Source: Sporosarcina sp. P33
GTDB taxonomy: Bacteria; Bacillota; Bacilli; Bacillales_A; Planococcaceae
Length of the DNA: 64,000 nt
NCBI RefSeq assembly: GCF_002077155.1
Contig: NZ_CP015027.1
Span: 1,280,501 to 1,344,500, forward strand
Reading direction: 5' to 3'
Numbering within the stretch: the first letter of the stretch is position 1; every line of letters begins with the position of its first letter. The position numbers and the translations under genes are program-made. This document shows, piece by piece, positions 1 to 64,000 of this stretch. The notes under the pieces are model-generated. The model worked only from the letters and a program-made list of their open reading frames with translations. It was not told where the DNA came from and searched no databases.

Positions 1-204
1 GCGGATCATCCGGCACCAATGAAAGCCATCATACTTTGGCAATTGGATATCTATAATCACCAGATCCGGCTTGAGTTCCATAAACTCCTGCAATACATTA
101 CGGAAGTCTTTAACTCCTTCCGTTCGGTAAGACCATTGCGTCAGGCGTTCTTTTATTTCGGCAAATAAGGTTTGATCATCTTCTATCAGCATAATCGTAA
201 ACAA
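1..204 (-). CDS. BceR-like response regulator, N-terminal part (cut by window edge)
   Basis: This is the receiver domain of an OmpR-type response regulator, running off the left edge after 68 codons. The visible protein has the acidic pair (LIEDD) near residue 8 and the phospho-acceptor Asp in VIIDIQLPKYDG near residue 53. The FHWCRMIR stretch that follows is typical of BceR-type regulators, which control bacitracin/antimicrobial-peptide ABC transporters in Firmicutes. The start is taken as the TTG at 202-204 because GGTGAG lies 5-7 bases upstream; an internal ATG 4 codons later would remove the first beta strand. The DNA-binding domain and the expected BceS/BceAB neighbours lie outside the window, so the exact subfamily is inferred. 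Confidence 0.75.
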   Translation of the reverse strand, partial: MFTIMLIEDDQTLFAEIKERLTQWSYRTEGVKDFRNVLQEFMELKPDLVIIDIQLPKYDGFHWCRMIR

Positions 205-266
205 CGGACTCACCACACTTTTCTTCAGTGCTTTTAGTGTATCCTATCTGAAGACAAAATCAAAAC

Positions 267-301
267 AGCGGGCGAATGAAGGCAACCTTCATTCGCCCGC
301 T
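267..301 (-). terminator. Intrinsic terminator after yqhG
   Basis: A perfect 16-bp inverted repeat (267-282 with 286-301) with a 3-base loop sits just beyond the yqhG stop codon. On the minus strand it is followed by a T-rich tail (TGTTTTGATTTTG). It separates yqhG from the response regulator at the left edge. Confidence 0.85.
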
Positions 302-308
302 GCTATTT

Positions 309-1088
309 TCATTTCAAATAAAATAATCCTCCGCTTACTATGTCCACTGTAATTCGCGGCTTAAACCGCTCTTCCATAGCTTGTTTCTCCACATCATAGT
401 ATTCAGGCTTCTGCTCTTGTCCCTCATAGAAATAATCCAATACCGCCTGATCTCTTTTCCAGCGCTTTTCTGCTTCTGCAATCCATGACTGGTCTTCGCC
501 TTCAATGATTTGATCTATCACTTGATCCAAACGGTCGATTCCGCGGGCAGGTGTGATGATATAAGGCAAATGAAATACTTGTTCAGACGGTTCTGGTGAG
601 AATTGACGAGTGCATAGAGTCTCATGAAATCCGTTCATCACGGCGCCTGTCATCAAGTTCATGCCGATTGAATACAACATTTCTTTCGTCTGATGGCTAA
701 TAAACGATACTTTATAATTTACACCGATCCAAGGCGTAAGAATCACTTGAATGTGTGCGTCCGAAATCCGCTCATACATTTTCACATACCGGCCCATTTC
801 CTTTGTCACCCGAAATAACTGATGCAGACGCGGTGAACCGAGATGGATTGCCTCGCCTTTTATCCCGCTGTTCAAATGTTGCATGTCTGTAATCAGTGTA
901 AGCTGTGCGGGATTCGGTGTTTCGTTGACACTTTCCACATACCGCCAATAAAACGGCCGGTTCATAATCTTTTTATCCATGTCAATTGTCAGCTGTACGG
1001 TGAGATAATGTTCATTTCCATGGAGTACTTCACAGTGATTTTCTTTAAAAAACTGATGGAGAAAAGTATGGATCTCTTGTGCGTGCAT
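309..1088 (-). CDS. yqhG: YqhG family protein
   Basis: A 259-residue cytoplasmic protein recognised as the YqhG family of Bacillales; its function is not known. No signal peptide or membrane segment is visible, and the C-terminus is charged. The ATG start has a GAGGGAGGCGG ribosome site directly upstream. The gene begins 13 bases after the stop of the helicase gene yqhH, so the two form an operon in the same order as in Bacillus subtilis. In B. subtilis the pair lies beside the glycine cleavage operon; no gcv gene is present here. Confidence 0.85.
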   Translation of the reverse strand: MHAQEIHTFLHQFFKENHCEVLHGNEHYLTVQLTIDMDKKIMNRPFYWRYVESVNETPNPAQLTLITDMQHLNSGIKGEAIHLGSPRLHQLFRVTKEMGRYVKMYERISDAHIQVILTPWIGVNYKVSFISHQTKEMLYSIGMNLMTGAVMNGFHETLCTRQFSPEPSEQVFHLPYIITPARGIDRLDQVIDQIIEGEDQSWIAEAEKRWKRDQAVLDYFYEGQEQKPEYYDVEKQAMEERFKPRITVDIVSGGLFYLK

Positions 1089-1101
1089 GAATCCGCCTCC
1101 C

Positions 1102-2634
1102 TCATATAGATTGTTCCTTCATCGCTAAAATATTGTCCAGCTCCCCTACCACCTGTTCAAATGTATCGATTTTTCCTTGCAGCACTTTCAGGATATGATC
1201 ATCAATCGTTCCTTCTACTGCCAAGTTATAAATTTGCACATCATGCTCCTGACCTAACCGGTGAACCCGGCCGATCCGCTGTTCCAATTTCATCGGATTC
1301 CACGGCAAGTCATAATTGATCACGTGATGGCAAAACTGCAGGTTAATCCCTTCCGCACCGGACTCTGTCGCGATGAGCACCTGCGCCTGCTGCTTAAAGA
1401 GATGTTTAATCCATTCACGGCTGCTTTTACTCAATTTGCCGTTGAATATGACGTTCGAGATTCCCTTTGCATATAAATAGTCACTCAAATACAGCTGTGT
1501 CATCCGATATTCTGCAAATATAATCACTTTGTCGTTCGCTTTCGCAATTAAGTCTGCTGTCATTTTAGCTTTGGAATGCACTGGCAGTCTTTCCAGCTGC
1601 TCGATCACTTGATTTACCCTGCTGACTTCTTCCGGCTTCGTGCACTCGGCCAGCAAGTTCATCAATGTGCCAATCACTGCATCCGGACTGCTGCACATTT
1701 CCCTTTGTACAGTCATCGTCGTAAACGCATCCGCAAATACGGGTGAAATCTCTTTTAATTGGGATAAAGCCGTATACACTTGTCTTTCATCGGCTGTGAA
1801 TTCTACAGGGATGGATTGTACCTGACGCGCAGACCATTCAATGCCGGTATCTTGCCGCCTGTTGCGCACCATAACCTGACTCACCAGCTCCTTTAAATAC
1901 TCATCCCGTTCTTCATCCCGATTTTTCGCTGAAAATATAGCAGAAAACGATTCAAAATTACCGAGATGCCCCTGCTTAAGCAATGACACCAAATAGAATA
2001 ATTCAAAAATATCGTTCTGGATGGGCGTTGCAGTCAGCAGCAGGCAAAATTTCTTTTTTAGACTTTGCACAAATTCATAACTGATCGTTTGATGATTCTT
2101 TAATTTATGGGCTTCATCCACAATGATTAAGTCATAATCTTGCGCATAGATTTTTTCCTTATGCGGACTGCGCTTGGCTGTATCCAAGCTCATGACGACT
2201 ACATCCACATAATCGAGCTCATAGTTCTTTTTGTACAGCAGTGCGGGGATATGGAATTTTGTATACAGCTCCTCCACCCACTGATTGACAAGAGAAGCCG
2301 GCACCAGAATGAGAACTTTCTTCACAAGTCCGCGGAGCAAGTACTCTTTGATAATCAGTCCTGCTTCAATTGTTTTACCAAGTCCCACTTCATCCGCTAA
2401 AATTGCTTTGCCGTTCATTTCCTCGATCACACGTTCAGCCGCTTCTATTTGATGCGCTAACGGTTTAACGTTCGGCAGATAAGCGAGCGACTGCAATCCT
2501 GTAAAATTAGTAATTAAGTTATTTTTCGTGATGGTATAGCACATATTATATAAATTCCAGCTGTCAAAAGGCTCTCTGTTTTCCAGCCTCTCAATAAATC
2601 CTTCTTTCCATGAAGACGATCTTTCAATCAGCAT
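1102..2634 (-). CDS. yqhH: YqhH, Snf2/RapA-type DEAD/DEAH helicase
   Basis: A superfamily 2 ATPase of the Snf2/RapA type, 510 residues from the chosen start. Visible motifs are Walker A GLGKT (about 84-88), DEAH (about 173-176), LLTATP, and the helicase C-terminal motifs IATESGAEGINLQ and QRIGRVHR (about 452-459). Such proteins translocate on double-stranded DNA and remodel protein-DNA complexes; RapA recycles RNA polymerase. The role of YqhH itself is unknown. The ATG at 2632-2634 is preferred because GAGGTGAT lies just upstream; an ATG 11 codons earlier (2667) has no clear ribosome site. It is co-transcribed with yqhG. Confidence 0.85.
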   Translation of the reverse strand: MLIERSSSWKEGFIERLENREPFDSWNLYNMCYTITKNNLITNFTGLQSLAYLPNVKPLAHQIEAAERVIEEMNGKAILADEVGLGKTIEAGLIIKEYLLRGLVKKVLILVPASLVNQWVEELYTKFHIPALLYKKNYELDYVDVVVMSLDTAKRSPHKEKIYAQDYDLIIVDEAHKLKNHQTISYEFVQSLKKKFCLLLTATPIQNDIFELFYLVSLLKQGHLGNFESFSAIFSAKNRDEERDEYLKELVSQVMVRNRRQDTGIEWSARQVQSIPVEFTADERQVYTALSQLKEISPVFADAFTTMTVQREMCSSPDAVIGTLMNLLAECTKPEEVSRVNQVIEQLERLPVHSKAKMTADLIAKANDKVIIFAEYRMTQLYLSDYLYAKGISNVIFNGKLSKSSREWIKHLFKQQAQVLIATESGAEGINLQFCHHVINYDLPWNPMKLEQRIGRVHRLGQEHDVQIYNLAVEGTIDDHILKVLQGKIDTFEQVVGELDNILAMKEQSI

Positions 2635-2706
2635 TTGCATCACCTCAATCAGCCATAATGTTTTCATTAGAATGTCCCAAAAAGACAGACTTATGAATAA
2701 CGCAAA

Positions 2707-2730
2707 AAACCCTCTGCAATTAGAGGGTTT
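2707..2730 (-). terminator. Intrinsic terminator of the ravA/viaA-like operon
   Basis: A 9-bp stem (2707-2715 with 2722-2730) around GCAATT, followed on the minus strand by a T-run. It lies 15 bases beyond the stop of the VWA-domain gene. Confidence 0.8.
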
Positions 2731-2744
2731 CCATTATCGGTCCA

Positions 2745-4187
2745 TTATATTTCAAATGCTGTAAAACTGCCTTCCTCGTCAAAATCTGTTACATGCAGTA
2801 CGCGGTCTGAAAATGATTCTGCGATTTTCGTATCCTTGCCCAGTATAAGCGACAGTACGTTGAATTTCTTTTGTTTTTTCATTTCATTAAATTCCTTCAG
2901 GAAGCTGTTACTGATCTCGTCTTCTCCGTCTGTAACGAAAATTACATCCGCATTTTTGAATGTACTGCCACCGATGACTTTTAGTGCTTCCTTCAGCGAC
3001 AGAGTGAAGTCCGTGCCGCCGCCTAAATATGTGCGGGCAAGCCGTGCGAGTTCACTGGAAGTGATCTTGCCTTTGACAAATGTTTCTTGCTGCACGGTCG
3101 TAGAAAATAACAGCACACATAAATCTCGGCGCTGTTTTTTCGCTATGGACAGAAGCGCTAAGATAAATCCTTTCGACTGATTATCAAGCAGTTTCATACT
3201 TCCGGACTGGTCGAGACAAAAGACAATGGGACCTTTACCAAGCTCTTCGCGTTTTCTCTGGTCGTACTGCATCGTCTCTTCTTCAGCAAAACGCCGCAAG
3301 AAGTCTTTTTTCGTTGCATCGTGCGTATACAGCCCTAATTCTATGGGCAATAATCGTTCTATTTCATTTCCGGTCGTCACACCTCGCCTTTCCATGGATT
3401 CTGCATAATTCGTTTTTTGCTTTTTGCTCGCCACTTCTTTGAACCGGCCTGCCCATTCCGCAATTTCTTGCATCTTCGGGTTTGTTGCCAATTGATCAGC
3501 AACAGCCAGCTGTTCGCGCAGCGGCACCTTTTTCAGATCCGCATCCCCTTTACCGGCGCTGCTCCCGCCCATTAAAGAAATCAGGCTGTCTTTTACTTTA
3601 ATTGTTTCTTCTACCGCTTCATCCATCGCCTGCAAAAAACGCTCTCCACTCGTTTCAAGCGTCAATTCAAGTTTGTCATTCAATTTATCGGATGCTTCTG
3701 CCAGTTCCTGAACCGGCTCATCTATTTCATCCATACCTTCCGGGGTTGCCTGCTCTATCGGCACATTATCCTGGAGCGCTTCAACAGCCTCCATCTTCTC
3801 CAGCAGTTCCTCATCCAGCGCTTTCGCGTCCGCAAGCCACGCGTTTATTTTCTCACCAAACTTCACTGTACATACGGTCGCTGCCAGATCATCCAGCCGG
3901 GTGAAATTTCTATATTCCTCAAAGTGTTCATCTTTCATTATTTTCTTTAAAATCGTCTGGTTTGCTTTTAGTGCCGGATGAATGCCGCCTGCCACAATTC
4001 GCGGTTTCATTTTATACAGTGCCGCCCAAATATCACCAAGCAGCGCTTCTGCAGTCGGCAATTGCCCTTCGTCTCTTACCTTCTGCAAACCGTCCGACAT
4101 TCCGAACAGCTCTTTAAACCGGCGTTTATCAAATGCGTCTGTATTCAGTACGGAGCGATGATCTCTTACGATTTTACTTCTTTTCAT
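2745..4187 (-). CDS. ViaA-like VWA domain protein
   Basis: A 480-residue cytoplasmic protein with a long helical N-terminal half and a C-terminal von Willebrand factor A domain. The MIDAS metal site is intact: DQSGS (about 326-330), the Thr in GGGTDFT (about 392) and the Asp in VTDGED (about 420). Size, layout and the adjacent MoxR-type ATPase match ViaA, the partner of RavA in Enterobacteria, where the pair modulates assembly or activity of respiratory enzymes. The start at 4187 is chosen because AAAGGAG precedes it with good spacing; the longer GTG-started reading would overlap the ATPase gene by 4 bases. The client protein is unknown. Confidence 0.82.
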   Translation of the reverse strand: MKRSKIVRDHRSVLNTDAFDKRRFKELFGMSDGLQKVRDEGQLPTAEALLGDIWAALYKMKPRIVAGGIHPALKANQTILKKIMKDEHFEEYRNFTRLDDLAATVCTVKFGEKINAWLADAKALDEELLEKMEAVEALQDNVPIEQATPEGMDEIDEPVQELAEASDKLNDKLELTLETSGERFLQAMDEAVEETIKVKDSLISLMGGSSAGKGDADLKKVPLREQLAVADQLATNPKMQEIAEWAGRFKEVASKKQKTNYAESMERRGVTTGNEIERLLPIELGLYTHDATKKDFLRRFAEEETMQYDQRKREELGKGPIVFCLDQSGSMKLLDNQSKGFILALLSIAKKQRRDLCVLLFSTTVQQETFVKGKITSSELARLARTYLGGGTDFTLSLKEALKVIGGSTFKNADVIFVTDGEDEISNSFLKEFNEMKKQKKFNVLSLILGKDTKIAESFSDRVLHVTDFDEEGSFTAFEI

Positions 4188-4201
4188 AGAAATCGCTCCT
4201 T

Positions 4202-5386
4202 TCACATTCTGAAAAAGACTCCATGCTGTCCGTCATTTTCGTTCTTCTTGCCGGAAGTATGGCCATAGTAGGCAGTATCTAATCTGCTGCTTTCCACTTC
4301 ATTTTTTAATGCGGTTATTTGGCTCTGCAGTGTTCCAATTTCATCCATACGGCTTGAATTTCTGTCGTTTAATGTACGCAGTTCCGCTGTCAGTGCATTC
4401 ATTTTCTGTATAGCTTCCATACCTGCTTCAGCTGACTGATCGCGCACTGCTGAGTCATATATTTCATTTGCTTCGTTTTCAATAGCTGAAAGTCTTCGTC
4501 CCACTTCATCTTGCGAATGCCGGCCAATGATGTTCGAGACTGTTTCTTTTTGATCTAGCGTTTCCCACAGAGCATGTTTTAAAATCGCAATATCATTGAC
4601 TTGAACGCTTTCCCTTTGTTCGATTAAAGCTTTTGCCTGGAGAACGCACAGTGATTGCTTGAACCGGCGGTCGGACGGCTGAATCCCTTCGTCCAGAAGT
4701 TCTCTGCGAATCGTGGATAACGTTTCATATACTTCATCAGAAATTTTCACGTTTTCGGTCATGGTCTGTAATTGCTGCAGTTCTTCCAACTGCATAGTCG
4801 GTGTTTCTACGTCTTCGCCTTCGTCTTTCATCATCGAGACAAAGTTCGATTCATCCGCAATAAAATTAATCTCAAAACGCAGGAGGAACCGGTCGAATAA
4901 CGCTTCTAGGCCTTCTCCTTCCTCTGGATATTCGTTAGACGCACCAATAACAGACATTAACGGCACTTCGACGGGAGAGCCATCGTTATAGAACAGCCTT
5001 TCATTAATCAGTGTCAGCAGACTGTTCAGAATCGCGGAGTTCGCTTTAAAAATTTCGTCTAAAAACACGAGATGCGCTTCAGGCATTTTCGCGGCAGTAT
5101 TACGTTTATACACACCTTTTTCTAAATCTTTTAACGACAGCGGACCAAATACTTCCTCGGGGGTACTGAATCTGGTCAGCAGCCATTGAAAATACGATGT
5201 TCCCTCCACAATTTTGGCCAATTCTACTGACAGTGCTGATTTTGCAGTGCCCGCTGGACCGATCATCAGCATATGCTGCTTGGAAAGAAGCGCGACCAAA
5301 ATCCCTTCCACTTCGCTTTCCCGCTCAAAAAACTTTCCGTTTAATGCGCGTTTTATTTCATACAATTTCTGTAGTGTATTCTCCAT
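4202..5386 (-). CDS. RavA-like MoxR-family AAA+ ATPase
   Basis: An AAA+ ATPase of 394 residues. Walker A is GPAGTAKS (43-50), Walker B is LVFLDE (106-111), sensor-1 Asn is in GASNEYP (about 151), and an arginine-finger region FDRFLLRF lies near 166. The last about 90 residues are predicted coiled coil. MoxR ATPases act as chaperones that load metals or remodel partners together with VWA proteins; the VWA partner begins 14 bases downstream, so this is a two-gene operon. A GAGGTGATGCAC ribosome site precedes the ATG. E. coli RavA is longer (about 500 residues), so the C-terminal LARA region appears to be replaced by the coiled coil. Confidence 0.85.
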   Translation of the reverse strand: MENTLQKLYEIKRALNGKFFERESEVEGILVALLSKQHMLMIGPAGTAKSALSVELAKIVEGTSYFQWLLTRFSTPEEVFGPLSLKDLEKGVYKRNTAAKMPEAHLVFLDEIFKANSAILNSLLTLINERLFYNDGSPVEVPLMSVIGASNEYPEEGEGLEALFDRFLLRFEINFIADESNFVSMMKDEGEDVETPTMQLEELQQLQTMTENVKISDEVYETLSTIRRELLDEGIQPSDRRFKQSLCVLQAKALIEQRESVQVNDIAILKHALWETLDQKETVSNIIGRHSQDEVGRRLSAIENEANEIYDSAVRDQSAEAGMEAIQKMNALTAELRTLNDRNSSRMDEIGTLQSQITALKNEVESSRLDTAYYGHTSGKKNENDGQHGVFFRM

Positions 5387-5712
5387 ATGTGCATCACCTC
5401 AATTTGTAGTGTTCATCAGTTCATCCTTTTATGTAACAGTGTGACTGTAACGCGCTGATTTTAACCTCTTTTCATTAATTTCTGCAGGACGTTTTGTATC
5501 ATGTCTCTGTATTCTTGTATAACCTTTTACATAAGCTTGAAATATAGTGTTTCTCTCTCCTGAATACATCTCTTCTACTACCATTACCCTTTTTACTCCA
5601 TGCCAACTCCTATCGCTGAATATTTTTCAAAAGAATAAAAATGAACATAACATTATACAAAATTTATACACGCGCATAGTCATCCTTGGAATTAAGGCTT
5701 TGTTTTATATGG
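5387..5712. other. Intergenic region between ravA-like and amphi-Trp genes
   Basis: A divergent, AT-rich spacer of about 370 bases in total. Apart from the promoter and ribosome site of the rightward gene described separately, no gene with a ribosome site, no stable hairpin and no riboswitch signature was recognised. Confidence 0.5.
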
Positions 5713-5726
5713 TATAATTGCCATAT
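5707..5726 (+). promoter_or_regulatory. Extended -10 promoter inside an ATATGG/CCATAT inverted repeat
   Basis: TATAAT at 5713-5718 is preceded by TG (an extended -10). The -10 box is bracketed by ATATGG (5707-5712) and CCATAT (5721-5726). It lies about 30 bases upstream of the amphi-Trp gene start. A possible operator is inferred from the symmetry only. Confidence 0.5.
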
Positions 5727-5755
5727 TAGAATCTGTTACAGGAGGTGGATCAGAC

Positions 5756-6037
5756 ATGACAGGAAGTACTAAAAATGAAAAAACAGTGTTAGTTGATCAT
5801 GAAGAAAAGACATCATTGGTGAATGCAGCTGAATTTCTTGAGACGATGGCTAAGAAATTGAGGGAAGAAGGCACCTTTACTTTGACCCATAATGGACAAA
5901 CACATGAAGTGACACCTGCTTCATCAGTAGTGCTAGAAATCAAGCTGGAAAAACAGCTGGATAAGAACAAGCTGGAAGTCGAGCTGGAGTGGCGCGACGG
6001 CGACAATGAAAAGGACGCAGGCATTTCAATTAGTTGA
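5756..6037 (+). CDS. Amphi-Trp domain-containing small protein
   Basis: A 93-residue acidic protein recognised as the amphi-Trp domain family by its core TFTLTHNGQ...LEIKLEKQ...LEVELEWRDG near residues 39-85. These short proteins are widespread in archaea and bacteria and have no assigned function. No membrane segment or signal peptide is seen. A strong AGGAGGTGG site lies 6 bases before the ATG. It is a single-gene unit with its own promoter and a long terminator hairpin downstream. Confidence 0.8.
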   Translation: MTGSTKNEKTVLVDHEEKTSLVNAAEFLETMAKKLREEGTFTLTHNGQTHEVTPASSVVLEIKLEKQLDKNKLEVELEWRDGDNEKDAGISIS

Positions 6038-6057
6038 GTCTCTCAGCAAACAGAAAC

Positions 6058-6098
6058 AGCCGCACTGGCAATTCATTAAATGAATTGCCAGTGCGGCT
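6058..6098. terminator. Long perfect hairpin between convergent genes
   Basis: An 18-bp perfect stem (6058-6075 with 6081-6098) and a 5-base loop. It lies between the convergent amphi-Trp gene and the aspartate dehydrogenase gene. The T-tracts on both sides are short, so it may act as a bidirectional terminator or an RNA-stabilising end. Confidence 0.65.
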
Positions 6099-6141
6099 TT
6101 GCAGCAGAATGTTTTCATCTTTTGCCGTAATCATTCATGAT

Positions 6142-6924
6142 TCAGCTTCCGACCGTAATGGCGCTTCCCCTGTTCTGCAAAGTAGCCAGTATGCTTAATG
6201 CGGCGAGATAACTAGTTTTCGGATTATTCGGCATTGGCTCATTTTCTATAGTCAGGTTCATTGTGCCGAAATCGCCGCTTGCTTCAATGGTATGCGTATT
6301 TCGCTGAATGTTCGGGTCCGCGATGACACGTACTTTTGTCTGTTCCGCTCCTAAACCTGCAATTGATAATAATAATGCTACGTTGACGTTTTTAGGAAAC
6401 TTATCAATCGCCTCCAGCGCAAAACCGTCAAACATACAGTCCTCTGTACGTTTCACTTCAAGCCCTAATGACTGGTAGGATTTTCTCGTTGTAATACTTA
6501 CTTCCTTCAAACCGCCCAATGCATTCGCTGATTGCAGAAGATCCAGTCCGCCCACTGCACCCGACGGCAGATAAATGTGCTGATTATGCCTATGTGCCTC
6601 TTCTTTCATCTTTTTCAAAAAATTCGTGTCTTTGAACGCTCCGATACTGCTGAGTATCAGATCTTTTTTGTTCTTCAAAACTTCCTCCATATGCTCCACA
6701 GCAACATCTATTGTCGCCGCTTCCACAACCAGATCGACAGGAGACTGAATGAATTCTTGAAAGTCCGTATAAAATGCGGGCCCATATTGCGTTTCCAGAC
6801 GCGGCCCCACTTTCTGATTTCTTCCGAATATAGAGATAATCTTGCCATCTACCTTTTTATTTTTATTAATACTTTCCAATAAATACTGCGCAATATTACC
6901 GGTTCCGATTATACCGATTTTCAC
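6142..6924 (-). CDS. nadX: L-aspartate dehydrogenase
   Basis: A 260-residue NAD(P)-dependent aspartate dehydrogenase that oxidises L-aspartate to iminoaspartate and ammonia. The N-terminus is a Rossmann fold (KIGIIGTGNIAQ, residues 2-13), and the family signature YLPSGAVGGLDLL lies near 118-130, followed by the DUF108 catalytic domain. The start is the GTG at 6922-6924, with GAGAGGTG just upstream; an ATG 13 codons earlier has no ribosome site. In many bacteria NadX replaces NadB in NAD synthesis, but no nadA or nadC lies nearby. A role in aspartate catabolism is equally possible. Confidence 0.85.
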   Translation of the reverse strand: MKIGIIGTGNIAQYLLESINKNKKVDGKIISIFGRNQKVGPRLETQYGPAFYTDFQEFIQSPVDLVVEAATIDVAVEHMEEVLKNKKDLILSSIGAFKDTNFLKKMKEEAHRHNQHIYLPSGAVGGLDLLQSANALGGLKEVSITTRKSYQSLGLEVKRTEDCMFDGFALEAIDKFPKNVNVALLLSIAGLGAEQTKVRVIADPNIQRNTHTIEASGDFGTMNLTIENEPMPNNPKTSYLAALSILATLQNRGSAITVGS

Positions 6925-7065
6925 TTTACAACACCTCTCCCTTAAGTATATACATATTTTCAAGAAATCGAAGGCTTACTAGCAAGATACCCTTCCAAGA
7001 CATAAACAACACTATAAATGAATAGGATGGTATTGATTGCAGCAAAAAACAGGAGGAATCTGCTG

Positions 7066-7842
7066 ATGACAGGGTACACGGATAATTATGAGCGCGATAC
7101 GTACGGAATTATTGATTTTTGGGTGCGCAATAACTTTGAGCACGGGGAGTTTTTTGACCGTGAAATCAGTCACCATGAGCTGGAGCTAGCCCGTGCCAAT
7201 CAGCAAATGGTAGATCGCATGGGGAAAATCTTTAAAAAGACTGAATCTAAAACGGGGGATATTGGCTTAATCATCGATGAAGCAAAAAGCTCCACGAAAG
7301 AGTTTAGAGATTTACTTCTTCATACTATGGATCGGGCACTGCATTGCGATGTCATCATCTCCACACCTACTTCACTTCTCGACCATATGATCAGAGAAGC
7401 GGAAGAAGCGGAGAAAGTATTCAAACTGATTGAAACGAATTCCTATATTACGCCAGCTGACGCCACGATTCATGAAAGTAATTTCTGGCTTCGCCAAATG
7501 GTCGATCATTTGATATTCATCAGTCACTATGTAGATGCTTCTAACTACGAACTGCATGACCAAGTGCGTGCAATGACGAGAAAGTTTGAAAATCTCCTGT
7601 TACAGGCACAATCTTTGAAAACCATTATCCGCAGACCGCGCAATGAAGTTTCACCGGTTTTGAATACGTTCAATCAGATGGTAATAAAAGAAGCCAAAGC
7701 GCTCGAAGCCTTTAAATTGGAATTAAGTGAGCTCATTAAAAATTGTGCAGCGGTTACGACTGCACCGCCTGATTTATTGGAGCATATTGCGCGTGAAGCA
7801 CATCACCTGTGGAGAAACTTAGAAGACCAGATCGTAAACTAA
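7066..7842 (+). CDS. DUF2935 domain protein (two tandem helical repeats)
   Basis: A 258-residue, almost wholly alpha-helical protein of the DUF2935 family. Two related blocks are visible: DFWVRNNFEHGEFFDREI near the N-terminus and SNFWLRQMVDHLIFISHYVD near the middle. Both carry His/Glu/Asp patterns that could bind metal in a four-helix-bundle manner, which is inference. Such proteins occur mainly in spore-forming Firmicutes and their function is unsettled. The start at 7066 is set by AGGAGG at 7051-7056; an in-frame ATG at 7018 lacks a ribosome site. Confidence 0.75.
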   Translation: MTGYTDNYERDTYGIIDFWVRNNFEHGEFFDREISHHELELARANQQMVDRMGKIFKKTESKTGDIGLIIDEAKSSTKEFRDLLLHTMDRALHCDVIISTPTSLLDHMIREAEEAEKVFKLIETNSYITPADATIHESNFWLRQMVDHLIFISHYVDASNYELHDQVRAMTRKFENLLLQAQSLKTIIRRPRNEVSPVLNTFNQMVIKEAKALEAFKLELSELIKNCAAVTTAPPDLLEHIAREAHHLWRNLEDQIVN

Positions 7843-7847
7843 TACTA

Positions 7848-7917
7848 TGAATACGGCGACATGCTCGCCGTATTCAAAAAAGATTGCCAGCGCAGTTCAG
7901 ACGCGGGCAATCTTTTT
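7848..7917. terminator. Double hairpin between convergent genes
   Basis: Two perfect 12-bp hairpins in tandem: 7848-7859 with 7865-7876, and 7877-7888 with 7906-7917. The second has A-tract and T-tract flanks on both strands and serves as a bidirectional intrinsic terminator for the DUF2935 gene and the usp gene. Confidence 0.85.
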
Positions 7918-8331
7918 CTATTTCACAATTGTCACCGGACACTTTACATGCTTCATGACTTTATGGCTCACACTGCCCAGCACCATTTCCTGAAAAGCAT
8001 TCAGACCGCGGCTGCCGATGACCAGTTTATCAATCTTCTTTTCATTGACATAGTTTATGATTTCCTGACTCGGGTTGCCTTTGAGCATAATAACTTTCGC
8101 ATCGACAGCGGCTTCACGTGCAAGCGCTAAAATTGGATGCATCTTCTGTTCCCGTTTCAGTGACAGACTTTCAGGACTTTGCGACAAAAGTCTTTCATCC
8201 TTCGCCTTGCTGTAATCCTGTACATAAATGATCTCCAGCTGCACTCTTGGCAAGTACTCCGCCAGCATAATCGCATGTTCAGCAGCACGTACCGCATTTT
8301 CTGATCCGTCAATTGCCACCGCAATCTTCAT
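7918..8331 (-). CDS. Universal stress protein, UspA family
   Basis: A single-domain Usp of 137 residues. It starts with MKIAVAIDGS, and the ATP-binding loop G-x2-G-x9-G-S is intact in GSRGLNAFQEMVLGSVS near residues 106-121. GGGGGAACCGAT precedes the ATG. It lies 12 bases downstream of the SulP transporter gene and is almost certainly co-transcribed with it, a common pairing in Bacillales. Its closest relative in this window is the Usp at 25235-25648, of identical length. Confidence 0.9.
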   Translation of the reverse strand: MKIAVAIDGSENAVRAAEHAIMLAEYLPRVQLEIIYVQDYSKAKDERLLSQSPESLSLKREQKMHPILALAREAAVDAKVIMLKGNPSQEIINYVNEKKIDKLVIGSRGLNAFQEMVLGSVSHKVMKHVKCPVTIVK

Positions 8332-8343
8332 ATCGGTTCCCCC

Positions 8344-9753
8344 TCAGAGTAACTTTTCATATAGTTGTTCACTCGACGAATTCAACCCTTGAATTGTAAC
8401 GGCTACACCTTTGCTTTCCAGCTTTTGCACAACTTTCAAGATGGCGCCGACTGCCGATTCATCCCACAGCTGGCTATTTTCAAAATCAATAATAATCTGC
8501 TCTCCCTTTACCTGATCAAACGACTGAATAAACTTCGTCGTAGAAGCAAAGAACAGCGGGCCAATAATTTTATACACTCCTGCTTCATTCACTACGGTCA
8601 CGCGCGAAATCTTCGCGACGAAGAATAAAGCACTCAAGACGACACCTATGACTACACCGATCGCCAGATTATGCGTATATAAAATAACCGCAACCGTGAC
8701 GAGCATCACTGCAGACTCAGAGCGCGGCGCTTGCCTTAAAAACTTGAATGACCCCCAGTTAAATGTCGTCATCGCAACCATCACCATGACTCCCGCAAGA
8801 ACCGGCATAGGAATTTTGATGACCAAATCCCCCAATACAATAATCAAGAACATCAAAAACGCACCGGCAGTCAAAGTAGATAAACGTCCTCTCCCGCCCG
8901 ATTTAATATTGATTACGGATTGGCCGATTAACGCACATCCTGCCATACCGCCAAAAAATCCTGTAATGAAATTGGCGATGCCCTGTCCTCTGGCTTCACG
9001 GTTTTTATTGCTGGGCGTATCTGTCATATCATCAAGTACTTGAGAAGTGAGCAGCGATTCGAGCAAACCGACAATCGACAGCGCCAAAGCGTACGGCAGA
9101 ATAATTTTCAGCGTCTCAAAGTTCAATGGAATATCCGGCAGGAAAAATGTCGGCAATGAATGCGGCATCGTCCCTAAGTCACCGATAGCCTGCAGCTTCA
9201 CACCACTGAGTAGTGCAATCGCCGTCATGACAACAATGGCAATCAGCGGTGCGGGGATTGCCGTGAAAAAACGCGGCACCGTATACACAACTATCAGTGT
9301 GGCGATGGCGAATAGATACGTCATCGTCCCTGCTCCGACTAAGTATGGCAATTGCGTAATGAAAATCATAATACCGAGCGCGTTCACGAATCCAAGCATG
9401 ACGGAATTCGGGATAAAGCGCATTAAATTCGCCACACCGAGTGACCCTAATATGAATTGTATAATACCGGTTAAAACAGTGGCTGCAAGTACATATTGCA
9501 GTCCGTGATTCGCCATCAGGCTGACGAGCACCAATGCCATTGCACCCGTTGCGGCAGAAATCAGACCTGGCCGCCCGCCTACAAACGCAGTAATGACGGC
9601 AATGGTAAACGAAGCATAAAGCGCCACACGCGGATCGACACCAACGATGAACGCAAAAGCCAATGCTTCAGGAATAAGTGCCAGTCCTACGACAATGCCT
9701 GCGAGTATATCCGCACGCACATTCCCAAACCATTGCTGTTGTATAGTTTGCAT
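8344..9753 (-). CDS. SulP family inorganic anion transporter with STAS domain
   Basis: A 469-residue SulP/SLC26 membrane carrier for anions such as sulfate or bicarbonate. The signature near the N-terminus is ALIPEALAFAFIVGVDPRVALYASF, followed by about 10-12 hydrophobic segments and a C-terminal cytoplasmic STAS domain (about 380-469). The start at 9753 is chosen because AAAGGAG lies 7 bases upstream; a 29-codon N-terminal extension is possible but has no ribosome site. The downstream usp gene suggests stress- or bicarbonate-linked regulation. The substrate cannot be told from sequence alone. Confidence 0.88.
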   Translation of the reverse strand: MQTIQQQWFGNVRADILAGIVVGLALIPEALAFAFIVGVDPRVALYASFTIAVITAFVGGRPGLISAATGAMALVLVSLMANHGLQYVLAATVLTGIIQFILGSLGVANLMRFIPNSVMLGFVNALGIMIFITQLPYLVGAGTMTYLFAIATLIVVYTVPRFFTAIPAPLIAIVVMTAIALLSGVKLQAIGDLGTMPHSLPTFFLPDIPLNFETLKIILPYALALSIVGLLESLLTSQVLDDMTDTPSNKNREARGQGIANFITGFFGGMAGCALIGQSVINIKSGGRGRLSTLTAGAFLMFLIIVLGDLVIKIPMPVLAGVMVMVAMTTFNWGSFKFLRQAPRSESAVMLVTVAVILYTHNLAIGVVIGVVLSALFFVAKISRVTVVNEAGVYKIIGPLFFASTTKFIQSFDQVKGEQIIIDFENSQLWDESAVGAILKVVQKLESKGVAVTIQGLNSSSEQLYEKLL

Positions 9754-9975
9754 AGTGTGCTCCTTTCTTGATGTTAAAGCAATTATATAAATAGCTGTTA
9801 ACAGCATACCACCTATATAAAAGATTAGAGTTATTTCCACTGTAAATCAAGAAACTATACCCATATATCACAAACAAAAAAGTTAGTCTTTCCGCCTATT
9901 TTGTAGAAAATTGGGTAAGTAAAAGGTATAGTAGAAGTAGCTAGTTTATTAAAAAGACAGAAGAGGTGATAAGTG

Positions 9976-11661
9976 ATGGGCAAATTTAAAAGTATCAGAG
10001 GAAAGTTACTGACAGGTTTCTCAGTCGTCATTGTCTTAATCATTTTACTTGGCATGTTTATTTTTTCTACACTGCTGGCAAATAACAAAGCAACTGAATC
10101 TATTTTGAAGAAAGAGCTCCCTTTACTGATTGCAGATGAACAGCTCGCACTCGATATGGCGAACCGGATTGCCGCTTCACGCGGTTTTATACTGACAGGT
10201 GAAACGAGTTATAAAAACGTATTTGATCAATACACAGAAGACAGTATAAAACATCAAGAGACCGTGAAAAGAATTGGCACGTCAGACGAAACGATCGATT
10301 TGATGAAAAGAACTGTGGAGTGGCGAGAATACATAACAGAAAATGTCTTTGCTGAATATGAGCGTGGAAATGAAGAATTGGCACAGCGTAATTTGCTCGC
10401 TTCAACTGACGATGCCCGCGAGCTGATGGCTTCCTATGAAAAGGCTGCAGAAGACCGTGAAACGATTATTATTGATATCGAGAAGAATTTGCTTTCAAGC
10501 GGAAATAATACGTTGATACTGGTTACCAGCATCATCGTTCTCGTAATCCTTTTGAGTCTGGCTGTTGCGATTATTACCGCCAATTCCATTTCCAGACCTC
10601 TTCACTTCGTTATGGAGCGCATGAAGCTGATTGCCGGCGGAGACTTAAGCAGTGCACCGTTAGAAACGAACTTACGAGATGAGGTTGGACAATTAATTGA
10701 ATCGACTAATGAAATGAGCGCGAACACACATAGCTTGCTGGATGAAATACATAAAGTAGCCCAGACGGTTTCATCCCAAAGTGAAATGCTTACTCAATCA
10801 GCCGGCGAAGTAAAAGCAGGTACTGCGCAGATTGCCACTACAATGGAAGACTTAGCATACGGCGCAGAATCACAGGCTACAAACGCAAGCAGCCTATCTT
10901 CCTCGATGGAAACGTTTGTATCCAAAGTGATTCATGCCAACGAGAATGGCGCTTATATTCACCAATCATCAAGTGATGTGCTGGAAATGACAGCTGCGGG
11001 CAGTCAGGTCATGAACTCTTCCTCTAAACAAATGGAAATCATTGATCAGATTGTGCATGATGCTGTTGTTAAAGTAGAAGGGCTGGACAAGCATACGCAA
11101 GAAATATCCCAGCTCGTTTCCGTCATTCAGGATATTGCCGCACAAACGAATTTATTGGCATTAAATGCGGCGATAGAGGCAGCGCGGGCCGGCGAGCATG
11201 GAAAAGGTTTTGCTGTAGTAGCAGATGAAGTACGGACTTTGGCAGAACAGTCTTCTGCATCGGTAACGAATATTACCGGTATCGTCCAACAAATCCAGAA
11301 TGAATCCAGTTCTGTCACGAACTCACTGCAAGAAGGATACAAGCAAGTAGAAGAAGGTACAAATCAGATAGAACGCACAGGTGAGACGTTTAGCAGCATT
11401 AGTGAGGCTGTCACCGAAATGGTTCATCGGATTCGCAGCATTTCTGATGATCTACAAGAGATTTCTGAAACCAGTCAATCCATGAGCGGTTCAATAGAAG
11501 AAATTGCAGCGATTACAGAAGAGTCCGCAGCAGGCGTGGAGCAGACTTCCGCATCTTCCCAGCAAGCAAGCAGCGCCATGGAAGAAATCGCGGGCAACTC
11601 CAGTGATTTATCAAACCTTGCAGAAGAATTAAATGAATTAGTACGCAAATTTACATTATAA
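9976..11661 (+). CDS. Methyl-accepting chemotaxis protein
   Basis: A 561-residue chemoreceptor with transmembrane segment 1 near residues 14-36 and a helical extracellular sensor domain of about 140 residues (CHASE3-/four-helix-bundle-like). Transmembrane segment 2 lies near 178-200, followed by a HAMP domain and a long coiled-coil signalling domain. The hairpin tip that contacts CheA/CheW is intact ([20 protein letters not shown]). GAGGTG precedes the start; GTG at 9973 is an alternative start. The gene stands alone with a downstream terminator, and the ligand is unknown. Confidence 0.92.
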
Positions 11662-11667
11662 GAAACC

Positions 11668-11697
11668 AAAAGCGTCTGCCATTGCGCAGACGCTTTT
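11668..11697. terminator. Terminator between mcp and the copper cluster
   Basis: A 12-bp stem (AAAAGCGTCTGC and its complement) with flanking A- and T-tracts lies between the convergent chemoreceptor and YdhK-family genes, and can work in both directions. Confidence 0.85.
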
Positions 11698-11704
11698 ACG
11701 TATT

Positions 11705-12298
11705 TCACTTTATGTCAGACAGTTCACTGTCTACGACCCATTTGTGATTCTTCACTTCATCTCCGCCAGTGGTCGGCATATAGTCGATCATATAGACTGT
11801 CGTATCTTCAGATGACTCAATGACCGCTTCTGCACCTTTCATCCCTTCCATATGATCAGCAAGTACAGTCACTTCTGCACCGTCTTCAAATACTTCTTCC
11901 CCGGCGCCTTCTATCTCTTCGTGAACGACCCACTTATGATCTTTCACTTTTTCTCCGCCATCTGCAAGCGTATACGTAATGACATATGCAACCGTATCAT
12001 ATGCGCCTACAATCGTTGCTTCTGCGCCTTTCATCCCCGGCATATGATCTGTTTCAATAACAGCTTTACTGCCTACGGGAAATGCAGGATCTTCTGCCGT
12101 CTGCAGCCCTTCAGGCACTTCCCCGTCGCTCGCATGCTCCATTTCAATATCCGCTTGTGGTGATTCTTCTTCCGTGTTTACATCTTCTTGCGGTGTTTGC
12201 TCTTCTGCAGGTTTTTCCTCATCCGCTGTATTAGCGCCGCATGCCCCTACTACGAGAATGAGGGAAGTGCCAATTGCCAGCATAGATTTCTTCATCAT
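11705..12298 (-). CDS. YdhK family (DUF1541) lipoprotein
   Basis: A 197-residue predicted lipoprotein with a signal peptide ending in a lipobox (VVGAC), then an acidic low-complexity linker (about 25-60) and two tandem DUF1541 repeats. Each repeat holds the pattern DHMxGMKGAEA...KDHKWVV or KNHKWVV. His/Met-rich positions (DHMPGMKG, DHMEGMKG) suit copper binding at the cell surface, which is inference. It is the last gene of the putative copper operon, 178 bases downstream of the multicopper oxidase. The ATG or the following ATG codon is preceded by AAGGGA. Confidence 0.85.
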   Translation of the reverse strand: MMKKSMLAIGTSLILVVGACGANTADEEKPAEEQTPQEDVNTEEESPQADIEMEHASDGEVPEGLQTAEDPAFPVGSKAVIETDHMPGMKGAEATIVGAYDTVAYVITYTLADGGEKVKDHKWVVHEEIEGAGEEVFEDGAEVTVLADHMEGMKGAEAVIESSEDTTVYMIDYMPTTGGDEVKNHKWVVDSELSDIK

Positions 12299-12476
12299 CG
12301 CTTCATCCCTTTAGGTTATATTTTGCCGGTCATCTTCCGGAATTTACTGAGTCCTTTCATGAATGGACTATTTTTATTCTTCCCGCGAAAATTGAGGCAA
12401 AACATATATTCAGGAAGTCCTTAAAAACTCCTTATTTACGGACTCACGCATATCCCCATTGTCAATGATCCTGCCG

Positions 12477-13985
12477 TTACTTCACTTCTATTTGCCCCAT
12501 CATGCCGTTGTCCTCATGCTCTAAAATGTGGCAATGGAACATATACACACCTTTATGCTTAAACTGTATCGCGATTTTCACTTTCTCACCGGGGTGAACG
12601 GCTATACTGTCTTTCCAGCCTCTTTCATTTTCTGCAGGTTCTGCTCCGTCTCTTGAAATGACCTTAAATTGTGCTCCGTGAATATGGAACGGATGAATCA
12701 TTCCGCCCATCATATCTTTCTTGTTGTAGATTTCCCATACCTCTGTAACACCTTGCTGCTGGGTAAAATCTATTCTATTCGGGTCAAATTTTTTCCCGTT
12801 AATTTCCACATGGTTCATCATGCCAAACAGTTCAATATGTTTAGTAACCGGCATGTTCTTTTCTTCATCTGTTACAGAAAAATCATTCAGTTGTTTTGAC
12901 GTTTGTGCAACCTCTGTTTCTTCATCTGACACTTCAAACGGCAAAAGGACGGATCCGTCTTCATTAACTAACGACACACCTTTTGATGTATCTGCCTTGG
13001 AAAAATCAACTACTATTTCTGCCCGCTCAGAAGGCGTCAGTGTCACTTCGTTCAATGTAACCGGCTCATTCAAGAAGCCCCCGTCAGTTGCGATTTGAAC
13101 GAATGAATCTCCAGTATTTAATGAAAACGTGTAGTTCCTCGCATTTGATCCGTTAAGTAAGCGGAGACGCACTTTTTCCTTCCCTACTGTTAAGAAAGGA
13201 TCTGCTGTACCATTTACTAATAACGTATCGCCTATCGTTCCGTCATCGTTCATTGCCGTTTTATAGTCTAATTGGCGCTGCTCCGTAAAGAAGCGGTCCT
13301 GGAAAATCAAAGGAATGTCATTCTTCCCGTATTCTTTAGGGATTTCTAACTTGTCCGAGTTAGCGTCTTCAATATAAATCAATCCTGCAAGACCTTTGTA
13401 CACTTGTTCTGCGGTCTTGCCTTCCGGATGCGGATGGAACCATAACGTAGCAGCCTCTTGTGTCACTTCAAACTGTATAGTTTCTTGTTCATCCGGTTTA
13501 AGTGTTTTATGGGGCCCGCCATCTGCTTCGCCGGACACTTCCAAGCCATGCCAATGAAATGTTGTCTCCTCGTCCAATTTATTTGCGGTGTGAATGGTGG
13601 CCGTCTCCCCTTTTTTCAATTGAAGAACGGGTCCTAATAAATCTCCGTTATATCCTAACGTCTCTGTCGTTATACCATCGAAAATTTCTGCTTCACCTTT
13701 TTGGGCCGTCACCGTATACTCTGTCCCGCTCGCTGCTTCACTTGTCAGTAACGGCGGAATGTTTAGTTCATTCTTTCCTGAAGAGTCTTTTAACGGCAAT
13801 ACATTATCATGACTCATATGTCCATGGCCCATTTGGGATGAGTCCATCATAGAATCGTGCATTTCTTGATTGTTTTGATGCATCATATGCTGATTAGTCT
13901 CATCCTTAGACTGCGTATCGTTGCTGCAGCCGCTTATAAGCAGTACACCCATAAGAAAAACGAAAGCTTTATTTTTAATCCTCAT
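12477..13985 (-). CDS. Multicopper oxidase lipoprotein
   Basis: A 502-residue laccase-type multicopper oxidase. It has a lipoprotein signal peptide with Cys20 in LISGC, then a Met/His-rich segment (about 33-60). All four copper motifs are intact: HWHG (144-147), HPH (184-186), HPFHIHG (431-437) and HCHILEHEDNGMM (484-496), the last giving the type 1 site with a Met axial ligand. It probably oxidises Cu(I) or organic substrates outside the membrane. GAAGGGGATAG precedes the ATG. It sits among a CcdA-like membrane protein, a YdhK lipoprotein and a two-component system, supporting copper tolerance. Confidence 0.92.
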   Translation of the reverse strand: MRIKNKAFVFLMGVLLISGCSNDTQSKDETNQHMMHQNNQEMHDSMMDSSQMGHGHMSHDNVLPLKDSSGKNELNIPPLLTSEAASGTEYTVTAQKGEAEIFDGITTETLGYNGDLLGPVLQLKKGETATIHTANKLDEETTFHWHGLEVSGEADGGPHKTLKPDEQETIQFEVTQEAATLWFHPHPEGKTAEQVYKGLAGLIYIEDANSDKLEIPKEYGKNDIPLIFQDRFFTEQRQLDYKTAMNDDGTIGDTLLVNGTADPFLTVGKEKVRLRLLNGSNARNYTFSLNTGDSFVQIATDGGFLNEPVTLNEVTLTPSERAEIVVDFSKADTSKGVSLVNEDGSVLLPFEVSDEETEVAQTSKQLNDFSVTDEEKNMPVTKHIELFGMMNHVEINGKKFDPNRIDFTQQQGVTEVWEIYNKKDMMGGMIHPFHIHGAQFKVISRDGAEPAENERGWKDSIAVHPGEKVKIAIQFKHKGVYMFHCHILEHEDNGMMGQIEVK

Positions 13986-14143
13986 TGAACTATCCCCTTC
14001 ATCTGTTGTATGTAAGTGCAGTATAGCAAGAACTTATGAAAAAACTGTGCACGCCGATGATCTATGTCTGCAATTACGCTTTGTTGCGGTATGCTCCTGA
14101 ATAGGTTTACTTGAATCTGATGTAAAACGAGCCACACTATGTA

Positions 14144-14878
14144 TCACATTCCCCAATACGTAATCGTATCAAGCAGGCCAATTGTCACTAATAGGACACC
14201 GGCTGCCCGCTGAACTATTCTTGCCGTTTTCATACTGCTTTTCATCACATGTCTTTTTGCGTCGACTAGCCAGATGAAGAAAAATAAAGCGAGCAGCGGA
14301 ATGGATGTAGCAATACCAAAAACAGCCGGCAATATAAATCCGTGCGGAGCAGTCACAGCTAAGGGCATTAACCATAAAAAAAATAAGACAAACATCGTCG
14401 GACAGAATGCCAGCGAAAAGCTGACTCCCAGCATGAAGGAACCTGCTTTTCCGTTTCTCATTTTAACGGGAACATATTGCGTGATTTTATTTAGAAAACC
14501 TAATTTCATGACACCGAGCAAAACCAATCCAGTAGCGATGATCAGCGGACCAATGAATTTGCGGAATAACGCGAAGTAACCGATTAAGGCGCTTTGAAAT
14601 GTTTCTCCCAGCCACCAAACAAGAAATCCGAGCAAGCTGAAAACGGCTGCCTTCCCTGCTATAAAAGAAGTAACTTCTGCTATATTTTCTTTTAATTGAA
14701 TGGAACGATTTCCATAAAGCGTAATGGCACTCATATTTCCAGTGAGTTGACAAGGCGCTGCAGCACCGAGCAAACCTAAGAGCAGAGCTGAAATCATCGG
14801 GCTGTTTTCGAACGTTAAGAGCAAGGTATTCACCGGCTCGGTAATGAGTTGACTTATACTCGATAATAAATTATACAA
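14144..14878 (-). CDS. CcdA/DsbD-type membrane protein
   Basis: About 244 residues with six hydrophobic segments. Two conserved cysteine positions, AAPCQLTGN and LAFCPTMFVL, lie in equivalent membrane segments. This is the pattern of the CcdA/DsbD transmembrane electron-transfer family, which moves reducing power across the membrane for thiol or copper-protein maturation. The start is uncertain: the TTG at 14878 follows AAGGAAGGTG with about 9 bases spacing, while a GTG at 14890 is too close to that site. It precedes the multicopper oxidase gene, so a role in keeping copper or cysteine ligands reduced is inferred. Confidence 0.78.
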   Translation of the reverse strand: MYNLLSSISQLITEPVNTLLLTFENSPMISALLLGLLGAAAPCQLTGNMSAITLYGNRSIQLKENIAEVTSFIAGKAAVFSLLGFLVWWLGETFQSALIGYFALFRKFIGPLIIATGLVLLGVMKLGFLNKITQYVPVKMRNGKAGSFMLGVSFSLAFCPTMFVLFFLWLMPLAVTAPHGFILPAVFGIATSIPLLALFFFIWLVDAKRHVMKSSMKTARIVQRAAGVLLVTIGLLDTITYWGM

Positions 14879-14977
14879 AGCAGCTGACACCTTCCTTATA
14901 AATCTTTCAGCGAATCTTCACCCGCTGGCAGCATCACCGGACAAGCGGGCAAACTACCCGCATACTTGTTTCCTTGC

Positions 14978-15649
14978 TCAGCTCCACTTGTATCCTATCC
15001 CCCATACAGTTTTCAGGAATTCATCATTTGGAAACTCTGCATTTTTCAATTTATCGCGCAAGTTTCGTATGTGCGAATCCACTGTCCGTATATCAGTATA
15101 CGTATTATAATCCCAGGCGGCATGCATTAATTGCTCCCTTGTTAACGTCCGCTTCGGCTGAGTGATAAGCGCTTCAATGATGTAGTACTCTTTCAGCGTC
15201 AGCTGGATACTTTTATCTTTGTAATGCAGTGAATACGAGTCGCTGTTTAACACAAAGTCACCATGTACAATATGTCCTGAATCCTCTATCGGAGCACGCC
15301 GCAAAACCGCGTTCACCCTGGCGATCAGTTCACGTTCATCAAACGGCTTCGTAATATAGTCGTCCGCCCCCGTATTCAAGCCTTTCACTAAATCGTTCTT
15401 ATCTGTCCTGGCAGTAAGCATGATCACCGGAACATCCGAAAACTTGCGTATTTCCGTACAAACTTCCCAGCCATCCATATTTGGCATCATAATATCAAGC
15501 AGCACCAAATCAACCGGCTCTTCCTGCAATCGTTCCAGTCCCTCCGGCCCGTTAGTCGCCTTTATGCAACGAAACTCTTGCGGTTCCAGAAACAATTCCA
15601 GTAAATCCAACATTCTGTGTTCGTCATCTATAAGTAAAATTGTTCGCAT
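14978..15649 (-). CDS. OmpR-family response regulator (copper-type cluster)
   Basis: A 223-residue response regulator with a receiver domain (acidic pair IDDE; phospho-acceptor Asp52 in LVLLDIMMPNMDG; conserved Lys in TKPFD) and a C-terminal winged-helix DNA-binding domain ending in VWGIGYKWS. The ATG at 15649 follows GGGGTG; a TTG 5 codons upstream is less likely. It follows the sensor kinase gene by 18 bases and precedes the CcdA-like gene, so kinase and regulator probably control the whole cluster in response to copper or envelope stress. Confidence 0.9.
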   Translation of the reverse strand: MRTILLIDDEHRMLDLLELFLEPQEFRCIKATNGPEGLERLQEEPVDLVLLDIMMPNMDGWEVCTEIRKFSDVPVIMLTARTDKNDLVKGLNTGADDYITKPFDERELIARVNAVLRRAPIEDSGHIVHGDFVLNSDSYSLHYKDKSIQLTLKEYYIIEALITQPKRTLTREQLMHAAWDYNTYTDIRTVDSHIRNLRDKLKNAEFPNDEFLKTVWGIGYKWS

Positions 15650-15667
15650 CTGCCTGCACCCCAATCA

Positions 15668-17026
15668 TCAGATTGTAATTATGAATGTACTGCCTTTTCC
15701 TGCTTCACTTTTTACTGTAATCGTTCCGCCATGTGCTTCAACGAGTTCTTTTACAATCGCCAATCCTAATCCCGAGCCCCCAAATGCTCTTGAGCGTGAT
15801 TTTTCCACACGATACAACTTATCAAAGATCCTGTCGATTTCATTAGATGGAATCCCCATTCCTTCATCCGTTACTGACAAAACCGTCTGCTGCTGCTCCT
15901 GATAAATTTCCAATGTGACTGTCGTCTGCTCATCCGAGTATTTCAATGCGTTATCCAGTAAATTCAGTACGATTTGTTCTAATCGAATTCGATCGGCAAC
16001 TAGCTGAAAATCCTCTTTACAGCTCATGACCAGCCTGATTTTTTTCATGTCAAACGACGGAGCCATGAGGCGGTTCATATCCTCGATAAATTCTTGTGCT
16101 GAAAACTGGCTTCTCGTTACCGTGAATGTGACTTCATCCATTTTTGCCAGTTCCATCAAATCTTTGACTAAGTCCTTCATGCGATTGGATTCTTCTGCAA
16201 TAATCTGCAAATAATGATTCCGCTCCCCGTCAGACAATTCTTCTCTCATCGCCACTTTCAAATATCCGATTAAGTAGGTAAGCGGTGTGCTTAATTCATG
16301 AGAGACAGATGCCAAAAATTCATTGCGTTCCGTTTTCATTTTTTCCAGATCTGTTGCCAATTTCATAATAGCCGCTGATAATTCTCCCAGTTCATCATTG
16401 CTTGCCCCTGGAAGACTCACATCAAATTTTCCTTCACTCAGCCTTTCTGTCGCTTCCTTCATGCGAATCAGCGGCCGGGTAAGAAACTTCGACAGAATGA
16501 AGTAAATAATAAATAAAATTACGATACTAACTGAGCCTGCCAATCCAAAATGCAGATTTAACTTTTGAACCAGCATTTCAATTGGCTGGCTGCTCTGAAA
16601 CATCACAACATAGCCCGATTGGCCTGCGCCAGCTTTATAAGGGTGGACACTTGCGATGAAGGGTGAATTCTTCCAGTCCGTCACTACTATCCGATCTGTT
16701 TCATCATTTTTGCTAATTAGTGATAAAGCGGATGAAAAGTTCTCTAGGCTGTCAGCTGAGCTGCTGATGATTTCACGTTTCTCATCTGTAATAATGACTT
16801 CCCTTTCTTTTCCCGTTTCCATTAATACAATGTGTGCTATCGTTTTATCGGAATAATAATCTTCCAGCACATCACGATGATTGCTGCCGCTCGCAAGCAG
16901 CCGTGAATATTCTTCATCCACCCTTGCGTGAATAATATTTTGATGCAAATAAATCATTAATACCGATTCAAGCAGCAAGAAAATGATAATAAAAGAAGCC
17001 GCTAGCTTTGTTGAGATTTTATTCAT
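15668..17026 (-). CDS. Sensor histidine kinase (copper-type cluster)
   Basis: A 452-residue membrane sensor kinase with TM1 near residues 8-28, an extracytoplasmic domain of about 120 residues, TM2 near 150-170, a HAMP domain, HisKA with the phospho-accepting His in SVSHELSTPLTYL, and an HATPase domain (NALKY, DEGMGIP, GGSGLGLAI). GGGGTGG lies 5 bases before the ATG at 17026. It is the first gene of the minus-strand cluster, and kinase-before-regulator order is less common than the reverse. The stimulus is inferred from the copper-related downstream genes. Confidence 0.9.
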   Translation of the reverse strand: MNKISTKLAASFIIIFLLLESVLMIYLHQNIIHARVDEEYSRLLASGSNHRDVLEDYYSDKTIAHIVLMETGKEREVIITDEKREIISSSADSLENFSSALSLISKNDETDRIVVTDWKNSPFIASVHPYKAGAGQSGYVVMFQSSQPIEMLVQKLNLHFGLAGSVSIVILFIIYFILSKFLTRPLIRMKEATERLSEGKFDVSLPGASNDELGELSAAIMKLATDLEKMKTERNEFLASVSHELSTPLTYLIGYLKVAMREELSDGERNHYLQIIAEESNRMKDLVKDLMELAKMDEVTFTVTRSQFSAQEFIEDMNRLMAPSFDMKKIRLVMSCKEDFQLVADRIRLEQIVLNLLDNALKYSDEQTTVTLEIYQEQQQTVLSVTDEGMGIPSNEIDRIFDKLYRVEKSRSRAFGGSGLGLAIVKELVEAHGGTITVKSEAGKGSTFIITI

Positions 17027-17127
17027 TAAACCACCCCGTAAATACAGTATAGGAAAAGAATATGAAAAAATTATGCAGACGGACTTGTAGGAATACAGGC
17101 CAGCTGTCATATCTTAGCCATAGAAAA

Positions 17128-17160
17128 AGGATGCCCGACTCTGAACTTCCCGGACATCCT
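17128..17160 (-). terminator. Intrinsic terminator of exonuclease gene
   Basis: An AGGATG-CCG stem with one A/C mismatch, followed on the minus strand by TTTTT, sits 10 bases past the exonuclease stop codon. Confidence 0.65.
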
Positions 17161-17169
17161 GATCGATTG

Positions 17170-17742
17170 TTAGAACCTCGTTTTTGCAGGTTTCTTCATC
17201 GGCGACTTATTCATCAAATAAGAAATGAACGTCTCCTCCGTAAGATGAGGATTTGATGAATTCAGCAGAACCGCCAGATTCTTTGCATCATCCAGCGCTC
17301 TGTGGGCGTTATGCACCTGAATCCGGTGCGCTCTCAACAGCTGCTGCAGCTTGCCATTTTCAAACCCGTAGTTCTTCCATTTGATTTGCCTGACAGAGCA
17401 ATACCAGTCCATGTCGAGCGTTTCAGGCAATAACCGGCTGACAAATCCCCGGTCGAATGACGCATTATGCGCGACAATCCCGTCAGCCCGGTCTAGTATT
17501 GTCAAAATTTTATCCATATCCAAAGACTTGCCTCTTACCATCTGATCTGTAATACCTGTCAGGTTCGTAATAGTTGGTGATATGGAATAGAAAGGTTCCT
17601 GAAACTCGCAGTATTCATCAGCTACCCTGACTATACGATGATCTTCATACTCCCCGAGCATAACGCCCAGCTCGATCACTTCACTTGCTTCTGCACTCAT
17701 CCCTGTCGTTTCTACGTCAATGAACGCTATATGTTTTGTCAT
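17170..17742 (-). CDS. DnaQ-like DEDDh 3'-5' exonuclease
   Basis: A 190-residue single-domain exonuclease of the DnaQ/epsilon superfamily. Exo I is FIDVETTG (Asp9, Glu11), Exo II is IVAHNASFDRGF, and Exo III is HRALDDAKN with the DEDDh His. It removes nucleotides from 3' ends using two metal ions. The target is unknown; it resembles stand-alone proofreading-type exonucleases of Bacillales. AAAGGAG precedes the ATG. It is a single-gene unit with its own terminator. Confidence 0.9.
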   Translation of the reverse strand: MTKHIAFIDVETTGMSAEASEVIELGVMLGEYEDHRIVRVADEYCEFQEPFYSISPTITNLTGITDQMVRGKSLDMDKILTILDRADGIVAHNASFDRGFVSRLLPETLDMDWYCSVRQIKWKNYGFENGKLQQLLRAHRIQVHNAHRALDDAKNLAVLLNSSNPHLTEETFISYLMNKSPMKKPAKTRF

Positions 17743-17888
17743 GTAAAAAACTCCTTTACACTCTATTTAAAACCGTGTACCCGCGCGGTTCAGAATCATT
17801 TGTATCCTATTAGTATATCAGCATTTCAGCGCATTGTATGCGAATTAAACTGGACGACAGCCAGTACAATCTGGTTTATATGCATAAG

Positions 17889-17917
17889 TTGCGAGATAAA
17901 TCGGCGTATTGTATACT
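17889..17917 (+). promoter_or_regulatory. Promoter of the TPP-riboswitch operon
   Basis: A -35 box TTGCGA (17889-17894) and -10 box TATACT (17912-17917) with 17-base spacing lie directly upstream of the riboswitch. Confidence 0.7.
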
Positions 17918-17934
17918 AGGACTGCTTACATAAT

Positions 17935-18032
17935 TGTCCGTACGGGTGCTTGAGTGAATCAGGCTGAGATTGCAGGTAAAGCCGCTGCTGACCGTTTATC
18001 TGATCTGGGTAATGCCAGCGTAGAGAGCATGT
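17935..18032 (+). ncRNA. TPP riboswitch (THI element)
   Basis: The conserved thi-box sequences are present in order: the pyrimidine-sensor strand with GGCTGAGAT near 17962, ACCG near 17991, and CTGATCTGGGTAATGCCAGCG at about 18000-18020. It stands between a sigma-A-like promoter and an intrinsic terminator, ahead of a thiamine/HMP ECF transporter. It should switch the operon off when thiamine pyrophosphate is abundant. Confidence 0.95.
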
Positions 18033-18066
18033 TCGATGGAATATACAGGGATCATTTCCTTCCACG

Positions 18067-18093
18067 GCCGTCTGCTCTTCAGACGGCTTTTTT
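18067..18093 (+). terminator. Riboswitch expression-platform terminator
   Basis: GCCGTCTG pairs with CAGACGGC across CTCTT and is followed by six T residues. Its position just after the TPP aptamer marks it as the transcription-termination output of the riboswitch. Confidence 0.9.
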
Positions 18094-18123
18094 GTATAGA
18101 CAAATGAGAAGGAGTGAAAGATC

Positions 18124-18693
18124 TTGAAGAAGTTAAAATTTACCGATTTACTGATTACGATTATGATTGGCGTAGTATTTGGTATTCTCATGAAGTTTTG
18201 GGACGACCTATACACTGTCGTTAAACCGATCATGCCCGTGCTGCGTCAGCTGATTTACGGCATGTGGTTTATGGTCGGGCCTTTCGCTTTCTTACTGTTG
18301 CGAAAGCCGGGAACCGCATTAATTGCCAGTATTGCGGGTGCGTCATTATCTGCTTTTGCAGGTCACGGCATCGAAGTGCTGATCTACGGGTTTGCGCAAG
18401 GTCTTGCCGCGGAATTACTGTTTGCTGCTTTCCGCTATAGAAGCTATTCTGTTTTGACAGCTGGACTGGCGGGAGTCGCATCTTGCCTGGCCAGTTTTGG
18501 ACTCGACTTGATTTACGGCTACGCTGCGCTTGAAACATGGGCATTGATTGTGAAATACGGATTGCGGGCAATCAGCGCATTTATATTTACCGGTATCTTT
18601 GCTGTGCTGATTGTCAAAGCTCTTGAAGCAACAGGTGTAACTTCATTAATACGGCCAGTTGATAAAAAAGAATATTCATTGCTGGACGAGTAA
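18124..18693 (+). CDS. ykoE: YkoE-type S component of thiamine/HMP ECF transporter
   Basis: A 189-residue membrane protein with five to six hydrophobic segments, recognised as YkoE, the substrate-binding subunit of a thiamine-precursor (hydroxymethylpyrimidine) ECF transporter. The start is a TTG at 18124, fixed by AAGGAG at 18109-18114 with 9-base spacing. It is the first gene of a TPP-riboswitch operon, followed by the ATPase and T components, and ends 21 bases before the ATPase start. The cytoplasmic YkoF partner found in B. subtilis is absent from this operon. Confidence 0.9.
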   Translation: MKKLKFTDLLITIMIGVVFGILMKFWDDLYTVVKPIMPVLRQLIYGMWFMVGPFAFLLLRKPGTALIASIAGASLSAFAGHGIEVLIYGFAQGLAAELLFAAFRYRSYSVLTAGLAGVASCLASFGLDLIYGYAALETWALIVKYGLRAISAFIFTGIFAVLIVKALEATGVTSLIRPVDKKEYSLLDE

Positions 18694-18714
18694 TTGCAGA
18701 GGATGGATTCTACT

Positions 18715-20166
18715 ATGAGTAACATCAGCGTCTCAGATTTACGATTAAAGTTTCCCGGAGAAGAATCATTGGTATTCAGGGATCTGTCTTTCTCCGTACA
18801 GCCGGGCGAAAAGGTCCTTATGCTGGGACCTAGCGGCTGCGGCAAATCCACCCTGCTGCAAGTGCTGAGCGGTATTATTCCAAACTCCATTGAATTGCCG
18901 ATGAAGTCAAAGGCTATCAGTTTGCCGGATTCATGGGGGTTCGTCTTTCAGGATCCTGATACGCAGTTCTGTATGACGTATGTCGACGAAGAATTGGCAT
19001 TTGTACTGGAGAATCTGCAAGTGCCGCGGGAACAAATGAAGACTCTCATAGAACAAGTGCTGAAACGTGTAGATTTGCAGCTGGAAGATCCGCATACAGC
19101 GATTAATGAACTATCCCAAGGAATGAAACAGCGGCTCGCTTTGGCTTCCGTTTTACTGCTTGAACCGGACGTTCTATTCCTTGATGAACCGTCTGCTTTA
19201 CTGGATCCCGAAGGCACACAGCAAATTTGGTCTTCTATTAAAGAGGCGACTGCCGAGAAAACAGTACTCATTGTAGAACATAAAATTGATCTGATTGCCG
19301 ATTGGGTCGATCGCGTCGTACTATTCAATGATCACGGCGTTATTCTGGCTGACGGATCACCCGCCGACATTTTTTCCGGCTATCAGGAGGAGCTGACCCG
19401 CTACGGCATATGGTATCCCGGTGTATGGGAAAAATATAAGGAATCGGAAGCTTTTCTTTCCTTAATGCAAAACCGCAGTCAAGTGAAGCCGCAAGAGAAA
19501 ATTCTTCTCCAAGATTTCCACGGGTATCGGGGTGCCGTACAAAAGATTTCCGCTGAAGATGCAACAGTTCAGGAAGGTGACTGGATTGCGATTGTCGGGG
19601 AGAACGGCTCAGGGAAGAGCACGCTGCTTCTGTCGCTTATGCAATTATTGCGAACTGACGGGATCTACGAAGTAAACGGTGTGCCGATTGTGCAGAAAAA
19701 GAAGAAACGGCAGCTTCCAGAAGGATTATCACTCGTCTTTCAAAATCCTGAACTGCAATTTGTGACGAACTCGATTGCTGAAGAACTGACGGTTTCGCTG
19801 CATGGCATGACAAAAGAGGATGCGGCAAGCTGCGCCAGGAATTTAATCGATTTATTCAACTTGCCTGGCACAGCTTCACGTCATCCTTACCAGTTATCTA
19901 CCGGACAAAAACGCCGCTTGAGCGTGGCGACTGCGCTTACCCCGAAAACAGATATCGTATTGCTGGATGAACCGACGTTTGGACAAGATGCACGGAATAC
20001 ATTTGCTATTCTGGAGAAATTGGAGAAATTGCGGACTGAAGGTATTACGATTCTGATGGTGACACATGACATGGAAATCGTGGAGAACTTCGCTACCGCC
20101 GTGTGGACTGTGGAAAACGGAGTATTGAACCCCCCTGCTGTTACAGGAGGTCTGCTAAATGCTTAA
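18715..20166 (+). CDS. ykoD: YkoD-type double ATPase of ECF transporter
   Basis: An energising subunit of 483 residues with two fused ABC ATPase domains. Walker A motifs are GPSGCGKST and GENGSGKST, signatures are LSQGMKQRL and LSTGQKRRL, and Walker B motifs are VLFLDEPSALLD and IVLLDEPTFGQD. It powers the YkoE/YkoC transporter. The ATG at 18715 is preferred, since AGAGGATGGA lies upstream at a workable distance; TTG (18694) and ATG (18703) are alternatives. The end overlaps the ykoC start by 8 bases, indicating translational coupling. Confidence 0.92.
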   Translation: MSNISVSDLRLKFPGEESLVFRDLSFSVQPGEKVLMLGPSGCGKSTLLQVLSGIIPNSIELPMKSKAISLPDSWGFVFQDPDTQFCMTYVDEELAFVLENLQVPREQMKTLIEQVLKRVDLQLEDPHTAINELSQGMKQRLALASVLLLEPDVLFLDEPSALLDPEGTQQIWSSIKEATAEKTVLIVEHKIDLIADWVDRVVLFNDHGVILADGSPADIFSGYQEELTRYGIWYPGVWEKYKESEAFLSLMQNRSQVKPQEKILLQDFHGYRGAVQKISAEDATVQEGDWIAIVGENGSGKSTLLLSLMQLLRTDGIYEVNGVPIVQKKKKRQLPEGLSLVFQNPELQFVTNSIAEELTVSLHGMTKEDAASCARNLIDLFNLPGTASRHPYQLSTGQKRRLSVATALTPKTDIVLLDEPTFGQDARNTFAILEKLEKLRTEGITILMVTHDMEIVENFATAVWTVENGVLNPPAVTGGLLNA

Positions 20167-20950
20167 TTGGTTCACGCCTGAACGGCAAACGTGGTTATTC
20201 CTCGTCAATCCTGCACTGAAGTTTGTGGTGTTTTTTGCGCTCCTGCTGATCACGCTGCTTAATCAGAGTCTCTCATTTGCCATTTGGCAGGCCGTATTCT
20301 ACGGCGCATTGTTCTATATATTCAGCGGCTATTCCATTAAGAAACTGGCTGTATTGTCAATTCCGCTGGCGATTTCATTTCTATCTACCGGTCTGACGAT
20401 GCTGTTATTCGGTAAAGGAGAAGCTGTACTTTGGCAGTGGGGATTATTCAAGATTTCTGAGGAAAGTATACAGCACGCACTGCTACTGGGAAGCAAATCT
20501 CTGTCATTCGGCTTTGTCGGCTTTACGTTTATCCTGACGATTCAGCCTGTGCTGTTTTTTTATGCTATGATGCAGCAGTTCCGTCTGCCGTCCAAGTACG
20601 CCTACAGCTTTATTGCATCATTCCGTTTAATTCCTGCTGTTACAGAAGAACTGCAGATTCGCAGAAATGCGCTGAGAGTACGAAATATACGGTTTTCACG
20701 GGGAATTAAAGGGATCTATGAACGGCTGCAGTCATTCAGTGTCCCTTTGTTTGCGCAAAGTATCCGCCGCGCGCAGCGAATTGCAGTGGCGATGGAAGCA
20801 AAACAGTATCAGATGGGGGCAGCCAGAACGTATTATTATCCGACACGATACAGCCGGACGGACGCAATATTTTTGATTGTCATGACACTTGGGCTAACCG
20901 CCGCTGCGTTATTGGCACTCTCGAGTGGAACGGACGCCAATTATATTTAG
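20159..20950 (+). CDS. ykoC: YkoC-type T component of ECF transporter
   Basis: A 263-residue membrane coupling protein with about five hydrophobic segments. Cytoplasmic helices carry the ATPase-contacting arginine motifs (RNALRVRNIRFSRG and SIRRAQRIAVAMEAKQY), characteristic of CbiQ/EcfT proteins. It links YkoE to the YkoD ATPase. AGGAGGTCTGCTAA precedes the ATG inside the end of ykoD. It is the last gene of the thiamine-precursor operon, with a terminator about 120 bases further on. Confidence 0.9.
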   Translation: MLNWFTPERQTWLFLVNPALKFVVFFALLLITLLNQSLSFAIWQAVFYGALFYIFSGYSIKKLAVLSIPLAISFLSTGLTMLLFGKGEAVLWQWGLFKISEESIQHALLLGSKSLSFGFVGFTFILTIQPVLFFYAMMQQFRLPSKYAYSFIASFRLIPAVTEELQIRRNALRVRNIRFSRGIKGIYERLQSFSVPLFAQSIRRAQRIAVAMEAKQYQMGAARTYYYPTRYSRTDAIFLIVMTLGLTAAALLALSSGTDANYI

Positions 20951-21070
20951 ATACAACAGACCTTTATCTTAGTATAGCCGGTTCAGTTGACGGGGAGATA
21001 AAGTACAATTGCAACTCAAAAAACAATCGGTTCAGCGAATGTTTTATACTTGAATTAACAATAAAAATGC

Positions 21071-21105
21071 AAAAACGCACAGATGATCAGCACCTGTGCG
21101 TTTTT
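21071..21105. terminator. Terminator after the ykoEDC operon
   Basis: AAAAACGCACAG (21071-21082) pairs with CTGTGCGTTTTT (21094-21105), giving a 12-bp stem with a T-run. It ends the ykoEDC transcript. Confidence 0.85.
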
Positions 21106-21149
21106 TGCTTACCGTATATATTAATATAAACTTCATATTGCTTGTTCTG

Positions 21150-21365
21150 TAATTACTGCAGCCGGACGCTGGAGGGCGTGCGATGAACCACATTCCTCGC
21201 TTCACTCGAAAAAGCCGTTCTTCGTTACGGCCCTCGCTGTTCCTCCCCGAGCCGCTTTCCGCTCCGATCAACTAAGTGAGTACAAAAGCGTATGCGACAA
21301 TAGCGCCCGATAGTTAGATAGTGGTTTGAAACCGTTGATCTGCGCTGCAGCCGGACTTAGTGTAC
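21150..21365. repeat. Decayed fragments related to the downstream palindromic repeat
   Basis: CTGCAGCCGGACGCT at about 21157-21171 closely matches the reverse complement of the right arm of the element at 21623-21746 (CTGCAGAACCGGACGCT). CTGCAGCCGGAC recurs near 21346. No open reading frame with a ribosome site is present. I read this as eroded copies of the same intergenic repeat; the evidence is short matches only. Confidence 0.4.
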
Positions 21366-21622
21366 ATAAGACAGTTTGATAGCCCTCTGCAAGCAGTGAA
21401 AGCCGAGTAGACTTATCTGATAGAATGCGTCCATTTTTGAAGTTAGAAAGCGGTAATTTTTTTAGCTACTATGACTATTTCGATGAACTGAATGGAGAAA
21501 AAAATCGCTTTGTTGTCCATTCAGTCAGTCAATCCATAGCTCCAACCACACCGCGCAGATAGAGTCACTTACCATACTCCAATTTCTGGACGAACACTAA
21601 CTGACCTGCAGACACAAACTCA

Positions 21623-21746
21623 AGGATTCTCCCGGAAGAACCGGCGACTCCTGGAGGATCAGGGTGACAGGCGTAATCGCCAACGCACTTCTGGCGAGTC
21701 CGCCGCGCCCCCTCAGGAAAGCGTCCGGTTCTGCAGGGAGAATCCT
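21623..21746. repeat. 124-bp palindromic intergenic element
   Basis: The ends form a 22-bp inverted repeat with 20 matches (21623-21644 and 21725-21746). The interior is GC-rich with GGCGACTCCTGG, GGCG...CGCC and GGAAAGCGTCC segments, resembling the GGCGACTCCTGCGGG-type intergenic palindromes repeated in many Bacillaceae genomes. It codes for nothing recognisable. It could be a non-autonomous mobile palindrome or a structured RNA. Confidence 0.6.
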
Positions 21747-21989
21747 AAACCATACACTATCTTAACAACGACTTGTCAAGAGCATCTCATTTCCAATAAC
21801 CAATTTCTTTGGATAATCTACAAGCTTGTTATTTTCTGAATGTTTGACCATCTGGCCCTTTAACAGCATAATCCTTATTTAATAATTGCACCTTATTGCG
21901 GAGGTTCTAGATAGTAATAATGACGTTTTTTGCAATTATTTTTCTCTTTTACAGACTATATCCCGTGTATATTTCCAACAATTCTTCCG
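21747..21989. other. Non-coding remainder of the 1-kb gene-poor stretch
   Basis: The stretch from the end of ykoC (20950) to the hypothetical gene at 21990 holds one terminator and the repeats listed separately. The rest shows no supported gene, RNA or promoter. Confidence 0.5.
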
Positions 21990-22913
21990 TCAGGCTCCCG
22001 ATTTTGAATCATACATATACAGCTCATCCCCGTCCAAAAACAGCAACATATTCTCACGGTTACTTACTAATTGCGGTTCGACCGGCTTGCCATCTGGCTT
22101 TATCAGTTCAATTTCATGGACAGTCTTGTATTCATTACCTTCACGTTGTAACTCGAAAAGTGTATGTTCACCTCTGCCTTGGTGTACAACGATTGTCTCC
22201 CCATTCACCGCAAATGTCCGGAATGAAATATCATCAACTGAATAATACGATGTGCGACCCTCTTTTCGAACTCCCATTTTCGAATCAATGGTGAAGTAAA
22301 ACCAAATCCCACCGTCAACTGCTTCATTAAGTGCCCAACATTCAAAAATAGAGTATTCTTTATCCTCTTCAAGCGAATCCATCTTACCACCCGCAGCATC
22401 CCAGCCAACTAGTCCGCTGCGACCAACCGGCACCTCCCAGCCGTAATTACCGAAAACTCCTTCATCAAAGTACCCCGTCCAGATCTCCTGATTTTTTCTC
22501 ACGAATACTTGCTCAATCCCATCACCCAAACAAAATGAACGAATAAAACATCCGTTTTCATCAAAGACACGTGCATTTTCTTCAATATGTTGTGCATCGT
22601 GGTAATATGACCGTGCACATACAAGCAGTATATGACCGTTATCAATCGGCTGGATATAGTGATAGTTCCATGTTTCATTCGGTAATTCCAGCACTTTCTT
22701 ATGCCCATCCTTCAGATGAATGACTTGATATCTATAGTTTTTTTCTGTGACGGTTGCAGGGAAGCTACCGTCGATAAGCGGCGGCTGCTCTTCCGCCAGC
22801 AAGACGAATATATCGTTTTCATGTCCAATGGCAATCGAAATCGGCGTCATGTGTTTCAGATCTTCGTGCAGGTTAGCTATAGGATTTACCAGTTTTTTAC
22901 GTATTGATTGCAT
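21990..22913 (-). CDS. Hypothetical protein, probable beta-propeller-like fold
   Basis: A 307-residue cytoplasmic protein that I do not recognise as a named family. It is rich in short beta-strand repeats with aromatic/Gly-Asp turns (DIFVLLAEEQ, HILLVCARS, EIWTGYFDEGVFG, MLLFLDGDELYMYD), a pattern usual in beta-propellers. No signal peptide or membrane segment is visible. The ATG lies right against AAAGAGG, so the true start is uncertain; a Met at about codon 22 is an alternative. It follows the DUF4375-like gene by 53 bases on the same strand and may be co-transcribed. Confidence 0.6.
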   Translation of the reverse strand: MQSIRKKLVNPIANLHEDLKHMTPISIAIGHENDIFVLLAEEQPPLIDGSFPATVTEKNYRYQVIHLKDGHKKVLELPNETWNYHYIQPIDNGHILLVCARSYYHDAQHIEENARVFDENGCFIRSFCLGDGIEQVFVRKNQEIWTGYFDEGVFGNYGWEVPVGRSGLVGWDAAGGKMDSLEEDKEYSIFECWALNEAVDGGIWFYFTIDSKMGVRKEGRTSYYSVDDISFRTFAVNGETIVVHQGRGEHTLFELQREGNEYKTVHEIELIKPDGKPVEPQLVSNRENMLLFLDGDELYMYDSKSGA

Positions 22914-22966
22914 CCTCTTTCATCAACCTTTCCTGAATGAACGTACTGGATTTCAACAAAAACTGG

Positions 22967-23437
22967 TTAATCTTCAATTACATCTATTAAATTCATATGA
23001 ATACTGACGAAGTAAGTTTCTAATAATTTCTCTAATCTGCCGTTAAGCTTGTGGTATTCGTCATCAGCCTTATTAACAACATTATAAAATTCATCTTCTT
23101 CTATCTCATCACTTTCTAGAGCAACGTACAGCCTCCACATTTCTCGTCCATACTTTTCCTCAATCATTGCATGGTCATGAGCACCAATTTTCTCAAGGAT
23201 AGTTATTAATTTGTAAAAATAAAATTCAATGCTTATTTCTTCGATAGACGATTCAAGCCAATTCAGTAAAACTTCGTGTCCTCCACTTTCTAGCTCAGAA
23301 TAATATTGAAAAACAATAAGTGCTTCATTTAAAACCGTGTCTTTAGTTGATAAATCATTTTCACTTATAACTGTTACTACAGCGTTCCATATATTGTCGC
23401 TGTCTAACAAATCTTTTCTGTTCATTTTAGGTTTCAT
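22967..23437 (-). CDS. DUF4375/DMP19-like small acidic protein
   Basis: A 156-residue acidic protein. The central pattern LNEALIVFQYYSELESGGH followed by LEKIGAHDHAMIEEK resembles the DUF4375 (DMP19 C-terminal-like) family, which includes DNA-mimic and immunity-like proteins. The match is from memory of the motif and not certain. GAGGGG lies 6 bases before the ATG. The next gene on the same strand is the hypothetical propeller-like protein. The pair sits in a gene-poor, repeat-bearing stretch, consistent with accessory DNA. Confidence 0.55.
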   Translation of the reverse strand: MKPKMNRKDLLDSDNIWNAVVTVISENDLSTKDTVLNEALIVFQYYSELESGGHEVLLNWLESSIEEISIEFYFYKLITILEKIGAHDHAMIEEKYGREMWRLYVALESDEIEEDEFYNVVNKADDEYHKLNGRLEKLLETYFVSIHMNLIDVIED

Positions 23438-23742
23438 TGTATTCCCCTCATTAATTACTTCCTTGCAACAATCTTACGCAAAATGGCCTGTTCAGTTAAG
23501 AGGCCGTCCACTTATCATCTATTTTAACACAAAATTCCTTTTTCACTATCTTCTCCACACACTGTGTATTAGCTTCCTTGCTACTGCAATTTACATTGCC
23601 ATCCTTAAAGCAAAGTTAATTGCAATTGATCTCCTCCCGTGTTTCTTCCCCTTCCTCCCTTGCGTAATTTATATTCTAGGAAACGGTCAATATGAATCAT
23701 TTCTGTTCGTTTCAAGAAATTGAATAGTGCGCAAATTCAATG
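23438..23742. other. Intergenic region upstream of the symporter promoter
   Basis: About 300 AT-rich bases between divergent genes. An open rightward frame crosses it (from 23337), but it overlaps the DUF4375-like gene, has no ribosome site and encodes a low-complexity hydrophobic peptide, so I see no gene here. Confidence 0.5.
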
Positions 23743-23771
23743 TTGACAAAACCAATATACTTTATTATATT
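23743..23771 (+). promoter_or_regulatory. Sigma-A promoter of the DAACS symporter
   Basis: A consensus -35 box TTGACA (23743-23748), exactly 17 bases, then TATATT (23766-23771), about 40 bases upstream of the start codon. Confidence 0.8.
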
Positions 23772-23811
23772 AAACCTATTACTATTATAAGGATTTAAGG
23801 AGTTGAGTGCT

Positions 23812-25074
23812 TTGAAACTGTCAACGAAAATTACATTCGGTCTGGCTTTTGGTATTGTCTTCGGAATTATTCTAAATGTTTTTTTCCCGCACGCGGTTCC
23901 GCAGCTGAATGAATATGTGCTTTCACCAATCGGTAAAGTGTTCTTGAACTTAATTCAGTTCGTAGTAGTGCCGATTGTCTTTACTTCATTAATTATCGGT
24001 TTTTCCAGCATCGGCAACTCCGAAAAAGTTGGACGGTTGACAGGAAAGCTGTTATTCCTTTATGTCAGCACAAGTATTCTTGCACTAGTTATCGGCTATA
24101 TCACTGCGTCCGTGCTGAAACCCGGCAATATGGTTGGAAACTTGGGTGAATTGGCTCCCGGCGAAGCGAAAGAGGGACAAGGGATTCTTGAATGGCTGAT
24201 TTCAATTGTTCCAACCAATCCATTTGAAGCATTCGCAACCGGAAACTTATTACAAATTATTTTTACAGCAATTATTGTCGTGATCGGAATTCGTATGGCG
24301 GGCAGTCATGCAAAACCGTTCATTTCCTTTATAGAAAGCGTTCATGTTATTGTAGAAAAAATTACGATGCTCGTACTCAAACTGTCGCCAATCGGTGTGT
24401 TCGCCCTAATCAGCTCTGTCATCGCCACTCAGGGTCTGGACATTGTGCAGAAGTTACTCGTCTATATTCTTGGGTTAATCATCGCATTAACACTAATGGC
24501 AATCGCATACTTCATCATACTCAGCTTCCTGCATGTTTCACCGAAGCACTTCTGGAAGAGCTTCCAGCCGACATTCGGCATTGCATTTGGCACAGCCAGT
24601 TCGAACGCGGCATTGCCGGTTGCTATTGAAAACAGCAAAAAAGCCTTCAAGATGAAAGAAGATATTGCTGGCTTTGCGATTCCTTTAGGGACTGCCCTAA
24701 AGCGTGATGGCGCATGTATCTTACAGACATTCAATGCTTTATTTGTGGCGCAGCTGTTTGATATCCAGCTGAGCGGCGCACAAATACTTGCCATTATTAT
24801 CAGTGCACTTGTTGTGTCATTCAGCACAGCCGGCGTGCCGGGTGCAGGTATCATTATGATGTCTACGGTACTTGCGGCAGCCAATTTGCCTCTTGCTGGC
24901 ATCGCGCTCGTCGCAGGTGTCGATCGTTTGACTGATGGTTTCCGTACGCTGCTGAACGTGTTTGGAAACACAGCCAATGCAGTAATACTGGATAAATGGG
25001 AAGAGAATTCTTCAGCTGCCCAAGCCGAAGCTCATAGCGCAGCGCCCGCTTACGCAACTGACAAAAGACACTGA
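23812..25074 (+). CDS. DAACS-family dicarboxylate/amino-acid symporter with atypical cation site
   Basis: A 420-residue glutamate-transporter-homologue (GltP/DctA family) with eight membrane segments and two re-entrant hairpins (TASSNAALPV and STAGVPGAG). The substrate-binding Asp and Arg of TM8 are kept (VDRLTDGFRT). However, the usual NMDGT motif reads KRDGA, and the usual NxxGD of TM8 reads NVFGN, changing residues that form sodium site 1 in GltPh. Coupling may therefore differ. The TTG at 23812 is chosen because AAGGAG lies 9 bases upstream; the TTG at 23803 abuts that site. The substrate is unknown. Confidence 0.85.
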   Translation: MKLSTKITFGLAFGIVFGIILNVFFPHAVPQLNEYVLSPIGKVFLNLIQFVVVPIVFTSLIIGFSSIGNSEKVGRLTGKLLFLYVSTSILALVIGYITASVLKPGNMVGNLGELAPGEAKEGQGILEWLISIVPTNPFEAFATGNLLQIIFTAIIVVIGIRMAGSHAKPFISFIESVHVIVEKITMLVLKLSPIGVFALISSVIATQGLDIVQKLLVYILGLIIALTLMAIAYFIILSFLHVSPKHFWKSFQPTFGIAFGTASSNAALPVAIENSKKAFKMKEDIAGFAIPLGTALKRDGACILQTFNALFVAQLFDIQLSGAQILAIIISALVVSFSTAGVPGAGIIMMSTVLAAANLPLAGIALVAGVDRLTDGFRTLLNVFGNTANAVILDKWEENSSAAQAEAHSAAPAYATDKRH

Positions 25075-25078
25075 AATT

Positions 25079-25122
25079 GAAACTGCCGCAAAATTGTCTT
25101 CCAGACATTCTGCGGCAGTTTC
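25079..25122 (+). terminator. Hairpin after the DAACS symporter
   Basis: GAAACTGCCGCA (25079-25090) pairs perfectly with TGCGGCAGTTTC (25111-25122). The T-tract after it is weak. Confidence 0.65.
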
Positions 25123-25176
25123 ATTTCGGAGATTATAAATTATTTGATTTAGAAGATCCATACAGCATTTTTAAAA

Positions 25177-25220
25177 AAGGATTGTCCAAAACGTCGTGTC
25201 TGACATTCCGGACAATCCTT
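25177..25220 (-). terminator. Intrinsic terminator of the second usp gene
   Basis: An 11-bp stem (25177-25187 with 25210-25220), followed on the minus strand by six T residues, 15 bases past the usp stop. Confidence 0.85.
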
Positions 25221-25234
25221 AATTCACGTACTAT

Positions 25235-25648
25235 CTATTTAACTATCGTGACAGAGCAATTCACGTTTTTGATTACTTTCTGACTGACACTTCCCATTAC
25301 CATTTTCTGAAGTGTGTTCAATCCGCGGCTGCTCAGTATGAGATGATCAATTTCGTTTGTGTTCACGTGTTTAATGATTTGCTGTTGCGGATTCCCTTTC
25401 AGTACCGTCACTCCCGCCTGTATTTCTTTCTCTTTCAATAATTTCAAGGCAGACTGTACCTTTTTATTCTGGTACCAGGCAAGGCTGTTCGGACTTTGTT
25501 TAAGCAGCCGTTCATCCTCTACTTTATTAAAATCAATGACATGGATTAATTCCATTTGCGCTTCAGGAAACTGTTCCACCAACATCATGGCATACTTTGT
25601 GGCACGCAATGCATTTTCTGATCCGTCTACCGCTACAGCTATCTTCAT
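25235..25648 (-). CDS. Universal stress protein, UspA family (variant nucleotide loop)
   Basis: A single Usp domain of 137 residues starting MKIAVAVDGSENALRA. It is a close paralogue of the Usp at 7918-8331, with shared features such as DERLL.QSP and KGNP.Q. In the ATP-binding loop the first Gly is replaced (SSRGLNTLQKMVMGSVS rather than GSRGL...), which may weaken nucleotide binding. The start at 25648 is fixed by CAGGAGG 8 bases upstream; the 13-codon longer frame has no ribosome site. It is a single-gene unit. Confidence 0.88.
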   Translation of the reverse strand: MKIAVAVDGSENALRATKYAMMLVEQFPEAQMELIHVIDFNKVEDERLLKQSPNSLAWYQNKKVQSALKLLKEKEIQAGVTVLKGNPQQQIIKHVNTNEIDHLILSSRGLNTLQKMVMGSVSQKVIKNVNCSVTIVK

Positions 25649-25897
25649 GAAAAGACCTCCTGACACTACTTTTGTTCCTTTGTTCACTTGAGGTTACAGG
25701 GCCTTCAATAAACACTCAAGTTTTCGCCACCGGCATTAGATTCGGTTACCATGATATATACCCATTTTATAAACTGGATAGACCTGATGAAATAAGAAAA
25801 ATTGCATCTCCTAATTCAAAAACCATTCTATCAACTAGTTCCCCAAAAAACCAACTATTTGCCGCACTTTTATAAAGAACTTATAAAAAGTACGAAA

Positions 25898-25930
25898 AAG
25901 CGTTAACTCCTATGTAAGAGCTAACGCTTT
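25898..25930 (-). terminator. Intrinsic terminator of bioY
   Basis: AAAGCGTTA.CTC arms with one mismatch surround TATGTAA, followed on the minus strand by TTTTT. Confidence 0.75.
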
Positions 25931-25950
25931 GTAAGTCGTTGTCCATCCAG

Positions 25951-26502
25951 TCAAGCCAGTAATAAACGGGTAGCCAATAAGCGGCCGCGAACCATAATTC
26001 CCGCCCAGGCAGCAAGGAATGCCTTGATGAAGCCGCCTATTAAAAATGGCACAAAACCTGCCATAATCGCTGCTGTCCAAGAAAGCTCTGCGATAAACTT
26101 CAGCCACACTGTACCGAAAGCTAATGCTACAAACATGCCAATAATATTGGCAACAATTGCATTCGGCAGCGTGAAACTGGTCCGTTCCATATAATAGCCG
26201 GTAATGAACGCCGTCGGAATGAATCCAATCAGGAATCCGCCGGTCGGGCCAAAGATTACGCCTAAACCTGAAGACATTCCAGAAAACACAGGCATCCCGA
26301 CTGCTCCCATTGCCAAGTAAACGAGCACGGAAATTGTGCCGTAACGCGAGCCTAATATGGTAGCTGCCAAGCCGATCGCCAGCGTCTGTCCTGTAATCGG
26401 AACGAGCGGCAGCGGAATAGTCAGCTGTGCCATAATACCGATTATTGCCGCAAACAAAGCGGTCACAATCATCATTTTAAGTCTATTTCTTGAATCCATC
26501 AT
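25951..26502 (-). CDS. bioY: BioY biotin transporter S component
   Basis: A 183-residue membrane protein with six hydrophobic segments. BioY signatures are PLPLVPITGQTLAIGLA, LGSRYG and GPTGGFLIGF. It imports biotin alone or with a shared EcfA/EcfT module; no energising genes are adjacent. The ATG pair lies a few bases after AAAAGGGG. A good sigma-A promoter lies about 50 bases upstream. No convincing BirA operator (TTGTTAAC-N-GTTAACAA) was found between promoter and gene. Confidence 0.92.
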   Translation of the reverse strand: MMDSRNRLKMMIVTALFAAIIGIMAQLTIPLPLVPITGQTLAIGLAATILGSRYGTISVLVYLAMGAVGMPVFSGMSSGLGVIFGPTGGFLIGFIPTAFITGYYMERTSFTLPNAIVANIIGMFVALAFGTVWLKFIAELSWTAAIMAGFVPFLIGGFIKAFLAAWAGIMVRGRLLATRLLLA

Positions 26503-26551
26503 GTTGATATACCCCTTTTAGTAAACTGACATATTTATATTGTTGACATTC

Positions 26552-26580
26552 ATTTTATCGTATGGAAGAACGTACGTCAA
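26552..26580 (-). promoter_or_regulatory. bioY promoter
   Basis: Reading the minus strand, TTGACG (26580-26575), 17 bases, then TAAAAT (26557-26552). Confidence 0.7.
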
Positions 26581-26622
26581 CGCATTTTCAACAATTGTTT
26601 ACTCAATCAGGTTATCTGATGA

Positions 26623-29307
26623 TTACGGTGTTTCAGACTCTTTTAGCATACTCGCCGCTACTGAAGGCAACAAGCCTCCTTGCAAATATGCATCTTTTTC
26701 CATCCTATTGTCAATCCTCAGCAATACAGTAAAATCAATGGTTTCACCGTTCTCCCGCTCTGCTGTCATAACGCAGCGCTGTCCGGGAACGAACGTCTCA
26801 TCTTCCACATCGAGTGAATATATTTCTGATCCATCCAAACCAAGCGTGGAAGCAGATTCACCCTCCGCAAACTGAAGAGGCAGCACACCCATCCCTGACA
26901 AATTGCTGCGGTGAATACGCTCAAAACTTTCAGCGAGGACAGCTTTTACACCGAGCAGTGACGTACCTTTAGCTGCCCAGTCCCGTGAACTTCCGGTTCC
27001 GTACTCTTTGCCTGCCAGTACAATTAAATTACGCTGTTCTTTTTGATATCGCTGCGATGCTTCAAATATTGTCACTTGTTCCCCCGTGCCTCTATGTATC
27101 GTATAGCCGCCTTCCGTACCGGGAACGAGTTGGTTACGAAGACGTATATTCGCAAATGTGCCGCGCATCATTACATGGTGATTCCCTCTGCGTGCGCCAT
27201 AGTTATTGTAAGAACGGGGGCTGATCCCCTGCTCCGATAAAAATCTGCCGGCATCACTATTCAATGGTATATGCCCTGCCGGTGAGATGTGATCGGTCGT
27301 GACAGAATCACCCAGCATCAGCAGCGGAATCATCTTCTGTGTATTTTCTCTGATCGACACGCTTTGAGCCTTATCAAAATATGGAGCACGCTGAATATAC
27401 GTAGAGTTTTCATCCCAGTCATACAGCATACCTTCCGGCGCCGGTATCGACTCCCAGGTTTCATTGGAATAAATACCTGCGTATTCTTCACGAAACAGAG
27501 AAGCGTCGACAGTTTCCCCAATTATTCGCTGCACAGTTTCCGCTGACGGCCATATATCCGCTAAATAGACGGGGCGCCCATCCGTTCCACTGCCAATCGG
27601 CTCCTCGTCAAAGTCAATATCGATTCGTCCCGCGAGTGCATAGGCAACGACAAGTGGAGGAGATGCTAAATAATTTGCACGTATCAGCGGATGTACACGC
27701 CCTTCAAAATTACGGTTTCCGCTCAAAATAGATGCTGCGACCAAATCTTTGTCCGCTATCGCTTCTTCTGCTTCAGGCATCAGGGAGCCGCTATTGCCGC
27801 AGCATGTAGCGCAGCCGTAGCCGTCTACGAAAAATCCGAGTGTTTGTAAAGATGTTAGTAAATTTGCCTTTTCCAAATAACGGGTGACGACCCGGGAGCC
27901 CGGTGTCAGCGTTGTCTTGACATACGAAGGCACATGTAAATCGTGTGCCGCAGCATTTGCAGCAAGCAGCCCCGCCGCCACCATGACAGAAGGATTGGAC
28001 GTATTCGTGCAGCTTGTAATGGATGCCAGCACAATAGACCCGTCCTGTATACCTTCGAAGGATTTCACACGCTGCCTGCCATACCCGCCGTCAGCAACCG
28101 GTTCCGCCAAAATACTTTCAAATGACTGCTTCATTTCTGTCAGTGCGACCGTATCTTGCGGTCTTTTCGGTCCGCTGACTGTCGGAATGATCGTACTCAA
28201 ATCCAATTCCATCGTCTCTGAAAACTGTGGCGCGTCGGAACTTTCATCCATGAACAAGCCTTGCGCACGCAAATATCCTTCCACGAGCGGAACAGAATCC
28301 TCCCGTCCTGTCTGGCGAAAATATTCCATCGTCCGTTCATCGGTCGGGAAAAAGCTCATCGTTGCTCCATATTCAGGCGCCATATTCGCTATTGTGGCAC
28401 GATCGGTAACAGGTATATGACGCAGCCCTTCACCGTAAAACTCCACAAACTTTCCAACGACCCCTTTTTTACGCAAGGTATTTGTCACGGTTAATGCGAG
28501 ATCTGTTGCGGTTACCCCTTCAGGCAATGAACCCGTCAGCTTCACACCCACCACGTCTGGAATCGTAAAGTATAGAGGCTGTCCTAGCATCGCAGACTCC
28601 GCTTCGATTCCGCCCACTCCCCAGCCAACTGTTCCAATTCCGTTAATCATGGGAGTATGCGAATCCGTACCGACTAAAGAATCTGGGTATAGCCACTCTT
28701 TATTATTGTGTGTCTCTATTCTGACACCTGCAGCCAAGTACTCCAAATTCACTTGATGGACAATACCATTCGCCGGCGGGACGACATGAAAGTTTTCAAA
28801 GTTTTTCTGTGCCCAGCGCACAAACGAATATCGTTCCGCATTTCGCTCGTATTCGATAGACAGGTTTTGTTCAAACGCTGTCTCATCTCCCGCATGTTCA
28901 ATAATGACTGAATGATCGATTACTAAGTCGACAGGAATTTGCGGGTTGACTAATAATGGATTACCGCCGCGTGCAGCTACCGCATCGCGCATTGATGCCA
29001 AATCGACGATAGCCGGAATCCCCGTAAAATCTTGAAATACAATGCGCGCCGGTTTAAAAGGCACTTCCTGACCCGCAGTGCCGCCTTGCCAATTTGCGAG
29101 TGCGGCGATATGTTCATCCGTTATGTACAGACCATCCGCATGACGAACCGCAGATTCAAGAAGCAGCCTGATCGTATAAGGTAATCTGTGTATTCCATTG
29201 AAACCAAGACTCTCCAGCCGTTTCAATGAAACATAGCTGAATTGCTTCCCTTTAATTAATAATTCGTCACGCACGGTACCGCGATTCCATTCACAGTGCT
29301 GTTTCAT
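26623..29307 (-). CDS. acnD: Fe/S-dependent 2-methylcitrate dehydratase AcnD
   Basis: An 894-residue aconitase-family hydro-lyase. The [4Fe-4S] ligands are visible as Cys433 (SITSCTNTSNP) and Cys499/Cys502 (GYGCATCCGNSG), and the C-terminal swivel domain carries GKEYGTGSSRDWAAKG. Placement directly after prpF and prpB identifies it as AcnD, which dehydrates 2-methylcitrate to 2-methyl-trans-aconitate. A paralogous ordinary aconitase is the alternative reading. AAAGGGGGAGCA precedes the ATG. It is the last gene of the tricarboxylate block, 41 bases after prpF; no terminator hairpin was recognised before bioY's promoter. Confidence 0.87.
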   Translation of the reverse strand: MKQHCEWNRGTVRDELLIKGKQFSYVSLKRLESLGFNGIHRLPYTIRLLLESAVRHADGLYITDEHIAALANWQGGTAGQEVPFKPARIVFQDFTGIPAIVDLASMRDAVAARGGNPLLVNPQIPVDLVIDHSVIIEHAGDETAFEQNLSIEYERNAERYSFVRWAQKNFENFHVVPPANGIVHQVNLEYLAAGVRIETHNNKEWLYPDSLVGTDSHTPMINGIGTVGWGVGGIEAESAMLGQPLYFTIPDVVGVKLTGSLPEGVTATDLALTVTNTLRKKGVVGKFVEFYGEGLRHIPVTDRATIANMAPEYGATMSFFPTDERTMEYFRQTGREDSVPLVEGYLRAQGLFMDESSDAPQFSETMELDLSTIIPTVSGPKRPQDTVALTEMKQSFESILAEPVADGGYGRQRVKSFEGIQDGSIVLASITSCTNTSNPSVMVAAGLLAANAAAHDLHVPSYVKTTLTPGSRVVTRYLEKANLLTSLQTLGFFVDGYGCATCCGNSGSLMPEAEEAIADKDLVAASILSGNRNFEGRVHPLIRANYLASPPLVVAYALAGRIDIDFDEEPIGSGTDGRPVYLADIWPSAETVQRIIGETVDASLFREEYAGIYSNETWESIPAPEGMLYDWDENSTYIQRAPYFDKAQSVSIRENTQKMIPLLMLGDSVTTDHISPAGHIPLNSDAGRFLSEQGISPRSYNNYGARRGNHHVMMRGTFANIRLRNQLVPGTEGGYTIHRGTGEQVTIFEASQRYQKEQRNLIVLAGKEYGTGSSRDWAAKGTSLLGVKAVLAESFERIHRSNLSGMGVLPLQFAEGESASTLGLDGSEIYSLDVEDETFVPGQRCVMTAERENGETIDFTVLLRIDNRMEKDAYLQGGLLPSVAASMLKESETP

Positions 29308-29348
29308 CCATTGCTCCCCCTTTATCTGCTGCTATGAGCCGATCAAAA

Positions 29349-30491
29349 TCACAGCCAGCCCGGAACATAGCATCGGCCTTCGAGTATTCTTCTTGCCGTC
29401 CGGTCCAAGCCGACTGCGGCAACGTCTTTTCCATCGGCTGTTAACTCTACTGTCACTTCTGCTATTCCGTCCGGATGGCCAATTCGAATCTTTTGCTGCT
29501 GTCTCTGACTGCCGGCAACGCAGCATTCATTTGGAATCGTGCCATCGATCAGTAATGCAGAAGCTAAATTATACAGACCGCTGCCGGCAAACGTCCGATG
29601 AAATTTCCCCATGGAAACCATTCTTGCAATGACATCAATATCTTCTGCTTTGATCACAGCTCCTGACGCAGTAAGATAATCACGCGGCGGTGCAACCAAG
29701 GCAATCTTCGGTATAGAAGGCACGTCCTTGGCTGCAGTAACAGTTTCTGACATCCCCGCGGCTACAGCACCATGGAGACGCAATGTTTCAAGCTGTGTGA
29801 GTAAGTGCTGATTTTGACTGAGTATATGATTCGGCTCTGAACCATCCAATCCAAAATCCTGCGCTTTAACAAATACGAACGGATTGACGATATCACTGAC
29901 TGTTGCGGCAATGGTCCGATCATCCATTTTTAATTGCGTACGCATATCAGCAGGAAATGCAGCTCCCGTTTTACCGCCGGCCGGTGACAAAATCGAAACA
30001 CTGATTTTTGCACCTGTATGCACAATTCCTGCCATCAAATAGTCTCCATCCACTTGGGCTTCTCCGTCAGCAACAGGCACTTTAATCCGTATGAAACGAT
30101 TAATATTTTCATTCAGCACAGTCACTTCACACATTCCGTCAGCAGAAGGAATCTTTGCAAATCCTTCATCTATTGCATACGCTCCGACAGCCGCCATTAA
30201 GTTCCCGCACGTTCCTTCAGAATCCACAACAGCCTCGCCAATTCCTACTTGGTAAAATGTGTACGCAAGACAAGCTTCTTCGCTGTCAGTTTCACGAATG
30301 ACTATCACTTTGCTTGTGTGTGAGGTGCCGCTGCCCAGACCGTTTACTTGTGAAGGATTATATGCGTCAATTGCAGACATGAATATCTGTTCTTGCGCGT
30401 TCTTTGACTTCGGCAGGTCGCTTTCCTTAAAAAATACGCCTCTGCTCGTACCCCCGCGATATACAATACACGGCACCGTTTTTTGTTTCAT
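29349..30491 (-). CDS. prpF: 2-methylaconitate isomerase PrpF
   Basis: A 380-residue PrpF with the diaminopimelate-epimerase-like double fold. Family signatures are PCIVYRGGTSRGVFF at the N-terminus and GLGSGTSHTSKV. It converts 2-methyl-trans-aconitate to the cis isomer so that AcnD and PrpB can work together; relatives isomerise trans-aconitate. The ATG at 30491 is preferred, since AAGGAGG lies 8 bases upstream. A 6-codon longer start would overlap the prpB stop in ATGA fashion. Either way the gene is tightly coupled to prpB. Confidence 0.9.
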   Translation of the reverse strand: MKQKTVPCIVYRGGTSRGVFFKESDLPKSKNAQEQIFMSAIDAYNPSQVNGLGSGTSHTSKVIVIRETDSEEACLAYTFYQVGIGEAVVDSEGTCGNLMAAVGAYAIDEGFAKIPSADGMCEVTVLNENINRFIRIKVPVADGEAQVDGDYLMAGIVHTGAKISVSILSPAGGKTGAAFPADMRTQLKMDDRTIAATVSDIVNPFVFVKAQDFGLDGSEPNHILSQNQHLLTQLETLRLHGAVAAGMSETVTAAKDVPSIPKIALVAPPRDYLTASGAVIKAEDIDVIARMVSMGKFHRTFAGSGLYNLASALLIDGTIPNECCVAGSQRQQQKIRIGHPDGIAEVTVELTADGKDVAAVGLDRTARRILEGRCYVPGWL

Positions 30492-30505
30492 GGCTGCTTC
30501 CTCCT

Positions 30506-31408
30506 TCATTCAGGAATAATTGTCTTGGCAATCTTTCCGTCCAAAGACTCATATTTTTCCAGTTCAATCGTTTCATACAGTTCACGACGGGTCTGCATCC
30601 GGTCAAGCATATCCACTTGCGTCCCTTTATCGAAGATTTCCTGGAATACGATTTCAAATGCTTTCGCGGCTGCACGTAATGAAGTCACAGGATAAATCAC
30701 CATCGAAAAACCGAATTCCTGAAATTCTTCAGCTGTATAATATTCTGTCCGCCCAAACTCTGTCATATTAGCCAGCAGCGGCACATCAAAAGCAGCCCCC
30801 ACTTTTTCGAATTCTTCTTTTGTCGTCAATGCTTCCGGGAACAGCGCTTCTGCTCCCGCTTCCACATACAATTTCATCCGTTCCATGGCAGCATCCAGCC
30901 CTTCGACTGATAATGCGTCTGTCCGTGCCACGACGACTAATGAAGGCGCCACTTCTTTAATCGCCCGAATTTTCGCTGCCATCTCTTCAGCGGCAATTAA
31001 CTTCTTGCCGTTTAAATGTCCGCATTTTTTCGGCAAATCCTGGTCTTCTATCTGCACAGCCGCTACATTTGCTTCAACCATTTCTCTGGCCGTCCGCGCA
31101 ACATTCAGCACACCGCCAAATCCGGTATCGATATCTGCAAGAACAGGCAAATTCGCCGCACGCACTAATTCTCTCGCTCGTTCCGCCACTTCTTGCGAGT
31201 GCAAAATCCCAAGGTCGGGCAAACCACGGCTCGCAGTAAATGCCGCGCCGGATAAATACAATGCTTCAAAACCTACTTTCTTCGCCGTCAAAGCTGCCAT
31301 ACCATCATGTGCGCCCATGATCTTCAATATTTCCTTTTTACGAATAGCAGTTAAAAATTCTCCTGCCAGTTCCTTCTGCGTTTTTTGTTCTTGTACTAAC
31401 CATGTCAT
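30506..31408 (-). CDS. prpB: 2-methylisocitrate lyase PrpB
   Basis: A 300-residue isocitrate-lyase-superfamily enzyme. The metal-binding motif ADIDTGFGG and the catalytic loop KKCGHLNGK mark it as PrpB, which cleaves 2-methylisocitrate to pyruvate and succinate. The length is typical. AAAAGGGGAATTAG precedes the ATG. It lies between the SLC13-type carrier (20-base gap) and prpF, all on the minus strand, so transport and cleavage are co-expressed. No 2-methylcitrate synthase (prpC) gene is present in the window. Confidence 0.9.
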   Translation of the reverse strand: MTWLVQEQKTQKELAGEFLTAIRKKEILKIMGAHDGMAALTAKKVGFEALYLSGAAFTASRGLPDLGILHSQEVAERARELVRAANLPVLADIDTGFGGVLNVARTAREMVEANVAAVQIEDQDLPKKCGHLNGKKLIAAEEMAAKIRAIKEVAPSLVVVARTDALSVEGLDAAMERMKLYVEAGAEALFPEALTTKEEFEKVGAAFDVPLLANMTEFGRTEYYTAEEFQEFGFSMVIYPVTSLRAAAKAFEIVFQEIFDKGTQVDMLDRMQTRRELYETIELEKYESLDGKIAKTIIPE

Positions 31409-31428
31409 TACTAATTCCCCTTTTCATT

Positions 31429-32820
31429 TTAAGAATAGAAAACCATCCAGTATCCATACATTGAAGCGAGAACGACGAGCAGCCAAATGACAAACGCACC
31501 TGATCCCAGCTGCAGTAAATCACGCTTCGTGAAATAACCATATTCATAACTGATTAAGTGTATCGGCGATTGCGTGATCAAAACAAAACCCGGAATCCCC
31601 ATTAAAAACACGCCCATTGACAAATACAGAGGGTCATGCGAAGGAAATGCCTCGCCAATTGCTAACGCTACAGGCAGCATGATAGTCAAAAAACCAAGCA
31701 CGTTGACGAAAAACAGCCGCAGCAGAGCAGTCACGAGAAGGAGTGACAGAACGACCAAAAAATACGATTCCATCGACAGAACTTCAATCAGCTGTACAGC
31801 GAACCATTTCACCGCGCCTGTCTTAATCAGCATACTCGACAGCATCAGAGTTGCTGCAAAAAACAGCAATAAGTCCCAGCCGATCTTTCTTTTTGCTGTC
31901 TCCCACTGCCATATCCCTGTAACGGGAAGTACTGTCAGAATTGCACCAAACAGCGCAACGAGAGATACGGAAAATCCATGCAGACTCCCTGTCATCCACA
32001 ATATAACCGTCAAGCCAAGAATCGCAAGAACCTTCCATTCGCTGCGCGACATCTGTCCGAGGCTATGTAATTTCTGTCCAATTACTTTTTCGAGTTCTGC
32101 GCCGTCGATTTGTTCAGGCGGGAAAACAACGAGAAAGAGCAGGAATAATAACAGTAAGAACAGAATAATTGGCGGCCCCATATACAGCAGCCAGCGCACG
32201 TAATCCAGACCTTGCGTCACTTCGCCAAGCAACCCAAAGGCATACAGCGTCGAACTTGCACCCGTTGCCACCACCGCACCAGATATTGGCACGATGAGTG
32301 TTAAGCCGACAAATAGTGATTTCGCCAGCCGTTCTACGCGCCCCATCGTCTGTAAATGTCTGACAATGCCATCCAGCACGGACGAGACCAGACTCGCTTT
32401 GCCTATATTGGACGGAATGAACAGTGACAAGATGAACATCAGCACGAATGAGAAAAACACCAGCAGCCGGCTCGAACCTTTCGATAAGGAAAGAAGTTTC
32501 AAAGACAGGCGGCTGGCGAGTCCCGATTCAATGAATGCACCTGCTAAAATAAACGTTGAAAATAACAGCCAGACAATCTCGGAGGCAAAATAACTCAATG
32601 TTTCCTCATACGTAAAGAAGTGCACGGAAAGCAATAACATCAGCAGCAAAGAACTGAATGCTAAAGGAAAGACCCCACCAATCCAAAGAACTTGGATAAT
32701 GATGAGGCACGCGACGGCACGTAATACTTCTGAAGTCTCCACAAAGGGAGAAAACGTTATGATGTATAGTAAAACACTGCAGAGTACTAGCAGTCTTTTC
32801 TTTTTCGTCATCACTGTCAT
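31429..32820 (-). CDS. SLC13/DASS-family carboxylate carrier
   Basis: A 463-residue membrane protein with about 11-12 hydrophobic segments, of the divalent anion:sodium symporter (SLC13/CitT) type. The helix-hairpin motif region FIPSNIGKASLVSS corresponds to the family's SNT-like signature, and VATGASSTLYAFG is the first-half equivalent. It most likely carries a di- or tricarboxylate. It begins 8 bases after tctA and precedes prpB. The ribosome site (TAAGTGG) is weak, fitting translational coupling to tctA. Two different carboxylate uptake systems side by side is unusual. Confidence 0.8.
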   Translation of the reverse strand: MTVMTKKKRLLVLCSVLLYIITFSPFVETSEVLRAVACLIIIQVLWIGGVFPLAFSSLLLMLLLSVHFFTYEETLSYFASEIVWLLFSTFILAGAFIESGLASRLSLKLLSLSKGSSRLLVFFSFVLMFILSLFIPSNIGKASLVSSVLDGIVRHLQTMGRVERLAKSLFVGLTLIVPISGAVVATGASSTLYAFGLLGEVTQGLDYVRWLLYMGPPIILFLLLLFLLFLVVFPPEQIDGAELEKVIGQKLHSLGQMSRSEWKVLAILGLTVILWMTGSLHGFSVSLVALFGAILTVLPVTGIWQWETAKRKIGWDLLLFFAATLMLSSMLIKTGAVKWFAVQLIEVLSMESYFLVVLSLLLVTALLRLFFVNVLGFLTIMLPVALAIGEAFPSHDPLYLSMGVFLMGIPGFVLITQSPIHLISYEYGYFTKRDLLQLGSGAFVIWLLVVLASMYGYWMVFYS

Positions 32821-32828
32821 AAAACCAC

Positions 32829-34343
32829 TTACATTGCTTCGCTGTTATTTTTTTGCGCTTTACGCTTCTTTAACCACGAGGAAAAGAACGGTAAGCCCAG
32901 TGAAACAAGCGTCATAAGAACCAAAGCGACAGTAATCGGTGAAGCCGTTAGAATTCCCACTGCGTTCGGATACGAAACCAAACTCATCCGGAAATTCTGC
33001 TCCATATCTGATCCGACAATGACAGCCAGAATTAGCGGAGCTACCGGGAATTTCAGCATTTTCATGAACAGACCGACAAAACCAAAGATGATCAAAATCA
33101 GGAAGTCTACTGTGCTGTAACCAAGTGTATAGGTTCCGATAAACGCCAGCATCATAATGACAGGATATAATACGCGCGGCGGTGTATCTAGAATCTTTAC
33201 AAGAATGCCGACAAGTGCAATGTTCAGTATGACTAGGAACAAGTTTCCGATAAACATACTGTTGATGAACGTCCACACCATATCAGGATTATTTTCAAAC
33301 AATAACGGACCAGGCTTTAACCCTAGCATAACGATGGCACCGAGAATAACTGCAGTTGTTCCTGAACCTGGAATACCCATAGAAAGCATCGGAATGAATG
33401 CTCCGACAGCTGCTGCGTTGTTTGAAGACTCCGGCGCAGCCAATCCTTCGATTGCACCTTCCCCGAATTCTTCCGGATGTTTCGATACTTGTTTCTCCAT
33501 GGAATAACTCAGCATGGATGCAATTGCACCGCCTGCTCCAGGAAGTACACCAATCAGGAAGCCGATCGGGCCATTACGTATAATCGGCCATTTAGATCGT
33601 TTCCACTGTTCTTTTGTAATCCAGATCTTACCGACAGACTTTTTCTCTCCCACCGGTTTATTGATTGATAAGAAATTGTATAACACTTCTCCTACCGCAT
33701 AAATACCGATAATAACGACGAGGAAATCAATACCTTCACTCAAGTGAACATTTCCCATCGTGAAACGGTAGACTCCTGTCTGCAAATCAATTCCTACTGT
33801 ACTGATCATCAGCCCGATACACATCGAGATGAACCCTTTGACCATCTGTCCCTTTGCCAATGCAACAATGGCAGATAGCGTGAATACCATCAATAAGAAG
33901 TACTCCGCCGGACCAAACCGCAACGCAAAACTGGCGAGCGGCTTAGCCAGAACAATAAAGCCGACTACTGCAATCAGTCCGCCGATCAACGAAGCAATTG
34001 CAGATATCGCAAGCGCCTGTCCGGCCTGACCTTTCTGTGCCATAGGATAGCCGTCAAACGTGGCAGCAATTGCCGATCCATCCCCCGGTGTATTCAGTAA
34101 GATCGAACTTCTCGAGCCGCCATACATCGCACCGTAATAAATAGCGGCCATTAAAATCAAGGCGCTTGTCGGCTCCATTCCGAATGTAATCGGGATCAGC
34201 AGCGCAATTGCGGTTGCAGGTCCAAGACCGGGCAGCATACCAACGACTGTCCCAAGGAACCCGCCGAGTGCGATCCAAAATAAGTTCATTGGTTGAATTG
34301 TAGTTAAAAAGCCTTCTAAGATGGCTTGTACATCTATTCCCAT
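32829..34343 (-). CDS. tctA: Tripartite tricarboxylate transporter, large membrane subunit TctA
   Basis: A 504-residue membrane protein with about 12 segments and the TctA signatures GGFLGTVVGMLPGLGPATAIALLIP, YGAMYGGSRSSILLNTPGD and LPGAGGAIASMLSY. It is the channel-forming subunit of a sodium/proton-driven tricarboxylate transporter using the TctC binding protein. GGAGGAACCGGT precedes the ATG. Gene order tctC-tctB-tctA is the standard one. Products of the linked genes (PrpB, PrpF, AcnD) suggest citrate, 2-methylcitrate or aconitate as cargo. Confidence 0.92.
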   Translation of the reverse strand: MGIDVQAILEGFLTTIQPMNLFWIALGGFLGTVVGMLPGLGPATAIALLIPITFGMEPTSALILMAAIYYGAMYGGSRSSILLNTPGDGSAIAATFDGYPMAQKGQAGQALAISAIASLIGGLIAVVGFIVLAKPLASFALRFGPAEYFLLMVFTLSAIVALAKGQMVKGFISMCIGLMISTVGIDLQTGVYRFTMGNVHLSEGIDFLVVIIGIYAVGEVLYNFLSINKPVGEKKSVGKIWITKEQWKRSKWPIIRNGPIGFLIGVLPGAGGAIASMLSYSMEKQVSKHPEEFGEGAIEGLAAPESSNNAAAVGAFIPMLSMGIPGSGTTAVILGAIVMLGLKPGPLLFENNPDMVWTFINSMFIGNLFLVILNIALVGILVKILDTPPRVLYPVIMMLAFIGTYTLGYSTVDFLILIIFGFVGLFMKMLKFPVAPLILAVIVGSDMEQNFRMSLVSYPNAVGILTASPITVALVLMTLVSLGLPFFSSWLKKRKAQKNNSEAM

Positions 34344-34356
34344 ACCGGTTCCTCCT

Positions 34357-34800
34357 TTAAGGTAAACTTACCTGCAACAGTGTTCCAAATGCATACCAAG
34401 TTACGAACGAGAATGCGACCGCAATAATGATGTTAGACATCCATTTATTGCGCCCATTCAATAAAAACAACAGTCCGGCAAGGAACAGAATAGTCGAATA
34501 CAAGAAACCAATCCGTTCAAAGAGCACTGTATAAATCAGCATCAAAACAAGCGATACGAGCAAATACAATGGGGACTTGCCGATTCGCAAGGCACGGAAA
34601 TCAGAGAACTCATTACCGCGCGCCTTGAATTCCTGAAAGAAATAGACAATCCCTGAAATAATTAAAATAATAGCAATCAAAAGCGGGAAATACATAGGAC
34701 CATTCGGGTTTCCGAGATTTGATTTAGGTAAGCTGATAGCACTGATCAGCATAATGACACCGACAACAGTTGCCAGAATCGGGGTTATGTACCGGACCAT
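34357..34800 (-). CDS. tctB: Tripartite tricarboxylate transporter, small membrane subunit TctB
   Basis: A 147-residue protein with four membrane segments, the size and topology of TctB. The conserved motif NPNGPMYFPLLIAIILI follows the first segment. AGAAGGAGGAACACG precedes the ATG. It lies 13 bases before tctA and after a hairpin that separates it from tctC. Confidence 0.88.
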   Translation of the reverse strand: MVRYITPILATVVGVIMLISAISLPKSNLGNPNGPMYFPLLIAIILIISGIVYFFQEFKARGNEFSDFRALRIGKSPLYLLVSLVLMLIYTVLFERIGFLYSTILFLAGLLFLLNGRNKWMSNIIIAVAFSFVTWYAFGTLLQVSLP

Positions 34801-34835
34801 ATCGTGTTCCTCCTTCTAAGTGAACAATTAAAAAA

Positions 34836-34867
34836 GCGAGCCCGCTTTGAGCGGGACTCCAACTTTT
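34836..34867 (-). terminator. Hairpin between tctC and tctB, partial terminator or mRNA end
   Basis: A CCCGCT/AGCGGG stem with a small bulge, extended by A/T tracts and followed on the minus strand by TTTTTT. It lies directly after the tctC stop codon within the operon, so it probably allows partial read-through and raises tctC expression relative to tctBA. Confidence 0.65.
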
Positions 34868-34876
34868 TTATAAAAC

Positions 34877-35863
34877 TTATTTCTGTAAACCAGACTCGTC
34901 AATCAGTTCTGTGTACATTTCTTTTTGTTCTTTTAAGAACTCTGTTGTTTCAGCACTGTCTTGATAGAAATCTTCCCAGCCGTTGTTTTCCAACAGTTGT
35001 TTCCAAGAGTCTGTTCCTACCATTTCACCAAACGCTTCATTCCAATATGCAATCTCATCTTCTGTCATATCTGGTGGCCCAAGAATACCGCGCCAGTGAG
35101 GGAAGACCATATCCACGCCTTCTTCTGTCCATGTCGGTACGTCAGGCAATTCTTCCAGACGTTCGTCAGCTGAAATCGCAACAATCTTGAATTTACCTGC
35201 AAGGTGCTGCTCGGCAGATTCAGACACTGCCATCGTCGCTGCATCGACGTGACCGCCAAGCAAGCTCGTCATGACGTCGCCGCCACTTTCATAAACGAGG
35301 AAGTTTAATTTTGTAACATCAACGCCGTATGTTTTAGCCGCTTTTACGAAAGACAAGTGGTCGTTGTTTCCAAGACCAGGAGCAATACCGATTTTCACGG
35401 AAGACGGATCTTTTTTCAGCTGCTCCATCAACTCTGTTGCGCTTCCATAAGGTGAACCATTTTTGACCGCTACGGAAATCCACTCTGTTGTTAATGTAGC
35501 AAGCGGCGTGAAGTCTTCATACGTGAGATCACTTTGCCCAAGCAAGTTATTCGTAATTAACAGACTGGAGTCAATAGCCAATGTATGTGCATCTTTTTTG
35601 GACAGATACTGCCAGCCAACTTCTCCGTTACCGCCCGGTTTGTTAATGACTGTCATACTCTGATCCACAATATCTTCTTCTTTCAAAATCTTTTGTATCG
35701 CACGTGCTGTAGCATCCCAGCCGCCCCCCGGTGTTGCCGGTGCGATGAATTCTAAATTCTTCTTCGGATAATCGGAAACATCTTTCCCTCCTGCACTATC
35801 TGATGAACAAGCCCCCAGAATAAGTGCAAATGAAAGTGCCGCTGCGCCTACTAGTTTTTTCAT
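34877..35863 (-). CDS. tctC: Tricarboxylate-binding lipoprotein TctC
   Basis: A 328-residue substrate-binding protein of the TTT (Bug/TctC) family, with a lipoprotein signal ending at Cys19 (LILGACSS). The ligand-contacting motif ATPGGGWDATARAIQ near residues 43-57 is typical, as is GIAPGLGNNDHLSF. It captures the ligand outside the membrane and delivers it to TctAB. GGGGAGAACAG precedes the ATG. It is the first gene of the transport/catabolic block, with its own promoter and a consensus cre box upstream. Confidence 0.9.
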   Translation of the reverse strand: MKKLVGAAALSFALILGACSSDSAGGKDVSDYPKKNLEFIAPATPGGGWDATARAIQKILKEEDIVDQSMTVINKPGGNGEVGWQYLSKKDAHTLAIDSSLLITNNLLGQSDLTYEDFTPLATLTTEWISVAVKNGSPYGSATELMEQLKKDPSSVKIGIAPGLGNNDHLSFVKAAKTYGVDVTKLNFLVYESGGDVMTSLLGGHVDAATMAVSESAEQHLAGKFKIVAISADERLEELPDVPTWTEEGVDMVFPHWRGILGPPDMTEDEIAYWNEAFGEMVGTDSWKQLLENNGWEDFYQDSAETTEFLKEQKEMYTELIDESGLQK

Positions 35864-35889
35864 ACTGTTCTCCCCTTTTCTATCTGATT

Positions 35890-35918
35890 TATCATCTGTA
35901 CATAGTGTACTTTGTCAA
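35890..35918 (-). promoter_or_regulatory. tctC promoter
   Basis: On the minus strand, a consensus TTGACA (35918-35913) is followed at 16-18 bases by GATGAT/TGATAA. It lies 30-50 bases upstream of the tctC start. Confidence 0.6.
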
Positions 35919-35926
35919 CTCACATC

Positions 35927-35940
35927 TGTAACCGTTTACA
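35927..35940. promoter_or_regulatory. cre box (CcpA site) upstream of tctC
   Basis: TGTAACCGTTTACA matches the cre consensus TGWNANCGNTNWCA at every fixed position on either strand. It lies just upstream of the tctC -35 box, so carbon catabolite control of the tricarboxylate block is expected. Confidence 0.75.
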
Positions 35941-35996
35941 ATTTTAACAATTCAAAAGACTTTAACTACATTTTGTTCATTATGTTCACGTGAAAA

Positions 35997-36019
35997 AAGC
36001 ATCCCGAAATAGGATGCTT
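35997..36019 (-). terminator. Terminator of the CitA/CitB-type operon
   Basis: AAGCATCC pairs with GGATGCTT and is followed on the minus strand by a T-run. It separates the two-component genes from the tctC transcription unit. Confidence 0.8.
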
Positions 36020-36128
36020 AAAGTTTTCTGTACAGCAGTCAGCGGAATCATATAAGTAATGGGCTGCTTCCATATACATCATAGTGACCATACGCCCAGC
36101 TTTCCTGCTGTATTCTATTCCTGTATGC

Positions 36129-36803
36129 TCACAGTGCGAAGTATTTCCGCTCCGGTCTTCCGACAATTCCGTATTCAAGCTCAGCCCTCATCTTACCTTC
36201 TGCAATCAAATGTTCTAAATATCTTCGGGCTGTTGTACGTGATGCACCCAGCCTTTCCCCCACTTCTTCTGCTGTCGTTCCTTCATTCAATGAATGGACG
36301 ATATCCATCACCTTCTGCAACGTTAAAGGATGAATGCCTTTCGGAAGATTTGTTTCACTGTCTTTGACTGCCGTATTATGAACAAAAAGTTTATCAATCT
36401 GTTCTTGATCTGCATGGGGACTTTCCTTAAGAAATAGCCTTCTCTGCTGATAGCGCTCAATAACTTCCTTCAATTTGGCTAATTCAACTGGTTTCACCAG
36501 GTAGTGGAATGCACCTGCCGCTACACTCTGAGCAACCAATTCGCGGTCCGCAGCGGCGGTAATGACGATGAAATCCAGTAAAGGATATTGAACCTTCAGC
36601 TCCCGCACCAAATCAATTCCTAATTGGTCAGGCATATACACATCGACCAGCAGTAAATCCACCGGCTGATTTTCAAGCAGACCCCATGCTTCCTTCGCAC
36701 GTAATGCCTGCCAGACTACTTTCACACCATCTATACTTTCTAAAAACTGCTGATGTATGGAGGCAATACGAAAATCATCTTCCACAATTCCCACATGAAT
36801 CAT
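36129..36803 (-). CDS. CitB/DcuR-type response regulator
   Basis: A 224-residue regulator with a receiver domain (VEDD near 7-10, phospho-acceptor Asp54 in LLLVDVYMPDQLGIDLV) and a C-terminal helix-turn-helix (TAEEVGERLGASRTTARRYLEHL) of the CitB class. It overlaps the kinase gene by 4 bases. Regulators of this class activate citrate or dicarboxylate transport genes, so the tct/prp genes immediately downstream are the likely targets; the recognition sequence is not known. Confidence 0.9.
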   Translation of the reverse strand: MIHVGIVEDDFRIASIHQQFLESIDGVKVVWQALRAKEAWGLLENQPVDLLLVDVYMPDQLGIDLVRELKVQYPLLDFIVITAAADRELVAQSVAAGAFHYLVKPVELAKLKEVIERYQQRRLFLKESPHADQEQIDKLFVHNTAVKDSETNLPKGIHPLTLQKVMDIVHSLNEGTTAEEVGERLGASRTTARRYLEHLIAEGKMRAELEYGIVGRPERKYFAL

Positions 36804-38407
36804 CTGACTTCACCCTCCTCATTTTCTGCATGTTTTGGAATATAGACAGAAAAAACTGTGCCTTCATCTGTACCAGACACTTGAATGGATCCTCCCAGCG
36901 ATTGAACAGCCTGCTGAACATTCGCCAGGCCAAAACCTCTTCCTGCAGCTGATTTCGTAGAGTAACCTTTTTGGAACAGTGTATCAAGTTGTTCTGCCTG
37001 AATTCCATGACCGTTGTCAGATACTTCAAATATAACATCTTCCCCAAAATCTAAGGTGAAGAATGAAACATGTCCTGCCGAATTTCCAGCGGCCGCTTCA
37101 AGCGCATTATCGATAAGATTTCCCAGAATCACAGTCAATGCACCTGTACCCAGCCATTTCGGCAATGATTCCAGACTGCTGTTGTCATCAATCTCAAAAC
37201 TGACCTTCATCTCAGATGCCTTACCCATTTTGCCAAATAGAATCGCTTGAACATGCGCATCTTTAATATTTTCTAAAATAAACTGATTAGTATGATCACT
37301 AAAACTGATTTCCGTTTGAATGGTGCGGATGGCTTCCTCATATTTTCCAAGCTGTAATAGGCCTGAGATTAAATAGAGCTTATTTGTAAATTCATGTGTC
37401 TGTGCTCTTAGGTCATCCGAATACTTTCTGACTTCATACAGCGTATTTACGACTTCCGCCATTTCCGTCGTATCACGAAACGTAATCAGTGCGCCTTTTT
37501 GCATCCCCTCAAGCTGCAGCGGCATGGCACTGACAACCAGTCTTTTGGCGGAATAGACCATTTCAAAAGATTGAGTGACTGACCCATTTAATTCTGCGAC
37601 AGAGGGTAAGTTTGGAAAAATTGTCTCTATATCATCTCCTTTTCGATTCGTATGAACGCCTAGAATAGAACGCGCAGCAGTATTCATCAGTGTAATTTCA
37701 CCCGATGGATTTACTGCAATGATTCCTTCATCGATCGATGCCAATATCGCCTTTCGTTCCATATAAAAGTTCGCAATTTGTTCGGGATCGAGCCCAAATG
37801 TATCTTTCCGGATGGATTTAGCCAAACGGAAACTGATGTAAATTCCAAGGGCGAGGATAATCAGTGAGATAAAGAGTAGTTTTACTACACGATTATGTAC
37901 AATCTCACGTAAATCCGACAGGAGATACCCCACTGTCACCACGCCAATAATCTGATTCTCCTCTTCATTATAAATCGGCGCTTTACTAATGACGGAGGGA
38001 CCGATAATTTCGCTTGACAGCATGGAATAATTCGCCCCAAACACTATCGCTTTATAGCCATCTCTAAATGGGATTATCTCACCTATTTGATGTTCATCCG
38101 GCGAAGCAAGTATATGCCCGGCTTTATCTTGAATCACTATAAAAGTCGCATCCACTTGATTTGAATAATGTTCAATGACCGCTTCCAGGTCACCGGCTTT
38201 TTCTGCATCCGTTTTTTCTTCAAGACCTTCTTTAACTGTATCCATATAAGACAGCATTTTTGCAGTTTGCAAACCCACCGTATGACTGCGGTCAAGTAAG
38301 TTCAAATAGTCCGTGACGACAAAAACAATCAGCATAAGCGTCATTAAAAATAAAATAAGTGAAGTGACCATCAGCAATATTTTCTTTTGCAGTTTTGATT
38401 TCAGCAT
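36800..38407 (-). CDS. CitA/DcuS-type sensor histidine kinase
   Basis: A 535-residue membrane kinase with TM1 near 10-32, a periplasmic-type PDC/Cache sensor domain of about 140 residues, TM2 near 175-195, and a cytoplasmic PAS domain (about 215-300). The phospho-accepting His is in RAQTHEFTNKLYLISGLLQLG, followed by an HATPase domain (LIDNALEAA, SDNGHGI, GRGFGLANV). Members sense extracellular C4-dicarboxylates or citrate. It is co-translated with the response regulator and lies upstream of the tct/prp block. Confidence 0.92.
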   Translation of the reverse strand: MLKSKLQKKILLMVTSLILFLMTLMLIVFVVTDYLNLLDRSHTVGLQTAKMLSYMDTVKEGLEEKTDAEKAGDLEAVIEHYSNQVDATFIVIQDKAGHILASPDEHQIGEIIPFRDGYKAIVFGANYSMLSSEIIGPSVISKAPIYNEEENQIIGVVTVGYLLSDLREIVHNRVVKLLFISLIILALGIYISFRLAKSIRKDTFGLDPEQIANFYMERKAILASIDEGIIAVNPSGEITLMNTAARSILGVHTNRKGDDIETIFPNLPSVAELNGSVTQSFEMVYSAKRLVVSAMPLQLEGMQKGALITFRDTTEMAEVVNTLYEVRKYSDDLRAQTHEFTNKLYLISGLLQLGKYEEAIRTIQTEISFSDHTNQFILENIKDAHVQAILFGKMGKASEMKVSFEIDDNSSLESLPKWLGTGALTVILGNLIDNALEAAAGNSAGHVSFFTLDFGEDVIFEVSDNGHGIQAEQLDTLFQKGYSTKSAAGRGFGLANVQQAVQSLGGSIQVSGTDEGTVFSVYIPKHAENEEGEVR

Positions 38408-38680
38408 ATTCTGTCACTTCCAGCTAAACGATATTTTTACCTCATACAAACTTGGCCTGCACCGGCCAGCGCATGTACTTCTATTCTATACCACGCGACA
38501 TCCGCTTACTCCGTGCAATCATAAATCTATCACGATGGCGGCAGTTGTCAAAGTCTTTTTATTCAAAGTACTGACAGCGCAGTCACAAACACCAGGAAAG
38601 AATTGCTAATAGAACTCTTCGGCTAAAACTCTGTCTCAAGTATATCTTTCAAAATAGTTTAACAGGATTTTAGAAATGGA
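38408..38680. other. Intergenic region upstream of the CitA-type kinase
   Basis: About 270 bases that should hold the kinase promoter. On the minus strand a TTGACA and a TATAGAAT are visible but not at standard spacing from each other, so no promoter is assigned. No gene or structured RNA was recognised. Confidence 0.4.
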
Positions 38681-38681
38681 A

Positions 38682-38712
38682 AAGCATAAACTCCGTATAT
38701 GAGTTTATGCTT
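38682..38712 (-). terminator. Terminator of the tetR-family gene
   Basis: AAGCATAAACTC (38682-38693) pairs perfectly with GAGTTTATGCTT (38701-38712), a 12-bp stem followed on the minus strand by TTTT. Confidence 0.8.
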
Positions 38713-38725
38713 ATGCGTGCAATTC

Positions 38726-39325
38726 TTATTTTTTCAACCCATATAAAAACATTTTTGTGATTTCATCAGCAAGTTTTTCTGGTGTATGCGTGCCGGCCCA
38801 TAGTTTTGTTACAGCCAAATGTTCAATCGTGCCCACCATTGCAGCTGCTGCTACTCCGAGATCCAGATTGGTATGAAAATACCCAAGCTCTGCTTCTGCA
38901 ATTAAATTTTGTTCGATTTGCTCTGCCATTTGCGCTTTAATATCACAAGCCTCCTCAGAGACAATAAATCCAATGCGCGCAACTTCTTCATCGTTCTGAA
39001 ATAACTCAAAAACAGCCCGCAAACCGGATGCAATTCGCTCCTTCAGCCCTAATTCATCCATATCAGAAGGCAGCCTGCTTTCTGCAACCTGGTTTTGCAG
39101 TTTTGTTTTAAACATATCGATCAGTTCTTGAAATACAGCATCTTTACTTTGAAAATACAGATAAAATGTTGGCTGGGTGACATTTGCCTCCTTCACAATT
39201 TCACTGATTTTTGTCTTATGAAAACCATGAAGTGCGAATTGTCCTGCCGCGATTTCCAAAAGCAGCTTACGGCTTTTTTCGCCATCCGCCCCTATCTGCC
39301 GTCCCCTGTTCTTCAGTTGAAACAC
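38726..39325 (-). CDS. TetR/AcrR family transcriptional regulator
   Basis: A 199-residue regulator with an N-terminal helix-turn-helix (ISEIVKEANVTQPTFYLYFQSKDAVFQEL, about residues 40-68) and a ligand-binding C-terminal domain. The start codon is a GTG at 39325 and the ribosome site is weak, so the exact start is uncertain. It diverges from the DAACS symporter gene with 247 bases between, making that symporter or itself a plausible target. A promoter TTGTTT-16-TATAAT is visible upstream on the minus strand. The inducer is unknown. Confidence 0.82.
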   Translation of the reverse strand: MFQLKNRGRQIGADGEKSRKLLLEIAAGQFALHGFHKTKISEIVKEANVTQPTFYLYFQSKDAVFQELIDMFKTKLQNQVAESRLPSDMDELGLKERIASGLRAVFELFQNDEEVARIGFIVSEEACDIKAQMAEQIEQNLIAEAELGYFHTNLDLGVAAAAMVGTIEHLAVTKLWAGTHTPEKLADEITKMFLYGLKK

Positions 39326-39480
39326 TCCAATCTTACTCAGTACATGAATTATTCTTATATATGATTAATTATACAGGGCAGGAAGAAAAAAACAAATTAT
39401 TTCATCAAACAATAACAGGCATGATATATAATCCCATTTAACGATTCATTTTGTCAGTTACGTATATAAATAGATTATAA

Positions 39481-39509
39481 TTGACAATTTGCAGAAACTA
39501 TCGAATAAT
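39481..39509 (+). promoter_or_regulatory. Promoter of the second DAACS symporter
   Basis: TTGACA (39481-39486), 17 bases, AATAAT (39504-39509). The same arrangement occurs before the serine dehydratase gene. Confidence 0.65.
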
Positions 39510-39513
39510 AAAT

Positions 39514-39527
39514 AGTAAGCGCTTTCA
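39514..39527. promoter_or_regulatory. cre-like box before the second DAACS symporter
   Basis: AGTAAGCGCTTTCA differs from the cre consensus TGWNANCGNTNWCA only at the first base. It begins 4 bases after the -10 box, where CcpA binding would block initiation or elongation. The identical 14-mer lies at 46091-46104. Confidence 0.75.
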
Positions 39528-39572
39528 TTTTTGTCTAAATAATTGAATATACTGCGTTAAGGAGGGATTTTC

Positions 39573-40826
39573 ATGAAACTGGCTAGAAATATTATTATTG
39601 CACTTATTGCAGGTGTTGCAGTCGGTCTTGTATTGAACATCTTTTCACCCGGCATTTTCTCAAAAGCCGATGCATTCTTATTTAAACCGCTCGGCACAAT
39701 CTTCCTGAACCTGATGAAAATGCTCGTAGTGCCCGTGGTTTTCATTTCCATCGCACTCGGAACCGTCGGGATAGGGGATCCGAAAAAATTAGGCCGGATT
39801 GGCGGGAAGACGATTGGATTCTTCTTGATTACGACGGCAATTGCCCTCGTTATTGCAATCTCTCTTGGTCTATTGCTGAAGCCCGGTGAAGGCGGGAACT
39901 TTGAAACAGCTGCTGCCACATATGAAGCAACTGAAGCGCCCCCGGTTGCTGACACGTTATTGGGAATCATCCCGACCAACCCTATCAGCGCTATGGCAGA
40001 AGGTAATATGCTTCAGATTATCTTCTTTGCAGCACTGGTCGGTTTTGGAATGGCGATGTTAGGTGCTAAAGTAGAAAAAGTAAAAGAACTGTTTGAACAA
40101 GGCAATGAACTGATCATGTACTTGATCACGTTTGTTATGAAGTTCGCGCCATACGGGGCATTTGGCCTGATTGCATCTGCCGTCGGAAGCCAAGGAGTTG
40201 ACGCGCTTAAAGCCATGGGGATGTATATGACGGTTGTTCTGGGTGCGCTTCTAATTCATATGATTATCGTCTATGGCGGCTCCATCGCTCTCATCGGCAA
40301 GCGAAGCCCTGTCTGGTTTTTCAAGAATTTCTTCCCGGCACAACTCGTCGCATTCAGTACAGCCAGTTCTGCCGCAACGCTGCCTATCTCCATGAAAACG
40401 GCACAGGAGAAGCTAAAAGTGCCTGAATCCATCAGCTCGTTTACGCAGTCGCTTGGCGCAACCATCAATATGGATGGCACCGCGATTATGCAAGGGGCCG
40501 CCGTCATTTTCATTGCCCAGGCTTATGGCATCGAATTGACGGTAGGTCAGCTGCTGACTGTCGTCTTGACCGCAGTACTTGCAAGTATTGGAACTGCTGC
40601 GGTTCCAGGCGCTGGCCTGATCATGCTGGCAATGGTTCTGACATCAGTCGGTCTGCCGGTTGAAGGTATTGCACTCGTTCTGGGAGTCGACCGTCTGCTC
40701 GATATGGTACGGACTGCTGTCAACATTACCGGTGATGCTGCATGTGCGGTCGTCGTTGCCAAAACAGAAGGCGTCCTGGGCGATCCTGATGCTGAAGAAG
40801 TTACAGGCGGTGCAGAAATTGCCTAA
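39573..40826 (+). CDS. DAACS-family dicarboxylate/amino-acid:cation symporter (canonical)
   Basis: A 417-residue glutamate-transporter homologue with all usual motifs: TASSAATLPISM in hairpin 1, NMDGTAIMQG in TM7, GTAAVPGAGLIM in hairpin 2, and VDRLLDMVRTAVNITGDA in TM8. It is a sodium- or proton-coupled importer of acidic or small neutral amino acids or C4-dicarboxylates. AAGGAGGGATTTTC precedes the ATG. It is a single gene with its own promoter and cre-like box and a strong terminator. The matching promoter layout at the serine dehydratase gene hints at a shared regulon, perhaps amino-acid catabolism. Confidence 0.92.
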   Translation: MKLARNIIIALIAGVAVGLVLNIFSPGIFSKADAFLFKPLGTIFLNLMKMLVVPVVFISIALGTVGIGDPKKLGRIGGKTIGFFLITTAIALVIAISLGLLLKPGEGGNFETAAATYEATEAPPVADTLLGIIPTNPISAMAEGNMLQIIFFAALVGFGMAMLGAKVEKVKELFEQGNELIMYLITFVMKFAPYGAFGLIASAVGSQGVDALKAMGMYMTVVLGALLIHMIIVYGGSIALIGKRSPVWFFKNFFPAQLVAFSTASSAATLPISMKTAQEKLKVPESISSFTQSLGATINMDGTAIMQGAAVIFIAQAYGIELTVGQLLTVVLTAVLASIGTAAVPGAGLIMLAMVLTSVGLPVEGIALVLGVDRLLDMVRTAVNITGDAACAVVVAKTEGVLGDPDAEEVTGGAEIA

Positions 40827-40838
40827 TATTTATTGAGT

Positions 40839-40896
40839 CCTGTACGGGAAGCAAACTATGTTCACTGAACATGGCGGCTTTCTGTACAGGTTTTTT
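40839..40896 (+). terminator. Long terminator after the second DAACS symporter
   Basis: An imperfect long hairpin (CCTGTAC...GTACAGG arms, with an inner ATGTTCA/TGAACAT palindrome) followed by TTTTTT at 40891-40896, which overlaps the stop codon of the convergent gene. Confidence 0.85.
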
Positions 40897-41999
40897 CATG
40901 CCGGTGACTTGATCCCTGCGCCGCATAAAGAGATTACAATGACTTCGTTTTCAGACTTCTCATACTGTATATAACCTGCATAATTAATAGCTGAAGTTAT
41001 TTCTACATAGAAGCCTTTTGCTGCAAGTACAGTTCGTGCCTTTACTATTTCATCTTCCCCTATAGTAATAAAGCTCCCGTTAGTTTGCTTCACCGCTTCG
41101 ATTATTTGTTTGGATCTTGCCGGCGCTGCGACAGCAATTCCTTCGGCAATAGTCCCTTCATTCTCCACCGGTTTCGCTGTTTGTTCTCCATTGTTAAATG
41201 CCTTGGCTAGAGGTGCGCATTTCTCGGCCTGAACGGCGATGATTTTTGGCATCCGGTCAATTTTCCCTGCCAAGAGCAGCTCCTTGAAACCATAGAACAC
41301 ACCCAGCACCAGCGTTCCGTTTCCTGCCGGGACAATTACAGTATCCGGCGCTTTCCCGAGTTGTTCATATACTTCATACGCATACGTTTTTGTCCCTTCA
41401 TAAAAATACGGATTGTACACATGGCTTGCATAAAACACTTGCTCTTCTTCAACTGCTTTTTGGGCCGCGGCCGCCACTTCTTCTCTCGTTCCCTTTACTG
41501 CCTTAATGTTTGCACCATGCGCTTTGATCTGCGCCAGTTTATTCGGTGAAGTATTCTCGCTTACATAGACATCGCAGTGAATTCCTGCTCTGGCGCTGTA
41601 CGCGGCAATGGCTGTTCCGGCATTGCCGCTGCTGTCTGCTATCAGCTTTTTGACACCGAGCTGTTTCGCCAGTGCCACGATGACAGCGGCCCCCCGGTCT
41701 TTAAATGAAAGTGTAGGCATCATAAAATCTGCTTTTACCAATACATCCGGTTCCGACTCATCTGCTGCCAGCAGTGGTGTCTGACCTTCGCCAAGAGTAA
41801 CCGTGCGCCAGCTTTTTAAATTCTCTGCCCCCCTCATAGAAGAAACATAGCGCCAAATCGAATATTCACCTGTCCATTGGACGTTTTCTTCCCCAAATTT
41901 TCCTTGCCGAAAATTTAACAGACCTCCGCATTCACATTTCCAGCGGCCTGCTTCAACCGGATATACTTCTTCACATTCTGAACAGCTATAAGAGGTCAT
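40896..41999 (-). CDS. Threonine-synthase-like PLP-dependent enzyme
   Basis: A 367-residue fold-type II PLP enzyme. The N-terminus has a zinc-ribbon pattern (CSECEEVYP...CECGG), the PLP lysine is in TLSFKDRGAA, and the phosphate-binding loop is SSGNAGTA. This matches threonine synthase and its paralogues, which make Thr from O-phosphohomoserine; a related catabolic or beta-replacing activity cannot be excluded. No other thr genes are nearby, which argues for a paralogue. The ATG at 41999 (MTSYSC) is favoured, with AAAGAGAG upstream; longer starts up to 42032 exist. Confidence 0.82.
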   Translation of the reverse strand: MTSYSCSECEEVYPVEAGRWKCECGGLLNFRQGKFGEENVQWTGEYSIWRYVSSMRGAENLKSWRTVTLGEGQTPLLAADESEPDVLVKADFMMPTLSFKDRGAAVIVALAKQLGVKKLIADSSGNAGTAIAAYSARAGIHCDVYVSENTSPNKLAQIKAHGANIKAVKGTREEVAAAAQKAVEEEQVFYASHVYNPYFYEGTKTYAYEVYEQLGKAPDTVIVPAGNGTLVLGVFYGFKELLLAGKIDRMPKIIAVQAEKCAPLAKAFNNGEQTAKPVENEGTIAEGIAVAAPARSKQIIEAVKQTNGSFITIGEDEIVKARTVLAAKGFYVEITSAINYAGYIQYEKSENEVIVISLCGAGIKSPA

Positions 42000-42108
42000 G
42001 TGCACCATCTCTCTTTCTCGCATGTTTTTCAAGCCTTCATCAGCTGTCTGCTATGAGTAAGTTTTCATTTGGATTATATTCGATTTATCGCTGGATCAAT
42101 CTGCCGCA

Positions 42109-42774
42109 CTAATCATGTTTCACCGGGCGTTTTGTTTTTTCATCAACTTTCATTTCATACATCGATTCATCTGCCCGCTGGATCAGCCTTTCGAAACTAT
42201 CCCCATCATCAGGATAAACAGCAAAGCCGATCGATGCACTGAGAGGTGAAAGAGGTTCCATAGTCAGGTGTGACAGCTGTTTTGTTATATTTTGAATATA
42301 GGCAGCCTGGCATTCCGGTTCGACATTCGAAATCAAATGTATAAACTCATCTCCGCCCCATCGTACGACGAGGTTCCCTTTTTTTGCATTAGCCAGTAAA
42401 AGGCCGGCAACAAACTGCAGTACCTCATCGCCTTTTTGGTGGCCGTGTTTGTCGTTTATTTCCTTAAAATCATTTATATCAATCAAGGCAACCGCCAGTT
42501 TGCCCCCGCGGCTTCTGCATAAGGAAGCCTGTTTTTTGAATGCTTTTTCTATAGTGAGGCGATTATATACATTCGTCAAAGGGTCTCTTTCGGCATAGAA
42601 CCTTGCCAAGTCATATTGTTTTCCTCCAAACCATGCAATCAGCAGGAAAACTGCTGTTAACACAAAAAAGCTTGCTTTAAAAGAATAGCCCAAATACTGA
42701 TGATAATAATAGTACCGCAAAATATTAAATAGTATCACGATACCGACAGCATACAATCTTCCTTTATACCCCAT
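42109..42774 (-). CDS. Membrane-bound GGDEF diguanylate cyclase
   Basis: A 221-residue protein with two membrane segments near residues 8-22 and 34-50 and a complete GGDEF domain. The catalytic motif is RWGGDEF, with upstream signatures DPLTNVYNR and LIDINDFKEINDKHGHQKGD. It should make cyclic di-GMP from two GTP. No EAL domain is present. TTGGAG lies about 8 bases before the ATG. It is an isolated gene, and the input signal is not evident from its short membrane anchor. Confidence 0.9.
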   Translation of the reverse strand: MGYKGRLYAVGIVILFNILRYYYYHQYLGYSFKASFFVLTAVFLLIAWFGGKQYDLARFYAERDPLTNVYNRLTIEKAFKKQASLCRSRGGKLAVALIDINDFKEINDKHGHQKGDEVLQFVAGLLLANAKKGNLVVRWGGDEFIHLISNVEPECQAAYIQNITKQLSHLTMEPLSPLSASIGFAVYPDDGDSFERLIQRADESMYEMKVDEKTKRPVKHD

Positions 42775-42884
42775 ATAGAATCTCCAAAATTAACATACTT
42801 TTATTCTCCTATTACTAGTAAAAAATAGACGGAATGGATGAAAGTCAGCCCCGCTAAATGGACTGACGTAATTTATTTATTGAA

Positions 42885-43457
42885 TTATACCCGTAACACA
42901 CCACGGAAACCTCTGGCAGCATAATACGATTCCGCCCCATTATGGTATACAAAGACCTTATCATAGCGACGATCACAAAAAAGTGCGCCGCCCAGTTGTC
43001 TGACGTCATCCGGCGTTTGTACCCAGCTTGATGTTTTCCTGTCGAATTCTCCAAGTTTCTGAAGTTCTCTGTATTGTTCTTCCGTTAACAGTTCAATTCC
43101 CATTTCCATCGCCAGATCCGCTGCACTATTCTCCGGTTTGTTTTTCTTTCTGGAATCCAATGCCTTGCGGTCGTAACAAAGACTTCGCCGGCCGGCCGGA
43201 CTTTCCGCTGAACAGTCGTAAAAAATATATTCATCCGCTGATTCATCATAGCCCACAACATCCGGTTCCCCGCCAGTTTCCTCCATTTTATGCAGCGACC
43301 GCAGCTTATCAGCATTTGCTTCGATCTTTGCTTGTACAGCCGTCCAGTCAAGGGCGCTGTGACGTTCCGTGTTTTCTTCAAAACGTTCTTTTAACGCCGA
43401 GAGTAAGCGTTCTTTCTGTTCTGATGATATGTTCTGATTGCTATTGCTGTTTGTCAT
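42885..43457 (-). CDS. DUF4256 family protein
   Basis: A 190-residue soluble protein recognised as DUF4256 by its conserved central and C-terminal segments: EPDVVGYD...YIFYDCSAESPAGRRSLCYDRKA and SWVQTP..VR.LGGALFCDRRYDKVFVYHNGA. The function is unknown; the conserved Cys/Asp/Arg positions could be catalytic. AGGAGGAATAGT precedes the ATG. It lies alone on the minus strand between the GGDEF gene and the divergent usp gene. Confidence 0.85.
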   Translation of the reverse strand: MTNSNSNQNISSEQKERLLSALKERFEENTERHSALDWTAVQAKIEANADKLRSLHKMEETGGEPDVVGYDESADEYIFYDCSAESPAGRRSLCYDRKALDSRKKNKPENSAADLAMEMGIELLTEEQYRELQKLGEFDRKTSSWVQTPDDVRQLGGALFCDRRYDKVFVYHNGAESYYAARGFRGVLRV

Positions 43458-43594
43458 ATACTATTCCTCCTGATGATATCCATGTTTTGATTAGTATGTG
43501 CTGCTAAGAGTATCATGAAACACAAAAAGACGTATCGCACCTGCAAAGAAGAGAGATTCACCAGCGGAAACACCAACCGTATAGAATACTTTTA

Positions 43595-43620
43595 CATACC
43601 GTATGTATAAATATGGTATG
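43595..43620. promoter_or_regulatory. CATACC/GGTATG inverted repeat upstream of the third usp gene
   Basis: CATACC (43595-43600) and GGTATG (43615-43620) form an inverted repeat about 100 bases upstream of the usp start, within an AT-rich stretch containing TATGAT. It may be an operator or part of the promoter; no regulator is known. Confidence 0.35.
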
Positions 43621-43717
43621 ATTACTGAAGAATATGAAATGAGTGATCCGGTATTCTATCGTCTTTATATGAAGCTGCATGAGTAATTATCCTGTTTTCC
43701 GAGAGGGGCTTTGACAG

Positions 43718-44152
43718 ATGAATAAATATGACTCTATTTTGGCGGCCGTAGACGGTTCAGACGAAGCAAAACACGCCCTGCTTACATCAATTGAGATGGC
43801 AAAGAATGAGGGTTGTCCGAGACTTCACATTGTCAGTGTGATTGATGTATTCTCCATTTCTGAAGAGGATACGTCCTATCTTGAAAAAGAACAGCTGCGT
43901 GTAAATGATCTGCTGACCCGCTATAAAACACTCGCTGAAAACGAAGGAATTGAACATGTTGAAATTCACATGACAACAGGCGATCCAAAAGTCACAATTC
44001 CCGAAGATCTGGCGCCTTCAGTCAAAGCCCGTCTAATTGTATGCGGTGCACAAGGATTGAAAAATGCCGAGCACTATTTCCTGGGCTCTGTATCCGAAGC
44101 AATTGTTATGACCGCAGCATGTGATGTGCTGGTCGTTCGTCGAAACCGATAA
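43718..44152 (+). CDS. Universal stress protein, UspA family
   Basis: A 144-residue Usp domain with the full ATP-binding loop (GAQGLKNAEHYFLGSVSEAI, pattern G-x2-G-x9-G-S) and N-terminal AAVDGSDEAKHAL. GAGAGGGG precedes the ATG. It is more distant from the two 137-residue Usp proteins in this window than those are from each other. It is a single-gene unit facing the STAS gene, from which it is separated by a long hairpin. Confidence 0.9.
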   Translation: MNKYDSILAAVDGSDEAKHALLTSIEMAKNEGCPRLHIVSVIDVFSISEEDTSYLEKEQLRVNDLLTRYKTLAENEGIEHVEIHMTTGDPKVTIPEDLAPSVKARLIVCGAQGLKNAEHYFLGSVSEAIVMTAACDVLVVRRNR

Positions 44153-44159
44153 AAACTGC

Positions 44160-44212
44160 AGAAAGCCTGCGCGACAGAAAATGAGTTTCTTCTGTCATCC
44201 GGGCTTTCTTTA
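44160..44212. terminator. Bidirectional terminator between usp and STAS genes
   Basis: An AGAAAGCC...GGCTTTCT outer stem and GACAGAA...TTCTGTC inner stem with T-rich ends on both strands lie between convergent genes. Confidence 0.75.
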
Positions 44213-44214
44213 TT

Positions 44215-44703
44215 TTACTTTTTGCGAATGATTTCCAAACCTTTCTGCTCCAATAAATATTGAAGACCTTCACGAAAATTAGTAAATGCCCGGAATTGAT
44301 CGAACTTCCCCACATTGGACAGGACGAGGTTTTGCGCGAAAGCCGGAGAGAAACCAACAAACAATGTTTCTGTCCCCATCAGCTTCAGCACACTGACCAG
44401 CTCATTTATTTTTTCACTTAACAGCTCATACCCCATATTTTCCTCCACCGCAAGTGCGCTTATATCGGTAAAATCAAAAATCACCGTGTATACCGTGTTA
44501 TCAGCGATTCGTTGAACAAGCTTATTTTGAATATGCATAAAGCGTCCGACTGAAAGCGCACCGGTTATAGGCACTAAAATGGTATCCGGCACGATGGATG
44601 GAATGATCGGTGCAGAGAGTTCTTCAATTAATTGTTCATAGACTATGATTTTTTCTTTAAGTTCCTTCACTTCTTCTGCTAAATTCATTTCTTTATTCAA
44701 CAT
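44215..44703 (-). CDS. RsbR-like STAS domain protein
   Basis: A 162-residue protein with a short coiled-coil N-terminus (LAEEVKELKEKIIVYEQLIEELS) and a C-terminal STAS domain of the RsbR type (PIIPSIVPDTILVPITGALS...VIFDFTDISAL). RsbR paralogues form the stressosome that controls sigma-B in Bacillus. Here the N-terminal sensory domain is reduced to a linker. No rsbS/T/U is adjacent. The start is the second of two adjacent ATG codons, 5 bases after GGGGAGG. Confidence 0.82.
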   Translation of the reverse strand: MLNKEMNLAEEVKELKEKIIVYEQLIEELSAPIIPSIVPDTILVPITGALSVGRFMHIQNKLVQRIADNTVYTVIFDFTDISALAVEENMGYELLSEKINELVSVLKLMGTETLFVGFSPAFAQNLVLSNVGKFDQFRAFTNFREGLQYLLEQKGLEIIRKK

Positions 44704-44810
44704 CATAACCTCCCCACCCTCATATAACTGCTTAGTATGTTCTAACGGTTTTTATTGGTTAATTATAGCATAGCTTCATCTGTTTGGACTTATAGAGTCA
44801 TATCTAATGA

Positions 44811-44839
44811 TTGAAACCATTCATTGAACACGCTACACT
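44811..44839 (+). promoter_or_regulatory. Promoter of the M42 peptidase gene
   Basis: TTGAAA (44811-44816), 17 bases, TACACT (44834-44839), 40 bases upstream of the start. Confidence 0.65.
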
Positions 44840-44878
44840 AAACTGGAAAACAATCTGCTCAAAAGGAGACTCTAAAAC

Positions 44879-45934
44879 ATGTCTTATCAGCCGGATACAA
44901 ATGAAACCAAACATCTTATTCAGCAGCTCGTATCCATACCAAGTCCTTCAGGCTATACAAAACAAGTGATTGCATTTGTTGAAGATTTCTTACAGGAATA
45001 CAATGTAGAGACAAAGCGCAGCCGCAAAGGCGGTTTACTTGCCACTTTACCGGGTAAAAATGATACAGAACACCGAATGCTGACTGCCCATGTCGACACA
45101 CTTGGTGCCATGGTGAAAGAAGTGAAAAACAACGGACGTCTGCGGCTCGACCTCATCGGCGGGTATAATTATAACTCTATCGAAGGGGAGTATTGTAAAA
45201 TCCATACAGCATCCGGCAAAACCATCACAGGAACGATTTTACTGCATCAGACCTCTGTGCATGTCTATAAAAATGCCGGCACTGCGGAAAGAAATCAGGC
45301 AAACATGGAAGTTCGCATTGATGCAAAAGTTCAAACAGCGGAGGAAATCCGGACGCTTGGAATCGAAGTCGGTGATTTCGTTTCACTTGAACCTCGCGTT
45401 GAAATTACGGACAGCGGCTTTATTAAATCCCGCCACCTGGACGACAAAGCCAGCGTTGCGATTTTGCTTCAGCTTATTAAGCATATTCAAACAGAAAACA
45501 TCCCACTGCCTTACACTACTCACTTCCTCATTTCGAATAATGAAGAAATTGGCTATGGCGGTAATTCCAACATCCCTGAGGAAACTGTCGAGTATTTGGC
45601 GGTCGATATGGGGGCCATTGGAGACGGTCAGTCAACTGATGAATATACGGTGTCAATTTGCGCAAAAGACTCCAGCGGACCCTACCATTACGGACTGCGC
45701 AATCATTTAGTCGGTCTGGCTGTGAAAAATGAAATAGCGTACAAAATCGATATGTATCCGCATTACGGCTCGGACGCATCCGCGGCCATCAGGGCAGGTC
45801 ATGATATCATCCACGGGTTGATCGGACCGGGAATTGATTCCTCACATGCTTTTGAACGGACGCATGAAGACTCCCTGCGAAACACATTGCAATTGCTGTA
45901 CCATTACGTGCAATCTGATATGCAGAGCTATTGA
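44879..45934 (+). CDS. M42 family metallopeptidase (aminopeptidase)
   Basis: A 351-residue cytoplasmic M42 aminopeptidase with the two-metal ligand set: His in TAHVDTLG, Asp in SRHLDDKAS, the catalytic Glu pair in NNEEIGYGG, Asp in AVDMG, and His in GIDSSHAFERTH. It trims N-terminal residues from peptides as a tetrahedral oligomer. AAAAGGAGACTC precedes the ATG. It stands before the serine dehydratase gene, but about 300 bases and a separate promoter lie between them. Confidence 0.92.
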   Translation: MSYQPDTNETKHLIQQLVSIPSPSGYTKQVIAFVEDFLQEYNVETKRSRKGGLLATLPGKNDTEHRMLTAHVDTLGAMVKEVKNNGRLRLDLIGGYNYNSIEGEYCKIHTASGKTITGTILLHQTSVHVYKNAGTAERNQANMEVRIDAKVQTAEEIRTLGIEVGDFVSLEPRVEITDSGFIKSRHLDDKASVAILLQLIKHIQTENIPLPYTTHFLISNNEEIGYGGNSNIPEETVEYLAVDMGAIGDGQSTDEYTVSICAKDSSGPYHYGLRNHLVGLAVKNEIAYKIDMYPHYGSDASAAIRAGHDIIHGLIGPGIDSSHAFERTHEDSLRNTLQLLYHYVQSDMQSY

Positions 45935-46058
45935 GTGAAAAGCGGCTGCGATTTGTACTTTTGCCGCCGAATGGAATTGCCGGTGAAAGAATGGAAACTT
46001 TATAAAATATGGCTAAACACATACAGCAAAAGGACTAATCCACTGCATCTTGGATTCA
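45935..46058. other. Intergenic region upstream of the serine dehydratase promoter
   Basis: Together with the promoter, cre box and leader this forms a 306-base spacer. In this first part no terminator, gene or RNA was recognised. Confidence 0.4.
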
Positions 46059-46087
46059 TTGACATTTCACATGAAATGTCAAATAAT
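46059..46087 (+). promoter_or_regulatory. Promoter of the serine dehydratase with a 24-bp palindrome
   Basis: TTGACA (46059-46064), 17 bases, AATAAT (46082-46087). The -35 box and spacer form a perfect 24-bp palindrome (46059-46082): TTGACATTTCA, two bases, then its exact reverse complement. This looks like an operator for a dimeric repressor or activator. Confidence 0.7.
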
Positions 46088-46090
46088 ATT

Positions 46091-46104
46091 AGTAAGCGCT
46101 TTCA
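46091..46104. promoter_or_regulatory. cre-like box before the serine dehydratase
   Basis: AGTAAGCGCTTTCA, identical to the box at 39514-39527 and in the same position relative to the -10 box (3 bases after it). It differs from the CcpA consensus only at the first base. Confidence 0.75.
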
Positions 46105-46184
46105 AAACAATTTGCTGGCTTCATATATCTTAATCTTATACAAACAGACAACCGCAGAATACTATGAATCACATCAAATACAAC

Positions 46185-46222
46185 GAGAACGGTAATGTAT
46201 CCCTGCGCGGTCAGCCGTTCTC
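46185..46222 (+). promoter_or_regulatory. Leader hairpin before the serine dehydratase ribosome site
   Basis: GAGAACGG (46185-46192) pairs with CCGTTCTC (46215-46222), ending just before the AGGGAG ribosome site. No T-run follows, so it is not a classical terminator. A translational or stability role is possible. Confidence 0.4.
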
Positions 46223-46240
46223 ATTAGGGAGCATACAGAA

Positions 46241-47818
46241 ATGTCATTTACAAGTTTGGATCAGCTGATCAAGCTCGCAGATCAGGATCATACACCCATT
46301 CATGAACTGATGATTCAGTCAGAAATTAAACAAAAAGGCCTCACCAGAGAGACCATTATCAAAAAAATGTCGGAACAATTCACTGTAATGGAAGAAGCCG
46401 TGCGCAAAGGAACGAGCAGTTCCGTTATGTCGCGCACCGGATTGACAGGCGGAGATGGACATCGTCTGCATGATTATGCGGAAAAAGGACAGTCCTTCGT
46501 CCATCCCCTTACACTTCATACAGCAGCGAACGCATTTGCTGTTTCAGAAGTAAATGCCAATATGGGAAGAATCGTTGCTACGCCGACAGCAGGATCGGCC
46601 GGAATTCTGCCCGCCGTGCTTGTGCACGCACTCGACAGCGGCAAATTTACACGCGAACAAATTGTCTTGTCGATGTTTACCGCATCAGCACTTGGGTTAG
46701 TCATTGCAAATCGGGCCTCTATATCCGGAGCAGCCGGCGGATGTCAGGCAGAAGTCGGATCGGCAACCGGTATGGCTGCTGGCACACTGGTTGAACTTGC
46801 CGGGGGAACGCCGGTTCAAGTAGGGCATGCGATTGGTATCGCGCTGAAGAACTCACTGGGGCTCGTGTGTGACCCTGTCGCGGGATTGGTGGAAATTCCT
46901 TGCATCATCCGAAACGGCCTGCATGCCATTACTGCACAGGCTGCCGCGGATATGGCCATGGCTGGTGTGGTCAGCATTATCCCGCCGGATGAAGTCATTC
47001 ATGTCATGCACGAAGTCGGCCAGCAAATGCCAGAATCCTTGCGTGAAACAGGAATCGGCGGACTCGCCGGGACACCCACTGGCCAAAAACTGAAAACGAA
47101 AGTATTTGGCAAAGAAAAAGAGCAAAAAGAAAATAGCGGAGGCGCTCCCGCCAAATACCAGAGCGCCTATGAAATCATCGGCCCTGTCATGATCGGCCCT
47201 TCCAGCTCACATACTGCAGGTGCTGTACGAATCGGCAATGTGGCATATCAATTATTGAACGAGCAGCCGATTCATGCAAAGTTTTCACTGATGGGTTCTT
47301 TCGCCACTACCTATCAGGGACACGGAACTGACTTGGCACTGTTGGCGGGTGTTATGGGGTACAATACGACCGATGAAAGAATTCCGCATGCAAAGGAACT
47401 CGCTGAAGAAACAGGATTAGAATATGAATTCACGAACCGGGTGCTCGGCAGCTACCACCCAAACACCGTACTCGTCGAGCTGACAGGACCGACCAATAAA
47501 ATTAAAGTCCTGGCAAGTTCACTTGGGGGAGGTAAAATCGAAGTGCAAGAACTGGACGATTATCCGATAAAATTCTCAGGTGAACGTCCGGCACTGTTGA
47601 TCCGCCATACCGATCAAAAAGGTGTAATCGCTGAATTGCTGGGTATTCTTTCAAGAAAAGGAATTAATATTGCACGCATGGCAAATGAACGGTTTGCGAT
47701 TGACGGACCGGCAATTACGATCTGCGAAATCGACAGCCGGGTGGACGAAGAAATGCTGACACAATTAAAACGTGACGTGCCTATCATTGACGATATTGTT
47801 TTGGTAGAGACAGAGTAA
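46241..47818 (+). CDS. Fused iron-sulfur L-serine dehydratase, alpha-beta order
   Basis: A 525-residue single-chain L-serine dehydratase that deaminates serine to pyruvate. Residues 1-290 are the alpha (catalytic) part with cluster cysteines Cys168 (GAAGGCQAE), Cys210 (LVCDPVAG) and Cys221 (EIPCIIRN). After a short linker, residues 305-445 are the beta part (IGPSSSHTAGAVRIG), and about 448-525 is an ACT domain. B. subtilis encodes beta and alpha separately, and E. coli SdaA is a beta-alpha fusion, so this order is reversed. AGGGAGCATACAG precedes the ATG. A cre-like box and a palindrome lie upstream. Confidence 0.9.
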   Translation: MSFTSLDQLIKLADQDHTPIHELMIQSEIKQKGLTRETIIKKMSEQFTVMEEAVRKGTSSSVMSRTGLTGGDGHRLHDYAEKGQSFVHPLTLHTAANAFAVSEVNANMGRIVATPTAGSAGILPAVLVHALDSGKFTREQIVLSMFTASALGLVIANRASISGAAGGCQAEVGSATGMAAGTLVELAGGTPVQVGHAIGIALKNSLGLVCDPVAGLVEIPCIIRNGLHAITAQAAADMAMAGVVSIIPPDEVIHVMHEVGQQMPESLRETGIGGLAGTPTGQKLKTKVFGKEKEQKENSGGAPAKYQSAYEIIGPVMIGPSSSHTAGAVRIGNVAYQLLNEQPIHAKFSLMGSFATTYQGHGTDLALLAGVMGYNTTDERIPHAKELAEETGLEYEFTNRVLGSYHPNTVLVELTGPTNKIKVLASSLGGGKIEVQELDDYPIKFSGERPALLIRHTDQKGVIAELLGILSRKGINIARMANERFAIDGPAITICEIDSRVDEEMLTQLKRDVPIIDDIVLVETE

Positions 47819-47833
47819 TAAAACAAAGTAAAA

Positions 47834-47877
47834 ATACCAGACCTGAAGACATATTATTTTGTCTCCGGGTCTGGTAT
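47834..47877. terminator. Bidirectional terminator between sdaA-type gene and metQ
   Basis: ATACCAGACC (47834-47843) pairs with GGTCTGGTAT (47868-47877) and is flanked by A- and T-tracts between convergent genes. Confidence 0.8.
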
Positions 47878-47906
47878 ATTTTTATCTCACTGCTACAGGA
47901 TTACGA

Positions 47907-48734
47907 TTATTTTTCCATCCACTCCGGTTTGCCAAAACCTTTAAATTCGGAATCGATGACTTCTAAAAACTGCTCAGACTCTACTACTTCAATGATATCT
48001 TTCGCAAATTGCTTATCTTCATTTTCTGTTTTCACAGCGACAACATTACGGAAACGATCCGGCATGTTTTCTAAAGCCAGCGCGTCCAATAAATCCATAT
48101 TTGCCGCAATTGCAAAGTTCCCCGGAACCGCAGCCAAATCAGCCCCTTCTACAGAGCGGGGCAATTGCCCTGCCTCAACCGGCTGAATAACCAGGTTTTT
48201 AGGATTTTCTGCGATATCTTTCTCAGATGCCGTCAATTGGTCTATTTCTTTATCCATTTTTACTAATCCCGCGTCTTCTAATACATATAACGTTCTCGCT
48301 GCGTTGACGGGATCATTTGGTATCGTAATGGTTGAGCCTTCTTCAATCTCATCAAGTGAATCATATTTGTTTGAATAAATGCCCAGCGGCGCTGTCGGCA
48401 CTATAATCAGCTCCGAGAGTTCCATATTATTTTCCTTCTCAAAATTCGTTAAGTACGTAATGTTTTGAAACAGGTTTGCATCTATATCCCCATTGTCCAA
48501 TGCAATATTCGGCTGAATATAATCACTGAATTCTGTGATGGTCACAGTATACCCCTTTTCTTCAAGTCCAGGCTGAATTGCTTTTTTCAGCATGTCGCTG
48601 TAAGGGCCTGCTGTTGCACCAAAACGAAGGTTTTTATCATCATCCGATTTTTCAGCAGTCTTTTCTCCTCCGCAGGCAGCTAAAGCGGCTGCTGCCAAAG
48701 TTAGTATGAAAGCAAGTACCAGTTTCTTCATCAT
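47907..48734 (-). CDS. metQ: Methionine-binding lipoprotein MetQ
   Basis: A 275-residue NlpA/MetQ-family substrate-binding protein with a lipoprotein signal ending at Cys21 (LAACGG). Typical motifs are RFGATAGPYSDMLK, ITEFSDYIQPNIALDNGDIDANLFQ and TIPNDPVNAARTLY. It binds methionine (possibly its sulfoxide or D-form) for the MetNI transporter. GGGGAGAG precedes the double ATG. It is the last gene of metNIQ, 14 bases after metI. Confidence 0.92.
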   Translation of the reverse strand: MMKKLVLAFILTLAAAALAACGGEKTAEKSDDDKNLRFGATAGPYSDMLKKAIQPGLEEKGYTVTITEFSDYIQPNIALDNGDIDANLFQNITYLTNFEKENNMELSELIIVPTAPLGIYSNKYDSLDEIEEGSTITIPNDPVNAARTLYVLEDAGLVKMDKEIDQLTASEKDIAENPKNLVIQPVEAGQLPRSVEGADLAAVPGNFAIAANMDLLDALALENMPDRFRNVVAVKTENEDKQFAKDIIEVVESEQFLEVIDSEFKGFGKPEWMEK

Positions 48735-48748
48735 CCATCTCTCCCCTA

Positions 48749-49417
48749 TTATCTTTTATCTATCATTTTTGAAAAACGGTCTCCGCTAAATTGTATCAGC
48801 TGTACAAGAACGATTAAAATAGCGACAGTAACTAGCATAATACTGTCATCATATCGGTAATAGCCAAAGCGAATCGCCAAGTCACCTATTCCTCCGCCGC
48901 CAACAAATCCGGCCATTGCCGAATAGGCAACCAGGTTGATCAAAGTCAATGTAAGTCCTTGGATAATACTTGACTTTGATTCAGGCAGCAATACATTCCA
49001 GATAATCATCCACGGCGAAGCCCCTGTTGATATAGCAGCTTCTATAACACCTTTGTCTATTTCACGCATCGATGTTTCAACAATTCTTGCGAAGAAAGGA
49101 ATGGCTGCCACAGAAAGAGATACACTTGCTGCAGTTGGGCCAATCGTGTTCCCTACGATCAGTTTGGTTAATGGGATTAGTGCTACAAGCAAAATAATGA
49201 ACGGAATAGAACGGACGACATTGACGAAAAATCCGACTATAGAGTTAATTGCACGATTCTCCAGAATTAATCCTTTATCCGTTGTAAATAACAGAACCCC
49301 AAGCGGCAGACCGATAACTAAAGCAATGGAAAGTGAAATACCGATCATATATAACGTTTCGCCGAAAGCTTTTGTGATATCCGGCATCAGTTCTATGATA
49401 TGGGACACATCGAACAT
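48749..49417 (-). CDS. metI: Methionine ABC transporter permease MetI
   Basis: A 222-residue permease with five to six membrane segments and the EAA-type coupling loop EAAISTGASPWMIIWNVLLPES that contacts the ATPase. A GGAGGTGATCC ribosome site overlaps the end of metN; only one base separates the genes. It works with MetN and MetQ in methionine uptake. Confidence 0.92.
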   Translation of the reverse strand: MFDVSHIIELMPDITKAFGETLYMIGISLSIALVIGLPLGVLLFTTDKGLILENRAINSIVGFFVNVVRSIPFIILLVALIPLTKLIVGNTIGPTAASVSLSVAAIPFFARIVETSMREIDKGVIEAAISTGASPWMIIWNVLLPESKSSIIQGLTLTLINLVAYSAMAGFVGGGGIGDLAIRFGYYRYDDSIMLVTVAILIVLVQLIQFSGDRFSKMIDKR

Positions 49418-49418
49418 A

Positions 49419-50423
49419 TTATCGGATCACCTCCACTTCAGCATTTTGTTCCAGTATGTATGCAATGGCCTGCTCTACATCTTCGCGCGCTCCCTGTAAT
49501 TCCATCAAGAAAATCCCGAGTGCCCGTTCCTGAATATATTCAATCGACCCGTGCAGGAAATTCCCTTTGACTTTATACTTCTGCATCGTATCGGAAATTA
49601 CACCTTCCATTGCGACTTCACCTTTAAACGTGATTTTTATCAATGTGCCGGCTAGGCCGGCAGTGACACTTTCAGGAATATCATAAGAAACCACACTGCT
49701 GATAAACTCCTTCGTCAAAGGTTGAACAGGATTAGCAAAAATGTCATACACCGGACCTTCTTCAATCACTTTGCCCGCTTGCATAATCGCCATCCGATCA
49801 CAAATCTCTTTTACCACATTCATCTCATGCGTAATTAAAACTATTGTGATGTTCAACTCTTTATTGATCTTTTTCAGCAGACGCAAAATGGACATAGTTG
49901 TGTTAGGATCCAGTGCGGATGTCGCTTCATCGCAAAGCAGCACAGATGGATTATTGGCTAACGCTCTTGCAATACCGACACGCTGCTTCTGTCCCCCGCT
50001 CAACTGCGCAGGATATACATTGCGCTTGTCAGACAGTCCTACCATTTCAAGCAGTTCCATGACACGTGCCTCTATTTTGTCTGAAGGCATTTTTGCTGCC
50101 CGCAGTGCAAATGCAATGTTTTCGAATATCGTCTTTTGGCTGATTAAATAAAAATGCTGAAAAATCATCCCTATTTTCAAACGTGCCTGCCGAAGCTGTG
50201 CTCCCGATAACTTCGTTAAATCTACATCGTCGATTAAAATAGTGCCGCTTGTAGGCTTTTCCAACAAATTCAAACAGCGTATGAGAGAACTTTTTCCCGC
50301 TCCGGAATATCCGACAATGCCGAATATTTCCCCGGTCCCGATGTCCAGTGATACATCATCTACACCTTTTACCACTTTATCTTTTGTCTGATACGCCTTA
50401 GACAAATGTTGTATTTGAATCAT
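49419..50423 (-). CDS. metN: Methionine ABC transporter ATPase MetN
   Basis: A 334-residue ABC ATPase with Walker A GYSGAGKSSLIR, signature LSGGQKQRVGIARAL, Walker B VLLCDEATSALDP and the H-loop in LITHEMNV. The C-terminal about 90 residues form the NIL domain, which in MetN binds methionine and inhibits transport when the cell is replete. GAAGGGAGAAC precedes the ATG. It is the first gene of a SAM-I riboswitch-controlled operon. Confidence 0.94.
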   Translation of the reverse strand: MIQIQHLSKAYQTKDKVVKGVDDVSLDIGTGEIFGIVGYSGAGKSSLIRCLNLLEKPTSGTILIDDVDLTKLSGAQLRQARLKIGMIFQHFYLISQKTIFENIAFALRAAKMPSDKIEARVMELLEMVGLSDKRNVYPAQLSGGQKQRVGIARALANNPSVLLCDEATSALDPNTTMSILRLLKKINKELNITIVLITHEMNVVKEICDRMAIMQAGKVIEEGPVYDIFANPVQPLTKEFISSVVSYDIPESVTAGLAGTLIKITFKGEVAMEGVISDTMQKYKVKGNFLHGSIEYIQERALGIFLMELQGAREDVEQAIAYILEQNAEVEVIR

Positions 50424-50493
50424 GTTCTCCCTTCTTTCTGTATCCCAGCAGTTACTAAGTACATGCAGCTGAAATTAATCTTTATATTAAAAA

Positions 50494-50522
50494 ACTTCTT
50501 TCATTTTCTAAATGAAAGAAGT
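50494..50522 (-). terminator. SAM riboswitch terminator
   Basis: ACTTCTTTCATT and its complement form a 12-bp stem followed on the minus strand by TTTTTT. It lies between the SAM-I aptamer and metN. Confidence 0.9.
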
Positions 50523-50537
50523 ACTGACTATTCTCAG

Positions 50538-50645
50538 CTTATCTCTCAGATGGAAAACCATTCTGCAGGATTTGGCACCTTCCTTGTTTCATTCAAGGGG
50601 TTGCTGGACTTCATCGGGCCTTTTCCCTCAGTCGCTCTCGATAAG
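50538..50645 (-). ncRNA. SAM-I riboswitch (S-box)
   Basis: Read on the minus strand, the closing stem CTTATCGAGAGC...GAGAGATAAG encloses the conserved S-box core: GAGGGAAAAGGCCC, GATGAAGTCCAGCAACC, and AAGGTGCCAAATCC. Placement before metNIQ is classical in Bacillales. SAM binding should favour the downstream terminator. Confidence 0.95.
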
Positions 50646-50808
50646 AGATTTCTATTAAATTCTATGCGTAAAATATATACTAGTCTGAATTAATTAAACT
50701 GTCAAGCTGAATCGCGCTAAATTTTCATAAAACCCGACTTTTTCTATCAGTATTATTTTTTACCCATCGATTCATTGCATTATCCGGCATTGAATTACAA
50801 TCCTTCTA

Positions 50809-50838
50809 TTGTAAAGTCTAGTATGATCTATGTATACT
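50809..50838 (+). promoter_or_regulatory. Promoter of the MtnE-like aminotransferase
   Basis: TTGTAA (50809-50814), 18 bases, TATACT (50833-50838). It is not part of the SAM riboswitch, which faces the other way. Confidence 0.55.
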
Positions 50839-50876
50839 TAACGCAAATACCTCATCAGAGAAAGAAGGAATAGACT

Positions 50877-52043
50877 ATGGCTTTGTCCAATCGGTTACAA
50901 AAGCTCCCTCCGCATTTCTTTACGTTATTACTGGAAAAAGTAGAAAAGGCACAGGCTGAAGGCAGAGACGTTATTAATCTGGGGCGCGGAAACCCTGATC
51001 AGCCAACACCTCCACATATTATTAAAGCGCTGCAGGAAGCTGTTGAAGATCCGGCCACACATGGCTATTCTCCATTTAGAGGCACACTTGCGCTGAAACA
51101 AGCGGTGGCAGAATACTATCAGCGGGAATATAACGTCACAATTGATCCTGAAACAGAAGTTGCGGTACTCGGCGGCACGAAAATCGGCGTCGTAGAACTG
51201 CCGCTGGCTATTATGAATGCAGGCGAATTATTACTCCTGCCCGATCCGGGGTACCCTGACTATTTATCGGGAGTCAGTTTAGCAGATATCCGATTTGAAA
51301 CGATGCCGCTGCGCAAGGAAAATGATTTTCTTCCTGATTATGAAGAATTAACTGACGAGCAGAAAAAAGATGCCAAACTGATGTACTTGAATTATCCGAG
51401 TAATCCTACAGGCGTGACAGCAACACCTGAATTTTATGAAAAGACAGTGGCTTTCGCCAAAGAAAATCAAATTGCTGTTTTACAGGATTTTGCGTATGGA
51501 GGAATTGGTTTTGAAGGCAAGAAGCCAATCAGTTTTTTACAAACTGAAGGAGCAAAGGATGTTGGCATTGAAATGCTGTCCCTCTCTAAAATGTATAATA
51601 TGGCAGGCTGGCGCGTCGGCTTTGCGGTCGGTAATCCTGAAATAGTGGAAGCATTAAATCTGTTGCAGGACCACTTATTTACAAGCATCTTCCCTGCGGT
51701 TCAGCGGGCAGCAATCGAGGCTTTAACAGGCCCGCAGCAATGCGTAGAAGAGTTAGTGGCGCTTTATCAGAGCCGCCTGACAGTATTGCTCACAGAGTGC
51801 GAACGCATCGGCTGGGATGTAACAGCGCCTACTGGTTCATTTTTCGCCTGGCTTCCAGTTCCCGACGGATTTACAAGCGAAACCTTTGCTAATTTATTGC
51901 TGGATAAAGCAGATGTTGCGGTATCTCCTGGAAACGGGTTTGGCGCGCACGGCGAAGGATATATTCGCGTCGGTTTATTAGAGAGTGAAGAACGTCTGGA
52001 AGAAGCCGTGCGCCGCATCGAAAAGCTCGGTTTATTTAAGTAA
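50877..52043 (+). CDS. Class I/II aminotransferase, MtnE-like
   Basis: A 388-residue fold-type I PLP aminotransferase. The N-terminal VINLGRGNPDQPTPPHI, the NYPSNPTG motif and the PLP lysine in SLSKMYNMAGWRVGFAVG are all present. Over its length it resembles Bacillus MtnE (YkrV), which converts 2-keto-4-methylthiobutyrate to methionine at the end of methionine salvage. The divergent metNIQ operon with its SAM riboswitch supports a methionine link. A general LL-diaminopimelate- or aspartate-type activity is the alternative. AAGAAGGAATAG precedes the ATG. Confidence 0.8.
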   Translation: MALSNRLQKLPPHFFTLLLEKVEKAQAEGRDVINLGRGNPDQPTPPHIIKALQEAVEDPATHGYSPFRGTLALKQAVAEYYQREYNVTIDPETEVAVLGGTKIGVVELPLAIMNAGELLLLPDPGYPDYLSGVSLADIRFETMPLRKENDFLPDYEELTDEQKKDAKLMYLNYPSNPTGVTATPEFYEKTVAFAKENQIAVLQDFAYGGIGFEGKKPISFLQTEGAKDVGIEMLSLSKMYNMAGWRVGFAVGNPEIVEALNLLQDHLFTSIFPAVQRAAIEALTGPQQCVEELVALYQSRLTVLLTECERIGWDVTAPTGSFFAWLPVPDGFTSETFANLLLDKADVAVSPGNGFGAHGEGYIRVGLLESEERLEEAVRRIEKLGLFK

Positions 52044-52072
52044 GAAGACGCTCATCTTACATGAAGTAAATA

Positions 52073-52123
52073 AAAAGCCTCCCTGCCGATCCCGTTATAT
52101 TCCGGAATCACAAGGAGGCTTTT
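52073..52123. terminator. Terminator between aminotransferase and dus genes
   Basis: AAAAGCCTCC (52073-52082) pairs with GGAGGCTTTT (52114-52123) across a long loop, and serves the plus-strand gene. Confidence 0.75.
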
Positions 52124-52165
52124 GTTGTGAGTGTACAAATAACTGCTGTCATTTCAAAAAGAAGT

Positions 52166-53128
52166 TCAGTCCAGATCCACACTATTTAATAATGCACGCA
52201 CTTCATCAGTCGTATTCGTGCTCATCAGTTCATTTCTGAGTTCAGCCGCACCGCGGAACCCTTTAATATAAATCTTAAAAAATCGGCGAAGCGGTTTAAA
52301 TAACCGCGGTTCAAGCTCTGTCGAATATTTATCAAAAAGATCCAGGTGAAGACGCAAAAGATCCAGCAGTTCTTTATGATCATGTTCTCTCTTTTCTGTT
52401 TCAAATGCAAATGGATTGTGGAATATTCCGCGGCCAATCATAACCCCATCTACGCCATACTTTTCTACAAGCTCGAGACCCATTTGGCGATCGAGAATGT
52501 CTCCGTTAATAGTCAGCAGCGTATCAGGCGCTATTTCATCGCGAAGTTTCTTGATTTCAGGAATTAACTCCCAATGCGCATTCCCGTTGCTCATCTCTTT
52601 GCGGGTGCGCAGATGGATTGACAGATTGGCGATATCTTGCTCCAGCACATGTCTGAGCCATGTGCGCCACTCTTCAATATCTGTGTAGCCAAGGCGGGTT
52701 TTCACACTGACAGGCAATCCCCCTGCCTTCGCTGCCTGTATGATGGCGGCTGCCGTGTCGGGACGATTGATCAGACCGCTCCCCTTGCCTTTTGTCGCCA
52801 CATTCGGCACAGGACAGCCCATGTTAATATCCAACCCTTTAAACCCAAGTTCCGCCATCCCTATGCTCATCTCGCGAAAATGCTCAGGCTTATCTCCCCA
52901 TATATGTGCGACAATCGGCTGTTCATCTTCTGTGAATGCCAAACGGCCGCGCACACTGAAAATACCTTCCGGGTGGCAAAAGCTTTCTGTATTCGTAAAC
53001 TCGGTAAAGAAGACATCCGGCCGTGCCGCTTTACTTACAACATGGCGAAACACGACATCCGTTACATCTTCCATCGGTGCTAATATAAAAAACGGCCGCG
53101 GTAAATCACGCCAGAAATTAGTGCTCAT
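52166..53128 (-). CDS. tRNA-dihydrouridine synthase
   Basis: A 320-residue flavoprotein of the Dus family that reduces uridines in the tRNA D-loop. The N-terminal [13 protein letters not shown], the catalytic-Cys region [19 protein letters not shown], and the FMN-phosphate motif [15 protein letters not shown] are present, followed by the C-terminal helical tRNA-binding domain. The ATG at 53128 is assumed; a TTG at 53140 is nearer to the GAGAGG site. It is a single gene. Which uridine is modified cannot be told from sequence alone. Confidence 0.9.
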
Positions 53129-53321
53129 CGTTACGTTCAAATCCTCTCTTCATAACTTGCCTATGTGTATGAATACTTCAGCTTTCCTGAACATACATAA
53201 ACTGTACACAGGCCAGTCTTTCTATTATACAAAAGAAACGATGGTGAATTCCACTATCTTTTAGTAAGCATTGAAAAAAGCAGCTGTAACAATCATCCTG
53301 GCGTTTATTTGACAGAAGTAA

Positions 53322-53353
53322 AACCGCTGCTGTCAGATGAACAGCAGTTTCGT
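53322..53353 (-). terminator. Terminator of the first BCCT gene
   Basis: CTGCTGT/ACAGCAG arms around TCAGATGA with a T-tract on the minus strand, 33 bases past the BCCT stop. Confidence 0.65.
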
Positions 53354-53385
53354 ATACTTTGCATAAAGAATTGGGTGTACTCGCT

Positions 53386-54867
53386 CTATCTGCGTCTTAT
53401 TTTTTCACTGCCCAGCGCCTTCATCAGCGATATGACCATAAGCAGCATGACGAATGAAAATGGCAGGGCAGCGATAATGATCGTATTTTGTAAAGCGGAC
53501 AGGCCTCCGACTGACAACAAGATCAATGCAATGGATGATTGAAGTATACCCCAAATAATTTTCACACTCGCAGGCGGCGTCAGCGATCCATATGTCGATT
53601 GCATCCCCAGCACAAATGTTGCCGAGTCCGCACTAGTCACAAAGAATGATGCGATCAGCAGAATAGCTATAACGGAAATGATAAATGACCACGGCAACTC
53701 ATGGAACATTTCAAAGACTACCAGCTCTGTCGAAGAACTTGCGATATCCGCAATTCCGCTGCGCTGCATATCAACTGCAGTCGTACCGAATGCGGAGAAC
53801 CAGAATGCACAAAGTAATGTTGGAGCTAAAAGTACGCCAACCATGAACTCACGGATCGTACGTCCTTTTGAAACACGTGCGATGAACATGCTGACGAATG
53901 GCGCCCATGAAATCCACCAAGCCCAGTAGAAAATTGTCCAATCGAACAGCCATTGCTGGTGCTCTTCATTGAGCGGTGCCGTACGAAGACTCATTTGGAT
54001 CAAATTTCCTGCGTAGCCCCCAAGAGATTCAGTGAACATATTCATGATCAGCAGTGTCGGTCCTAAAATAACGACAAACGCAAGAAGCAGGACAGCAAGC
54101 ACCAAATTTGTGTTGGATAAATACTTGATGCCTTTGCTCAGTCCTGACCACGCAGATATGATGAACAGAACGGTAACAACAGCAATAATGATAAATTGGG
54201 AGAACGTTCCGATTTCAAACCCAAACAGATAATTCAGCCCTGCATTAATTTGAACAGCACCGAAACCGAGAGTTGTTGCCACACCGAAAGCGGTAGCAAA
54301 GACTGCAAGAACGTCTACCAGAATCCCCCATGGGCCATCCATTTTCTTGCCAAAGATCGGTTTCAATGTTGCTGAAATTAAACCAGGTGAATCTTTACGA
54401 AACTGGAAATACGCAAGTGATAAAGCAATGATTCCATACATTGCCCACACATGAAGTCCCCAGTGGTAAAATGATGCGCGCAGCCCTTCCTTAAATGCTT
54501 CATCCGTATTTGGATCTTCTGTTGCGGGATTAATGAAATGCGACAGCGGTTCAGCTGCTCCGTAGAAAACCAGCCCGATCCCCATTCCTGCTGAAAACAG
54601 CATAGCAATCCAAGTAACTGTAGAAAATGCAGGTCTGTCGGTATCTTTACCAAGTCGAATCTTTCCGTACGGACTAAAAATCAGAAAGATGCTTAATAAT
54701 AAGAGTGCGGAAAGCAAAAGGAGGTAGTACCATCCAAAAGAAGAGGCGACAAAATTCTTCGCATTCACTGTAATTTCCTCAAAACTTTCCGATGCAAACA
54801 CACCGTAACCGACCGTGACGATGATTAATGCAATCGTAATGTAAAATACATTTGATATTTTTCTCAT
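53386..54867 (-). CDS. BCCT transporter, glycine-betaine type (OpuD-like)
   Basis: A 493-residue betaine/choline/carnitine transporter with 12 membrane segments. The glycine-rich TM3 stretch SAGMGIGLVFYGAAEP and the aromatic signature WTIFYWAWWISWAPFVSMFIARVSKGRT are both canonical for glycine-betaine uptake (OpuD/BetP group). The C-terminal tail is short, so strong osmosensing of the BetP kind is not evident. GAAAGGAGAAAC precedes the ATG, and a sigma-A promoter lies about 50 bases upstream. It is a single-gene unit. Confidence 0.9.
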   Translation of the reverse strand: MRKISNVFYITIALIIVTVGYGVFASESFEEITVNAKNFVASSFGWYYLLLLSALLLLSIFLIFSPYGKIRLGKDTDRPAFSTVTWIAMLFSAGMGIGLVFYGAAEPLSHFINPATEDPNTDEAFKEGLRASFYHWGLHVWAMYGIIALSLAYFQFRKDSPGLISATLKPIFGKKMDGPWGILVDVLAVFATAFGVATTLGFGAVQINAGLNYLFGFEIGTFSQFIIIAVVTVLFIISAWSGLSKGIKYLSNTNLVLAVLLLAFVVILGPTLLIMNMFTESLGGYAGNLIQMSLRTAPLNEEHQQWLFDWTIFYWAWWISWAPFVSMFIARVSKGRTIREFMVGVLLAPTLLCAFWFSAFGTTAVDMQRSGIADIASSSTELVVFEMFHELPWSFIISVIAILLIASFFVTSADSATFVLGMQSTYGSLTPPASVKIIWGILQSSIALILLSVGGLSALQNTIIIAALPFSFVMLLMVISLMKALGSEKIRRR

Positions 54868-54917
54868 GTTTCTCCTTTCAAAGATAGTTTATTTATTCGT
54901 CTGATGAACGGTTATAT

Positions 54918-54946
54918 ACTATACATATACCTTGACGAGAAAGCAA
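54918..54946 (-). promoter_or_regulatory. Promoter of the first BCCT gene
   Basis: Minus strand TTGCTT (54946-54941), 17 bases, TATAGT (54923-54918). Confidence 0.65.
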
Positions 54947-55149
54947 AAGCGAAAATTACAGGCTTTCATCAGCAGTGTTACGCTTTATTTTTTTATAAAG
55001 CACTCTAAACATAGATGAAATATAACAAAAAGCGCAAAACAGATAAATAAATCCGTTATGATAAGGTAAAAGATAATAAATTAATTATGACCTAATACCT
55101 ACTAAAATTCAGGCGCTGCTAATAAAAACTAAATATTGGAGGAATTACT

Positions 55150-55803
55150 ATGGAAGTAATCATTGAATGGACATATAAAACACCAAAAGGTAAGGCAGCA
55201 GTGTTTACGTCCGAAGAAATGCCTGCGCAAGAGGCTGTAATAATTGTTGAAGACATAGAAAAAACGGGCCGTGCGAAGCAAGTGCAATTTGTAGATCAGT
55301 ATGACAGTTCCTGGACGCTGAAGGAATTAAAAGGCTACTTAAAAGGCATTGAGACAGATCCGCATAATATCACGATCTACTTTGACGGCGGATATGACTG
55401 GGACCAGAAAACTGCCGGGCTTGGCTGTGTCATCTATTATGACCAAAACGGAAAGTCATACAGAGTCCGGAAAAATGCATTCGTTCAGGGACTGACATCA
55501 AATAATGAAGCAGAATATGCCGCACTTCATCTTTGCTTGCAAGAGTTGGAGATGCTGGGAGTCCATCATTTACCTGTCCGGGTACTTGGAGATTCGCGAG
55601 TTGTGATTCATCATTTAAGCGAAGAGTGGCCGGTCATTGAAGAGGATTTATACAATTGGGCGGATAAGGTTGAAGCGAAGATGAACGCCCTTGGACTCCA
55701 GCCGAAATATGAGCTGGTTTCTAGGAAAGCAAATCACGAGGCTGACAAACTGGCAGCACAGGCAATGGCGGGTGTTGAAATTATGGCTACCAGTGAAAGA
55801 TGA
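55150..55803 (+). CDS. RNase HI-like protein with N-terminal extension
   Basis: A 217-residue protein. The N-terminal about 70 residues form a separate small domain (EVIIEWTYKTPKGKAAVFTSEEM...). The rest is an RNase H fold with the acidic active-site set: Asp in IYFDGGYDW, Glu in NNEAEYAAL, Asp in VLGDSRVVI and Asp in NHEADKLA. It resembles the reverse-transcriptase-like RNase HI paralogues of Bacillales (YpeP/YpdQ group). RNA-DNA hybrid cleavage is likely but unproven for this group. TTGGAGGAATTACT precedes the ATG. Confidence 0.85.
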   Translation: MEVIIEWTYKTPKGKAAVFTSEEMPAQEAVIIVEDIEKTGRAKQVQFVDQYDSSWTLKELKGYLKGIETDPHNITIYFDGGYDWDQKTAGLGCVIYYDQNGKSYRVRKNAFVQGLTSNNEAEYAALHLCLQELEMLGVHHLPVRVLGDSRVVIHHLSEEWPVIEEDLYNWADKVEAKMNALGLQPKYELVSRKANHEADKLAAQAMAGVEIMATSER

Positions 55804-55847
55804 CGGACAGCCGGCCATTACGGCGAATGATCCCGAAACAGAAAACG

Positions 55848-55882
55848 ACACTGATCACCTTTACAATCCGGTGACCAGTGCC
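55848..55882 (-). terminator. Terminator near the CMD-family gene
   Basis: CACTG-TCACC and GGTGACCAGTG arms with one mismatch lie between convergent genes. The T-tract is on the minus strand, suiting the CMD-family gene. Confidence 0.5.
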
Positions 55883-55905
55883 TTATCTCTTAATGAGTAA
55901 ACATG

Positions 55906-56319
55906 TTAGTTATCATCGTTTTTCGTAATGGATACGCCGCGTTCCGCAAACACTTTTTGAGCAGCCGTCAGCGCATTCAGCACACTTGGGAACCCTGTAT
56001 ACGGGATCAGGTGCATGATGCAGCCTATGATCTCATCAGGCGTCAAACCGACATCAAGCCCTGTCTTGATGTGCATTTCAATTTGCGGCTTGCCCTGTGC
56101 GACAAGAGCAGTAATGGTCGTGAGGACCTTTTGTTTATTGTCGAGCCCTGGACGCGAATAAATATCACCGAACGCAAATTCCACGACATACTTAGTTAAA
56201 TCCGGCGCAACATCTTTAAAGCTGTCGCCAATTTCCATCTCGCCCGATGGATTATCTTCACCTGATAGCGTAAGCTCCATTAATTTTTCCAAACCTCGCT
56301 GGTAACGATCTTCTGCCAT
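55906..56319 (-). CDS. Carboxymuconolactone decarboxylase family protein
   Basis: A 137-residue alpha-helical CMD-family protein. The core KVLTTITALVAQGKPQIEMHIKTGLDVGLTPDEIIGCIMHLIPYTGFPSVLNAL carries the usual His in EMHI. There is no CxxC pair of the AhpD type, so peroxidase activity is unlikely. Such proteins include gamma-carboxymuconolactone decarboxylases and many unassigned YurZ-like members. The start is fixed at 56319 by GGGAGG 8 bases upstream; the longer open frame has no ribosome site. Confidence 0.85.
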   Translation of the reverse strand: MAEDRYQRGLEKLMELTLSGEDNPSGEMEIGDSFKDVAPDLTKYVVEFAFGDIYSRPGLDNKQKVLTTITALVAQGKPQIEMHIKTGLDVGLTPDEIIGCIMHLIPYTGFPSVLNALTAAQKVFAERGVSITKNDDN

Positions 56320-56540
56320 ATTTAAAACCTCCCGGATAATGTGACACGCCATATTGTCAAACGGCGATTGTACTCCCCATTGTACCAAACTTCGCCGTAA
56401 ACCCAAGCTTTGTGCGTATATTTCGACAATACTTGCAATTAGACACAGATGTATATAACCAGTCATGCCGCGTCGCTTCATTTTCCGAAAGGTGTTCTAT
56501 CGTTTATACTTAAAGAAATGATTTTCATTGGGGGGTCTGC

Positions 56541-56840
56541 ATGTTGGAATTTAAAAGTATCGATGAACAAATCATCCAAAAATATAAAGATGATGAGACG
56601 CTGATGATTCGCCTGTTTGTACAGTGGTGTGCCAATCATAAGCTGGATCCGCAAGTTCTATACAATAAAGCGTATCCCGAACAAGGGGCAAATCAAGCGT
56701 TAAAGGATGTCATGGAAAGTGATGACGGTTTTGAAGAACTGCACATCGATAACGAAACAATGCTGGACGTTCTGCAGATGTTCGGAAATTATGACCTGGC
56801 CTTTATCGTGTCTGATGAAATACAGAAATTCAAACCATAA
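56541..56840 (+). CDS. Small conserved-looking hypothetical protein
   Basis: A 99-residue acidic, mostly helical cytoplasmic protein that I do not recognise. A strong GGGGGGTCTGC ribosome site precedes the ATG, and the coding sequence runs to a terminator hairpin, so it is probably real. It contains a WCANHKLDPQVLYNKAYPEQGANQALKD segment and an acidic C-terminal half. It is a single gene between the divergent CMD-family gene and the convergent EamA gene. Confidence 0.7.
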   Translation: MLEFKSIDEQIIQKYKDDETLMIRLFVQWCANHKLDPQVLYNKAYPEQGANQALKDVMESDDGFEELHIDNETMLDVLQMFGNYDLAFIVSDEIQKFKP

Positions 56841-56844
56841 AAAA

Positions 56845-56910
56845 CGCCTGTGCGAAAATCACTTCCCGTTCATAGATATGAACAGATGCGAATGATTTTC
56901 TGCACAGGCG
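56845..56910 (-). terminator. Terminator of the OsmC/EamA operon
   Basis: CGCCTGTGC-GAAAATCA arms (one bulge) with an inner TTCATA/TATGAA hairpin, followed on the minus strand by TTTTTT. It also overlaps the end of the small plus-strand gene. Confidence 0.8.
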
Positions 56911-56917
56911 GCAGTCT

Positions 56918-57841
56918 TTAAAGCGTATGATATTTTTCTTCAGGACTTCCCTGCTTTGACTTCTTCCTTCCGCCCGCCACCAGCACGGCAGAATAAAGTA
57001 CCAGTGCGATGCCCGCGGCCTGCCATGCTCCCAGGTGATCTCCGAGAAATAACACACCCGCAAGAACGGCAATAATCGGTTCAATAGTTGCCAGAATGGA
57101 TGCCTTCCCCGCTTCTAAATACTTCAGCCCGGATGTGTATAATACATATGCCGCCACTGTAGAGACTAACGCCAGCAGCAACGCGGAGATCCAGACACCC
57201 GCTTGCTGGAATTTATCAGCCATTCGCCAGACATCACTCGTCAGTGACATAAACAGACCCATATAAAAGAACGTATATGTCGTAATCGTCAATGCAGAAT
57301 ACCTTTTTGTAACCGGTTTTGTAAAAATACTGTACAGCGCGTAGCAAAGACCCGATAGTATGCCCATCAGCAACGTACTTCCTGATATACTCTCAGATCC
57401 GAACGGCAGCAGGCCCACTACAAAAGCACAGCCTGCTATGGCAAATACAAGTGCCAGACCTTTGCGTGCAGTCAGCGGTTCCTTGAAGAAAATGCGTGAA
57501 AGGATTGTCACAAATAACGGGCCCGTGTACAATAACGTCACCGCAAGAGACAGGCTTGAACGCGAAAATACTTCAAAGTAAAAATAATTGAACAGCGCCA
57601 GACTGAAAATACCTGCACTTGCAAAAAACAAATGATCTTTCATCCGTGTCCGCAGCTGATTTCGGTAAAACAGGATCATTATCATAAATAAAAATACAAA
57701 GCTGAAAATTCCCCGAACCGCTACGACATCCCAGGCCGTAAAGCCCTGCGTATACAGCGGGGCTATAAATAAACCGATCAGCCCCCAGCAGACCGCTCCT
57801 GCAATTGTAAGGATGCTGGCTTTAAGGTGATGTGTCTCCAA
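56918..57841 (-). CDS. EamA/DMT family transporter
   Basis: A 307-residue drug/metabolite transporter with 10 membrane segments formed by two EamA repeats (first ending near the FNYFYFEVFSRSSLSLAVTLLYTGPLFVTIL signature, second with LEAGKASILATIEPIIAVLAGVLFLGD). The substrate is unknown; many relatives export amino acids or metabolites. The start is a TTG at 57841, supported by GGAGG 9 bases upstream. It begins 15 bases after the OsmC-family gene and is co-transcribed with it. Confidence 0.87.
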   Translation of the reverse strand: METHHLKASILTIAGAVCWGLIGLFIAPLYTQGFTAWDVVAVRGIFSFVFLFMIMILFYRNQLRTRMKDHLFFASAGIFSLALFNYFYFEVFSRSSLSLAVTLLYTGPLFVTILSRIFFKEPLTARKGLALVFAIAGCAFVVGLLPFGSESISGSTLLMGILSGLCYALYSIFTKPVTKRYSALTITTYTFFYMGLFMSLTSDVWRMADKFQQAGVWISALLLALVSTVAAYVLYTSGLKYLEAGKASILATIEPIIAVLAGVLFLGDHLGAWQAAGIALVLYSAVLVAGGRKKSKQGSPEEKYHTL

Positions 57842-57856
57842 CCGTTTAATCCTCCA

Positions 57857-58315
57857 TTATTTCTTTATCCAGTTCGCCTCCACAGGTATGCCTGCGTCCG
57901 CAAACAAATTATACACCGGACACCGTCTTTCAACTTCTGCTTTCAAGCGCTCAATCGCTTCCTCCGGTTCTTTCGTTTCGATCTCCAGCGTAAAACGGAT
58001 CTTTTGGAAGTATGTCTTAACATTTTCTTCCCCCATCAGCCCCCTGACATCAACAATCCCTGTTGTATCGAAATTAAGAGCTGTAAAAGTAAAACCTTGC
58101 TCCTTAGCAATTAACGGAACCATCACTGCCTTGCATCCATTTAATGTAGCCGCCATATATTCAAGCGGTGTACCGCCAGTATCCGTACCGCCCAATTCCT
58201 CCGGCTCATCCATCGAAAATTCTTCAAAGTGACGAATCGTATGCGTTGAACGAATGCCTTCTTTCCATGCAGCTGAAGCGCCCATTTTTACAAGTGTACT
58301 ATTTTTTGTCGACAT
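57857..58315 (-). CDS. OsmC family peroxiredoxin-like protein
   Basis: A 152-residue OsmC/YhfA-type protein. The two conserved cysteines are visible in ATLNGCKAV and ERRCPVYN, the thiol pair that reduces organic hydroperoxides in characterised members. The start at 58315 is preferred because AAGGAG lies 10 bases upstream; the ATG at 58324 almost touches that site. It is the first gene of a two-gene unit with the EamA transporter. Confidence 0.85.
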   Translation of the reverse strand: MSTKNSTLVKMGASAAWKEGIRSTHTIRHFEEFSMDEPEELGGTDTGGTPLEYMAATLNGCKAVMVPLIAKEQGFTFTALNFDTTGIVDVRGLMGEENVKTYFQKIRFTLEIETKEPEEAIERLKAEVERRCPVYNLFADAGIPVEANWIKK

Positions 58316-58324
58316 ATATACCAT

Positions 58325-58639
58325 TCTCCTTAATCCATACTATTTTAATATGCATTGTAACATATAGAATGAAATAAAGAAATGAATTGTTTGAAAACTC
58401 TAAACATCCTATTCACTCACGTTTTTGCAATTCAAAAGATGATTGTAAAGTACAGTATATGGTAACTGCCGAAATGAAGCGCCACATTTTGTAACTAAGT
58501 GATCGCTGATGCTTTGAGGCAACTAGATCAAAGAATAAACCTCCTCATCAAATTAGATTGATCAGGAGGCTTGCTTTTTTTATTGCAATTTTAAAATGGT
58601 TCTGCAATTACGATCACTTGACACAGATCTGATTACATT
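58325..58639. other. Intergenic region between osmC-like and BCCT genes
   Basis: About 315 bases. It holds an imperfect 12-bp hairpin at 58540-58569 (CCTCCTCATCAA with one mismatch), followed on the plus strand by a T-run and on the minus strand by a weaker T-tract. This is the likely terminator of the BCCT operon. No other feature was recognised. Confidence 0.5.
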
Positions 58640-60235
58640 TTAACGAATACTCTTTACTTCCTCCCCAATCGTCTTAGGGGCATCTTCTGCTACTTCACCT
58701 GTCTCCGTATGAAACTTTGAGATATTTTCTGCTGACATACTCCCAAAGTCCTTCACCATCCAGCGCACCCAGCCAACGGCCATTATTGCCATAATGAGGA
58801 CAACAGGAACACCCGTAATGATGGCACTTGTTTTTATTGTATTTAAATCTGCGCCTATAAATATCATTGTCAGAGGTACAACTGCAAGCATTACACACCA
58901 AAATAATCGGTGCAGCGGATGCGGCTCTTCATTTTCCCCGAGACCCGGCGTAGCTGTGGATGCCATAGTAAACGCGGCTCCATCCAGAGTCGAAGCCAAA
59001 AACAGAACAGAAACGACTGCAAACAATACCATGAAAACACCACTGAGAGGCAATGTTTTTAGAACTTCAATAATGGCGGCGTTATCATTTCCGCCAGCTA
59101 GCATTCCAACCATATCGACTTTACCGCTCATCTGACGGTCAATAGACAGGCTGCCGATGACGCCGAAAAAGAAGAAACATCCTACACTGCCGCTGATTAG
59201 CGTATTCAGAATGACCGAACGTAATGTGCGGCCTTTCGATACTTTCGCAATGAATATTCCAGTAAACGGTGCATACGTTATCCAATACAGCCAGTAGAAA
59301 ATGGTCCAAGACTGCGGAAATCCTGACTTGCCGATTGGATCAGTGAACAAGCTCATCTGCACGAAGTTTTGCATCATCTGTCCAAGCGCATTCGTACTGT
59401 TTGCAATAATAAACAATCCCGGGCCTACAATAATAATACCAATACAAAACAGTATAGCCAGTTTGGTCGTCATGTCAGAAATCCGTGCCATTCCTTTTTG
59501 CAAACCTATATAGGAACTTAATGAATAGATAACCGATATCATTAGAATTAATAGCAAATTCATCTTAAATGAAGGTGTAAGACCCAGTACATTACTTAAT
59601 ACTGCAGATACTAAGGGTACGGAAACACCTAATGTAATACTTAGACCGCCAAAACAAATGAAGATGAACATAATATCTACAATTCTTCCGATGACACCCT
59701 TTTGCTTGATGCCAGTAATAGAGCTGACAATTGCGCTCAAGCTAAGCCCTTTGTTTTTTCGTACATAAAGGTGGTAACATATCGGCAGACCGACTAATGC
59801 ATACAGTGTCCAAGCACTGACTCCCCAATGGAACATATTGTAAGGCAAAGCCATTTCAAACGCCCGCTGTGATCCGGGCTCAATACCGAGGCCCGGTGTA
59901 TCAATATAATAAGCCCATTCGATAAATGCCCAGTACACTGTAGCTGAACCTAATCCGCAGGCAATCATCATAGAGATCCATTTAAAATTAGTATATTCAG
60001 GCACTGTGTTGCCTAAACGAATATTCCCGTATTTACTGACAGCCACAAACCCAAGTAACAGGATACCCAAAAACGTAAAGATCAGCGTGCTGGAACCGAA
60101 CCATTCAGTCAACGAGCCAAAAATACTATTGGCTGCCTGCTGAGACTCTTCAGGCTTTACGTACAAGAAACCTACAATACTTAATACAAGAGCCAAACTC
60201 AAAGTGATCAGCAGCGTATCTATTTTCTTCGTCAT
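58640..60235 (-). CDS. Divergent BCCT-family transporter
   Basis: A 531-residue BCCT carrier with 12 membrane segments. The TM3 glycine stretch is GLGSATVYWAFIEW and the TM8 aromatic signature is WTIFYWLYWITYAPFTGIFIAKVSKGRT, both departing from the glycine-betaine type (here the box has Tyr in place of two Trp). This suggests a different quaternary-amine or related substrate, possibly carnitine-like. The ATG at 60235 is preferred, about 7 bases after GGGGA. It is the last gene of the GntR/enolase-superfamily operon, 26 bases after the first enolase-superfamily gene. Confidence 0.87.
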   Translation of the reverse strand: MTKKIDTLLITLSLALVLSIVGFLYVKPEESQQAANSIFGSLTEWFGSSTLIFTFLGILLLGFVAVSKYGNIRLGNTVPEYTNFKWISMMIACGLGSATVYWAFIEWAYYIDTPGLGIEPGSQRAFEMALPYNMFHWGVSAWTLYALVGLPICYHLYVRKNKGLSLSAIVSSITGIKQKGVIGRIVDIMFIFICFGGLSITLGVSVPLVSAVLSNVLGLTPSFKMNLLLILMISVIYSLSSYIGLQKGMARISDMTTKLAILFCIGIIIVGPGLFIIANSTNALGQMMQNFVQMSLFTDPIGKSGFPQSWTIFYWLYWITYAPFTGIFIAKVSKGRTLRSVILNTLISGSVGCFFFFGVIGSLSIDRQMSGKVDMVGMLAGGNDNAAIIEVLKTLPLSGVFMVLFAVVSVLFLASTLDGAAFTMASTATPGLGENEEPHPLHRLFWCVMLAVVPLTMIFIGADLNTIKTSAIITGVPVVLIMAIMAVGWVRWMVKDFGSMSAENISKFHTETGEVAEDAPKTIGEEVKSIR

Positions 60236-60261
60236 ATACATTCCCCATTTTTTATAGTATG

Positions 60262-61383
60262 TTATGAATTTATGCGGTACTTCGAAATCAATTCCTCATC
60301 CAATTCCACGCCCAGGCCAATACAATCCGGAACACGAATGTTACCGTTTTCAAGAGCGGGCAAGCTACCTGTTAAACTAGTGAAGAGCGGACTGTCGCTT
60401 TGAGAATACTCCAGTAAATCACCGTCTTTAGAAGCAGCCAGAAATTGAATAGTTGCTGCCAGCAAAATGCCAGTGCTGAAACCATGCGGCACAAGTTTAG
60501 TGCCATTCATCGAAGCGAGTTCAGAGATTTTTCTCATCTCGCTGATTCCGCCGCAGCGGGTTATATCCGGTTGTATGATATCTGGCTGTGCATATTTCAG
60601 GAAGTCCGCAAACTCATAGCGGGTAGTTAATGATTCGCCGCCGGCAGTTTGGGCGCCCGTTAAACCGGACAGTTTTTTATAGCCTTTCATATCATCTGCC
60701 AGTATCGGTTCTTCAATCCAATGAAGATTGAACTTCTCCAGGCGCTTAAACATTCTTGCAGACCTTCCGTATGTGCCCCATTTAGAAGCCAGGTCGATCT
60801 GAAGTTCAAAATCATCGCCCGCCTCTTCCCGGACAGCCTTTACAATTTCAACATCCGTATCGTCATCATCGCCAAGAATTCCGCCGCCAAACTTTAAGCT
60901 TGTGTAGCCCTGCTCAATTAACTTTCTCACAATCTTTTTGTTTTGAGCGGGAATGTCGTCCGGTATAAACGTCCCGTACGCCTTAATAGTATCCCGATAC
61001 TTTCCGCCAAGCAGCATGTAAATTGGCACTTGATAAAACTGAGAAGCAATATCCCATAGTGCAATATCAATTGCACTGATAGCATGGATACCCGCTCCTC
61101 TTCTCCCCAAGTAATTAGAACCCCAGTACATCTTGTCCCAAAGCTTTTGGATTTCCAAAGGATTTTCCCCAATCAGCAAGGACTTCAAGCCAGTACTGTA
61201 TAAATTAGAGCTGGGTGCTTCAATGATTGCTCGGGCAACCATGGGAGACGTGTCACTTTCTCCAATACCGACTAGTCCAGTGTCCGTGATCACCCGGACA
61301 AGAAGAGCGTCCTCTCCCCATGTGCACTCCTGATCAATCGGAGGGACGCGCAGTTCAATTACTTCTATATCTGTTATTTTCAT
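60262..61383 (-). CDS. Enolase-superfamily enzyme, mandelate-racemase subgroup
   Basis: A 373-residue enzyme with an N-terminal capping domain and a C-terminal TIM barrel. The expected active-site set is complete: Lys164 (SLKFGGG), metal ligands Asp197 (QIDLASKW), Glu224 (WIEEP) and Glu250 (AGGES), and the Asp273 (QPDITRCGG)/His300 (PHGFSTG) dyad. Members abstract a proton alpha to a carboxylate, acting as racemases, epimerases or acid-sugar dehydratases. AAGGCGG precedes the ATG. Its place between a second superfamily member and a BCCT carrier points to metabolism of an imported betaine-like acid. Confidence 0.88.
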   Translation of the reverse strand: MKITDIEVIELRVPPIDQECTWGEDALLVRVITDTGLVGIGESDTSPMVARAIIEAPSSNLYSTGLKSLLIGENPLEIQKLWDKMYWGSNYLGRRGAGIHAISAIDIALWDIASQFYQVPIYMLLGGKYRDTIKAYGTFIPDDIPAQNKKIVRKLIEQGYTSLKFGGGILGDDDDTDVEIVKAVREEAGDDFELQIDLASKWGTYGRSARMFKRLEKFNLHWIEEPILADDMKGYKKLSGLTGAQTAGGESLTTRYEFADFLKYAQPDIIQPDITRCGGISEMRKISELASMNGTKLVPHGFSTGILLAATIQFLAASKDGDLLEYSQSDSPLFTSLTGSLPALENGNIRVPDCIGLGVELDEELISKYRINS

Positions 61384-61487
61384 TGGTGATTACCGCCTTT
61401 TTCAAATGAACTTCAACATACACTATTACCGGCTTTTATGTAATGTACAAACCTACAGACAGCAGTACTCTCGCCCATGATGAACGG

Positions 61488-61519
61488 CACTGCAGGGCTA
61501 ATTTTGCCCTGCTGTACTG
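61488..61519. repeat. Hairpin between the two enolase-superfamily genes
   Basis: CAGGGC/GCCCTG arms with flanking partial pairing around TAATTTT, in the 145-base gap inside the operon. There is no T-run, so it may be a processing or stability element. Confidence 0.4.
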
Positions 61520-61528
61520 CTTCCGGAT

Positions 61529-62659
61529 TTATTCATTATGCATACATGTAATCTGATGAATCGCAGTCCTCTCAATCAGCGGCCAATCCATTTCAATCCC
61601 AAGTCCATTACCTTCAGGGGCATGTACATATCCTTTTTCGTCTGTTCGGATAGGATTTTTCGCGCCAAATTCCAATGGTTCGACAGGCACGGCCTGCTCA
61701 AAGAATAAACAATTTGGTGCAGCCAGCATCAGGTGCAGATTGGCAGCTTGGGAAAGTGTATAACCCCAAGATTGCAATTCCGCCGTCATAGAATTCGCCT
61801 CAGCAAGTGCCATGATTTTTTTCGTTTGCGTGACACCACCCGCCAACGTGGCATCAACTCGCACGCTAGACCAGCTGTCCTGTTGAATTCCCTGCTCAAT
61901 TTGATTCAGATGCAGCAGTGTATTTCCTGCCGGGATAATCGGAATATTCACCTTCGTTCTTAACTCCTGATAACCCTTCAAATCTGTATCCGGCAATGGA
62001 GCCTCGAACCAAACATACCCAAGACGCTCCAATTCAATTGCCACTTTGAGCGCTTCCTGTCTCGTATAAGAACTTTCCACATCCAACATAAACTTTAATC
62101 CGGACCCTTGGAATTCTTTCTCGATTGCATAGACCAGCGCCAAATCTTCCTCCGCTTTGCACCATGTATGAAACTTAATGTATCGGTAGCCTTGCATTTT
62201 AAGGTCATGCACATGTTCGATATAGTCTTCTATGCTCGGCAGAAAAGGCGTACTGGCATAGGACAGAATCTTATCCCTTGCCCCTCCAAGCATCTGATAC
62301 AGCGGCATTTGCGCATATCTTGCGGCAAGATCCCATAGTGCGATATCAATAGGCGACAGTGCCTGCGGTGTCATTTGAACACATCGGCTGGCCAGCAATT
62401 GATAGATTTCCTCCCGCTGTAAAGCTGATTTGCCAATCAAAAAGGGCAGTAAGTGACGGATTGATTCTGCCAGACTTAAATCGGCATTACCTTCTGTCCA
62501 GGATATCGCTCCTCCGCATCCCTCGTAGCCATCCTTTGTCCGTATTCTTACAATTGTATTTGTAATCGTCAGATCAGAGTAATGGGAGGATGTTTTGTAT
62601 TTCGCTTCCGGCGTCTCCACGACATAGACTTGCACGTCGGCTATTTCAAGCTTCTTCAT
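61529..62659 (-). CDS. Enolase-superfamily enzyme with altered active site
   Basis: A 376-residue member with the same two-domain layout but a different active site. The second strand has Lys162-x-His164 (YIKFHTW), metal ligands Asp193 and Glu219 are kept, the third ligand position is Asn246 (IIPAGNTLL) rather than Glu, Asp269 is kept (VRVDATLAGG), and the usual PHG histidine is replaced (ELQSWGYT). It may use a different metal geometry and catalytic base. GAGGAGAAG precedes the ATG, 21 bases after the GntR gene. The substrate is unknown. Confidence 0.85.
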   Translation of the reverse strand: MKKLEIADVQVYVVETPEAKYKTSSHYSDLTITNTIVRIRTKDGYEGCGGAISWTEGNADLSLAESIRHLLPFLIGKSALQREEIYQLLASRCVQMTPQALSPIDIALWDLAARYAQMPLYQMLGGARDKILSYASTPFLPSIEDYIEHVHDLKMQGYRYIKFHTWCKAEEDLALVYAIEKEFQGSGLKFMLDVESSYTRQEALKVAIELERLGYVWFEAPLPDTDLKGYQELRTKVNIPIIPAGNTLLHLNQIEQGIQQDSWSSVRVDATLAGGVTQTKKIMALAEANSMTAELQSWGYTLSQAANLHLMLAAPNCLFFEQAVPVEPLEFGAKNPIRTDEKGYVHAPEGNGLGIEMDWPLIERTAIHQITCMHNE

Positions 62660-62680
62660 ATAATCTTCTCCTATTCTTCT

Positions 62681-63337
62681 TTAATTCAGCAAATAGACAT
62701 CAGGAATATTCGTATCAATAATATGCTTTTGTAAGGCCTCCGCTGCCACATTTATATCTTCAGCTGTAATCAGGATATCTACCAGTTCTTCATGTTCTGT
62801 CAGCCATTTTTCCAATGTCCCTGACTTGCTGTTTTGATAAACAAAATGTAAACGGATTCTGTGCACGATGCTTTCCCAAACTCTGATTACATTTTCCATT
62901 TCGGAAGCGGTTACAATTAATTCATGCAGCTGGATATCTAATTCGATAAAAGTCAGTAAATCCTCGTAATTAGCAGCCTTCCTCATATCTTCTACAATTC
63001 TTTTAAATGTTTCTTTATATTTTTCTCCCCAATTTTCAAACCCTTTTTTCAATGCATATGTTTCAATTTGAACACGCATAGGGAGAAGAAGTTCTACCAC
63101 TTCCTCCTGTGAGATCGTGGCGACCCTTGTGTCTTTATAAGGCGACGAAATTAAAAGCCCTTCTAGTTCCAGCAGCAAAATTGCCTCCCGGACAGAAGTC
63201 CGGCTGACCCCTAAATCCTGTGCTAAACGATTCTCAGTAATTTTCTCCCCCGGGACTAGCTTTCCTTCGTATATTAAATTCCGAATCTCTTGTGCTATTC
63301 GATGCTTTAATGAAAACTTCGACAAATCTTTATTCAT
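62681..63337 (-). CDS. GntR/FadR-family transcriptional regulator
   Basis: A 218-residue regulator with an N-terminal winged helix (ENRLAQDLGVSRTSVREAILLLELEGLL, about residues 35-62) and an all-helical C-terminal FCD domain with metal-binding-type Asp/His positions (LDIQLHELI). It is the first gene of the operon with the two enolase-superfamily genes and BCCT carrier, and it probably represses its own operon. AAGGAGTGATGGC precedes the ATG. FadR-type ligands are usually small organic acids, fitting the downstream genes. Confidence 0.9.
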   Translation of the reverse strand: MNKDLSKFSLKHRIAQEIRNLIYEGKLVPGEKITENRLAQDLGVSRTSVREAILLLELEGLLISSPYKDTRVATISQEEVVELLLPMRVQIETYALKKGFENWGEKYKETFKRIVEDMRKAANYEDLLTFIELDIQLHELIVTASEMENVIRVWESIVHRIRLHFVYQNSKSGTLEKWLTEHEELVDILITAEDINVAAEALQKHIIDTNIPDVYLLN

Positions 63338-63369
63338 GCCATCACTCCTTACTCTCGACTCTTTGTCTG

Positions 63370-63381
63370 ATTGTCGACAAT
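63370..63381. promoter_or_regulatory. GntR-type operator candidate
   Basis: ATTGTCGACAAT is a perfect 12-bp palindrome of the TTGT-N2-ACAA form usual for FadR-group regulators. It lies about 12 bases downstream of the -10 box and about 33 bases upstream of the GntR start, a position suited to autorepression. Confidence 0.65.
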
Positions 63382-63393
63382 GTACATGTTTTG

Positions 63394-63422
63394 ATTATAG
63401 AGTCTGCTTTTCATTTTGTAAA
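63394..63422 (-). promoter_or_regulatory. Promoter of the GntR/enolase/BCCT operon
   Basis: Minus strand TTTACA (63422-63417), 17 bases, consensus TATAAT (63399-63394). Confidence 0.8.
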
Positions 63423-63507
63423 CAATTATTTTTAATTATTAGAATATAATTATCGTCTAGAAAGCAGGCAGCAAAAAACTGGCGAGCCCAATAATAACCG
63501 CAAAAAT

Positions 63508-63554
63508 AAAACTGCGCGAACCCAAGTTGCAAGAACATTGGCTTCACGCAGTTA
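63508..63554 (-). terminator. Terminator after the toast_rack-like gene
   Basis: AACTGCG..GAA and TTC..CGCAGTT arms with an inner CCAA/TTGG stem, followed on the minus strand by TTTTATTTTT. Confidence 0.65.
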
Positions 63555-63616
63555 TTTCACTCTATAAAGTTTTGTGCAACGTTTTGCAATTATGTCAGTC
63601 ACCGCTAAATTCTTCC

Positions 63617-64000
63617 CTACTCAACAAGCAAAAAATCTGCACTGCCTACGCCGACATCGACGTTCAAATGAATAGCGGTATCCGAATGATTGTACGCTTC
63701 ATTCACATAGACACCTTTCCCCTTGGAAATGAAACCTTTCGTTCCGATACTGCCAAGCCCTTTTGAAACGGATATTTTAACTCCTGTATCTTTCGGCAAA
63801 TAAATTTTCGCGTCGCCTACTCCCAGGTCGATGTCTGCATCAAAGCTTTCTTTCCATTCCCCGCTAAGATCTATAGCTGTATCACCGACACCCGCATCCA
63901 CTGATAAATGTTTTAAGAGAATTCCTGCCATCTTCAGCTCGGAATCGGATACTCCTATTTCCACGTCAAGATTCACAGGCACTTCATTAGTCAGTTGAAG
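63617..64000 (-). CDS. Toast_rack/LiaF-like beta-repeat protein (cut by window edge)
   Basis: The C-terminal 127 codons of a gene that enters from the right edge; the reading frame stays open to base 64000 (LQLTNEVPVNLDVEIGV...), so the start is outside. The visible part is a repetitive beta-solenoid-like sequence with recurring DxGVGD/DVGVGSAD turns, as in toast_rack (DUF2154) domains found in LiaF-like and related envelope-stress proteins. No membrane segment is visible in this part. The exact family depends on the missing N-terminus. Confidence 0.75.
   Translation of the reverse strand, partial: LQLTNEVPVNLDVEIGVSDSELKMAGILLKHLSVDAGVGDTAIDLSGEWKESFDADIDLGVGDAKIYLPKDTGVKISVSKGLGSIGTKGFISKGKGVYVNEAYNHSDTAIHLNVDVGVGSADFLLVE

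What the first reader, a model, noticed from the sequence alone, without database searches (positions are those of the whole stretch)
58640..63422. GntR - two enolase-superfamily enzymes - BCCT operon: candidate new catabolic pathway
Seen: four same-strand genes with short gaps, one consensus promoter and a palindromic GntR-type operator. Known: BCCT carriers import betaines, choline or carnitine; enolase-superfamily enzymes act on carboxylates by alpha-proton abstraction, and one known example, HpbD, epimerises hydroxyproline betaine. Inference: a quaternary-amine carboxylate is imported and epimerised or dehydrated by two different enzymes. No demethylase, CoA ligase or dehydrogenase of known betaine pathways is nearby, so the route does not match one I know.
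Basis: partly seen in the sequence, partly recalled or inferred. Interest (0 to 1): 0.72.

Follow-up and report, generated by a model that had tools for sequence, protein, structure and literature searches.

The report
Mobile two-enolase transporter operon, substrate unknown
A small set of bacterial genes that moves between species (a regulator, an importer with an aromatic cage for charged methylated molecules, and two different enolase-type enzymes) looks like a compact, still unassigned route for consuming a carnitine-like compound, and in several lineages of anaerobic bacteria one of the enzymes appears to be replaced by an unrelated dehydratase.

Summary
Four same-strand genes (GntR/FCD, EnoA, EnoB, BCCT; 63337 down to 58640) in a Sporosarcina genome lie behind a near-consensus promoter and a palindrome, ATTGTCGACAAT, whose 10-base core is exact in 7 of 8 aligned upstream regions. 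The module is real and mobile: EnoB lies beside BCCT in 16 of 17 loci; the loci span five phyla and include two plasmids.

New here: (1) Seven EnoB loci lack EnoA; six of the seven genomes carry instead a two-subunit UxaA/GarD-family dehydratase, directly behind BCCT in five. None of nine EnoA genomes has a close copy. (2) EnoB keeps only the His/Asp base, EnoA only a His at the opposite-face position; neither shows a racemase's two bases. (3) All 17 EnoB-linked BCCTs replace one cage tryptophan by tyrosine; 54 of 54 alignable background BCCTs keep it.

Best reading: an onium (carnitine-like) hydroxy acid is imported and dehydrated to a 2-keto acid by two lyases of opposite face preference. 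The substrate is unknown; 2,3-dihydroxy-4-trimethylammoniobutanoate is a guess. HpbD-type epimerisation is disfavoured. I found no assigned function for the nearest crystal structures, 3SJN and 4JHM.

The parts
63394..63422 (-). promoter-like site, TTTACA-17-TATAAT
   Evidence: 11 of 12 matches; TTTAC(A/T) boxes recur upstream of GntR in L012-L017 and L036
63370..63381 (.). operator-like palindrome ATTGTCGACAAT, followed by a GACAA half-site
   Evidence: 10-base core exact in 7 of 8 aligned upstream regions, one mismatch in L036; single copy in the window. Also exact in Arthrobacter L025 at 7215, inside the ORF as called but before the ATG (about 7266) that fits the family's start
62681..63337 (-). 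GntR-family FCD-type regulator, presumed repressor responding to the substrate
   Evidence: PF00392 and PF07729; 66-82% identical orthologues in L012-L017
61529..62659 (-). EnoA, enolase superfamily; K162-x-H164, D193/E219/N246 at the metal-ligand columns, D269, Q296 in place of the dyad His, E321
   Evidence: nearest structure 4JHM, Z 49.7, rmsd 2.1, 374 aligned, 43%
61420..61520 (-). hairpin-forming spacer between EnoA and EnoB
   Evidence: -32 kcal/mol, z -1.95, 10 of 200 shuffles as stable: weak
60262..61383 (-). EnoB, enolase superfamily, MR type; K164-x-G166, ligand columns D197/E224/E250, dyad D273/H300, E325
   Evidence: nearest structure 3SJN (Spea_3858), Z 54.6, rmsd 1.5, 372 aligned, 66%
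58640..60241 (-). BCCT transporter, YeaV/CaiT-like, with Tyr in place of the Trp at CaiT position 323
   Evidence: probable start at 60235
58520..58590 (-). terminator-like hairpin after BCCT
   Evidence: -21.7 kcal/mol, z -3.95

Best explanation
A substrate-induced, horizontally transferred catabolic module. The GntR/FCD protein represses its own operon from the conserved palindrome until a ligand binds (inferred). The BCCT imports a small zwitterion with a quaternary ammonium or sulfonium group and a carboxylate that carries at least one hydroxyl (cage residues shown; substrate inferred). EnoA removes the alpha-proton with His164 and eliminates the beta-substituent, most likely hydroxide, giving a 2-keto acid; in several anaerobe lineages a two-subunit UxaA/GarD-family protein does the same job (replacement pattern shown; reaction inferred). 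EnoB, with its only acid/base His on the opposite face (H300/D273), does the same to the other alpha-epimer or acts on a neighbouring step (inferred). The 2-keto acid, or the pyruvate-like product after loss of the amine, enters central metabolism, which would explain why no further enzyme is needed in the operon (inferred).
For: Linkage: EnoB beside BCCT in 16 of 17 EnoB loci (13 of 14, plus L036, L037, L046); the 17th, L020, is cut inside EnoB. EnoA beside EnoB in 10 of these 17 and in the window. A close EnoA is missing from 6 of 14 genomes searched (best 32% identity); the seventh EnoA-less locus, L046 (G800), was judged by neighbourhood only. Of these seven genomes six carry a UxaC 52-100% identical to L018's (100% is the query itself), while in nine EnoA genomes the best is 34%. 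UxaN/UxaC lie directly behind BCCT in five (L118, L119, L120, L122, L123); in the sixth, UxaN ends the contig behind BCCT (L023) and UxaC lies on another contig (L121). UxaC keeps four Cys aligned with those of E. coli UxaA; PMC6336799 (passages) says that the family's four conserved Cys are absent from SuyAB. Active-site columns: 12 of 12 EnoA have His/Asn/Gln; at the same columns the 19 EnoB-set rows have Gly (18) or Ala (1), Glu (19) and His (19). Cage: W142, W147, Y150, W324, Y327 (CaiT numbers) kept in 17 of 17; W323 is Tyr in 17 of 17 and Trp in 54 of 54 alignable background BCCTs. Operator conservation.
Against: No substrate, activity or induction data. L022 has EnoB and BCCT but neither a close EnoA nor a UxaC in its genome, and Vibrio pTHAF190c_b has an EnoA homologue and a BCCT with a FAD oxidoreductase and no EnoB beside it, so the pair is not obligatory. 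EnoA has Asn at the third metal-ligand column and Gln for the dyad His in 12 of 12, which could also mean quite different chemistry. The base assignments rest on alignment columns and on recalled mandelate racemase chemistry. In DddT, loss of the tryptophan that I map to CaiT W324, which is kept here, raised transport, so cage residues do not all count alike. Some EnoA-less genomes are MAGs and may be incomplete.
Confidence: 0.5

Rival explanations
1. Sequential pathway: EnoB first isomerises or epimerises the imported compound and EnoA (or UxaN/UxaC) then dehydrates it.
For: EnoB is the constant partner and EnoA or UxaN/UxaC the exchangeable one.
Against: At the second KxK column EnoB has Gly in 18 of 19 rows and Ala in the 40% outlier, so a two-base epimerisation has no obvious second base; L022 has EnoB without either partner.
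Confidence: 0.25
2. HpbD-like betaine epimerisation (hydroxyproline or proline betaine), with demethylation encoded elsewhere.
For: The BCCT has the onium cage.
Against: The residues at the two base positions are not those of an MLE-type epimerase (HpbD's lysines are recalled, no HpbD sequence was aligned); the conserved module holds only the regulator, the two enzymes and the carrier; the exchange with a UxaA/GarD-family protein.
Confidence: 0.06
3. Acid-sugar or 3-sulfolactate use, with the BCCT recruited for an anion.
For: The nearest HMMs are sugar-acid dehydratases; Desulfovibrionales carry the module.
Against: Cage residues kept in 17 of 17 BCCTs; four Cys present in UxaC, which the cited paper says sulfolactate lyase lacks; the putative sulfolactate importers named for Taurinivorans are TRAP and TTT types (PMC10507020, passages).
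Confidence: 0.12

Closest known systems
Spea_3858 of Shewanella pealeana (PDB 3SJN, EFI-500646) and the Pseudovibrio protein 4JHM
   Same: Nearest solved relatives of EnoB (66%, Z 54.6, rmsd 1.5, 372 aligned) and EnoA (43%, Z 49.7, rmsd 2.1, 374 aligned); the printed alignments show the same K-x-G with D/H, and K-x-H with Asn and Gln
   Different: Structure entries without an assigned function in their titles; one search for their names found no relevant paper; their gene neighbourhoods were not examined
Mandelate-racemase-subgroup acid dehydratases (galactonate, gluconate, arabinonate, rhamnonate)
   Same: Fold, metal-ligand columns and His/Asp dyad of EnoB
   Different: Below every curated NCBIfam cut-off (EnoB 195 of 311 bits at best; EnoA 120.7 of 550); coupled to a BCCT
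Hydroxyproline-betaine epimerase HpbD pathway (recalled)
   Same: An enolase-superfamily enzyme acting on an onium carboxylate is the shared idea
   Different: Different residues at the base positions, no demethylases in the module
CaiT / YeaV carnitine-type transporters
   Same: BCCT family and cage; YeaV model 591 bits
   Different: W323 is Tyr; CaiT R262 is Thr, Asn or Ala
UxaA/GarD dehydratases and SuyAB
   Same: The anaerobes' UxaN and UxaC are a SAF domain and GD_AH domains (L018) on two chains
   Different: Distant from the GarD model (140 of 731 bits); four Cys kept, unlike SuyAB as described in PMC6336799

Membership tests
BCCT transporter | PF02028 above its cut-off | tested here: met
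   428 bits against 27
BCCT transporter | aromatic cage for the onium group | tested here: met
   W142, W147, Y150, W324, Y327 kept; W323 is Tyr, still aromatic
CaiT-type sodium-independent antiporter | Arg at CaiT 262 (role recalled; only the title of the arginine paper was seen) | tested here: not met
   Thr in the window; Thr, Asn or Ala in the 17
MR-subgroup dehydratase (EnoB) | D/E/E metal ligands, His/Asp dyad, Glu electrophile | tested here: met
   D197, E224, E250, D273, H300, E325, each in 19 of 19 rows
MR-subgroup dehydratase (EnoB) | curated NCBIfam cut-off of a named dehydratase | tested here: not met
   195 of 311 bits at best
MR-subgroup dehydratase (EnoA) | acidic third metal ligand and dyad His | tested here: not met
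   N246 and Q296 in 12 of 12
HpbD-type betaine epimerase | two opposed lysines as acid/bases (recalled; no HpbD sequence was aligned) | tested here: not met
   second KxK column Gly or His, sixth-strand column Asp in both
HpbD-type betaine epimerase | activity on hydroxyproline betaine | not testable with these tools
   needs an enzyme assay
GntR/FCD regulator | GntR helix-turn-helix plus FCD domain | tested here: met
UxaA/GarD dehydratase (anaerobe partner) | four conserved cysteines | tested here: met
   Cys of L018, L019 and L046 align with E. coli UxaA C132, C166, C199, C264; the paper's own reference protein was not aligned and its spacing differs somewhat (39/35/68 against 24/31/67)
Sulfolactate sulfo-lyase SuyAB | lack of those cysteines (PMC6336799, passage) | tested here: not met
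   cysteines present; no SuyB sequence was aligned

The most novel reading that the evidence does not exclude
The module is a pathway for stereoisomers of 2,3-dihydroxy-4-trimethylammoniobutanoate (anthopleurine, a 2-hydroxycarnitine): the Trp-to-Tyr change lets the carrier tell it from carnitine, the two opposite-face dehydratases turn the two alpha-epimers into one 2-oxo-4-trimethylammoniobutanoate, and trimethylamine then leaves by easy beta-elimination, which would be a trimethylamine source in gut clostridia that uses none of the trimethylamine-forming enzymes I know of. Sulfonium analogues would fit equally.
Probability: 0.1. Interest if true: 0.75.

Novelty: new variant of a known kind. 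Interest (0 to 1): 0.52.

Why it matters
It gives two long-solved but, as far as my searches show, unassigned enzyme structures (3SJN, 4JHM) a shared context, a transporter signature and a set of compounds small enough to test. It also offers a natural experiment: apparently the same step done by an enolase-superfamily enzyme in some bacteria and by an unrelated UxaA-type protein in others. If the substrate carries trimethylamine, carriers such as Clostridium asparagiforme would make it of medical interest.

Tried and rejected
Sulfolactate and sulfonates: considered because the anaerobe partner is split like SuyAB and because Desulfovibrionales carry it; lowered by the four cysteines and the onium cage (the same passage of PMC6336799 also mentions an unpublished two-chain L-fuconate dehydratase, so a split does not mark SuyAB). 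Carnitine itself: the module holds no other enzyme, and UxaA-type chemistry needs an alpha-hydroxyl (recalled). DMSP lyase: possible by chemistry, but it does not explain a UxaA-type partner. Tartrate, glycerate: no onium group. Hydroxyectoine: thought of, not tested. Psychrobacter carnitine plasmid paper PMC6514802 (passages): 'enolase' and 'racemase' do not occur in its main text. A. baumannii carnitine paper PMC11353897 (passages): no enolase. PMC7246345 and PMC9795676 (passages): background on the superfamily only.

Literature listings: enolase superfamily with betaine and epimerase terms (6 papers); enolase superfamily, BCCT, carnitine, any two (20 of 150 listed, none of the 20 holding 'enolase superfamily'); D-carnitine with dehydratase, crotonobetaine, enolase (3); sulfolactate with BCCT (1); mandelate racemase with BCCT (1, by title unrelated); 3SJN, 4JHM, Spea_3858 (1, a palladium chemistry paper); galactarate dehydratase and enolase terms (10); sulfolactate, SuyAB, UxaA (19 of 20 listed); anthopleurine or serine betaine (7); hydroxycarnitine (12 of 17 listed). 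By their titles and abstract starts none describes this system; I read passages of eight papers only, and the library lacks most subscription journals. Anthopleurine appears once as a mass-matched name in a table of a gnotobiotic-mouse urine metabolome (PMC4484351, one passage), which is no identification.

HpbD is not among the 50 entries listed by either structural comparison; that says nothing for or against. Shewanella and Pseudovibrio neighbourhoods were not reached.

The test rejecting a single UxaN/UxaC clade (p-AU 0.0008) named its group, which included L022, after the tree was seen.
Full report
What is there. On the - strand of the window the order is GntR/FCD (62681-63337), EnoA (61529-62659), EnoB (60262-61383), BCCT (58640-60241). 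The window lies in a 3.24-Mb single-contig genome of the genus of Sporosarcina cascadiensis (L012 and the same-genus genome G168 give the match at the same coordinates and identity). A promoter-like site (11 of 12) and the palindrome ATTGTCGACAAT precede GntR; a stable hairpin follows BCCT. The window's flanking genes (LiaF-like, OsmC-like, EamA) lie outside the block that the relatives share; outside that block their ORFs fall into no shared cluster that follows the module.

The module recurs. A genome scan with EnoB gave 14 loci (it depends on short peptide patterns, so it is not a census). In L012-L017 (Sporosarcina, two Psychrobacillus, Peribacillus, two Psychrobacter) the order is GntR-EnoA-EnoB-BCCT, with identities to the window of 66-82, 76-80, 76-85 and 73-86%. 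Arthrobacter (L025) and, on a short contig, Paenarthrobacter (L024) have BCCT-EnoB-EnoA. A Psychrobacter urativorans plasmid (L036) has the first order and a Pseudomonas MPC6 plasmid typed as conjugative (L037) the second. The 17 loci span Bacillota, Pseudomonadota, Actinomycetota, Thermodesulfobacteriota and Spirochaetota (names); in the last the EnoB contig breaks off before any BCCT. In the EnoB tree the Psychrobacter rows sit inside the Bacillaceae rows (98/100 for the six rows together, 92/91 for Peribacillus with Psychrobacter), which indicates transfer. The module is rare: EnoB in 4 of 261 genomes of the window's family (E to 1e-80), 2 of 397 of the family of C. asparagiforme (E to 1e-90), and at E to 1e-80 in 2 of 247 (order of Mailhella), 1 of 369 (class of Psychrobacter), 2 of 80 (genus Psychrobacter), 1 of 7 (order of the Spirochaeta) and 3 of 197 (family of Arthrobacter, one of them at 40% identity); these groups include the query loci themselves.

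The exchangeable partner. In Clostridium asparagiforme, a Lachnospiraceae MAG, Clostridiales COT073 and a Desulfovibrionales genome (L018, L019, L023, L046) a sigma-54-type regulator lies upstream of EnoB-BCCT, divergent in the first three and on the same strand in L046. BCCT is followed by a 112-124-residue UxaN protein (a SAF-domain protein in L018) and, in three of the four, a UxaA/GarD C-terminal protein (UxaC); the contig of L023 ends behind UxaN and that genome's UxaC is at the edge of another contig. The Spirochaeta and Mailhella genomes, whose EnoB contigs break off, have BCCT-UxaN-UxaC on another contig. A close EnoA was not found in six of 14 genomes searched (G800 was not in that search). 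UxaC at 52-100% identity occurs in six of the seven EnoA-less genomes; in nine EnoA genomes the best is 34%. The exception is L022, which has neither. On the EnoB tree the partner label needs at least three changes, and the Spirochaeta EnoB (UxaC type) groups with Sporosarcina (EnoA type) at 93/91, so the swap may have happened more than once. EnoA and UxaN/UxaC are thus most simply two solutions to one step. The UxaA/GarD-family enzyme studied in PMC6336799 abstracts the alpha-proton and eliminates the beta-hydroxyl (passages), and four cysteines of the kind which that paper says SuyAB lacks are present; so the step is more likely a dehydration than a desulfonation.

The enzymes. By HMM rank EnoB stands nearest galactonate, gluconate/galactonate and arabinonate dehydratases (195, 191 and 190 bits), far below the cut-offs; EnoA nearest mannonate and talarate/galactarate dehydratases (121 and 120 bits). 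AlphaFold2 models (mean pLDDT 85.7 for EnoA, 88.2 for EnoB) align best with 4JHM (Z 49.7, rmsd 2.1, 374 aligned) and 3SJN (Z 54.6, rmsd 1.5, 372 aligned), well above the next rows at 41.3 and 45.7. At the column of mandelate racemase's second KxK lysine (recalled) EnoB has Gly (Ala in the 40% outlier) and EnoA His; at the dyad-His column EnoB has His and EnoA Gln; the third metal-ligand column is Glu in EnoB and Asn in EnoA (12 EnoA and 19 EnoB-set rows). So each keeps one of the two faces. That fits two stereo-complementary lyases better than a racemase; it is an inference from columns, not from a structure with ligand.

The carrier. Against CaiT the residues W142, W147, Y150, W316, Y320, W324 and Y327 are kept in 17 of 17 EnoB-linked BCCTs, while W323 is Tyr in 17 of 17 and also in the Vibrio BCCT beside an EnoA homologue, where Y320 and Y327 are Phe. 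Of 60 BCCT loci drawn from the classes of Psychrobacter and of the window (the 30 loci returned by each, not all matches), two are the system itself (Tyr), four could not be aligned there, and the other 54 have Trp. The DddT residue that I map to it, W320, is one whose loss impairs DMSP transport, whereas W321A raised it (PMC13270143, passages). The cage argues for an onium substrate, the Tyr for one that differs from carnitine or betaine.

What it does. Two enzymes, one carrier and one regulator travel between phyla without any other shared gene, so the product should be met by ordinary metabolism; 2-keto acids are such products. I commit to an onium 2-hydroxy or 2,3-dihydroxy acid dehydrated from both alpha-epimers (0.5), with a sequential scheme as the main rival (0.25). 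Which compound it is remains open; 2,3-dihydroxy-4-trimethylammoniobutanoate satisfies the cage, the alpha-hydroxyl and the beta-hydroxyl, but that is reasoning, not data.

Comparison. Every part belongs to a known family; the combination, the carrier signature and the enolase-to-UxaA exchange were not found described in the searches listed under Tried and rejected. Hence 'new variant of a known kind'.

Noticed in passing
window 53386-54867 (-): A second BCCT that passes the curated cut-off of the glycine-betaine uptake model (652 of 650 bits), with Trp at the CaiT 323 column: an ordinary osmolyte carrier.
   Followed up: partly
L050 (Vibrio sp. THAF190c plasmid) 9832-14809: Variant cluster: GntR, FAD-dependent oxidoreductase (PF12831), EnoA homologue (45%), BCCT with the same Trp-to-Tyr change; no EnoB beside it, and the plasmid is not among the EnoB hits at E 1e-60.
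   Followed up: partly
L022 (Lachnospiraceae UW_DM_LCO1_1) 8965-19663: EnoB and BCCT without a close EnoA or UxaC in the genome; an ORF that I read as transposase-like (no family search) lies just upstream and glycoside-hydrolase and MFS genes follow. Possibly a degraded copy.
   Followed up: no
L037 (Pseudomonas MPC6 plasmid) 1-18708: Next to the module lie another BCCT, a membrane dipeptidase, an aldehyde dehydrogenase and flavoproteins with partial matches to sarcosine-oxidase and glycine-oxidase models: perhaps an amine-catabolism island.
   Followed up: no
G000:C1:1157896-1159374: The window's genome has a further BCCT 38% identical to the operon's, not examined.
   Followed up: no
window 61384-61528: 145-bp EnoA-EnoB gap with a possible hairpin and no T run after it; could be an RNA processing or stabilising element.
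   Followed up: partly
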